A stretch of DNA of 45,021 nt from Deltaproteobacteria bacterium HGW-Deltaproteobacteria-22 (GTDB lineage: Bacteria; Myxococcota_A; Polyangia; HGW-17). A model generated the notes under the pieces. That model did not search any database. It was given only the letters and a program-made list of their open reading frames with translations, and was not told the DNA's origin. The position numbers and the translations under genes were made by a program. Shown here piece by piece: positions 1 through 45,021 of the stretch (position 1 is its first letter; each line of letters begins with the position of its first letter). Where the stretch lies: positions 1-45,021 of the forward strand of contig PHAZ01000015.1 in the NCBI GenBank assembly GCA_002841825.1, given 5' to 3'.

Positions 1-3000
1 GTGCGCACGGAGACGGCGACCGGCACGCAAATCGACACCATCTCAAGTTCGGTCGTGATCAACAACGATGGAAACAGCGTGGGCGGAACCGCACTGAGCG
101 CCGGCGAGGTGCTGGCGACAGCCAGCGAGACGCTGACCGTGGCGGGCAAGAGCAAGATCGATTCGGCAGGCGACGCAACGGGGCGCGACATTGCGCTGAC
201 CGGCGACGGCGCTTTCCTGCGCGTTGCCGAAGGCAGCCAGGTCAAGGTCAGCCGGAGCGGCGTCAATCGGCTGCAAGGCGATCTGACTGTCGAAAGCACC
301 GCCGCCGTGGCTGGCGAGTCGCTGGTCTTCGATGCGACGCGCGGCAATGAGCTGGCCGGTATGGTTTCCCCGGGCCGCCGCCTGGCCGACGGTTCGCGCG
401 ACGGGGGCGGGGCGGTGAGTATCGGTGCCGGCCGGATCAACGTGGTGGCCGACAATTCGGCGCCAACTGACGGCGTCACGCTGAAGAAGAGCGATCTGGA
501 GCGGTTCGCCGATGTCGATCAAATGCGTTTGATCAGCTATTCGACGCTCGACCTCTACGGCGACGCGACGCTGGGATCGGCCACGCTCAATGAACTGGTG
601 ATATCGGCCGCCGGCATTGCCGGGCACGGCGCTGATGGCAGCCAGGCCACTATTTCCGCCAAACAGGTGGCGTTCGAGAATGCCAATCCCGAGGGCGCCC
701 AATTCGTCGCCGGAGCAACACTCGGCAGCGGCAGCCTCAAGGTGGATGCCGGGCAGATCACTTTCGGCAACAACGCGACCGAAGCGATGCGCAAGGCGGG
801 TAGCAGCGGCTTCAAGATGGCCGGCTTCGATGCCGTCGAACTCAAGGCGAGCGGTGACCTGGCGTTTGCCGGTCGCGGTGTGACGCGCGTTGAGAGCGGC
901 CGGGTCGATGCCAACAGCCAGCCAGTCGAAACCAAGCTCGACATCATCGCGGGACGCGTGACCAGCACGAGCGGGGCAGATCATGTCCTGACGGCTACCG
1001 GTGATTTGTCTGTCCAGCGCCATGCGAACGCGACTGCTCCGACAACGACCGCTGGTCTTGGCAGCAAACTGGAACTGGCTGGCAAGAGCGTTGCGGTGTC
1101 CGGTCACATCGACCTGGCCGCCGGTGATCTGACCTTGGCCGGTGCGCAGGGTGTGACGCTGGACAACGGCGCGCTGGTCAGCGCCGCCGGTGCCGCCGTG
1201 AAGTTTGCCGATACCACGGCTTATGCCTCGGGCGGCCGCATCACGCTGAAATCGATGGAGGGCGATGTCCGGATCAACGAAGGCGCCATCGCTACCGTTT
1301 CCGCCGATGCCGGCGGCGGCAATGCCGGCACGATCCGCCTGTTGGCCGAAAAAGGCACGGTCGATGCCGCGGCGAAAACCCTGCGCGGCAATGCGGCCAA
1401 CGGCAAGACTCAGGGCAGCCTGGTGGTCGATGCAGCGTCGGTTGCGCTTGATCGCCTGGCCAATGCGGTCGTTGATCAATCCGGCAACCGCCATCTCAGC
1501 GAAAGCTGGGATGTCCGTCGCCGGGTTGGCGATCTTGTCCTGACGGAGCAGATCAAGGCACATCAATTCCAGTTGTCGGCTGATGCCGGCAACATCGATA
1601 TCTACGGATCCGTCGATGCATCCGGCAGCAAGGGCGGCAGTATCGGCCTATACGCCAATCGGGTGAGCGATGCCGATGGCTCGAATGCCGTCGGTGGCAA
1701 GGTTGAACTGCATGCCGGCAGCGCCCTCAAGGCCAATGCTACCGAAGTGGTCGGTGGTGGCGATGGCACGGCAGGCGAGGGCGGTTCGGTGACCGTCGGC
1801 GTCAGCGCTACGAAGGCCGAGGACGAATTGGCCACAGAGATCCATTTCTCGGGCGCCAAGGATGGCCAGGCAGCCGCCAGCATCGATGTGTCGACGGCGG
1901 CCGGCAGCAAGGCAAGCGGTGGCCGCGTGACGTTCCGCGCGCCGCGCCAGGATCAACTGGGCAAGTTGGTCAGTGGCAATGGGGCCGAGATTGTCGATAA
2001 CGATGCCATGGCCGCGCTGGTGACGACCAAGAAGGGGGCGACCATTAGCGATTACCTCTTGGTCGGGATCACCAACACCGAATCGTTGGCAAACGGGACG
2101 GTGATTTCCTTCAATGCCTATGCCGCGTCGAAGGCCGAACCCACGGTGACCGTGGGCAGCAACAGCAAGGTACCGTTGGTCAACGCCGATGGCACAGTAC
2201 TTTCGGCTAATGCAATCAAGGCCGGGCAGGGGGTCGTTGCCATCTTCGATAACGGCGTCTTCAAGATATCGACGCTGGGCGAGACGGATACAGGATCGGC
2301 CAACAGGTACAAAGTGACACCGGCCATCAGCCCGCTGACGGCGGCTGATTTCCAGAACCCCGGTTATACGGTGGCATTCCGTCCGAAGAGCGCCAATACA
2401 GCAGCGTCCACGCTGGAAATCACGTCGGCCGACAAGGTAAAGACGTCGGTCGATTTGAAGAGCGCTGACGGCAGCGTACTCAAGGCCGGCGATCTTCGGA
2501 CGGACAGGTTGGTGACGGCGGTCTATACAGTCGTCGACGGCAAGGGCGAGTTCAGGCTTGTCGATGATGTGCCTCTGGCCTCCGCGCCCGTCGTCGGATC
2601 GAGTATGGCCAAGGTGAATCTGGATGGAAATGTCCAAGGGGCGGCCAGTGTTGCGCTCGAAGCGGTACGGGTGACGCGCAAGACCGGCGATTTCGTGCTC
2701 GGTACCGCCGAGCAGGCCGCGCTGCTCAAGACAGCGAGTGAGGTTTCGGCGCTCAAGGGCAGTGCTTTTGTCGACGCAGCCGATCCCGGCCAGCGCCTGG
2801 GTACGGTCTTCCGGGTGGGTGAGGAGATTCGGTCGACCGGCAAATTGCTGGTGGGCAATGACTGGAGCTTTACTGGCACTAGTGCGGCCGGAACGGTTGG
2901 CGCCCTGACGTTGCGCGCCGAGGGAGATCTGCTGGTGAGCGGTACGATCACCGACGGTTTCGTCCGGAACGGCTCGGCAAACGCCGGGGTGTCCGATATT

Positions 3001-4160
3001 TATCGCGACGCACGCGTCGGCAGCGGCGGCGATAGCTGGTCGTTCCGGCTCGTCGCCGGGGCGGATGCCGCTCAGGCCTCACCGCTGGGGACGAATGCTT
3101 CGGCCACGACAGGCAGTCTCGTTCTGGCTGACAACAAACTGATCCGCACCGGCACGGGCAGCATCGATATTGCCGCCGCGAAAGACATCCAGCTTGGCGA
3201 CCGGGCGGCGATTTATACGGCTGGTGTGACCGATACGACAGAGCTCGATGGCTTTACACCGGCTTTCGTCAATAACAACTACACGGCGAAGGGTGTGTAC
3301 TCGGCTTTCCTGACTGGCGGTGGTGACGTCTCGCTGCAGGCTGGCGGTTCGATTGAGGTTGAAAAACCTGAGCTGGCGTCGGTTTATCAGGGTAATCCCA
3401 ACGAATGGTTGATGCGGGTGGGGGGCAACAAGGACCTGCAATGGTGGTCGCGGGTTGCCTCGTTCCAGTCGGGTATTGCCGCATTCGGCGGTGGTGATAT
3501 CAGCCTGACGGCGGGCAGCGACATCAGCAATGCCATCGTGGCCATTCCAACCAGTGGTCGGGTGCCGACGGTGGATGGCGAGGCCCAGCCTGACCGGGCG
3601 TTGATCATGGGCGGCGGTGACCTGAGCGTGCACGCACAGGGTTCGATCATCGGCGGGATGCTCTATGCCGAGACCGGCAAGGTGAAGCTGACTGCCGATG
3701 CGATCAAGCCTTATGTCATCGTCACCACGAATGGCAATGGCGATCTGGTCGACAACAATTTTTACACGACGGTCGCCATCGGTAACAGCAGCGTCGATGT
3801 CGTTGGCCGGCAGGACGTCGAACTGGGCAATGTGTACAACCCCCTGTGGGCCAACACCAACTGGCTCTACAACGGCACCTATACGACGGGCGCCAAGGCA
3901 ACGTCGGGATTGGTCACGGTGACCGGCAACTACAGTGTGCGCCTGGGTACCTTTGGTGAACGTTCGGCGCTCGATGTCGTTTCACTGGCCGGCAATGTTG
4001 GTCTGAACGCTCAGGATACGGTTTACGGGGTCATGGATAGCGAGACCCACCGACTGATGCCGGCGCAGGTGAAAGTTGCGGCGCTGAATGGCGATATCGG
4101 TGGGTCGGTGGTTCAAGTGCCAGGACAGTCGGGGCAGTTGGACCTGCTGGCGCAGGGCAC
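1..4160 (+). CDS. Internal fragment of a filamentous-haemagglutinin-like (beta-helical) adhesin, 5'-truncated, fused in frame to a TPR protein; 3' boundary approximate
   Basis: Long Gly/Ala/Ser/Asp-rich translation with repeated beta-helix motifs (GSIDIAAAKDIQLGDRAAIYTAG, GGGDVSLQAGGSIEVE, GGGDISLTAGSDISN, GQLDLLAQG). Frame is open at nt 1, with no signal peptide or TPS domain in the window. Confidence 0.7.
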
Positions 4161-7100
4161 CAATCCGAAGAGGGTGTTCGAGGTCCTCGAGCCGCTGTAC
4201 CGACAGGATTCCCTCTGGGAGAGCCTGGTGAACCTGCACGAGAAATATCTGGAGTTCGTGAAGGACTCCGAGGAACGCATTACGCTCTTCAAGACGATCT
4301 GCGACCTGCAGGAAAACTACCTTCGTGATCCCGACATGGCCTTCAAGACCTGGGCCCGTGCTTTCTCGGAGGCCGAGGCCGATGTGGAGATCCAGGAGCG
4401 CCTGGAAGGCCTGGCCGCTCAGATGGCGCTGTGGCCCGACCTGACAGAGGTCTACCGCGCCTCCGCCAAAAAGCTTTCTACGCTGGCACGGTCCCAGACC
4501 GCCCAGGCCGATGATCTCAACGATCTGTCCGTGCACATCTGGCTCAAGGCCGCACGCGTCCATGAGGAGGAGATGCAGGATCCCGCCGGTGCGGAGGAGG
4601 CCAACCTCGAGGTGCTCAAGATCGACTACGAGCATTTCACCGCCCTGGAGAGCCTGGACCGCATCTACTCTGCCAATTCCATGTATCCCGAGCTCGCCGG
4701 CATCCTCGACCGTCGTGCCAAGACCTCCCAGGATTCCTATGACCGCGTGCAGTTCCTGTTCCGCCTGGCCAAGGTCCGCGAGGAGGATCTGCGCGATCTT
4801 CCGGCGGCGGTGGCGGCCTTCGAGGCCATCATCCGGGAGGAGGAGCAGAACATCGAGGCTCTCGAGGGTCTGGAACGCATCCATTTCGAGACCGGAGACT
4901 ACAAGGCGCTGTTCAACGTCTACGAGCGCATGTCCAAGGCCCTGTCTTCCGACGACGACGTGGCCGAAGCGCTGGCCCACATGGCCAAGATCGCGTCCGA
5001 TGCCCTGAAGAACCCACTGGGCGCCAAGGATCTCTGGAAGCGCGTGCTTGACCTCAAGGGCGAGGAGCCCCGCGCGCTGAAAGAACTGTCCCTGCTGGCC
5101 GAGGCCGCCCGTGACTGGGCTGCCTGCGTCGACTTCCTGAACCGCATCACCCAGGCCTCCTACGAGACCTTCGAGCAGGTGGACGCCTACCTTTCAGTCG
5201 GCCGCATCGCCTTGAAGGAGCTGGCCGATCACCGCCAGGCACTCGACGCCTACCAGTCGGTGCGCTCCATCGATCCGTCCAACATCGAGGCGTTGGAAAA
5301 CCTTGCGTTCATCTTCTCCGAGAGTCAGGCCTGGGAGGAGCTCGTTGAAGTGCTCGAGGCCCTCGTCGGGCTCGGACAGGGCAGCATGCCTGCCTCCAAG
5401 TTGCGTGCACTGTATGCCCAGATCGGCAAGATCGAGAAGGAATACCTGATGCGGTCGGACCGCGCCATCGCGGCGTGGGAAAACGTGCTTATGCAGGTGT
5501 CCGGTGACGCCGAGGCCCTTGAGGCCCTCGAGACCCTGTATACCCAGAGCGAATTGTGGACCGACACCATCCGCATCCTGGAGGAAAAGGTCCGGAACTG
5601 CCAGAAGGATCCCCAGCGGATCGAGCTGCTGTTCCAGATCGCCGACATTTATGAGACCCGGGTGTGGGACAAGGCCTCCTCCGCCAATGCCTATGGCCGC
5701 GTGCTGAAGATCGAACGGCTCCACATCGAGGCGTTCAACCACCTTGAGCGTCTGCTCCAGGATCTGAACAAGTGGAAGGAACTGACCGAACTCTACTTGA
5801 AGAAGTTTGCCGACCTCGGTGGACAGGAAGAGGAGGTCCCCGCCGAGCACAAGGCCGAAATCGTTTCCATACTGCAGCGGCTTGCCGTGGTGTACGAGGA
5901 GAAGATGTCCGACCGCGAGAACGCGTTTGTGGCCCTGTCCAACGCATTCGCCATCGCTCCGATGAATGACGTCACCGCCGATCACCTGGAGCGCCTGGCG
6001 TCGATTCAGAACAACTGGGAAGAACTCATTGAAATGTACCAGGAGGCAGTCGAAGCCGTCGAAGACCGCCTGGTCCGGTGCGATCTCCTCGTGAAGATGG
6101 GCAAGTGGTACGCCGACCAGCTTGATGACCTTGCCAAGGCCTCCGAGGTCCTCAAGCAGGCCCTGCGCCTGGAGCCCAAGTACGGGCGTGTCCACCTGCA
6201 GATGGCCGAGGTGCACCGCAAGAACCAGTCCGTCGGCGAGTACATCTCCGAGCTGCGGCTGGCGCTGGAGGTCGAGACCCGTCAGGACGTCGTTTACAAG
6301 TCCGCCATGGAGCTGGCCCGCACCTATGAGAAGGAATTCGGTGACATGGACGAGGCGATCCGCTTCTACAAGAAGGCGCACGAAGCCTCCCTGACCCATG
6401 AGGAGCCTCTTGAGGCCCTTGAGCGCCTCTACGAGAGGGGCGAGAAGTGGCGCGAACTGATCGAGATCGTGAACGAGCGTGTCGATCGCAGCACCAACGA
6501 AGAGGAGATCTTCGATCTCAAGGTGAAGATCGCGGATCTATATGACGACCGCCGCGAGCTCCCCTCCAAGGCCATCGAGGTCCTCAACGAGCTTCTCGAC
6601 GCGCATCCGGACAACCTGGTCATCATGCGCAAGCTAGAGGAACTGTACGAGAAGATCGGTGACCTGGAAGAGTATCTCGCCATCCTCGAGCGGCAGATGA
6701 CCTATCTGTCGCACGACGACGAGCGCATCCGCAAGTCACACCAGATGGCCGCCGTCTGGGAAGAACACTTCGAGAAGCCTGACAAGGCCATCGAATGCTA
6801 CGAGGCCATCCTGGCGATCAGCGACAAGGACGAGCGTTCCTATCAGAACCTCGCAAGGCTGTACCGCCAGGAGAAGAAATGGACCGAGTACATCGAGGTC
6901 ATCTACCGCCACATCTACACCAAGCATGATCCGAAGGAACGCGTACGCCTGTACAAGGCAGCCGCCGAGGTGCTGGAAAAACAGCTCAACGAACCCGAGC
7001 GTTCCATCGACGCCTACATGGCGGTGCTCGATGACGACGCGATGGACATCGACGCACTGACGGCGCTGTCCCGCCTGTACGAAATCCAGGAAGACTGGGA

Positions 7101-9675
7101 TCGCTGCATGGACGTCTCGGTCCGCCTTGTTGATCTGATCAGCGACCAGAACACCAAGGTCGACCTGTATTTCCGCATCGGCAAGATCTCCGAGGATTTC
7201 CAGCACAACCCATCCGAGGCCGAGCGCCTTTACGCGGAAGCCCTGGCGATCAATCCGTCCTTCGTGCCCGCCCTGAAGAAGCTTTCGAACATCTACGGCG
7301 ACCGCCACGACTGGCTCAAGGCGTCCAAGATGCTCGAGGTCGCCCAGACCCATACCGCCAACGTCGTCGACAAGGCCGGCTACCTGTATGATGGCGGCGT
7401 GATCCGCCTCGATCACCTCGATGACGCCGAGCGTGCCGCCGAGCTGCTCGAAGCCTGCCTGGATCTCGATCCGGAGCACGTCGACGCTGCCCTGCGCTAC
7501 ACGGACATCCTTTGGGATCGCCAGCGCTACGAGGACATGTTCCCGCATCTCCAGATGCTGGTGCGCAAGCTCGAGGCTGCTTCGGCCGACCGGGATCTCA
7601 TGGCGAAGGTTTACTTCCGCTATGGTCGATCCGCGGAGGCCCGCAAGGAGCTTGAGAAGGCCCAGAAGGCCTACTACAACGCCTACCAGATTGAGAAAAC
7701 GTCGCTGCCGGTGCTGCAGGGCATGGCTTCTGTCTGCTATCAATTAGAGCAGTGGGAGCAGGCATTCAAGCTTTACAAGCAGATTCTGGTGCATCCGCAG
7801 GCCGAGTCCGACCACGAGCTGCAGACGGAAATCTACTACAAGCTCGGCGCGGTCCACTTCAAGCGCAACGAACTGATGAAAGCCCAGAACCTCTACGAGA
7901 AGGCCCTTGACAACAATCCGGGTCACCAGCCCACGCTGCTGGCCATGGTCGAACTGTACGAGAAGGAAAACAACTTCAAGGCGGCCGCAGAGATCAAGGG
8001 GCGCATCGCCGCCAGTCTTTCGGGTGAAGAGCAGGTTGAGTTCATGATCGGCCTGGCCGAATACTTCCGCGACAAGGTGATGGACAACGCCAGCGCCATC
8101 AAGGTGTTCGAGGACGCCTACGCGATCGATCCGAAGAACACGCTGATCATCCATGAACTGATCGAACTGTACCAGACGACCGAGCAGTGGAAGAAGGTCG
8201 CCAAGAACATGATCCTGCTCGCCGAGATGGAGTCGGATCCGAGCATCCGCTCCAAGATCTGGTACGCCGTCGGCGGTGTGTTCCGCGAGTACATCAAGTC
8301 CCTCGACGATGCCGTCGACTACTACAACCGTGCGCTCGATGACGATCCGAACAACCTGAAGGCGTTCCAGCACACAGACGAGATCCTGACCAAGAAGAAG
8401 GACTGGAAACTGCAGGAGCGCAACTACCGCAAGATGATCAAGCGCGTCATGGAAAACCAGCCGGAGAACCATGGGCTGCTGACCACCCTGTGGCACTTCC
8501 TCGGCGAGATCTACCGTACACGCCTCAAGGACTTCAAGGCAGCCATGGGCGCCTTCGAAACCGCCATCGCGCTGGATCCCTCCGCCTCCAACCGTCACGA
8601 GATCCTGGCCGAGCTCTACGAACTGGCCGGTCCTGACACCTATGACAAGGCCATCGCCAAGCACCACGAGATCCTGGACCGCAACGCATATAACCAGGAG
8701 AGCATGAAGAAGTTGTACCGGCTCTATCTGGAGACGCGGAACTACGACGCCGCCTGGTGCATGTCGGCAGCGCTGACCAACCTCAAGGTCGCGGAGGCCG
8801 AAGAACTGGAGTTCTACAACCAGTACAAACCGCGCGGTTTCGCCCAGCTCAAGCAGCGTTTCACCACCGACATCTGGGCCAACATGCTCACGTCCTCGAT
8901 GGAGGATCCGGCCATGCGTCACCTGATGGCTGCAATCTCGATCCCCATCACGACCCTGAAGGGCCGGCCGACCAAGAACTGGGGCATCAACCGCAAGAAC
9001 CGTCAGGAGCCTGCCGGAGAAGGTCCGCTGTTCAACAAGATCTTCTTCTATGTGCTGGATCGCCTCGCGGTCGAGGCGCCTGAACTGTACCTGCTGCCCG
9101 ATCACCGCGCCGGCATGCAGCACGGCGTCATGATCGAGAAGGGACAGCGCATCCCGTTCGTGACCGTGGGACAGGAACTGCTCCAGGGTCACATGGAAAA
9201 GGATCTGGCCTTCATGGTGGCGCGTGAACTGACCTACATGCGGCCGGAATACTACCTGCTCAAGCACGTTTCGAGTGTCGGCGAGCTGCGCGCGATGGTC
9301 TTCGGCTCCATGCGCCTGGTCAACGCCCAGATGCCCCTTCCCGTGGATGCGGGCGTCCTGCAGCAGACCGCAGCCCAGCTGGCACCCGTGCTGCCACCGG
9401 CCTCCAAGGAGGCGCTGATTGGACTCACGCAGAAGATGGCCGCCACGAACTACACGCCCAACGTGGATTCCTTCATCCAGGGCGTGGAACTGACCTGTCA
9501 CCGTGCCGCCCTGACCCTGATCCAGGATCTGGACGTGGCCATGCTCGTGCTGCAAGCCGAACCCATGATCGCCGGCGGTCTTGGTCTTCAGCAGAAGAAG
9601 GACGCGCTGCTGCGTTTCGCGACGTCGGAAAAATTCTTCGAACTGAGGAAAATCCTCGGAGTCGCCATCGGGTGA
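4160..9675 (+). CDS. Giant tetratricopeptide-repeat protein (C-terminal ~1,840 aa), N-terminus apparently replaced by the upstream segment
   Basis: Dense TPR-type helices (AIAAWENVLMQVSGDAEALEALETLYTQSELW; AIKVFEDAYAIDPKNTLIIHELIELYQTTEQW) followed by a ~300 aa non-TPR C-terminal domain; stop at 9673-9675. Confidence 0.85.
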
Positions 9676-9680
9676 ACACC

Positions 9681-9890
9681 ATGAAATACACCATATTGAT
9701 TGTCTCCCTGTTCAGTCTCGTTGCCGTCGGCTGCACCGGTGGCAAGAGCACCGGCAAGACCACCGCCGGCTCCGATCCGAAGGCGGGTGACGCCGGCAAG
9801 GTGGATCCCTCCCCGGTCAAGGATGCTGCCCCCACCGGTCCCGCATCCGATCTCTGCACCGATACCCAGTGCCCGGGAGTGGTTCGCTGA
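9681..9890 (+). CDS. Small putative lipoprotein
   Basis: ORF 9672..9890; the ATG at 9681 gives MKYTILIVSLFSLVAVGCTGGK, a short hydrophobic signal with lipobox (AVGC), then a Lys/Gly/Pro/Asp-rich tail. It immediately follows the TPR stop. Confidence 0.6.
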   Translation: MKYTILIVSLFSLVAVGCTGGKSTGKTTAGSDPKAGDAGKVDPSPVKDAAPTGPASDLCTDTQCPGVVR

Positions 9891-9971
9891 CCACCAATCG
9901 TCCATCCCCGGTGCGTTTCGCTTTTCGCACACGGGCATCACTCCCGGCCAGGCAGTACGGAGGCTTCTTCC

Positions 9972-11546
9972 ATGTCCCTTCTGGGTATCGACCAATCACA
10001 GGTAAAACGGCTGCGCGGCACTGCCGATGAAATCACCCGGCAGATCGCCCCGCTCCTGAAGTCACACACGACTGTCACCGTAGAGCGCGCCGTGCTTCGC
10101 CTGCTCGGCCTCGATGGAGTGGACCATAACCAGGTTCCTCTTCCCAACGTGGTGGTCAACCACCTGCGCGAGAAGGTCCGTGATGGCGCCTCGACGGCCA
10201 TGCTGGCGGCCATGCTGCACACGCGTGCATCGATCACGGAGGTGGCCGAACGTGTCGCCCGCGGCGAGCTGGATCTCCATCGTCTTCCGGCTGTTCCCGA
10301 GGACGAGATCCGTCACCTGGGACTGGAACTCGCCACCGAGAGCATGGAGCGCATTCAGGCGATGGTGCGAGAACGCCGTTCCCGCATGGACCGTCTGCCC
10401 GTGCGCGAACAGCCGTGGAAGTACGTCATCGTAGCAACCGGCAACATCTATGAAGACGTGGCACAGGCCAAGGCTGCCGTTCGGCGAGGCGCTGACATCA
10501 TCGCGGTCATCCGCACCACCGGTCAATCCCTGCTCGACTACGTGCCCTACGGGCCCACCACCGAAGGCTTCGGTGGAACCTATGCCACCCAGGCGAATTT
10601 CCGCATCATGCGCGCAGCCCTCGATGAGGTCGCCGAAGAGACCGGACACTATGTCCGCCTGGTCAACTACGCGTCGGGACTGTGCATGCCCGAAATCGTC
10701 GTGATGGGAGCGTTCGAACGGTTGGACATGATGCTCAATGACAGCATGTACGGCATCCTGTTCCGGGACATCAACCCGATCCGCACCTTCGTGGATCAGT
10801 TCTTCTCCCGCATGGTTGATGCGGCCGCGGAGATCATCATCAACACCGGTGAGGACAACTACCTCACCACAGCCGACGCCGTCGAAGCTGCCCACACCGT
10901 GCTCGCCTCGGACTTCATCAATGAAAGCTTCGGTCTGGCCGCCGGCCTTCGGCCCGAGCTGCTTGGCCTTGGTCACGCCTTCGAGATCGATCCCGATCTC
11001 GAGGACAGTTTCCTGCTCGAACTCTCGCAGGCTCTTTTGCTGCGTGAAGTCTTCCCCGACTCCCCGTTGAAGTACATGCCGCCGACCAAGCACATGAGCG
11101 GAGACATCTTCAAGGGGTACCTCATGAACGCGATGTTCAACCTCGCCGGCATCTGGTCGCAGCAGGGCATCCAGCTTCTGGGCATGCTGACCGAGGCCAT
11201 GCATACGCCCTTCCTGCAGGACCGCTACCTCGCGCTGCAGAACGCTGACTACATCATGACTGCCGCCCGGCACATTCACGACCAGGTCACATTCCGTCCT
11301 GATTCCCTGGTGATCCGTCGCGCCCACGAGGTGATGGACAAGACCGGCGTCCTGCTCGAGTCCGTGCGCGAAACCGGCCTCCTCCAGGCCATCTCCTCGG
11401 GCTGGTTCGCAGACATCTCCCGCCCCGCCGACCAAGGCAAGGGCCTGCTCGGTGTCCTGGAGAAGAGCGACACCTATTTCAATCCCTGCAAGCCCGTGCT
11501 GGCATCCCGGCTGGGGCTGGAGAAGGAGATTGACAAATGGATTTGA
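9972..11546 (+). CDS. kamD: Lysine 5,6-aminomutase alpha subunit
   Basis: 524 aa; family-typical stretches YVIVATGNIYEDVAQAKAAVRRGADIIAVIRTTGQSLLDYVPYGPTTEGFGGTYATQANFRIMR and INTGEDNYLTTADAVEAAHTVLASDFINE; directly followed by a kamE-like gene. Confidence 0.9.
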   Translation: MSLLGIDQSQVKRLRGTADEITRQIAPLLKSHTTVTVERAVLRLLGLDGVDHNQVPLPNVVVNHLREKVRDGASTAMLAAMLHTRASITEVAERVARGELDLHRLPAVPEDEIRHLGLELATESMERIQAMVRERRSRMDRLPVREQPWKYVIVATGNIYEDVAQAKAAVRRGADIIAVIRTTGQSLLDYVPYGPTTEGFGGTYATQANFRIMRAALDEVAEETGHYVRLVNYASGLCMPEIVVMGAFERLDMMLNDSMYGILFRDINPIRTFVDQFFSRMVDAAAEIIINTGEDNYLTTADAVEAAHTVLASDFINESFGLAAGLRPELLGLGHAFEIDPDLEDSFLLELSQALLLREVFPDSPLKYMPPTKHMSGDIFKGYLMNAMFNLAGIWSQQGIQLLGMLTEAMHTPFLQDRYLALQNADYIMTAARHIHDQVTFRPDSLVIRRAHEVMDKTGVLLESVRETGLLQAISSGWFADISRPADQGKGLLGVLEKSDTYFNPCKPVLASRLGLEKEIDKWI

Positions 11547-12295
11547 ACCTGCGCGAAATCCGTCCATACGGTGACTCCCTGTCCGACGGTGCGATGCAAT
11601 TGAGCTTCACGCTGCCCCTGCCCACAGGTCCGCTGGCCAAGGAGGCCGCCCTCCGCCTCGCCCGGAAAATGGGCTTCGCCGAAGCCGACGTGGTGCACAT
11701 GGCCGATCTGGGAGAGGGCTTCAGTTTCTTCGTGGTCTACGGAAAAACCAGGCTGTTCATCGATGCCACCGACATCACCGTGACCGCCGTGAAGACCGAC
11801 GTATGGGATCGCGCCACCTGTGATGAAAAGATTCGCGAATTGTTCGGTCGCAAACTGAAGATCGTGGGCGCCTGCATCGGCGAGGACGCCCACACCGTGG
11901 GCATTGACGCGATCATGAACATGAAGGGCTATGCGGGACACTACGGTCTGGAACGCTTCGCCATGATCGACGCGTTCAACCTCGGGGCCCAGGTGGAACC
12001 TGAGACGCTGCTTGCCCGTGCCCGCGAGAAGGACGTCGACGCCATCCTCGTCTCCCAGGTCGTCACCCAACGTGATGCTCACCTGCAGAATCTCACGCGA
12101 TTCGTTGAACTCACCGAGGCGGCTGGTCTTCGCGACCGTTTCGTACTGGTCGCCGGCGGTCCGCGCCTCGATCACAAGCTTGCGCTGGAGCTGGGTTTCG
12201 ATGCCGGCTTCGGGCGCGGCACCTTTGCCGAACATGTGGCCTCCTTCGTGATACATCATCTGGTGCAGAAGCGATCCATGGGGTCTGAAGGATAG
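11537..12295 (+). CDS. kamE: Lysine 5,6-aminomutase beta subunit (B12-binding)
   Basis: 252 aa; GEDAHTVGIDAIMNMKGYAGHYGLERF (cobalamin DxHxxG-type site and conserved Lys region); overlaps kamD by 10 nt. Confidence 0.9.
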   Translation: MDLNLREIRPYGDSLSDGAMQLSFTLPLPTGPLAKEAALRLARKMGFAEADVVHMADLGEGFSFFVVYGKTRLFIDATDITVTAVKTDVWDRATCDEKIRELFGRKLKIVGACIGEDAHTVGIDAIMNMKGYAGHYGLERFAMIDAFNLGAQVEPETLLARAREKDVDAILVSQVVTQRDAHLQNLTRFVELTEAAGLRDRFVLVAGGPRLDHKLALELGFDAGFGRGTFAEHVASFVIHHLVQKRSMGSEG

Positions 12296-12303
12296 TATTT
12301 CCG

Positions 12304-13875
12304 ATGCTGACCGTTCTCTTGTCCATCCTGGTGCTCGTGGCCTTCGCAGGCACCTTCTGGTTCTTCTACCGGCAGACCGCCGGACAGGCTGGCCGTGCCA
12401 TCGAGGAGGCTGCCGCCCGTTCCAGGGAGTTGCGCGAGGAGGCCCGCCGCCGAAGCGAGGAAGTTCAACTCAAGGCTCGCGACGAGGTCGCCCAGGTCCG
12501 CCTGGATTCCCGCCGCCAGCTCGAGGAACAGGCCCGTGAACAGGAAGAGGAGATGAACGAGCAGGAGCTCGCCCTCGAGCGCGAATCAGCCCGGGTGGAG
12601 ACGTCCACTGAGGAACTCAAAGCCCGGGAAGCCGACCTTTCCAACCGCTTCTCGGTGCTCTCCAAGCGCAACAACACCATCGCGGAGCTCAAGAACCAGA
12701 AGCGCGAGCTCCAGGCCCAGATTCCGCCCGCACTCGAGACCGCCGCAAAGCTCTCCCGGCAGGAGATGCGCGATCAGATCTATCAGCAGATGGTGGATGC
12801 GGCTGAAAACCAGGCGCAGGAAAACCTCCGGCTATGGGAGCAGATCCCGGAGTCCGACTTCATTCCCAAAGCCAAACGCATCATGGGCATCGCGATGGAA
12901 CGCCTGTCGCGCACCGAGGTTCAGGAACGACCCGCCAACTCGGTGACGCTCTCGATGTCCCAATATCAGCACATCCTGAAATTGTGCGGCGGCACCATCG
13001 AGAAACTTTCGGAACTATTCAAGATTCCGGTGTTCGCCCAGGTCGCCGAAGACGCCGTGATCCGCTTCGACACCATCGACGCGGTGAATCGCGAAATCGC
13101 CCGCCGCGTGCTCGAAAAGACCATTGAAAACAGCCGGCAGATCACCACCTGGGAGACCCTGGCAGACCTGTGGCAGAAGAAGAACGCCGAGATGGAAAAC
13201 GAGATCACCGGCTATGGGCGCAAGGCCTTCAAACTGGCTGGTCTCAAGCCCAAGGCCCATAAAGAGATCATCCAGCTTCTTGGACGCCTCTTCTTCCGCA
13301 CCTCCTACACCCAGAACCAGTGGCTCCACACGATCGAGGCTGCCCAGCTTGCCGGCCTGATCGCCGCCGAGATGCATCTCGACGTCGAGCTTGCCCGCCG
13401 CGCAGCGCTCCTGCACGACATCGGCAAGGCCCTCACCCACGAGGTCGAGGGTTCCCACGCCGTCATCGGCTGTGAGCTTGCCGCCCAGTATGGTGAAGAG
13501 TCGGTGGTGGTCAACGCCATCGGCGCCCATCACGGCGAGGTCGGGAACGAGTCGATCTACGCGAGCCTGGTGATGGCAGCCGACGCCATGAGCGGTGGAA
13601 GGCCGGGAGCCCGCCGCGAACAAATCGAGACCTACTTCGACCGGATCAATGATCTGGAGCGTGCGGCGAGAGCCTTCCCCGGCATCCAGGAGGTCTTTGC
13701 CGTCCAAGCCGGCCGCGAGCTTCGCGTGCAGGTCGATTCCCAGCGGCTCGACGACGAGCGAACCATGGCGCTGGCCGCCGACATCTCAAGGAAGATTTCC
13801 CAGGAAGTTACCTTCCCCGGCCAGGTGAAGGTCACGGTGATCCGCACCTTCACTGCCCAGGAGATCGCCCGATGA
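12304..13875 (+). CDS. RNase Y-like protein: N-terminal TM, long coiled coil, degenerate KH-like region, HD domain
   Basis: HD motif LLHDIGKALTHEVEGSHAVIGCELAAQYGEESVVVNAIGAHHGE, PGARREQIETY and PGQVKVTVIRTFTAQEIAR match RNase Y. The KH GxxG loop is not conserved (QHILKLCGGTIEKL). Confidence 0.85.
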   Translation: MLTVLLSILVLVAFAGTFWFFYRQTAGQAGRAIEEAAARSRELREEARRRSEEVQLKARDEVAQVRLDSRRQLEEQAREQEEEMNEQELALERESARVETSTEELKAREADLSNRFSVLSKRNNTIAELKNQKRELQAQIPPALETAAKLSRQEMRDQIYQQMVDAAENQAQENLRLWEQIPESDFIPKAKRIMGIAMERLSRTEVQERPANSVTLSMSQYQHILKLCGGTIEKLSELFKIPVFAQVAEDAVIRFDTIDAVNREIARRVLEKTIENSRQITTWETLADLWQKKNAEMENEITGYGRKAFKLAGLKPKAHKEIIQLLGRLFFRTSYTQNQWLHTIEAAQLAGLIAAEMHLDVELARRAALLHDIGKALTHEVEGSHAVIGCELAAQYGEESVVVNAIGAHHGEVGNESIYASLVMAADAMSGGRPGARREQIETYFDRINDLERAARAFPGIQEVFAVQAGRELRVQVDSQRLDDERTMALAADISRKISQEVTFPGQVKVTVIRTFTAQEIAR

Positions 13876-14405
13876 AGGCTGGCCGCTTCACTGGAAAAGC
13901 TGCTCTGGACAGCCGTATGGACGTGCCTCGCATCCTTCTTGCCGTCTCGGGCTTGTACCTTCTGGTGGTGCTCGGACAACTCATGGCACGCGTCCTGGGC
14001 TATGTACGCCACCAGACCTGGGACATCACCGACGAGGAATGGATCTGCCGGGAGAAGACCACGATGCTGGGCATCTCAATCTCCAGCCGAACGATGCGCT
14101 TCCCCGCCGGCAGCGTGGTGTTCCACTCTTCCGGTACGCTGGGGGATCCGGTGCTGCTGCTCACGGGCGCCTTCTGGTTGTTCGGTCTGATCGTATGGGG
14201 CGTTTTCCGCATCCACACGGGCATCCTGACCGGCGCACCGCTGTGGATTTTCTCCGGCGGCCTGCTCATTCTGTCCGGATTGATCGTCGACGTTGGTTGT
14301 TTCCTTCTGCACCAGCGCCTGTTCTCAAGTCAGGCCCTGCAGATAGGACTTCTCGACGGAAGCATCCATACAGTGCGGGATCCGGATCCTTCCGACTCCT
14401 TCTGA
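13872..14405 (+). CDS. Uncharacterised membrane protein (about 3 TM)
   Basis: ATGA overlap with the upstream gene; hydrophobic segments ILLAVSGLYLLVVLGQLMARVLGY, VLLLTGAFWLFGLIVWGVF, LWIFSGGLLILSGLIVDVGCFLL. Confidence 0.7.
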   Translation: MKAGRFTGKAALDSRMDVPRILLAVSGLYLLVVLGQLMARVLGYVRHQTWDITDEEWICREKTTMLGISISSRTMRFPAGSVVFHSSGTLGDPVLLLTGAFWLFGLIVWGVFRIHTGILTGAPLWIFSGGLLILSGLIVDVGCFLLHQRLFSSQALQIGLLDGSIHTVRDPDPSDSF

Positions 14406-14441
14406 AATCCCCTTTTCCGCAATTCTTGCCGCATTCAACAG

Positions 14442-14470
14442 TTGACGAGTGGGGAAAAAAAACTTACGGT
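14442..14470 (+). promoter_or_regulatory. Candidate sigma70-like promoter
   Basis: TTGACG (14442-14447), 17-nt spacer, TACGGT (14465-14470), about 60 nt upstream of the ATG at 14529. Visual match only. Confidence 0.35.
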
Positions 14471-14528
14471 TGCGCCCCGGGAAAGGTCTCGTCCATGTTA
14501 TCGACCCGTCCCCGTAGAGGAGAAACAG

Positions 14529-14954
14529 ATGTTGGACATGGCATTTGTCGAGGAGATCATTCCAGTCCTGATTGCTGAAAGCAGCCACCCGACGGTCAAG
14601 GGAATCACCCTGGCGGTCGTCTCCCAGCTCGGCTTGCGCGGACGCGCCGCCGTGGCCGCAGAGCACCGCATCCGTCCGCTGGTCATTGACGCCATCAAGG
14701 AGACTTTTGGTGATGACGAGTTCGAGGACGAGGAAGAAGAGGACGAATTCGGCGACGGCGAGGACGAGTTCGGCTATGAAAGCTTTGAAGAGGACGACGA
14801 CGACTTCGGCTACGACGACGACGATGATGATGAGACAGACGACGGCTATTTCATCGACGACGAGGAAGAAGACGACCTCGATCCAGGCTCGGATGACGAA
14901 GATGACGATTTTGACGACATGGACGGCTACGATGACGACGACGACGATGAATAA
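14529..14954 (+). CDS. Small protein with extremely acidic Asp/Glu-rich C-terminal half
   Basis: RBS-like AGAGGAGA just upstream of ATG 14529; ~60 aa ordered N-terminus (MLDMAFVEEIIPVLIAESSHPTVKGITLAVVSQLGLRGRAAVAAEHRIRPLVIDAIKETFG) then ~80 aa dominated by D/E/Y/F/G. Confidence 0.7.
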   Translation: MLDMAFVEEIIPVLIAESSHPTVKGITLAVVSQLGLRGRAAVAAEHRIRPLVIDAIKETFGDDEFEDEEEEDEFGDGEDEFGYESFEEDDDDFGYDDDDDDETDDGYFIDDEEEDDLDPGSDDEDDDFDDMDGYDDDDDDE

Positions 14955-15003
14955 CTGATCCTTCGCCCCTTCTCCCGTAGTCCGCTTTCAGGATGGAAAC
15001 AAC

Positions 15004-17781
15004 ATGAAAACCAGTCCCGGGGACAATACGTCCTGCATCCGGATTGTCGGAGCCCGGCAGCACAACCTCAAGAACATCTCGCTGGATCTCCCCCACAAGC
15101 GCCTGGTGGTGATCTGTGGACCATCTGGATCGGGCAAGAGCACGCTGGCCTTCGACATCATCTACGCCGAAGGACAGCGGCGCTATGTGGAGAGCCTGTC
15201 GGCTTACGCCAGGCAGTTCCTTCCACAACTGGACAAACCTCAGGTCGAGCGCATCGAGGGCCTGTCCCCCGCCATCTCCATCGACCAGCAGAACTCCTCG
15301 CACAATCCACGTTCCACGGTCGGCACGGTGACCGAGATTCACGACTTTCTGCGTGTGTTCTTCTCCCGCCTGGGCACGGCGCGCTGCATCCACTGCCGCA
15401 CACCGCTGGTCACACAGACCAGGGAGGAGTTGACGGACCGACTGATCGCCACCGGTCGCGGGCGCATGTTGTATCTGCTCGCTCCGTTGGCACGCCAACT
15501 CAAGGGCACACATGCTGAGTTGATGGAGAAATGCCGGCGGGAAGGTTTTTCCCGTGTACGCATCGATGGGGCCATCCTCGAGCTCGATCCCGTTCCACAA
15601 CTGAAGAAGACGTTCAAGCACGACATCGACCTGGTCATCGACCGCCTCGATCCCGGCCGGGTTTCCCGCTCCCGCGTATCGGGCTCCATCGAGCTGGCAT
15701 TGCGGTGGGGTCAGGAGACCTTCGTTGTCAGCGATCCCGCTGGCGGCGAGCGTCTGGTTTCCACCCAGGCACGCTGCCTGGAACACGACTTTTCCGCGCC
15801 GTCCCTCTCCCCGCAGTTGTTCTCTTTCAACAGTCCCCTGGGCTACTGCAACACCTGCTATGGCCTGGGCACCGTGAGTTTCCTCTCGCCGCGACTGATC
15901 GCCCCCAATCCGCAGTTGTCGCTGCAGCAGCGGGCCATCGCCCCCCTGCCGGAAAACTGGTGGACGCGCCAAAAGGAGAGCTTCGGGCAGGTCATGAAAC
16001 GCTACAACTTCACCACCGGAACACCGCTGGGTGAGCTCACGGAGGAGGCCTCCTCCGTTCTGTTCCAGGGCGATCAACGGCTGGGCTGGTCGGGTGTGAT
16101 CACCCTTCTCGAGCACAGCGCCCGGTATGGCGGCGCCTTCGCGGAGAGCCTCTCAGGGTACAAGGAGACCCGTCCCTGCCCAGCCTGTGGAGGGGGACGA
16201 CTGAACCCGGTGGCCGCTGCGGTGGTAGTCCGCGACAAGAGCCTGGTGGACGTCGAAAACCTGCCCGCAGAGGCAGCCCTGGCATGGTTCTCCAACCTGC
16301 GGTTCTCCGATACCGAGGCCCCCGTGGGCGACCCGCTCGTGGAGGAAATCGCTTACCGGCTTCGCTTTTTGTGCGAGGTCGGGCTGGGATACATCCACCT
16401 GAACCGCACCGTGTTCACACTCTCGGGCGGCGAGTCCCAGCGAATCCGGCTGGCTGGCCAGCTCGGCAGCGGGCTTGTGGGGGTGACCTATGTCCTCGAC
16501 GAGCCCAGCGTCGGCCTTCACCCCCAGGATCACCAGCGGCTCCTGGGAACACTGATGCAGTTGCGCGACAGGGGCAACTCGGTGATCGTCGTGGAGCACG
16601 ATCCGGGAACCATCCACGCCGCCGATCATGTCGTCGAACTTGGCCCGGGTTCGGGTCGCTACGGCGGCGAGCTCTCCTTCGAAGGCACCGTGAATGAGTT
16701 GATGAAGGCCGATACACTCACGGCCCGCTACCTGCGTGGCGAATGTTTCGGCGTCGCGCGGATGCAGCGACCGGTCCCCGAGTCCTTCATCCGGCTACTC
16801 GGAGTGACCACCCACAACCTGAAGAATGTTGATTTCTCCATGCCACTGGGTCGGCTCGTCTGCGTCACGGGCGTCTCGGGCTCGGGCAAGAGTTCGCTGG
16901 TGGTGGACACGCTCTACAAACACCTGGCGCTTCGACTGGGCCTCGGCGTGGAGAATCCCGGTCAACTCACCGGTATGGAAAACGCCGCGGCCGTGACGCG
17001 CGTCGTGCTCATCGACCAATCCCCGATTGGCCGCACCCCGCGCTCGAATCCGGCCACCTACACCAAAATATTCGACGAGATCCGTGGCATCTTCGCCGGG
17101 CTTCCGGAATCCCAAGTACGCGGATGGGCACCCGGCCGATTCAGTTTCAACGTGCGTGGCGGCCGCTGCGACAAGTGCGACGGCGACGGCCAGATCCGCA
17201 TCGAGATGCACTTTCTGCCCGACGTGTTCATCACCTGCGAGGCCTGCGGAGGCCTGCGCTACAATCAAAGCACCCTCGAGGTGAAGTTCAAAGGACGCAA
17301 CATCGCGCAGGTGCTGCAAATGACCGTGGGTGAGGCCATGGACGTGTTTTCCGCTCACCCGTCGCTGATGCGCAAACTGAAGGTGCTCTCGGACGTGGGC
17401 CTGGACTACCTCCAGCTCGGGCAGTCCGCGACCACGCTCTCCGGCGGGGAAGCACAGCGGCTGAAGATCTCGCGCGAGCTCGGCAAGCGTGATCTGCCAG
17501 GCACGATCTACATCCTTGACGAGCCCACCACCGGGCTTCACATGCAGGAGGTAGGCATGCTCATCGATGTGCTGCACCAGTTGGTGGAACGGCAGGCCAC
17601 CGTCATGCTCATCGAACACAACCTCGAGGTCATCGCCTCGGCCGACCACGTCATCGATCTGGGCCCCGCCGGCGGCGCCGCCGGGGGATACATCCTCGCC
17701 GCGGGGTCCCCCTCCGAGATCATGTCCAACCCCGACTCGATCACCGGGCGCTGGCTGGCGGATCGCGAACACCGCAAATAA
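15004..17781 (+). CDS. uvrA: Excinuclease ABC subunit A
   Basis: 925 aa; two Walker A motifs (GPSGSGKSTLAFD, GVSGSGKSSLVVD), ABC signatures (LSGGESQRIRLA, LSGGEAQRLKIS), zinc-finger pairs (CNTC...CPAC; CDKC...CEAC). Confidence 0.97.
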   Translation: MKTSPGDNTSCIRIVGARQHNLKNISLDLPHKRLVVICGPSGSGKSTLAFDIIYAEGQRRYVESLSAYARQFLPQLDKPQVERIEGLSPAISIDQQNSSHNPRSTVGTVTEIHDFLRVFFSRLGTARCIHCRTPLVTQTREELTDRLIATGRGRMLYLLAPLARQLKGTHAELMEKCRREGFSRVRIDGAILELDPVPQLKKTFKHDIDLVIDRLDPGRVSRSRVSGSIELALRWGQETFVVSDPAGGERLVSTQARCLEHDFSAPSLSPQLFSFNSPLGYCNTCYGLGTVSFLSPRLIAPNPQLSLQQRAIAPLPENWWTRQKESFGQVMKRYNFTTGTPLGELTEEASSVLFQGDQRLGWSGVITLLEHSARYGGAFAESLSGYKETRPCPACGGGRLNPVAAAVVVRDKSLVDVENLPAEAALAWFSNLRFSDTEAPVGDPLVEEIAYRLRFLCEVGLGYIHLNRTVFTLSGGESQRIRLAGQLGSGLVGVTYVLDEPSVGLHPQDHQRLLGTLMQLRDRGNSVIVVEHDPGTIHAADHVVELGPGSGRYGGELSFEGTVNELMKADTLTARYLRGECFGVARMQRPVPESFIRLLGVTTHNLKNVDFSMPLGRLVCVTGVSGSGKSSLVVDTLYKHLALRLGLGVENPGQLTGMENAAAVTRVVLIDQSPIGRTPRSNPATYTKIFDEIRGIFAGLPESQVRGWAPGRFSFNVRGGRCDKCDGDGQIRIEMHFLPDVFITCEACGGLRYNQSTLEVKFKGRNIAQVLQMTVGEAMDVFSAHPSLMRKLKVLSDVGLDYLQLGQSATTLSGGEAQRLKISRELGKRDLPGTIYILDEPTTGLHMQEVGMLIDVLHQLVERQATVMLIEHNLEVIASADHVIDLGPAGGAAGGYILAAGSPSEIMSNPDSITGRWLADREHRK

Positions 17782-17871
17782 AGCCAGAAATCAAACTGCA
17801 GAACACGCAGAAGAACAGATTGTGTTTGAATGTGAAAAATCCTGCAACCGCTGTTTCGCGGACTCGATAAT

Positions 17872-18279
17872 ATGAGCATGGACGACTCCCCCAACTTCGA
17901 CAGGATCCGGCTGGGCCAACTCGGCGAGGATCGCGCCGTCGCGCTGTATCGAGACTGGGGCTATGAGATCATCGCCCGCAACGACTCCTTCCCTCAACTC
18001 GGCGAACTGGACTTTGTGGCCCGAAAGGACGGACTGATCGCCTTTGTGGAGGTGCGCACTCGCGCCACGGACTCGGGCGGACACCCGCTGGAGTCGATCA
18101 CCCCGGCCAAGCGCTCAAAGATCATCCGTGCCGCGATCCTTTTCTGGGACCGCATGGACCAGACCGAGCGCGTGTCGGTCGAGGAGCTCCGTTTCGATGT
18201 GGTCGCCGTAGAAGAACGGCGCTACGGACTGGCGATCACGCCAGTGTTCGGAGCGTTCGAGATGGATCGCGTATGGTGA
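17872..18279 (+). CDS. yraN: YraN/UPF0102 family predicted endonuclease
   Basis: 135 aa; LGQLGEDRAVALYRDWGYEIIARNDSFPQLGELDFVARKDGLIAFVEVRTR. Confidence 0.85.
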   Translation: MSMDDSPNFDRIRLGQLGEDRAVALYRDWGYEIIARNDSFPQLGELDFVARKDGLIAFVEVRTRATDSGGHPLESITPAKRSKIIRAAILFWDRMDQTERVSVEELRFDVVAVEERRYGLAITPVFGAFEMDRVW

Positions 18280-18398
18280 CAGCACCTCCGGACGAACCGG
18301 TGTCGCAGGTGAAATCTCGCTGTACTCCGACCTTTTTCAATGACATAACAGGCCATGCAGAGAGCATCCCACCAGCATCCGGGTTTCGTGTTTTCCCC

Positions 18399-18986
18399 AT
18401 GAGATGGAGGTCCTATTTCCTCGCCACGACGACCATTCTCCTGCTCCGGACCGTGGATCTGTTCCTCACCTGGGTCTATACGCCGGACCTTGAACATGAG
18501 TGGAATCCCATCATCTCGTTTCTGGGTATTTCCTGGCCCGGTTTCATCCTCTCCCAGGTGCTCGTCTTCAGTTTCATCGCCGGCTCGATGTTATTCTATT
18601 TCAGGAGGGAGCCGACCGTTTCGGCACCCAACGGCCTCTCCTTCCAGGATTTCACTTACTTCTATTTCTTCGGTGAGCTCAGGCCCTGGAGACGGCGTTT
18701 TCTCAGTTTCCCGCACAGACTTCGCCCCCATCTGGTCTTCAACGGGTTTTTAATGATGACCATGTCCATGATCGTCTCCACCTTTGCGATCGTGAACAAT
18801 CTTCTGCTGATCGCCGGGGTGCAACGCTATGTCCTTTTTCTGGGCTCGCACTACCGGATTTTTTTCCCCGCCTTCTTCATCACGGCGGGACTGGGATCCA
18901 GTGATGGCCCCCGCAGACCGACCCCGCCCCTGCCGTGGAAAACGACCGGCACGGATCTCAGCGGGGAAGCTCTGGCATCCACGTAG
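18399..18986 (+). CDS. Uncharacterised multi-pass membrane protein
   Basis: Hydrophobic segments (YFLATTTILLLRTVDLFLTWVY; WPGFILSQVLVFSFIAGSMLFYF; NGFLMMTMSMIVSTFAIVNNLLLIAG). Start is uncertain; the ORF track extends to 18273. Confidence 0.55.
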   Translation: MRWRSYFLATTTILLLRTVDLFLTWVYTPDLEHEWNPIISFLGISWPGFILSQVLVFSFIAGSMLFYFRREPTVSAPNGLSFQDFTYFYFFGELRPWRRRFLSFPHRLRPHLVFNGFLMMTMSMIVSTFAIVNNLLLIAGVQRYVLFLGSHYRIFFPAFFITAGLGSSDGPRRPTPPLPWKTTGTDLSGEALAST

Positions 18987-19818
18987 GCGGAGCAAAGAAA
19001 TCAGCATCACCGAAGATCGGCGAGGACCACGTGAGGCGGGAAGCGTGCAGAAGCATCGGACCCGATCCGGTGGCCTCACCGACCGGATACCAGGGGTCTC
19101 CCTGAATCGGCGCGCCCAGGTGTGCCAGGTGCACGCGGATCTGGTGCGTGCGGCCTGTGTGCAGGCGCAGTCGGACCAACTGGCGGTCCTCGGGCAGCGG
19201 CATGACGTCGAGGATCTGGGTGCGTGCCGGGCGGCCGTCATCGCGAACCACAAAGCGCTGGGGTCGGTCCGGGTGCGGACCGATGGGAAGATCGATCATC
19301 GTCGTTCCCAGATCGCAGCGCCGCGTCATGGCGACATAGATCTTGGCGCAGGCGTCCGAACGAAGCAGTTCCTCGAAACCCGACAGGATCTTCGGATCCC
19401 TTGCGAAGGGCAACAACCCCGAAGTGTGAAAATCCAGCCGCGAGACGATCCAGAGTTGACCCAGGAACTTCTGCAGCTCGTTGACCAACGAGTGATCACC
19501 CAGGGCCGTGGGGGCCGTGGCCCAGCCCGCGGGCTTGTTCACGACAACATAGCGCGGCTCCTGGGCAAGAATCCAGTCACGAATGTCACCATCGCCCGGG
19601 GAAGACTCCGGCAACAAAAAGGGAGCCTTCACCACGGAGCCCGCATGGACAAGCCGGGAGGCCACCTTCACCCGCTGGCGGTCGACGAACACGGCACCTG
19701 CCTCGATGAGCTTGCGCGCGAAGCGACGCGACACGCGCGAAGCCATGATCTGGTCCAGCCTCAGGCCTGCGAGCTGGCCGGCGACGTGAATCTCGAAAAA
19801 ATTCTCGTTGTCCTTCAT
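18958..19818 (-). CDS. RluA/RluD-family RNA pseudouridine synthase
   Basis: N-terminal S4-like part, catalytic-type SRLDFHTSGLL, VRLRLHTGRTHQIRVHLAHLGAPIQGDPWY. Start chosen at MKDNENF (ATGA overlap with the upstream gene). Confidence 0.88.
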   Translation of the reverse strand: MKDNENFFEIHVAGQLAGLRLDQIMASRVSRRFARKLIEAGAVFVDRQRVKVASRLVHAGSVVKAPFLLPESSPGDGDIRDWILAQEPRYVVVNKPAGWATAPTALGDHSLVNELQKFLGQLWIVSRLDFHTSGLLPFARDPKILSGFEELLRSDACAKIYVAMTRRCDLGTTMIDLPIGPHPDRPQRFVVRDDGRPARTQILDVMPLPEDRQLVRLRLHTGRTHQIRVHLAHLGAPIQGDPWYPVGEATGSGPMLLHASRLTWSSPIFGDADFFAPPTWMPELPR

Positions 19819-21467
19819 TTGCGTTTCTGCCGGGTCGAGCCAAAAAAGTATTTGATGAACATCAGGCCACAGAGGGCCGCAACGGAGAACAGCACCGCGG
19901 CGCGGGAGTCCTCTCCACGATCCTCGAAGCGCCAGCCCGACCACAGGAAGAACAAGCCAAGCGATGCGAAGATGCCCTCGTGAACCCATGCGTGAGCGGT
20001 CTTGACGAAGTACTCAGCGTCAGCCAGCCGCAGCTCGATCTCGCCGTAGGTCAGGCGGGAGAGGACGCTGCGAAGCTCCGAGGGCAGTGCCAGCGCGTTC
20101 TTGGCAAGCTCGCGCATGGCCTGAAGGGCCAGCGACGAGGGGTCCAGTCCGTAGGAAATCGAGAATCGCCGAAGGTGCGGCAGGAAGACCTCCATCACAT
20201 CGAGCTCGGGGGCCATCACGGTGACCAGCCCCAGAATCTGCAGCAGGGTGCGCTCGAGCATGACCCACTCCCGCGGGATGTGGAACGAGGCGGCGATGTC
20301 CTTGAGGCTGATGTTCATGCCCTTCAGATCCTGAAGGTTCTTCAGCCCGGAGTCCGCGGAGAAACGAAGGTTCCCGAGCCGCAGGTTCTCGATGCCGATC
20401 TTCTCCTGGAACTGGTCATGGAAGTATGCCACCACACGGTCGTACACACGCGGGTCGGCGCTGGTCGGGATGAAGCCCATCTTGCGCATGGCCGCCACCA
20501 AACCGGCGGTGTCCTTGCGCACTCCAGCCTGTACGAAGGCGACCATGCCCTCACGCATGCGGTCGGAAATGGCCGAGCAGGCGCCGAAATCCATGAAGCA
20601 CAACCTCGGGCCTGGCTGAACCCAGACGTTCCCCGGATGAGGATCGGCGTGGTAAAAGCCGTGCTCGAAGAACATCGCGGCGTAGGTCTCCACCAGAAGC
20701 GACGCGGCCTCCTCGGGATTGACTCCGATCTCCTTCAAACCGGCGACCTGGTTGATCTTTACGCCTTCAACATACTCGGTGACAAGCACCTTCGAGGTGC
20801 ACCAATCAAGCACAGGCTCAGGTGCGGTCACCGTTGAGCTGCCTGCGAAGTTCGCCCGAAACCGCTGGAGACTCTCGAGCTCCAGGGTGAAGTCTACCTC
20901 CTGCTCAAGGATCGTCTTGAGCTCCTCATAGATGCGCACAAGCTCGGGATTGGGAAAGAACCACCCGATCAGGCGGACAATGACATAAAAGGCCCGCATG
21001 TCCTGCGCAAACACCTTTTCGATGCCCGGATACTGGATCTTCACCGCCACGAGGCGGCCGTCGTGAAGCCGGCAACGATGCACCTGCCCCACGGAGGCCG
21101 CCGCAATCGGCCTTTCCTCGAGCTCGGCGAGGACCTCCTCGGGCGGGCGTTTCCACTGCTCGGCCAGTCGCGTGCGCATGAGGTCCGTTGACACCGGATC
21201 CACCTGGTCCTGCAGGGCTGCAAACTCTTCGCGGAAGGCCGGGGGCAGCACGGTGGCCATGATCGAGATCAACTGCCCCACCTTGATGTACAGCCCTCTC
21301 TGTTCCATGAACAATTGTCGCAGCCGAGATGCCGTGCGCCTGTGCAGTTGCTCGAGGTTTTCTGCCGAGTCCGCCGTGCGCCGGCCGCGTGCGAGCGCGA
21401 TGCGATAGCGGATCAGGATCCAGAACACGACCCAGAGGGCCCGCCAGGATCGCCAGGTAAGCTTCAT
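19815..21467 (-). CDS. ABC1/UbiB (AarF) family atypical kinase, C-terminal hydrophobic segments
   Basis: KVGQLISIMATVLPPAFREEFAALQDQV, PIAAASVGQVHRCRLHDGRLVAVKIQYPGIEK, FYHADPHPGNVWV, LCFMDFGACSAIS. Confidence 0.9.
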   Translation of the reverse strand: MKLTWRSWRALWVVFWILIRYRIALARGRRTADSAENLEQLHRRTASRLRQLFMEQRGLYIKVGQLISIMATVLPPAFREEFAALQDQVDPVSTDLMRTRLAEQWKRPPEEVLAELEERPIAAASVGQVHRCRLHDGRLVAVKIQYPGIEKVFAQDMRAFYVIVRLIGWFFPNPELVRIYEELKTILEQEVDFTLELESLQRFRANFAGSSTVTAPEPVLDWCTSKVLVTEYVEGVKINQVAGLKEIGVNPEEAASLLVETYAAMFFEHGFYHADPHPGNVWVQPGPRLCFMDFGACSAISDRMREGMVAFVQAGVRKDTAGLVAAMRKMGFIPTSADPRVYDRVVAYFHDQFQEKIGIENLRLGNLRFSADSGLKNLQDLKGMNISLKDIAASFHIPREWVMLERTLLQILGLVTVMAPELDVMEVFLPHLRRFSISYGLDPSSLALQAMRELAKNALALPSELRSVLSRLTYGEIELRLADAEYFVKTAHAWVHEGIFASLGLFFLWSGWRFEDRGEDSRAAVLFSVAALCGLMFIKYFFGSTRQKRK

Positions 21468-22840
21468 GGCTGTGGCTCCCGGACGTCGTCACCCTCATCG
21501 GCCAGCCGGCGGTAAATCGTTCGTGTGGCGATGCCAAGCAGGCGGGCGGCGTCCTGCTTGTTCCCACCGGTGAAGCGCAACGTCTCCCGGATCATCGTTC
21601 GTTCGATCTCCTCCATCGGCACACCGATCGGCAGGGTGATCGAGCCACCTGACGGCGTGATGGCCGTGAGCTCCGGTGGGAGGTGTTCGAGACTGATGAA
21701 CTCGCCCCGGCCCAGCACAACGGCCCTTTCGATGACGTTCTCCAGTTCGCGCACGTTGCCGGGCCAGTGGTGTGAGGTCAGCACATCCAGCGCCTGCTGG
21801 GTGATACCCAGGAAACTCTTGTTGTTCTTGCGGTTGAACTGCTCCATGAAGTGCGCCGCCAGAAGCGCGATGTCGTCGGTGCGCTCGCGCAGGGGCGGCA
21901 GTTTGATGGAGATGACGTTGAGCCGATAGTACAGGTCCGACCGGAACCGGCCCGAGGCCACTGCTTCTTCCAGGTTGCGGTGGGTGGCGGCCAGCAGCCT
22001 CACGTTGACCTGCACGGGGCGGTCCGCCCCCACGGGCTCGATCTCGCCCTCCTGCAGCACGCGTAGCAGTTTGATCTGAAGGTGCGGCGCGAGGTCGCCG
22101 ATCTCGTCGAGGAACAATGTGCCGGTGTCGGCCTGCCGGAAGCGGCCGGGGCGGTCCGCGCCGGCACCGGTGAAAGCGCCTTTGACATAACCGAACAACT
22201 CGCTCTCGATGATCGACTCCGGCAGCGCCGCGCAGTTCACCGCCACGAAAGGCAAACCCGAGCGGGCCGAAAGCCTGTGGATCGCGCGCGCGGCGAGTTC
22301 CTTGCCGGTGCCGCTCTCCCCACGCAGGAGCACGGTGGCCTCTGACGAGGCGACCTGGCGGATCAGGTCCTGCAGATGCCGGAAGGCCGGAGAGTGTCCC
22401 ACCATCATGCGATCCTGCTCGGCCTTGTCGAGGCGGGCCCGCAACTGCCGGTTCTCCTGCACCAGCCGCCGGCGCTCCATGGCCTTGTCCAGCGTCTTGG
22501 TCAGGGCCGCCTTCTTGACAGGCTTGGGCAGGAAGTCATAGGCACCCTCCTTCATGGCCTCTACGGCGTCCTCGATCTGGCCGTAGGCCGTCATGAGGAT
22601 GACCTCGGTGTCCGGTGACATCCGGCGCACGAGGCGCAGCAGCTCAAGGCCGGAGAGATGCGGCAAACGCAGGTCGGTCACCAGCAGGTCGAACGTCTCG
22701 CGCTGCAGGATCCCCAGCGCCTCCTCTGCGCTTCTGGCCGTCGAAACGACGTACCCGTCACGTTCCAGCAGGCGACGGAGGCTGTCCAGGATCGCGGCCT
22801 CGTCGTCGACCAGCAGCAGGCGGGCTTGGTTCGGATTCAT
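21464..22840 (-). CDS. NtrC/AtoC-family sigma54-dependent response regulator
   Basis: Receiver domain ([18 protein letters not shown]...[10 protein letters not shown]), AAA+ Walker [15 protein letters not shown] motif ([17 protein letters not shown]), C-terminal Fis-type HTH ([21 protein letters not shown]). Confidence 0.94.
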
Positions 22841-23919
22841 GGTGCATCCAGCTCCCGGGCAAACCGGCAGTTGATCGGACAGTTCTTTTCGAGTTCCAAA
22901 AAGTGCGACAGGAGCTCATCCCGGCGGGACAGGACCTCGATGATGTCCCGTTGACTGAGTACTTCCCCGACACAGGAAGCAATAACACGGGGTTCGACCC
23001 GACGCAAGGCGCGCGTGAAGGCCGGGGCGTGCCTGGTCAGTCGCCGAAGCCGCTGTTTTCGGAGGGCGGCTTTCCACTCCCGGTCAGGACCAAAGGCTGC
23101 GCCGTTGTCAATGAAAACCAGCCGGCCGTCCCTTTTCCGCAGGATGTTTCCGCCGGTGAAACGGTCATAGTTGTTGGTGAGGTGGTCGAGCACGAACATC
23201 CAGGAGAGGTCCCACACCAGCGCCTGCTCCCTTGGCAACAACGTGGCCTCAGGCCGCCTCATCTTGTCGAGCAGCGAAGGGGAAGGATCGTAGTTGACCG
23301 CCCCGTCGACCCACAGCAGCATCGCCCCGACCATCTCATCGGTGGCTTCCCTGAGCACTTCCCGCTCCAGTTGCTCCAGCCGTTCGGGCAGAGCATGCCG
23401 CTTGAACGCGGAGTGGATGACCGATCCGTTGAACGTGCGCAGCACGGCCGGCGGCACATGGTTCATGCCCAGCAGCCGGTTGATGCGGTAGGCACCGACC
23501 TCACCCTGCGGACGCGTGAACAGGTGGACGTGATGTCGCGGCTTGTAAAAAACACGCCAGTCGGGCTCGATCAGCAACGTTATCTTGACGGTGCGCCCGC
23601 TTTTTTGACTGGGAATGATGTTGAGCACCTTCCCGGAGGTCATGGCCGAAAGGGCCTCGGCGACGGGTAGACCGCCGAAGGTCCCTGCGGTCACAAAATC
23701 GCACGACACCGGTGCCTGCGCAGCCTCGGCAATGCCTGCGGATGCAGGAGAAGCCAGCCTGGTCTCGGGTTTGGGCGCGGACACAAGGGATTCCTTCAGT
23801 TCCAGCGGCTTCGGGTTGATGTTCTTGAAAGTTTCTATGGAGGGCATTTTGGCGTCACAGGCTGTCGCGCAGCAGCAAAGCGCCAGAAACACCGGGACGG
23901 CTCGCAGGAGCATGGGCAT
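22837..23919 (-). CDS. Putative lipoprotein with FAM20-like (Golgi casein kinase-like) kinase domain
   Basis: Signal/lipobox MPMLLRAVPVFLALCCCATAC; VFYKPRHHVHLF...GEVGAYRINRLLGMNHVPPAVLR; FVLDHLTNNYDRFTGGNILRKRDGRLVFIDNGAAFG (catalytic-loop-like and DNG metal-binding-like motifs); ATGA overlaps at both ends. Confidence 0.7.
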   Translation of the reverse strand: MPMLLRAVPVFLALCCCATACDAKMPSIETFKNINPKPLELKESLVSAPKPETRLASPASAGIAEAAQAPVSCDFVTAGTFGGLPVAEALSAMTSGKVLNIIPSQKSGRTVKITLLIEPDWRVFYKPRHHVHLFTRPQGEVGAYRINRLLGMNHVPPAVLRTFNGSVIHSAFKRHALPERLEQLEREVLREATDEMVGAMLLWVDGAVNYDPSPSLLDKMRRPEATLLPREQALVWDLSWMFVLDHLTNNYDRFTGGNILRKRDGRLVFIDNGAAFGPDREWKAALRKQRLRRLTRHAPAFTRALRRVEPRVIASCVGEVLSQRDIIEVLSRRDELLSHFLELEKNCPINCRFARELDAP

Positions 23920-24830
23920 CAGCGGGGGCAGTCGCGCGTGATCAGTTCCTGCGCCCTTGGCAGCGCCGGGGAACCGGGAAAATCCTTCCTGATGGTCTCC
24001 AGGCGGGCCTTGGCCTCCTTGCACTTTTTGGTCTTGATCAACTCGCCCAGTTCGCCAAAGGCCTGTGATACGCGGATCTTGTCGCGCAGCAGTTTGGCGC
24101 TGGCTGCGTTAAGCTTCTCCAACTCGCCCACGTGAGTCAGCGCTTCATCCCACTTCTTCTGGTACGAAAGCACGATGGCGAGCTTGGCATGCGCGATCTC
24201 CTTGTATTTTTCCTGCTGTACCAACTTGTTCAGCATCTCGGTAGCCCGGTCGTAGACCTTCTCCGAGGCATACAGATCTCCCAGGGAATACAGGGCCGGA
24301 CCAAAGTCAGGCTCGCGTAACAGCGCCTCGGCGTACATCTTTTTCGCGTTCTCAAGGTCCTTCTTCTCCGCGTAGATGCCACCGAGATTGTACCACAGGG
24401 CCGCGGCCTTCGGGAACTTCAGCATGCCATCGCGCAGCACCTTCTCGCATTCATCGAACTTCTGAAGGTAGAACAGCGTCTCGGAAAGGCTGATCGTGAG
24501 TTCCAGGGATACCACGCCGGTCTTGCGAACCTTCTCGAAGCTCACCAGGGCAGCCTCGTATTTCTTGAGGTTGAAGTGCGCGAAACCCTGGAAAAACAGA
24601 AGCTTCGGATGGTCCGGATGCGTGGCCAGCTCCCGTTCGACGGCCGCCAGCGCGTCGTCGTATTTTCCTTCGCCGAGGAGTTTCTGCACCGCCTCGAGGT
24701 TTGGCGCAGCCAGGGTCAGTTTCGCAATCGGCTCGGGCTCCGGATCCCTCTGCGGCGTAGTCTTCTTCGGCTCCCGGCATGAAAGAGTCCCCAGACAAAG
24801 GGCAATTGTCATCAATAATTGAACACGCAT
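23919..24830 (-). CDS. TPR-repeat lipoprotein
   Basis: MRVQLLMTIALCLGTLSCREPKK (lipobox LSC), then TPR motifs (AALWYNLGGIYAEKKDLENAKKMYAEALLREPDFGPALYSLGDLYASEKVYDRA). Confidence 0.85.
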   Translation of the reverse strand: MRVQLLMTIALCLGTLSCREPKKTTPQRDPEPEPIAKLTLAAPNLEAVQKLLGEGKYDDALAAVERELATHPDHPKLLFFQGFAHFNLKKYEAALVSFEKVRKTGVVSLELTISLSETLFYLQKFDECEKVLRDGMLKFPKAAALWYNLGGIYAEKKDLENAKKMYAEALLREPDFGPALYSLGDLYASEKVYDRATEMLNKLVQQEKYKEIAHAKLAIVLSYQKKWDEALTHVGELEKLNAASAKLLRDKIRVSQAFGELGELIKTKKCKEAKARLETIRKDFPGSPALPRAQELITRDCPR

Positions 24831-24848
24831 GACAGACCTCCGAAAGAT

Positions 24849-24930
24849 GGAGAAATTACGCCACCAATTGCGCCACCAATTGCGCCACTTGGAGTTGCAT
24901 TGCAACTCCGGAGAAATTGCGCCACCAATT
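24849..24930. repeat. Short direct repeats (ggagaaatt[a/g]cgccaccaatt at 24849-24869 and 24910-24930, with extra cgccac copies between) flanking a 19-bp palindrome
   Basis: Read directly: GGAGTTGCA-T-TGCAACTCC at 24891-24909, between two 21-nt direct repeats differing at one base. Confidence 0.85.
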
Positions 24931-24934
24931 TCTA

Positions 24935-25837
24935 CTAGATAAGAGACGTGCTGAAGTAGCGCTCGGCGCGATCGGCAAGCACGGTGACGACGGCTTTGCC
25001 GGGCGTGGCGACCTCGTTGGCGGCATATACATTGGCCCCCGAAGAGGTTCCCACGAGCAGCCCCTCGACCCGGGCCAGTTTGCGCGCGGTCTCAATGGCC
25101 TCCTCATCGGTGACGGTGATGACCATGTCGATCAGGCGCGTATCGAGCACTTCGGGAATGAACCCGTCGCCGATACCCTGGATCTGGTGCAGACCGGGTT
25201 CCCTGCCCAGCAGAGCGGCGTTGTTGGCGGGTTCCACCGCGATGATGCGCACGCGGGGGTTCTTCTCCTTGAGGAACTTGCCCACACCCTGCAGCGTGCC
25301 GCCGGAGCCGATGCCTGAAACGAACACGTCCACTTTTCCCTCCAGCGCGGCCCAGATCTCCGGACCCGTGGTCATGTAATGAATCAGTGGATTGTTCGGA
25401 TTGGTGAACTGGTTGGGCACCCACACATCCGGGTCTGCCGCAGCCAGCTCGTGCACCTTCTCAAGACACCCGTCGAGACTGCGCTCGGCAGGCGTGAGAA
25501 TGAGTTCGGCTCCCAGGGCTGCGATGATTTTTTTGCGCTCTTCGCTCATGTTCTCGGGCATCACGATGATCACGCGACAGCCAAGTTGCCGACCTACGAG
25601 GGCCATGCCGATGCCGGTGTTGCCGGAGGTGGCTTCGACGATGGTGGTCTTTCCGGGAACGAGTACTCCCTGCTCGAGCGCGGTGGTCAGGATATAGCGG
25701 GCCACGCGGTCCTTCACGCTGCCGCCGGGATTGAGGAATTCGCATTTCCCGAAGAGGCTGCCGTGATCACAAAATTTGCGAAGTTGAATCAGGGGTGTGT
25801 TCCCCACCAGTTCCAGAGGGCTTTGTACCATTTTCAT
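24935..25837 (-). CDS. cysK: Cysteine synthase (O-acetylserine sulfhydrylase)
   Basis: Start MKMVQSPLELVGNTPLIQL; PLP lysine motif PGGSVKDRVA; EATSGNTGIGMALVG; GIGSGGTLQGVGKFLKEK. The ORF-track N-terminal 91 aa are upstream read-through. Confidence 0.93.
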   Translation of the reverse strand: MKMVQSPLELVGNTPLIQLRKFCDHGSLFGKCEFLNPGGSVKDRVARYILTTALEQGVLVPGKTTIVEATSGNTGIGMALVGRQLGCRVIIVMPENMSEERKKIIAALGAELILTPAERSLDGCLEKVHELAAADPDVWVPNQFTNPNNPLIHYMTTGPEIWAALEGKVDVFVSGIGSGGTLQGVGKFLKEKNPRVRIIAVEPANNAALLGREPGLHQIQGIGDGFIPEVLDTRLIDMVITVTDEEAIETARKLARVEGLLVGTSSGANVYAANEVATPGKAVVTVLADRAERYFSTSLI

Positions 25838-25863
25838 GAGTGGAAAATCCGGGTTGAAAGAGT

Positions 25864-27531
25864 TTAGTTGGAAGAGGAACCCACGAGCTGTACTGAAAAA
25901 GTCCAGCTCTTGCTGTAATTCTTGGCCTCGTCGGAGGAGCCCAGGCTCTTGCCGTTGAGGCGACCCTTCACGCAGGAGGCGACCGTATCGTTGCCGGCCA
26001 GCGAGCCGCCCAGGCCGGAGACGCTCAGTTTTCCGCCGGACACGGTCACGGTCACGGAGATGTCTCCGGAGTTGCCCACCAGGCCCTTGGAGGCCGCCTG
26101 CTGGAAGCACGAGCCGATGGTGTACGGGAAGCCCTGCAGGACCTTCTTGACGTCCAGCGGCGCGTCACCAGGCACCAGCCCAGAGGCCGAGGCCGAAGGA
26201 CGCGGGGGGTCCATCGACGGGGTCATCGGATCGGTGACGGGGCCCACCATGACATCGGTGATGTTGCCCATCGGTCCGCCAAGATCCACCATGGGGACGT
26301 TCGTGGGCAGATCCAGCATCGGAATGGTGACCGAGATCATGCCGACATCGACATTGGGGATGCCCCCGGGCTTGCCGATGCGCCCGGGTCCGCCCGGTCC
26401 GCCCGGTCCGCCCGGTCCGCCCGGTCCGCCCGGTCCGCCGCGGTTCTCGTCACCGATCTTGTTCGGATCCAGGGCCGCACCGTCCCCGACCATACAAGTG
26501 GGGCCCGAGCACCCGTCAGCAACCTGAATGGTTTTCACACCTTCGCCGGCCGTGATCGGACCCACGCCCTGCGGACCACCAATGCCCGAAGGGATCGCGC
26601 TGATCTGTCCCGACAGGTTCGGCACACCCGCGGGCAGGCCACTGAGGTTGATGTCCTTGGGCACGCCGGAGAGATCGACGTTCTTGAGGCCGGAGAGCTT
26701 GTTGGCGATGGCGTCGGCCTGCATGCCGACATTCTCGGTCGTCACGGGACCGGTGACGTCCATGTCACCGGCACTGTCGGGCGCCATCGCCTCGACCATG
26801 GGCGCTTCCACTTCCATGCCGTCCTTGCCTTCGGCGTCGCCGTCCTTGCCCTTGCTCTCCTCGGGCTTCTTCTGCGCATCGATCTTGGCTTCATTGCGGG
26901 CCACGGCCCGGGCGACGATCTTCTTGGCGTCCGCATCGGAGGGCTTCCAGTTCGGGTCGTAGAGTTTGAGGATTCCCCAGATCGCCAGCGGCGTGAGCAC
27001 GCCCACGCACAGGAAAACGCTGGCCATGAACAGGCCTCCCAGCCAGGTGCGAACAGCGTACATGCCCCACATCACATGGGGCAGCTGGGGCCGGGGCATT
27101 TCCGGAGGCGGAACGACGAAGTGGAACAATACGGTGATCTCGCCGATGACGAGCTTGCCGCGCGAACTGTGCGAGAGATCAAGTTTGAAGTAGTCCGTCC
27201 CCTTTTTCACATGCTCTCCACGCTCGAGGATCTGGCTGAGCGTGAGAATCTTGCCGTCCACGGCCACGCGTGCATCCATGCCCTTGACGAAGTTGAGCAC
27301 ATAGCCTGCGCGCGTTTCCTCGAAGATCTTGAAGGAACGCGGCAGATCCTTGGAAGGAATCAGGAAGGTGTTGTCCGCGCCACGGCCGATGCTCACATCA
27401 CCGCGGGAACGCAGGAGCTTTTCTTCCACGATGCGCCCGTTCTGCACGATGCCGATGCGGAGAATCTTCTTCTGGTTGGTCGTCGTGTTCAGGGAACTCG
27501 TAGGTTTCTTCACGGGGGTGGAAGTGGCCAT
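25864..27531 (-). CDS. FHA-like domain, TM, Gly-Gly-Pro repeat and AgmX/PglI-like C-terminal domain protein
   Basis: SIGRGADNTFLIPSKDLPRSFKIFEE (FHA-like), TM TWLGGLFMASVFLCVGVLTPLAIWGIL, GGPGGPGGPGGPGGPGGPGR, C-terminal VKKVLQGFPYTIGSCFQQAASKGLVGNSGDISVTVTV. Start MATSTPVKK. Confidence 0.7.
   Translation of the reverse strand: MATSTPVKKPTSSLNTTTNQKKILRIGIVQNGRIVEEKLLRSRGDVSIGRGADNTFLIPSKDLPRSFKIFEETRAGYVLNFVKGMDARVAVDGKILTLSQILERGEHVKKGTDYFKLDLSHSSRGKLVIGEITVLFHFVVPPPEMPRPQLPHVMWGMYAVRTWLGGLFMASVFLCVGVLTPLAIWGILKLYDPNWKPSDADAKKIVARAVARNEAKIDAQKKPEESKGKDGDAEGKDGMEVEAPMVEAMAPDSAGDMDVTGPVTTENVGMQADAIANKLSGLKNVDLSGVPKDINLSGLPAGVPNLSGQISAIPSGIGGPQGVGPITAGEGVKTIQVADGCSGPTCMVGDGAALDPNKIGDENRGGPGGPGGPGGPGGPGGPGRIGKPGGIPNVDVGMISVTIPMLDLPTNVPMVDLGGPMGNITDVMVGPVTDPMTPSMDPPRPSASASGLVPGDAPLDVKKVLQGFPYTIGSCFQQAASKGLVGNSGDISVTVTVSGGKLSVSGLGGSLAGNDTVASCVKGRLNGKSLGSSDEAKNYSKSWTFSVQLVGSSSN
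26390..26445. repeat. 9-bp tandem repeat (cccggtccg unit) encoding Gly-Gly-Pro
   Basis: Consecutive near-identical 9-nt units: cgcccggtccgcccggtccgcccggtccg... Confidence 0.9.
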
Positions 27532-27721
27532 ATCTGCCTCCTGCAACTGGTGTCTGGATTTTCCCCGCATGATCTGTTGATCGACTCAAGCCGGGATTCC
27601 CTTCCAGATACCGCGGAAAAGTAGCGCAAAAGCACTGGAATGGCAAGTGAATAAACTATATGGAGCCATTCCCGTTACATTCTACGGTGAGAGAAGGCTT
27701 TCTTATCTTTCCGGAGTGAAA

Positions 27722-28579
27722 TCAGTCACTTGATCGATTTGTATACAGATGGCGCAGCGAGTGCGGCGTCGACTCCCCTAGCAGCGCCTTGCGATCCAGC
27801 AGGGGTCGGTGGCGGCCGGCATGACGCAGGGCACCCTCGGGCACCCGGATCGGTTCTACAATCAAAGAAATCAGATGTTCATATTGAACGTGCAGCGTGA
27901 ACCGCTGGGAATCCGGACGGACGCCCAGGAGAGTAAAGTCGATCTGGACCCGGTGGTCGCCGGTCTTTGGGTCCGTGGTGAAAGTACCTTTTATTTCTTG
28001 TATTTGGCCTTTTTCGTGCCAGTCCCCGGCGGGCTCGGAGTCCGGTTCGGCCGACTTCAGGATGAAACCGCCGGCGCCGTCGGGCGTCCATCGACTACGC
28101 GAGCTGATCCAGGAAAGGATCTCCCGATAGGTGCCCGCCAGTTCATTGAACCTGTTTTCCACTTCACTCTCATCGGCGGCCCTGCAGACCTCCGGCTCGT
28201 AGCGGAAGCCAAGGCAGAATTCGGAATCAACATAGGTAAAATGCAGTCCATCCTCATCGGCAAGCTCCCGCACCCCCTGCACATTGCCTTTGGCGTCACG
28301 CCGCAGCCGGACGGTCTCCTGCTGCACCAGTTCCATTTGGGCCGGGGTCCACCCGTCGGGCTGCCCGCCCGTCGGCGCCGGCGGCACGCTCGTGGCCTTG
28401 GCTTCTATCCGTACGGTCGCCGAGTAAGTCCCGGCACCCGGCAGCACGCGCAGACACTCTGGCCGATCCGGCATGCAGGAGGCCTCGGAGCGGGGATCCC
28501 CCGGACCGGCAGCGTCCTCCCGTGCCCGGGACGAGCAGGCGGAGAATATTGACAGGAGAACAATCGTCAGCACACGCAT
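27722..28579 (-). CDS. Uncharacterised lipoprotein
   Basis: MRVLTIVLLSIFSACSSRARED (lipobox FSAC); ~285 aa. Upstream ORF extension ignored. Confidence 0.65.
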   Translation of the reverse strand: MRVLTIVLLSIFSACSSRAREDAAGPGDPRSEASCMPDRPECLRVLPGAGTYSATVRIEAKATSVPPAPTGGQPDGWTPAQMELVQQETVRLRRDAKGNVQGVRELADEDGLHFTYVDSEFCLGFRYEPEVCRAADESEVENRFNELAGTYREILSWISSRSRWTPDGAGGFILKSAEPDSEPAGDWHEKGQIQEIKGTFTTDPKTGDHRVQIDFTLLGVRPDSQRFTLHVQYEHLISLIVEPIRVPEGALRHAGRHRPLLDRKALLGESTPHSLRHLYTNRSSD

Positions 28580-28622
28580 CGGGCGCAATATAGTCCAATC
28601 CCCTTCCCGTTGGTAACGAATT

Positions 28623-29849
28623 TTATGCCGGAACCGGCTTCGGACGCTTGGCCTCGGCCTTCCCGACGGATTCGACGGGCTTCGCGGCCGTCGCCCCGGC
28701 GGCCCCCCGGGAGAGCGCCACACAGTGCTCACGGTCGAGGCTCAGCAGCAGGCCCAGTGACACGTAGGAAATGAGCATCGAGGAACCGCCGAAACTGACG
28801 AACGGCAGGGTGATGCCCTTGGAAGGGATGAGGTTCATGACCACGGACAGGTTGATCAACGCCTGAAGCACGAGCATCAGTGAGAGACCCAGGCCCAGCA
28901 GGAAGCGGAACATGCTGTCGCGGTGACTCCAGGCGATGCGCACGCCCGCATACAGGAACATCGCGTAGAGCGCGATCATGAAGGCAACGCCGGCAAAGCC
29001 AAGCTCCTGGCCGATCATGGCCGCGATGTAGTCAGTGTGCGCCTCGGGCAGGAAGTCCATCTTGTAGGGACCGTCACCGAGCCCGTAACCCCAGACGCCT
29101 CCGGAGCCGAAGGCGTCAAGCGAACGGATGATCTGGTACGAGGCGCCCTGGCTGAAATACTCCGGATGCAAAAAGGGAATGATGCGCTTGGACAGCCGCC
29201 AACCAGCCACCATGTAATACCACAGCAGCGGCAGCGACACCGCGGCGGCCAGCGCGAAGTAATACAGGCGGCTGCCCGCGACGAACAGCATCATGGTCGC
29301 CACCACGATGAACAGCACCGCCGAGCCGAAGTCCGGCTGCATCAGGAGCAACACGATCATCAGTCCCGTGATCAGCAGCGGTTGACCGAATCCCTTCCAC
29401 GGGTCCTCGAGCAGGTCGACGCGCTTCTCGATGATGTATGCCAGATACAGGATCAGCGCGATCTTGGCGATCTCCATGGGCTGGAACGAGAAGCCCATGA
29501 ACTGGAACCAGCGGTGGGCGCCGTTGACGTTGACGCCCAGAAACAGCACCGTAACGAGCAGGACGAAAGCCCCGACGATGGCCGGTTTGACGAGCTTGCG
29601 CGTGAGCCATACCGGTGTCATGGCCGCCACCACGGCGAAGAAAATCCCCACCATGATGTAGATCGACTGGCTGACGAGGAAGACGCGGGTGTTGACCGTC
29701 GAGGTGGCTGCGCGGGTCATGCTGGCGTAGTGCTTGGACAGCAGCAGGCCGCCTGTGACGCTGAAGATCATGACCAGCCCAAGTGCCGACAGGCACAGCG
29801 CCGCGAGTATCAACATCCAGCCGTGGTTGGAAAAACGAATGCGTCCCAT
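28623..29849 (-). CDS. ftsW: FtsW/RodA/SpoVE-family (SEDS) peptidoglycan polymerase, FtsW-like
   Basis: NVNGAHRWFQFMGFSFQPMEIAKIALILYLAYIIEKR, MQPDFGSAVLFIVVATMMLFVAGSR, PEAHTDYIAAMIGQELGFAGV, NLIPSKGITLPFVSFGGSSMLISYVSLGLLL. Confidence 0.85.
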   Translation of the reverse strand: MGRIRFSNHGWMLILAALCLSALGLVMIFSVTGGLLLSKHYASMTRAATSTVNTRVFLVSQSIYIMVGIFFAVVAAMTPVWLTRKLVKPAIVGAFVLLVTVLFLGVNVNGAHRWFQFMGFSFQPMEIAKIALILYLAYIIEKRVDLLEDPWKGFGQPLLITGLMIVLLLMQPDFGSAVLFIVVATMMLFVAGSRLYYFALAAAVSLPLLWYYMVAGWRLSKRIIPFLHPEYFSQGASYQIIRSLDAFGSGGVWGYGLGDGPYKMDFLPEAHTDYIAAMIGQELGFAGVAFMIALYAMFLYAGVRIAWSHRDSMFRFLLGLGLSLMLVLQALINLSVVMNLIPSKGITLPFVSFGGSSMLISYVSLGLLLSLDREHCVALSRGAAGATAAKPVESVGKAEAKRPKPVPA

Positions 29850-29950
29850 CGCCGCTTAATTCATCATGGATCGGCAAATCCGTCAAAAATCGCACACGAA
29901 GCGGCAACTTTTCCCGCGCGGTGACGACAATGAGAACTGGAGAGCCCGTC

Positions 29951-30565
29951 ATGACACCCGAAGAAACCGCCCTTTCCCTGGCCTGTGTGTTCACCACCGG
30001 CGAGATCCCCCCGGATCACTGGCACGACCTGCTTGAACAGGCCGGTGGTCTGGCGCGGCTGGCCCGCTTCTCGGAGCTGGAGCTGGCCCAGTTGTTCGGG
30101 CTGCCCGCCGCCCGCGCGCGCAGGCTGTGCGCCGTGTTCCGCATCGGCCGTGAGGCCCTGATGGAGTCACCGCCCCCGGCAACAGCGCTGTGCAGCCCGT
30201 CGGAGGTGTTCGCCTACCTCGCCCCGCGCATCGGCTGGCCCGAGACCGAGGAGTTCTGGGTGCTGGGTTTCAACATCCGTCAGCAGCCGCTGCACCTTAG
30301 CATGGCTGCCAAAGGTACGCCCGAGCAGGTAAGCCTCTCGATCGGCAACGTGTTCCGCATCCTGCTTCATCATGGTGCCGCACGCGGCCTGGTCTGCCAC
30401 ACGCACCCGTCCGGGGATCCGAGCCCCTCGGAAGCGGACCTGATCCTCACCGAGCGGATCGTTCAGACCGGTCGGATGCTCGGGATACCGATCATTGATC
30501 ATGTGATTCTGGGACAGGGAGGCTTCAGCAGCCTGGCCGACCGCGGCTATCTTTCGTGCGACTGA
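29951..30565 (+). CDS. radC: RadC-family JAB/MPN protein (divergent N-terminus)
   Basis: VCHTHPSGDPSPSEADLILTERIVQTGRMLGIPIIDHVILG (JAMM motif); HhH-like ELAQLFGLPAARARRLCAVFRIGREAL; start chosen at MTPEETALS. Confidence 0.8.
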   Translation: MTPEETALSLACVFTTGEIPPDHWHDLLEQAGGLARLARFSELELAQLFGLPAARARRLCAVFRIGREALMESPPPATALCSPSEVFAYLAPRIGWPETEEFWVLGFNIRQQPLHLSMAAKGTPEQVSLSIGNVFRILLHHGAARGLVCHTHPSGDPSPSEADLILTERIVQTGRMLGIPIIDHVILGQGGFSSLADRGYLSCD

Positions 30566-32046
30566 GCACGGCCGGAAAGGGATACCAGCTCGAAGAACCG
30601 GCTGGAGACGGAGGTGTTGAAGGCATCGGCACGAACACGCCAGGCCCAGTTTTTGTCGGCGATCCCCGGCACGTTCATGCGTGCATCGGTGGCCAGGGAG
30701 AGCAGGTCCTGCATGGGGAAGATGGCCGTGCGTGCCACAGAGAACAGCGCGCAGCGTATCAGGTCCCATACGATGTCATGCCCGGCCACGGCCAGGTAGC
30801 GCCGCGCGTGGTCCTGGATTCCGGGGCCGGCGGAGAGCCACCAGCCGAGCGTGGTGTCGTTGTCGTGCGTGCCGGTGTAGACGACGCAGTGCTCGGGGAA
30901 GTTGTGCGGCAGGAAGGGATGGTCCGAACCGTCTCCGAAGGCGAACTGCAGGATCTTCATGCCGGGCAGCCCGAACCGGTCGCGCAGCTCGATCACGTCG
31001 TCGTCGATGTCACCGAGATCCTCGGCAACCAGCGGCAGCTCGCCGAACTCCCGGGCCAGCTCGGCGAAAAACTCGACGCCGGGACCGGGGAACCACTCTC
31101 CCGGGCGCGCGTCCGCGGAGTCGCGCGGCACGGCCCAGTAGGCCGAGAAGCCGCGGAAGTGGTCCAGCCGAACGAGGTCGAACAGGTGCAGGGCGCGACG
31201 CAGGCGGCTCTTCCACCAGCCGAACTGATCATCGCCCATGCGGGTCCAGTTGTAGATGGGGTTGCCCCACAGTTGACCCGTCTCACTGAAATAGTCCGGA
31301 GGCACGCCCGCGACGGGATCGGCCATTCCGTCCGGTCCGTACAGGAACTGGTCCCGATGCATCCATGTATCTACACTGTCCTGATCTACATATATAGGCA
31401 CATCACCCATAATCAAAATACCGAGTGAATTGGCCTGCTGCCGAAGCTCTTTCCATTGCCTGTCAAAAAGGAACTGCAGCGCGATCTCAAGATCGATCTC
31501 TTCCCTGTGGGCCTCCCTTGCGGAGGCGAGGGCCTGCGGCTGCCGGTCGCGCAGCGGTGCCTCCCAGTCCCACCATGCACGATCGAAGCGCCGGTGCAGC
31601 ACGAGAAACAGTGCGGCGTCCTCGATCCATTCGGCCTCCCGACGAAACTCGACCAGCGCAGGTCCGAGCGTCTCGTGACACGCCACAGCGGCCGCGGCCA
31701 CCTTCAGCAGGGGCATCTTGTAGGCACCGGCACCCTCAAAGTCGACGCGATCCGGCGAGAACGGCGGCGGTGTGGGCAGTCGGTCCGGCAAGAGGCCGTC
31801 CTCCTGAAGCCAGTCGAGGCTGATCAACAGCGGATTGGAAGCCAGAGCTGCGCAGGTCGCGTACGGGCTGTAGCCGGCGCCCGGCGGCACCAGCGGCAGC
31901 ACCTGCCATACTCGGGCGCCAGCCTCGGCGAGCCACCGCACGAAGCGGTGGGCCATCGGACCCATGTCTCCGATGCCGTGGGGCCCGGGAAGCGAAGTGG
32001 GATGAAGGAGAATGCCGGCCTTACGAAGTGTGGAGGTGGTGCTCAT
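30547..32046 (-). CDS. malQ: 4-alpha-glucanotransferase (amylomaltase)
   Basis: RKAGILLHPTSLPGPHGIGDMG, GDVPIYVDQDSVDTWMHRDQFLYGPDG, VRLDHFRGFSAYWAVP, VAEDLGDIDDDVIELRDRFGLPGMKILQFAFG, YTGTHDNDTTLGWW. Confidence 0.95.
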   Translation of the reverse strand: MSTTSTLRKAGILLHPTSLPGPHGIGDMGPMAHRFVRWLAEAGARVWQVLPLVPPGAGYSPYATCAALASNPLLISLDWLQEDGLLPDRLPTPPPFSPDRVDFEGAGAYKMPLLKVAAAAVACHETLGPALVEFRREAEWIEDAALFLVLHRRFDRAWWDWEAPLRDRQPQALASAREAHREEIDLEIALQFLFDRQWKELRQQANSLGILIMGDVPIYVDQDSVDTWMHRDQFLYGPDGMADPVAGVPPDYFSETGQLWGNPIYNWTRMGDDQFGWWKSRLRRALHLFDLVRLDHFRGFSAYWAVPRDSADARPGEWFPGPGVEFFAELAREFGELPLVAEDLGDIDDDVIELRDRFGLPGMKILQFAFGDGSDHPFLPHNFPEHCVVYTGTHDNDTTLGWWLSAGPGIQDHARRYLAVAGHDIVWDLIRCALFSVARTAIFPMQDLLSLATDARMNVPGIADKNWAWRVRADAFNTSVSSRFFELVSLSGRAQSHER

Positions 32047-32140
32047 GGTACGCAATCATGCTGAAAATGGCTTGAAATAGCAAGCGTTCATTCAGTTGGA
32101 TGTACCTGGAGAACAGTTTTCCTGCCGCCCTGCGGATCGG

Positions 32141-33157
32141 TCAGTTTTTCGTCAGCGCCGGCCCCGTCCTGGCTCCCGGATCCGCGAGATCCACGGGGAC
32201 GACGCCGGCAGGGGTGACCACTGCGTTGGCGACAGGGGCGTCGATGCGGCAGTTATCCCATACCACGACATTCTCGAGGTGCGTGCCGGGTGCCACGGAG
32301 GACCCTTCGCCGAGAACCAGCCCGCCTGAGACGGAGACCGAATCGGGCAGGTCCGCACCGGGAGCGGCGATCACGCCCGGACGGGTCGGATGATAGGCCA
32401 GCCCGCCTGCCAGACATGCGCGGACCGCCGGCGAGAAGAGGTTGAGGTTGCCCTGCAGGTAGCGCGAGGGAGTGGAGTGATCCCACCAATAGGCATCGTC
32501 CGGAAGCACATAGCCGAAGAAGGCCCCCCCACGCAGGAACCACGGCCGGAAGCCCTCCCGCACCAGGCAGTGCGGCCCCTCGGGCAGGAGGTCGAGAAAC
32601 CCGGGCTCAAGGAGGCTGATGCCGGTGAACATGTGCGTCGCGGGCGCCTGGGAAGCGGAGCCGTCGACGCGGACACCGAGCATGGAGCGGACACGTCCGT
32701 CGGGGTCGAGCGTGAACCCCCCCCACCGACCCGCCTCCGGATCCGGGCGCAGCACCAGGGTGACGCCGGCGCGGCGCTCCCGGTGGAAAGCCAGGGCGGC
32801 CGACAGTTCGGCAGTGGTGACGATCTTGCCGTTCATGACCACGCAGGTGCGCTCACCGAAGAACCAGCGGGCGTGCCGCACACCACCGCCTGTTCCCAGG
32901 ATCTGCCCGGTCTCGCGGCTCCAGGAGGCGCGCACGCCGAACCGGGATCCGTCGCCCACATGGCTCTCGAGCGCGTCGGCGAGGGTGAAACTGTTGAGGA
33001 TCACGTCCTCGATGCCCGCCTTTTTCAGGAAGGAAAAGGCGTGCTCGACCAGGGGACGGCCACCCACGGGCAGCATGGGCTTCGGACGATCCTGTCCGAG
33101 CGGCCCCAGCCGCGTTCCGTGACCGGCCGCGAGAATCATCGCGCGCGGCGTCGGCAT
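32141..33157 (-). CDS. NDP-sugar nucleotidyltransferase (mannose-1-phosphate guanylyltransferase/MurU-like)
   Basis: MILAAGHGTRLGPLGQDRPKPMLPVGGRPLVEHAFSFLKKAGIEDVILNSF and a C-terminal hexapeptide-like region. Confidence 0.85.
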   Translation of the reverse strand: MPTPRAMILAAGHGTRLGPLGQDRPKPMLPVGGRPLVEHAFSFLKKAGIEDVILNSFTLADALESHVGDGSRFGVRASWSRETGQILGTGGGVRHARWFFGERTCVVMNGKIVTTAELSAALAFHRERRAGVTLVLRPDPEAGRWGGFTLDPDGRVRSMLGVRVDGSASQAPATHMFTGISLLEPGFLDLLPEGPHCLVREGFRPWFLRGGAFFGYVLPDDAYWWDHSTPSRYLQGNLNLFSPAVRACLAGGLAYHPTRPGVIAAPGADLPDSVSVSGGLVLGEGSSVAPGTHLENVVVWDNCRIDAPVANAVVTPAGVVPVDLADPGARTGPALTKN

Positions 33158-33161
33158 GGAT

Positions 33162-34964
33162 TCACATCTCCCATTTGATATTGAAGAAGACCCACATGAA
33201 GGCAACGAAGATGAAGCCCAGGATCAGGGCCACGATCAGGCCGTAGACGACAGCCTGGAAACGGGCGCTGCGCTCGTCGGAGGTCTTGTGCAGGTTCTTC
33301 CAGAAGGTCTCGTTTCCGTCCTCGTCCTGCTGGATCTCGGACATCTCGGCGACGCTGCGCTTGCGCTGGCGCAAGGCCAGGTACACCGCCACGAACACGA
33401 CGAACATCAGCAGCAGGCCCGCCGTCGAGACGACGATCAGCACGGTCTTCTGGGAGCCGCGCTTGTACCGGGACAAAACCGCCTCCTTGTGCTGCTTGGT
33501 GTCGGTGAGCACCTGCGGTGCGAAGTGGAACGTGTCGAGCAGCCCGGCGAAGTAGTGGATGTTGTTGTCGATGGAGTAGCCCGGCTGCCAGATCAGGCCC
33601 CGGTCGATGAGCGCCGACAGGTACTGCAGCGTGTGTCCGTCGAGGTTCTCGTTGCGCTGGGCCATCTTCACGGCCTGTTCCAGCAGCCGCGGGTTGTTCG
33701 TCTGGGCATTCACCCAGAAGGTCGAGTTCACCGTCGAGTTGGCCAGGGGCATGTAGAAGAGGCTGATCTGCATCTTGCGCAGGCTCTGGGGCTCATCGAT
33801 GGCCACGCGCGCCTGGCCGAACATGTCGGTCAGGGGAATTTGGGCCGCGTACACCCAGGCATTATCACTGTATACATCAACATACATTGGTCCCTTGCCA
33901 AGACCGCGGAACGGGAACAGGAAGCTCGTGCCGGGCGGAAGGATGCGCGGAAAGTACGCCAGAAACACGTCGTCCTCGACGATGCCGACGTCGAAGTCCA
34001 TCTCGCGGCGGGCTCCCCATGTACCGGCCGGGTCCTGGACCTGATACGAGATGTGGAAGGACACTCCGGGGGTCATCACATACAACGACATCGAAGCCAG
34101 TCCGAGGATGTCCGTCTCCAGATCGAACGGCACGCTCTTGCCCTCGGGCACCTCGATCATGCAGGGGTCGAGCTCGGGCTTGGCGAACGGCGGATTGCAA
34201 TCCGCGTGGCGGGGAAGGCGGATGCGGCCGCGCAGCAGCTTCAGTTGCGCCCTGGCACGGACGGGCTCTCCCTGGACGTTGTGCGCCCGGAAGAACAGGA
34301 CGTCGCGGAACGGCATCTTGAAGCCGCGTCCGTTGATGGGGTTGACCGAAACGATCACCCCGTCGGCGTCGGGCTTGAGCGGGCTGGTCTGCGTGCCCAC
34401 GTAGTTGCCACCGTCTCCGCCGGGCGGGGCCTCGTGCACCCAGGCGAGCTTCTCGGGCTTATCGACGAGCTCAACGGAAAAGGCGATGGTCTCGTCGGCG
34501 TGGGGGCTCTCGACCACCATCTTGATGCGGTAGCGTCCGGGCGCCACCCTGGGCAACACCGTGTTGACCTCGACAGCCTGCGAGCCGGGGCCGGCGAAGC
34601 CTTCGCCGATGAAACGCTCGCTGTCGTCGGTCAAAAAATAGGCCTTGATGCGCACCGGCGAGGCCGGTTTGGAATACTTGCCCTGGCGCACCAGCACACG
34701 AAAGGCCGCGCGCGATCCTGGCTGCAGTTGGGACAGGCCGTACACACGAACCCAGCCCGTGATGTTCATGCGGGACACATGCACCCCTATGGCCAGCAGC
34801 ACCGTCACCAGGATCGGGATGCCGATGATCAGGAAACGCTTCCACCAGTTGAGGGTTGAAAAGGGAAACCTGGAGATGGGTTCGAGCGCCGGTTGCTCTC
34901 CGGCCTCGGGCTGTTCCTCAGCCCCGGGCCGGGAATCAGCGGGTGACTTCCTTGAGGCAGGCAT
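33162..34964 (-). CDS. Large membrane-anchored extracytoplasmic protein with a macroglobulin (MG2)-like segment
   Basis: N-terminal TM (FLIIGIPILVTVLLAIGVHV), beta-rich PGSRAAFRVLVRQGKYSKPASPVRIKAYFLTDD...GRYRIKMVVESPHADETIAFSVELVDKP, two C-terminal TM segments. Start MPASRKSP. Confidence 0.6.
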   Translation of the reverse strand: MPASRKSPADSRPGAEEQPEAGEQPALEPISRFPFSTLNWWKRFLIIGIPILVTVLLAIGVHVSRMNITGWVRVYGLSQLQPGSRAAFRVLVRQGKYSKPASPVRIKAYFLTDDSERFIGEGFAGPGSQAVEVNTVLPRVAPGRYRIKMVVESPHADETIAFSVELVDKPEKLAWVHEAPPGGDGGNYVGTQTSPLKPDADGVIVSVNPINGRGFKMPFRDVLFFRAHNVQGEPVRARAQLKLLRGRIRLPRHADCNPPFAKPELDPCMIEVPEGKSVPFDLETDILGLASMSLYVMTPGVSFHISYQVQDPAGTWGARREMDFDVGIVEDDVFLAYFPRILPPGTSFLFPFRGLGKGPMYVDVYSDNAWVYAAQIPLTDMFGQARVAIDEPQSLRKMQISLFYMPLANSTVNSTFWVNAQTNNPRLLEQAVKMAQRNENLDGHTLQYLSALIDRGLIWQPGYSIDNNIHYFAGLLDTFHFAPQVLTDTKQHKEAVLSRYKRGSQKTVLIVVSTAGLLLMFVVFVAVYLALRQRKRSVAEMSEIQQDEDGNETFWKNLHKTSDERSARFQAVVYGLIVALILGFIFVAFMWVFFNIKWEM

Positions 34965-35280
34965 GCACGTCCTTGCAATCCTTCTGTTCCAGGCACTGGT
35001 TGATTTTCGACGAGCGGGAATCGCGACCGCTCTTGGCCTTGCAGGGAGCGACAATTTCCTGATCCACCAGCTTGGCGTAGTCGGCCGTGAGCTTTTCCAT
35101 GACCTTGACGCACTCCTCGGCATCTGCCGGACACCCCGTGGGGTTGTACGTCTTGTAGTTTTCCTTCAGGCAGGTGATCAGACGGGTCTCGAGCTTGTCA
35201 CAGTCGACCTTGGGCTTGCAGCCGAAGGCCAGCGGAAACAGCATCGTCAGCGCAACGGGAAAAATGAAAAAACGCCGCAT
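34936..35280 (-). CDS. Small Cys-rich lipoprotein
   Basis: MRRFFIFPVALTMLFPLAFGCKPKVDCDKLETRLITCLKENY...CPADAEECVKVM...CKAK...CLEQKDCKDVHACLKEVTR; lipobox AFGC. Confidence 0.7.
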   Translation of the reverse strand: MRRFFIFPVALTMLFPLAFGCKPKVDCDKLETRLITCLKENYKTYNPTGCPADAEECVKVMEKLTADYAKLVDQEIVAPCKAKSGRDSRSSKINQCLEQKDCKDVHACLKEVTR

Positions 35281-35348
35281 CGAATTCCTCCTGGATCAGT
35301 CCCTGCAAATAGCATTTTTCCGCCCTTTCATCAACTTTATTTTTGAAA

Positions 35349-36794
35349 TCAGTAGTATCGCTTGAACAAGACGAAGATCATGGACGGATACATGCCGAAC
35401 TCGGAGCGGAGGGCTGCGCCGGTGGGAAGGCCGCCGGCGGTGAGCAGTTCCGGACGCCGGCCCACCGGCAGGAATCCACCGATCTGCAGCACGGTCTCGT
35501 CCGAAAGCAGGATCTCCACGGAGGTGGAGAAGTGGGCCGCGGGATCGGTCAGGTTCACCATGGCCAGCGCAGACCACTTGAGCTTCTCGGTCAGTTCCCA
35601 CACGCCTCCTGCACCGAAATAGTACTGCCCCAGTGCGGAGATCTCCGCATACTGGGCCACCCGGGCAGACTCAAGAATCAGGGCGTATTCATCGGGATTA
35701 CGGGTTCCGAAGCCGTTGTAGTGCAGCTCCGAAAACACATGCACGGCCCTTGAGAAATCGAAACTGTAGTCGACGCCGGCGACGGCACGGATGTAACGCT
35801 GGCGGAAACTGTAGTCGGCATCTCCGGGCTCGTTGTCCTCGTAATCCCAGGTAAAGGTCGCCTCGGAGCGGACCTTCCAGCGTCCCAGGGTGCCGGCGGT
35901 AAAGGCGCCCACCACCCAGTCGCCGCGAACCCAGCCGGCCAGCGCGCCCAGGTCGAACTCTCCCATGGTGGTGCGGAACCGCGCCGCCAGCGAGGAGGCG
36001 TCCCGCTCGAAGCGCGGCTCCCCGGGTGAACAACGCTTTCCCGACGGGGTCTGCCACACGGACGGAGCCATGGGATCGGCCGCCGTCGGAACCGACACAT
36101 GCAGGCACGATGGCGCGCCCGCCACACCCACCAGTGCCAGCTCCGTGAAGGACCCAAGGTTGAAGTTCAGTCGCACCGCGTCCACCCCGGGTTTGAACTC
36201 CTTGTCGATGTCCAGCGGGGAGAACGGCGCCAGCAGATCCGCTGGCTGCCAGATGAAGCCCACACCAAAACTGACGGGCTGCCGTCCGACAAGAATGTCC
36301 ACCGGACCCAGCCGCGTCTGGAAGTAGAGGCGATCCAGAGCGGCATTCCAGATCCTCCTCTGGGCGACGGCATCGGTGTACTGAAACGGGAGGGATCGCG
36401 GCGGCTCGGCCGTGGAGGAGGCCCCACCGGAGAACGCCGAAACCATGTTCGGCTCGGAGAAGAGGAAGAAGCCTGTCCTGGCCTGGATGTCCCACTTGAG
36501 GCGGTCCTCATGCCAGCGTCCGCTGAACTTCAGGCGTGCCTCACCGGCCCCGAACATTGCATCGCGGGAGCTCCATCCGAGCGCACCTACAGCGGGGGAT
36601 CCCACGATCATGGGCCACGGCCAGGGCAGGTGCAGGGCCGTGCCCGAGGCCTTGAGTACGCCGTCGACATCGATGACCCATGGGTCGTCGTCCACGACCG
36701 TCGTCGCCCGCACTGGCGCCGGCAGGCAGAGCAACCACAGGACAGACACAAGGAGGGGGAACTTAGCCGCCGAAAACGCAGATCCCGTGGTCAT
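35349..36794 (-). CDS. Predicted outer-membrane beta-barrel protein
   Basis: Signal peptide, alternating aromatic/polar strands (LYFQTRLGPVDILVGRQPVSFGVGFIWQPADLLAPFSP; FTWDYEDNEPGDADYSFRQRYIRAVAGVDYSFDF), C-terminal aromatic strand MIFVLFKRYY. Confidence 0.7.
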   Translation of the reverse strand: MTTGSAFSAAKFPLLVSVLWLLCLPAPVRATTVVDDDPWVIDVDGVLKASGTALHLPWPWPMIVGSPAVGALGWSSRDAMFGAGEARLKFSGRWHEDRLKWDIQARTGFFLFSEPNMVSAFSGGASSTAEPPRSLPFQYTDAVAQRRIWNAALDRLYFQTRLGPVDILVGRQPVSFGVGFIWQPADLLAPFSPLDIDKEFKPGVDAVRLNFNLGSFTELALVGVAGAPSCLHVSVPTAADPMAPSVWQTPSGKRCSPGEPRFERDASSLAARFRTTMGEFDLGALAGWVRGDWVVGAFTAGTLGRWKVRSEATFTWDYEDNEPGDADYSFRQRYIRAVAGVDYSFDFSRAVHVFSELHYNGFGTRNPDEYALILESARVAQYAEISALGQYYFGAGGVWELTEKLKWSALAMVNLTDPAAHFSTSVEILLSDETVLQIGGFLPVGRRPELLTAGGLPTGAALRSEFGMYPSMIFVLFKRYY

Positions 36795-37522
36795 GCCTCG
36801 ACCTCTGCCGGGACGCGGTCCCCGGCGCCGTGTGCCTTGGTATCGTCGGAGGAGATCTTTCCATCGACAATGCGCACGATGCGGCGGGAGTAATCCATGA
36901 CCATCGGATCATGCGTGGAGAACAGGAAAGTCACCTGGTGTTCGCGGTTCAGATCCGCCATCATCTGCAACAGCGCCGCGCCGGTGTGGGAGTCCAGGTT
37001 CGCCGTGGGCTCGTCTGCCAGCACCAGTTTCGGGTTGGCCACAACCGCCCGCGCCACGGCCACGCGCTGCTGCTGGCCTCCGCTCATGTCCATCGGACGA
37101 CGGTGGCGCAGTTCGGCGAGCCCTACCTCGTCCAGGATGTCCAGCACCCTCTTCTTCCGCTCGGCGGCGGGCACTCCCTGCAGGGCCAGCACCAGCTCCA
37201 CGTTCTCGAACGCGGTGAGCACCGGAACAAGGTTGTACGCCTGAAAGACGAAGCCTATCTTCCGCAGGCGCAGGTCGGCCAGCGCCGAATCGGAGAGCCT
37301 GGAGACATCCTTGCCGTCCACATGGACGCTGCCCCGGGTGGGTGTGTCCAGGCAGCCGATCAGGTTCAACAGCGTCGTCTTGCCCGAGCCCGACGGCCCG
37401 CAGATGGCCGTGAACTCCCCGGGCTCGATGGTCAGGTCGATTCCGTTGACCGCCTTCACCTCCAGCTTTCCCTGCTTGTACTCCTTGTGCACATCCTGCA
37501 ATTCCACGATCGGGTGCGACAT
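36791..37522 (-). CDS. LolD/MacB-type ABC transporter ATPase
   Basis: CGPSGSGKTTLLNLIGCLD, MSGGQQQRVAVARAVVANPKLVLADEPTANLD, FSTHD; start MSHPIVELQDVHKEYKQG. Confidence 0.95.
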   Translation of the reverse strand: MSHPIVELQDVHKEYKQGKLEVKAVNGIDLTIEPGEFTAICGPSGSGKTTLLNLIGCLDTPTRGSVHVDGKDVSRLSDSALADLRLRKIGFVFQAYNLVPVLTAFENVELVLALQGVPAAERKKRVLDILDEVGLAELRHRRPMDMSGGQQQRVAVARAVVANPKLVLADEPTANLDSHTGAALLQMMADLNREHQVTFLFSTHDPMVMDYSRRIVRIVDGKISSDDTKAHGAGDRVPAEVEA

Positions 37523-37548
37523 GTTGGATTCTCCTCGTAGAACCGGCG

Positions 37549-38784
37549 CTACATCTGCCGGAGGGCCTTGACCGGCAGGATCCGCATGGCCCGGAAAGCG
37601 GGCCAGATGGCGGACAGCACGGTCATGACAATGATGATTCCTGAAAGGGTCAGGCCGCTGCCCCAGCGAAGCACGGGGTGGATCCTGTCGGTGAAGGCGA
37701 TGCCCTCCATCTCCATGACCTCTCCACCGGTCAGCGCCATCGGGTCGATCCCGACGCGGGCGAAATAATACACCAGCGGAAGCCCCACGGCGGCGCCGAC
37801 GACCACGGCCAGCAATCCGAGCATGGTGCTCTCGGTCATGATCAGGTGGAAGATCGACGACGGCCGCATGCCCAGGCTCTTGAGGATGCCCAGCTCCCGG
37901 GTGCGCTCCATCACGGACATCAGCACCGTGTTCATGATTCCTGCGGCCACGATGCCCAGGATGATGAAGATGAAGACCTGCATGGACACATCGTCGACCC
38001 AGAGCAACTGGGTCAGCACCGGCAATGCCTCCTCCCAGTGGAGCACCGCCACGGGCAGGTCCGCGAGCTTGGCGGACAGCATGCGCGCTGCGTCCCGACT
38101 CGTCTCTGAAGGCATGAAGAAGGCCAGTTGGCTGATCGCTCTGCCCATCCCCAGCAGCGCCTGTCCCCGGGCAAGCCCGATCATGGCCGTGCCGCGATCG
38201 GAATCCCCGCCGATCCTGAACACGCCGGCCACGACGAAGCGCTCTTCCACCTTCTGGGAAAGGCCCGAGCAGGAGAGCACGACCTTGTCCCCCACATCCA
38301 CCTTCAACAAACGCGCAGCCTTCTCTCCGATGAGGATGCCCGGCTCCCCGGAGGTCAGCCAGGCGCCGCGGACGATCTTGCGCGGGACGTCGCTGATCTT
38401 CTTCTCGTTCTCGAGATCCACGGCCATGAGGTTGTCCAGCATCACGGAGCCGTCCGCAGAACGCAGCAGCCCGGTGGTGAAGATCCGCTGGGTGACCACC
38501 CAACCCTCTGGAAGCGTTCCGATCCTCTCCAGCACCTTTTCGGGATGGGTGACCCTCAACTCCAGCGCCCGCTCCTTCTGGAACTCCGGTGCCTGGACAA
38601 TGACATGTCCCGCCTGCATGCGAATGGCCAGATCAATCATGAGCTCGTGGGAGCCCTCGGTGAGGCCGACAAAAAACAGAAGCAGGGCGAAGCTCGAGCC
38701 GATCGCGAACAGGGTGATCCCTGTGCGGAACCGGCGACGCCAGAGGTTTCGAAAGGCCATTTTCAGCAGCAGCATGCCGTCCAC
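37549..38784 (-). CDS. LolC/LolE-like FtsX-family ABC permease
   Basis: MAFRNLWRRRFRTGITLFAIGSSFALLLFFVGL; C-terminal FtsX domain IMNTVLMSVMERTRELGILKSLGMRPSSIFHLIM. Confidence 0.9.
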   Translation of the reverse strand: MDGMLLLKMAFRNLWRRRFRTGITLFAIGSSFALLLFFVGLTEGSHELMIDLAIRMQAGHVIVQAPEFQKERALELRVTHPEKVLERIGTLPEGWVVTQRIFTTGLLRSADGSVMLDNLMAVDLENEKKISDVPRKIVRGAWLTSGEPGILIGEKAARLLKVDVGDKVVLSCSGLSQKVEERFVVAGVFRIGGDSDRGTAMIGLARGQALLGMGRAISQLAFFMPSETSRDAARMLSAKLADLPVAVLHWEEALPVLTQLLWVDDVSMQVFIFIILGIVAAGIMNTVLMSVMERTRELGILKSLGMRPSSIFHLIMTESTMLGLLAVVVGAAVGLPLVYYFARVGIDPMALTGGEVMEMEGIAFTDRIHPVLRWGSGLTLSGIIIVMTVLSAIWPAFRAMRILPVKALRQM

Positions 38785-38805
38785 TCCTTGGCTCGGGCGA
38801 ACCCG

Positions 38806-40605
38806 TCAGACACCCGTCTGACGCAGCGCCTCCACGGGTTTGATGCGGGCCGCACGCACGGCCGGCCACACGGCGACGATCAGGCTCACCAGCGACATCA
38901 GCGCCAGCGGGACCGCGAAGCTCCGCACCGAGATCACCGTCCGCCAGACCGGATCGATGACCACTCCCTGATAGGAGAACCCCTCGGGCAGAAGGCTGGA
39001 CATGTCCAGCCCGTATACATACAGGTACGAGGTGATCCCCAGCCCCAGGACCCCGCCCACGACCATCGACACGAGGGTCATCAGGAGCGTCTCGAGCATG
39101 ATCAGCCTCGCCACGAAGAAGGGGCGCATGCCCAACGACTTCAGGACACCGAATTCACGGATGCGCTCGAACACGGACATGAGCATCGTGTTCATGGTGC
39201 CCAGCGCGGCGATCGCAAAGATGATCAGCAGCAGGATCGCTGTCGAGGCATCCTGCAGCTTCACCATCGACGCCATGGCCGGCTCCACTTTCTGCCAGGG
39301 CCAGGCCACCAGGTGAAGGCCCTTGAGCCGCTTCTGCAGGCCCTCCGCGACGGCGACGTTGTCCAGTGAATCCTTGATCCGGATCGCCAGTTCATGGATC
39401 TGCGGCGCCCCGGTCTTCGGATCGACGAGGTTCATCAACTCCGGGTCCCAGGCCATTCGCAGGTGCACGAAGGTCAGCGAACGGTCCATGCTGTCCAGAC
39501 CGGAATTGAACATGCCGGCGACCTCGACCATCTCGTCCATGGGGAATCCCTCACGCGTGAGGATGTCCAGGCCCAGCCGGTCTCCGGGCTTCACCATCAG
39601 GATCCGCGCGAGTTGATCGCCGATGAGGATTTGCGGGACGCCCTGCCCATTGCGGTAGGTGTTGTTCAGATAGGTGCCGTCCACCACCTTGTCGACCATG
39701 GTGGTCACCTGGCTTTCCCGCGACGGATCCACGGCGATGATGCCGACCTGGGATGACGCCGTACGCACCACGCGAAAGACCGCGGTCGTGGTTGTACCCG
39801 CAGGTGTCGCCGGGGGCGGAGCGGCAGGGGGTGGGGCAGCAGGAGCCGCGTCCGCGGCAGGTGCCGCGTCCGGAGCCGCGTCCGCGGCCGGGGCCAGCAT
39901 CGGGGTCGCATCCGCGGCCGGGGCCGCCGGGGCGAGCTTCTCCAGGCTGTCGATGTCGTCCGGATCCGTTTGTGCAGCGCCGTTGGCCTTCGGCGGCGCG
40001 GTGAGGTCCGCGATGTCGGCCGGACGCATCAGCAGCGACGACGCTCCGGCAGGGTCGCTGCGCACCACGCCGGAGATCTCGACGCGCTCGCAGGCGGGCT
40101 CGGCCGGAAGCGGTGAGAACCGAAGGATGCTGCCCAGATCCAGCCGCCACCGCTTCGCGGTCCGTGCGTCCACCAGGGCGGTGCACTTTTTCAGCGGAAG
40201 GCTCCCCGAGACGAGGCTCTGCAACCCGCCGTCGTGGGTCCCGATGGTCCCCACGTGCACCTCGAACTCGTGCTCGGAGGAGACCATCCCGCCGGTGTAC
40301 ACGCGGGGCGCCGCCTGGATCACCGCGGGGTCGGCCATCACGGCCAGGGAGGCCTCCTTCTCGGGGAAGGACAACTCAAAGCGCCTCTCCTCGAGATAGT
40401 CGGGATGATGCACCTGCACATGCCCCAGGTGTGATCGCGTGATGCCGCGGATCATCTCCCGGCTCACGCCCTCCATGAGGCCGTAGGTGGGGATGCACAG
40501 CGCCAGACCCGCGCTCATGGCAAAGACGGTGATCAGCGAACGACGGCGCTGGCGCCACAGGTTGCGCCAGGCCATTTTCCACAGCAGCAGGAAGTTGTAC
40601 ATCAC
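38806..40605 (-). CDS. LolC/LolE-like FtsX-family ABC permease with Ala/Pro-rich periplasmic insertion
   Basis: MAWRNLWRQRRRSLITVFAMSAGLALCIPTYGL; TMNTMLMSVFERIREFGVLKSLGMRPFFVARLIMLE; ~55 aa Ala/Pro/Asp-rich insertion. Confidence 0.9.
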   Translation of the reverse strand: MMYNFLLLWKMAWRNLWRQRRRSLITVFAMSAGLALCIPTYGLMEGVSREMIRGITRSHLGHVQVHHPDYLEERRFELSFPEKEASLAVMADPAVIQAAPRVYTGGMVSSEHEFEVHVGTIGTHDGGLQSLVSGSLPLKKCTALVDARTAKRWRLDLGSILRFSPLPAEPACERVEISGVVRSDPAGASSLLMRPADIADLTAPPKANGAAQTDPDDIDSLEKLAPAAPAADATPMLAPAADAAPDAAPAADAAPAAPPPAAPPPATPAGTTTTAVFRVVRTASSQVGIIAVDPSRESQVTTMVDKVVDGTYLNNTYRNGQGVPQILIGDQLARILMVKPGDRLGLDILTREGFPMDEMVEVAGMFNSGLDSMDRSLTFVHLRMAWDPELMNLVDPKTGAPQIHELAIRIKDSLDNVAVAEGLQKRLKGLHLVAWPWQKVEPAMASMVKLQDASTAILLLIIFAIAALGTMNTMLMSVFERIREFGVLKSLGMRPFFVARLIMLETLLMTLVSMVVGGVLGLGITSYLYVYGLDMSSLLPEGFSYQGVVIDPVWRTVISVRSFAVPLALMSLVSLIVAVWPAVRAARIKPVEALRQTGV

Positions 40606-40630
40606 GTCGGTGCCTCTTGAATTCCGGGGA

Positions 40631-41386
40631 TCACATCTTCAGTCCGCGCAGCGTGAACATCCGGTCCGGGATGGCCACGTCGAAACGAACCTTGTCGTAG
40701 ACCACTTCGGTGCTCTCGTTCTTGCCCGCGACCGTGAGGGTCATGCGCGTGGGAATGCTTCGGCCGTCCATCTTCTGGATGCGGTCGAAGGTCATCGTGC
40801 GCTTGAGGACGCCCTTGTCGGAGTAATACTGCGCCGACTCAGGGATCGAGTCGGCCCGCCGGATCTTCATGACGATCTTGCCCCACACCACCGGCGCGTT
40901 GGGCTTGGGCGCCAGCGACACCGTGATCGAGTCCTTCCCGTCGGAGCGGGACAGGCACTCGTAGTGGATGTACAACTGCGTCTCCTTGACGAGATCGTCG
41001 TTGGTGAAGTGGCTGCCCATCCAAGAATCGCCCATCATCGAGCTGCCCACCTTCACGATGCGATCGGTGCGGGGCATGTAATACCACACATTGTCGGAGA
41101 CCTTCAGCGTGGACATGCCCTTGAGACGGCTGGGCTCGGTGATGCGCACGAGCATGTTGTCGCGGCCCGAGGACCAGAAGGTCATGCTCATCGTCGAGGT
41201 CTGGTCGGGTTTCCTGACGGTCATGGTCATCTTGCCGGCCGTGGTCTTGGCGAACATGATGCGATCGGCCTTGTCCACCAGATCACGCGTGTCCTTGGGA
41301 CACTTGCCCCAGTTCTGGGCCGCTGCCGGTCGACCGAAGGCGGTTTGGAGAATGAGAATCAATGTTACAAATAGAAATTTCTTCAT
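40631..41386 (-). CDS. LolA-like outer membrane lipoprotein-sorting-type protein
   Basis: Signal peptide MKKFLFVTLILILQTAFGRPAAA; MTMTVRKPDQTSTMSMTFWSSGRDNMLVRITEPSRLKGMSTLKVSDNVWYYMPRTDRIVKVGSSMMGDSWMGSHFTNDDLV. Confidence 0.85.
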   Translation of the reverse strand: MKKFLFVTLILILQTAFGRPAAAQNWGKCPKDTRDLVDKADRIMFAKTTAGKMTMTVRKPDQTSTMSMTFWSSGRDNMLVRITEPSRLKGMSTLKVSDNVWYYMPRTDRIVKVGSSMMGDSWMGSHFTNDDLVKETQLYIHYECLSRSDGKDSITVSLAPKPNAPVVWGKIVMKIRRADSIPESAQYYSDKGVLKRTMTFDRIQKMDGRSIPTRMTLTVAGKNESTEVVYDKVRFDVAIPDRMFTLRGLKM

Positions 41387-41388
41387 GT

Positions 41389-42150
41389 TCAGACTCCCTG
41401 CGGATCCCTGCCGTGCATCTGTGCCAGCTGCAGTTGGGCGATCCAGTCCGAAGGACGCTCAAAATCGGATTTTGTTTTCACGGGCTCCCCCAGAAACGGC
41501 GCGACAAATTCCAGGGCCGGTCCCGTCATCTCCTGGCCCGGATCGAGGAACCGGCGCAGAAACTCGAGCAGGAAACCGGTGAGACCGTCGGGATCGAAGC
41601 TGCGGCCTTCGGCCATCAACTCCAGCAGCCACGTGGAGATCGACATCATGAAACCCTGAATCATGTGCACCAGCAGGTGCACGGGCAGATCCTGCCGGAT
41701 GACGCCGAGCCGCCGCCCGGTCTGCACAAAGCGCGTCAAAGTCAGCGTGGAGAACTGCATCATCTCGCGCAGGTGCTCGGGAAACATCGCCGAGATCTCC
41801 GGGTCGATCACCTCGCGGAGAAGCGCAAAGGCGGTGGGATCTAACTTCAGTTTAATAATCTGATGGAAGGCATCATGGGCAATCGTCCAAAATTTTGCGG
41901 GATCGTCTATGTCAAATATTTTTTGTACGATCTGTGGAAACCGGTCCATCAGGCGGCTCACCACCGTGATGAACAGATCCGCCTTATTGTCAAAATAATA
42001 ATAAACAGCACCCTTGCTCAGACCGGCCCCGGCGATGATGCGGTTGAGCGACGCCTTCTGGTAGCCGTGACGGGCGAATTCTTCGAGCGCCACGTCCAGG
42101 ATGCGACCTCGTCGCTCCTCGGGAAGCTTGAAGAATCGGGCGGTCGGCAT
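41389..42150 (-). CDS. TetR/AcrR-family transcriptional regulator
   Basis: RRGRILDVALEEFARHGYQKASLNRIIAGAGLSKGAVYYYFDNKADLFITVV; start MPTARFFKLPEE. Confidence 0.93.
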   Translation of the reverse strand: MPTARFFKLPEERRGRILDVALEEFARHGYQKASLNRIIAGAGLSKGAVYYYFDNKADLFITVVSRLMDRFPQIVQKIFDIDDPAKFWTIAHDAFHQIIKLKLDPTAFALLREVIDPEISAMFPEHLREMMQFSTLTLTRFVQTGRRLGVIRQDLPVHLLVHMIQGFMMSISTWLLELMAEGRSFDPDGLTGFLLEFLRRFLDPGQEMTGPALEFVAPFLGEPVKTKSDFERPSDWIAQLQLAQMHGRDPQGV

Positions 42151-42208
42151 CGTGGTCTCCGAAGATCCGGTGATGAGGTCCACTGAAAAAGAAAATCGAT
42201 CCTGATTC

Positions 42209-42233
42209 AGACCGGCGGTCCAAACCATGGTCT
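42209..42233. promoter_or_regulatory. Candidate TetR operator in the divergent TetR/TadE intergenic region
   Basis: Inverted repeat GACCG-G-CGGTC at 42210-42220 and AGACC(N15)GGTCT at 42209-42233, upstream of the TetR start. Confidence 0.3.
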
Positions 42234-42403
42234 AAGTGGTAGTCTTTCGTTGGTTCCCTGTCAAGACCCCCCGCCGAAAATGTGGAAAAATAATCCCGGC
42301 GGGCCTCCGGTGCGACTCAAGCATATATTATTGGGGGGCCAGTTGTCCGATGTCCCCGGCGGCCGGAATCTGGCATAAAATGATTGCGAAGGAGTATTTC
42401 CCG

Positions 42404-43336
42404 ATGTCACTCCGATTTTCCCCTCGCCTGATTCGCAACCGCAAGGGCCAGGCCCTGGTGGAATCCGCCATTGTCATTCCGCTGATGACCTTCATCATCC
42501 TCGGGGTGGTCCAGCTCGGCATGATACAGCACGCCCGCCTGATGACGGAGTACGCCGCCTTCAACGCCGCCCGCGCCGGCATCGTCTGGAACGCGGACCG
42601 CTTCGTCATGCAGAACGCGGCCATCATCTCGCTGCTACCGACGATGGAAGGCCTCGTCAGCGAGACCTCGGCGGGCGACCCCGCCAAGATGATGATGCAG
42701 ATCGTGCAGCGGGCCCTGATTTACCAGGCTCACCGCCGCGTGGCCCAGGCCTCGGACTTCATCCGCAACGGCACCGACGTGATCATCGGCATGCTCTCGC
42801 CGTCGATCCAGGGAGGAGCCGGCGCCTTCCGCGACGCTGTGCTCAACGCCGCCGAATCGGCGGCAGACACGGGGCTGCGAAACGCGATCAACGGCATCTT
42901 CGGAACTCAGGACATCGTCGAGGTGGAGATCGTGTCGCCCAAGCTCGGTGACTTCGGCGGCGTGCACTCCACCGAGATCACCTTCGACGACGTGATGTCC
43001 GACGACGCGGCCTGGGTGGACAAGACGCGCCTGAGCATCCGCATCACGTACCTGTACACCCTGCGCATCCCGTTCGCCAACCGCATCATCCACACGGCGT
43101 ACATCGCCGGCCAGGTGGGACAGAACCTGTACGGCGCGGTCTGGAATCCGCAGACCCGCGCAGGGGAGACCGGCTTCCGCAACGTGGCCCCGCTGAACCT
43201 GGCCGGCCGCGGCACCCAGCTCACGCGCCAGCTCTGGCAGGCGGCCTCGCACGGGGTCTTCATGATCCCGCTGCGGGCGACCTATTCCATGCGCATGCAG
43301 TCCAACCCCTATCGCCGCTCCGTGGCCATACGGTAA
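42404..43336 (+). CDS. TadE-like pilus/secretion-associated protein
   Basis: MSLRFSPRLIRNRKGQALVESAIVIPLMTFIILGVVQLGMIQHARLMTEYAAFNAARAGIV. Confidence 0.8.
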   Translation: MSLRFSPRLIRNRKGQALVESAIVIPLMTFIILGVVQLGMIQHARLMTEYAAFNAARAGIVWNADRFVMQNAAIISLLPTMEGLVSETSAGDPAKMMMQIVQRALIYQAHRRVAQASDFIRNGTDVIIGMLSPSIQGGAGAFRDAVLNAAESAADTGLRNAINGIFGTQDIVEVEIVSPKLGDFGGVHSTEITFDDVMSDDAAWVDKTRLSIRITYLYTLRIPFANRIIHTAYIAGQVGQNLYGAVWNPQTRAGETGFRNVAPLNLAGRGTQLTRQLWQAASHGVFMIPLRATYSMRMQSNPYRRSVAIR

Positions 43337-43349
43337 GGGAGACAAGATC

Positions 43350-45021
43350 ATGACTCGCACCATGAAGCACCTCATCGAGAACAAGAAAGGCCAGGCGTTC
43401 CCGCTGGCCGCCATCGGCGTGTTCATCATGGCCCTCTCGGTCATCGCCACCATGAACCTCGGGCAGGCCATCCACGAAAAGATCAAGCTCCAGGGCGCCG
43501 CCGACGCGGCCTCCTACTCCCTGGCGAGCATGGAGGCCCGTGCCTTCAACTTCGTGGCCATGCTCAACCGCACGATGGTGGTCAACTACAACACCGCCAT
43601 GGCCGTCCAGAGCTACTACAACTATGCGGGGTTCTGCCTGTTCCTGCTGGGATCGGTGCGCGACCTGCTCGCCTGCATGGTCAGTTCCCTGGACTTCGGG
43701 TGCACCTACATCAAGCTGCCTCCATGGCTTAACGCCGCATACTGCATCCTGAAGGCCATATTCACTGCGGTGAACCAGATAGTCAGCGCGATCCTGAGGG
43801 TCGTCGACTATCTGGTCAACAAGCTTCCCGTGCTGGGTCTGCACAGCATCTCGGCGGGGGTGGCCGATGCCTTGGGCTTGATGAACAAATACATGCTCTG
43901 GCAGATGCAGTTGATCCGGCTCGCGCTGGTCAACGCGCACATCCTTTCGGGCATGCACCAGGTCGTCTCCGACAACTACATCCATCCACAGACCGGCGAG
44001 TCCAAGTGGCGGTTCGAGTTGACGCCGTGGATGTTCCTGAACATGGCGCTGAACACCCTCGAGTACCGGGCCGCCTTCGACCGCGGCGCCGGCGTCAACG
44101 CCAGCGCCTTCGACCTGCTGCTGCTGGGCTGGCGCGACTACGGCGACTTCGGAAAACGCCAGACCGACGCCAGCAAGGACGCCGTGCGCATCATGTCCGA
44201 GATCGCCAACGCCACGCGCTCCCACGCGGCGATCTACAACCGCAAGCGCGGCCTGTTCGCCTCGTGGATCGTGTCCAACATCTTCGGTGACAAGATGGGC
44301 GCCACCAAGCTCATCCCGACGGGCAGCGACTCCAAGCCCAACCCCGATGTGCGCAAGATCCGCTCCGCAGACAACTACGAGCTCGGCGACGTGCTCGCCT
44401 CCGACGACTACCTGACCCGCGGCTGGGGCATCGCCACGGTGGGCATCTCGGTGGTGTTCGCCCAGTCCTCCACGATCAAGGGCATCGCCCACGCGATCAC
44501 GGCCTATGGCGAGGACTCCTCGGACAACAACCGCAAGCACTACGGCTACAAGAACAACAACGGCGACCCGGCGCACCCCAAGGGCGGCTACAGCGGCCTG
44601 ATCGTGATCCCGCCGATGAAGAAGAGCGCCAAGAAGAGCATTCAGAAGGAAGTCGACTGCAGCCTGATGGAGAAGCACAAGTGGATCGGCATCTCCCCGT
44701 ACTTCAAGTTCATGCCCATCGCCGACCACAACAGCGACTATGGCCAGCCCAGCACCTGGATCTTCCTGAACATGCCGCCTGAGAAGTTCCAGACCGGCAC
44801 CGGCGTCGCGGGCCGTCCCTGGCACAAGAAGTTCACCTTCAACCATGGCGGCGGGGACAAGTTCTCCCAGGACAACCTCGGCACCGGCCAGGCCGGTGAG
44901 CACGGCGGCCACAGCGCCGACCTCGACACCACCATCGGCGGCGAGCGCAACTCGATGTCCCTGTTCGGCATGCACCTCGAGGGCCTCAACGTCATCTCGC
45001 GCGGCATGGTCTACTACCACC
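43350..45021 (+). CDS. TadG-like (Flp pilus-associated) protein, truncated at window end
   Basis: My translation from ATG 43350: MTRTMKHLIENKKGQAFPLAAIGVFIMALSVIATMNLGQAIHEKIKLQGAADAASYSLASMEARAFNFVAMLNRTMVVNYNTAMAVQSYYNYAGF... Open through 45021 and absent from the plus-strand ORF track. Confidence 0.8.
   Translation, partial: MTRTMKHLIENKKGQAFPLAAIGVFIMALSVIATMNLGQAIHEKIKLQGAADAASYSLASMEARAFNFVAMLNRTMVVNYNTAMAVQSYYNYAGFCLFLLGSVRDLLACMVSSLDFGCTYIKLPPWLNAAYCILKAIFTAVNQIVSAILRVVDYLVNKLPVLGLHSISAGVADALGLMNKYMLWQMQLIRLALVNAHILSGMHQVVSDNYIHPQTGESKWRFELTPWMFLNMALNTLEYRAAFDRGAGVNASAFDLLLLGWRDYGDFGKRQTDASKDAVRIMSEIANATRSHAAIYNRKRGLFASWIVSNIFGDKMGATKLIPTGSDSKPNPDVRKIRSADNYELGDVLASDDYLTRGWGIATVGISVVFAQSSTIKGIAHAITAYGEDSSDNNRKHYGYKNNNGDPAHPKGGYSGLIVIPPMKKSAKKSIQKEVDCSLMEKHKWIGISPYFKFMPIADHNSDYGQPSTWIFLNMPPEKFQTGTGVAGRPWHKKFTFNHGGGDKFSQDNLGTGQAGEHGGHSADLDTTIGGERNSMSLFGMHLEGLNVISRGMVYYH

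Follow-up and report, generated by a model that had tools for sequence, protein, structure and literature searches.

How does a single open reading frame come to pass from an FHA-like beta-helix into a giant TPR protein? The question arises at the very start of contig C52, which was analysed over its entire 45,021 bases (the window), such that position 1 marks the end of the contig and no gene start. The frame at 1..9675 on the plus strand is open across its whole length, encodes 3,224 aa and runs off the contig start. The first-pass annotation had described a 3,224-codon frame crossing a sharp FHA beta-helix to TPR switch; both frame and switch are real, and the joint can now be narrowed to 4141-4160. 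From the sequence comparisons described below, the adhesin-TPR fusion is very probably (about 97%) a metagenome assembly chimera within the contig, and there is almost certainly no such fusion protein. The features on which the argument turns are as follows.

1..4160, plus strand: foreign contig tip, an internal fragment of a two-partner-secretion FHA-family adhesin gene from a Rhodocyclaceae-type betaproteobacterium (MAG matches)
4141..4160, plus strand: the joint, a 20-nt stretch GACCTGCTGGCGCAGGGCAC common to both source genes and in the same frame (sequence comparison)
4141..9675, plus strand: 3' half of the native giant TPR protein gene (TPR Pfam models; congener identity)
4161..45021, no strand assigned: native, undisturbed part of the contig (single blastn alignment)

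Two sources in one frame

The two parts of the translation behave differently in a Pfam search. Residues 1388-3224 (1,837 aa) match TPR or TPR-like repeat models only, and for the beta-helix-like residues 1-1387 themselves Pfam gives no match. At the DNA level the 20-mer at the joint is found complete (20/20) in two betaproteobacterial loci, L022 and L023, and at 19 of 20 positions in the TPR gene of a congener, G002; it reads DLLAQG in both proteins. Leftward of 4141-4160 the sequence matches the betaproteobacterial gene alone, rightward the congener TPR gene alone, with complete divergence on either side, the left limit of the overlap being taken from congeners since the native bases of this strain just left of 4141 are unassembled. 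The two genes happen to share one phase over the 20-mer, and this is why the reading frame survives the joint.

Composition changes at the same place. In tetranucleotide usage, 1-4140 correlates at 0.19 with the remainder of the window, compared with 0.63-0.77 for every other 4.1-kb block, and at 0.62 with the flanks of the betaproteobacterial locus L018. A shift from gat/gaa to gac/gag codons had earlier been read by eye, and counting confirms it: left versus right of the joint, GAT makes up 0.65 versus 0.38 of Asp codons and GAA 0.43 versus 0.31 of Glu codons. The share of AAT among Asn codons falls from 0.45 to 0.09, GC3 rises from 0.74 to 0.84, and His and Gln codon choice shifts at the joint too. 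Thus k-mer and codon comparisons of the left part with the rest both switch at the joint; GC content and GC skew alone give no clear mark there.

The betaproteobacterial fragment

A scan of genome contigs found six MAG relatives of the left half, at 85-98% DNA identity, with titles naming Betaproteobacteria (HGW-4, -6 and -18), Azonexus, Rhodocyclaceae and, in one case, Gammaproteobacteria. The HGW genomes were recovered from groundwater at the Horonobe underground laboratory, and borehole 08E140C01, which appears in the titles of two of these relatives' records, is among the boreholes sampled (PMC5520028). No relative of the beta-helix adhesin half was found in the 38 genomes related to the window's own, and that genome itself contains no other sequence of the L018-type donor locus beyond two matches of about 40 nt.

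The FHA-like identity that had been proposed for the left half is borne out by a complete gene in one of the relatives, L019. This gene carries all three domains of two-partner-secretion FHA-family adhesins by Pfam (ESPR, PF13018; TPS, PF05860; DUF3739, PF12545). The window fragment is internal and has none of the three, the ESPR and TPS secretion domains being absent from it in a Pfam search. Its GTG at base 1 is an internal adhesin codon, which by arithmetic from positions falls near residue 2,153 of the 4,085 residues that make up the full-length L019 protein. Since the window begins at a contig end, the adhesin stretch is a foreign contig tip. In the donor loci L018, L019 and L022 the FHA frame extends beyond the joint position to a common C-terminus of its own, and none of the three (0/3) goes into TPR.

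Positions 1-4157 are 98.0% identical to HGW-Betaproteobacteria-4 (L018) overall, and this identity is unevenly spread. Exact tracts to L018 occupy 187-2126 (1,940 bp), 2267-2816 (550 bp) and 3013-3983 (971 bp), and exact tracts to HGW-Betaproteobacteria-6 (L022) occupy 1-212, 2083-2304, 2845-3062 and 3958-4160; the list of mismatches shows 2795-2843 to be exact to L022 as well. The final 203 bp before the end of the joint are exact to both HGW-Betaproteobacteria-6 and HGW-Betaproteobacteria-18. The two sets of tracts tile 1-4160, with the single base 2844 in neither, and adjoining tracts overlap by 22-50 nt where the source switches. This patchwork reflects either collapsed strains or real recombination between the two betaproteobacterial MAGs. 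The strain mosaic was not accepted as stand-alone proof of misassembly, since natural recombination between strains could give the same pattern.

The native TPR gene and its missing 5' half

Positions 4141-45021 are collinear with G002:C87:12006-53019 in one blastn alignment of about 41 kb at 95.6% identity. In G002 the gene spans 3,517 codons between stops and consists of TPR sequence over its whole length; across the joint position it has ...HDAARQGMEDLLAQGTNPKRVFEV.... The TPR half is 98-99% identical in protein to the TPR genes of two congeners, and it has matches in all 39 genomes searched (its own and 38 related), most of them spanning nearly the whole query. Upstream of the joint, G001, G002, G003, G004 and G006 all carry TPR homologues of the native 5' half, as do more distant genomes of the class. 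An FHA-TPR architecture was found in none of the 38 related genomes.

If the right half is native, where is its own beginning? A search of the same genome located the 5' half on G000:C324:1-4968 (minus strand), where 1,656 codons are 98% identical to G002 and stop exactly at base 1 of C324, a contig of 67,687 bases. In G002 coordinates the end of C324 is 51 nt short of the joint. Because the 5' half ends at base 1 of C324, the real TPR gene is split between C324 and C52: the two parts make up one native gene of about 3,500 codons and are separated by roughly 51 nt, and the adhesin stretch occupies the place where the C324 sequence belongs. The right half resembles the giant TPR proteins found in the class to which the window belongs, with ordinary divergence only, and its 5' half has merely been displaced to C324. 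This location of the native 5' half is the decisive result for a chimera.

Giant TPR proteins occur in all 38 related genomes, with 11-48 matches per genome in all, many of them weaker, and some of these proteins are several thousand codons long. In the window's TPR protein (4162-9672), the last few hundred residues look non-TPR by eye.

Origin of the join, and the remainder of the contig

The contig thus joins sequences of two lineages, each of which continues natively elsewhere, through a 20-nt overlap common to both sources, and the TPR gene's own 5' half lies on a different contig. These results support the earlier judgement that an artefact was most likely, and the fault is a misassembly inside the contig, not a misbinning of the whole contig. 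The best account is that the assembler, extending C52 leftwards through the giant TPR gene, would have left the true path at the 20-nt stretch, which is also present in the adhesin gene of a betaproteobacterium represented by the near-identical groundwater MAGs. The path would then have run about 4.1 kb into the adhesin gene, alternating between two strains, and the true continuation would have broken off as C324. About 30 exact 20-mers are expected to be shared by chance between two genomes of about 4 Mb (4.4e6 x 4e6 x 2 / 4^20), so the link at the joint needs no homology or special cause. The 20 nt of overlap might have reflected the minimum k used in assembling the HGW genomes, but this idea was rejected: those MAGs were assembled by IDBA-UD with mink 40 (PMC5520028), so the overlap is not simply the smallest k of that run, and this counts against the assembler explanation.

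Alternatively, adhesin DNA from a betaproteobacterium could really have been inserted into this strain's TPR gene, by a very recent horizontal transfer that produced an in-frame fusion. This would account for the open frame, and a foreign insert would likewise be compatible with a native 5' half that breaks off 51 nt away. However, the foreign DNA comes from the interior of a gene and runs to the contig end. It contains no mobile-element gene, nor the ESPR and TPS export domains with which the full-length adhesin gene begins. It is pieced together from exact tracts of two MAGs, joins at a 20-nt coincidence and is missing from the relatives. We consider such an insertion highly improbable, and equally so its variant in which a neighbour's adhesin fragment inserted recently in part of the population to form a transient fusion.

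Short shared sequence at a junction is also typical of template switching, and the 20-mer would fit a chimera made during library preparation or amplification and then assembled faithfully. For 4.1 kb of foreign sequence that alternates between two strains at shared runs of 22-50 nt, however, a route taken through an assembly graph is a better fit than a single molecule, and there is very little chance that the join arose in the library. Biologically, library and assembler chimeras are the same artefact. We infer that the join was the work of the assembler, not of library preparation, and that the same sample also contained the betaproteobacterium, yet the unreality of the fusion gene is unaffected by either point.

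Chimeric contigs from metagenome misassembly, as treated in the GUNC paper (PMC8201837), likewise hold two source genomes in one contig; the source lineages differ here, with no difference of substance. The joint in C52 happens to keep the reading frame, and a gene caller would therefore miss it, recording a 3,224-residue adhesin-TPR fusion and crediting the genome with a surface adhesin that it lacks. The significance is one of quality control only: C52 should be trimmed at about 4140-4160, removing the first 4.1 kb, and C324 and C52 treated as linked neighbours.

Two other regions of the native contig may be mentioned. At 33156-35123, two long open frames of 567 and 653 aa, both lacking a Pfam match, overlap on opposite strands. 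Just downstream of the TPR gene, 9972-12295 holds a gene for the D-lysine 5,6-aminomutase alpha subunit, adjoined by the gene for its B12-binding partner subunit (both by Pfam).
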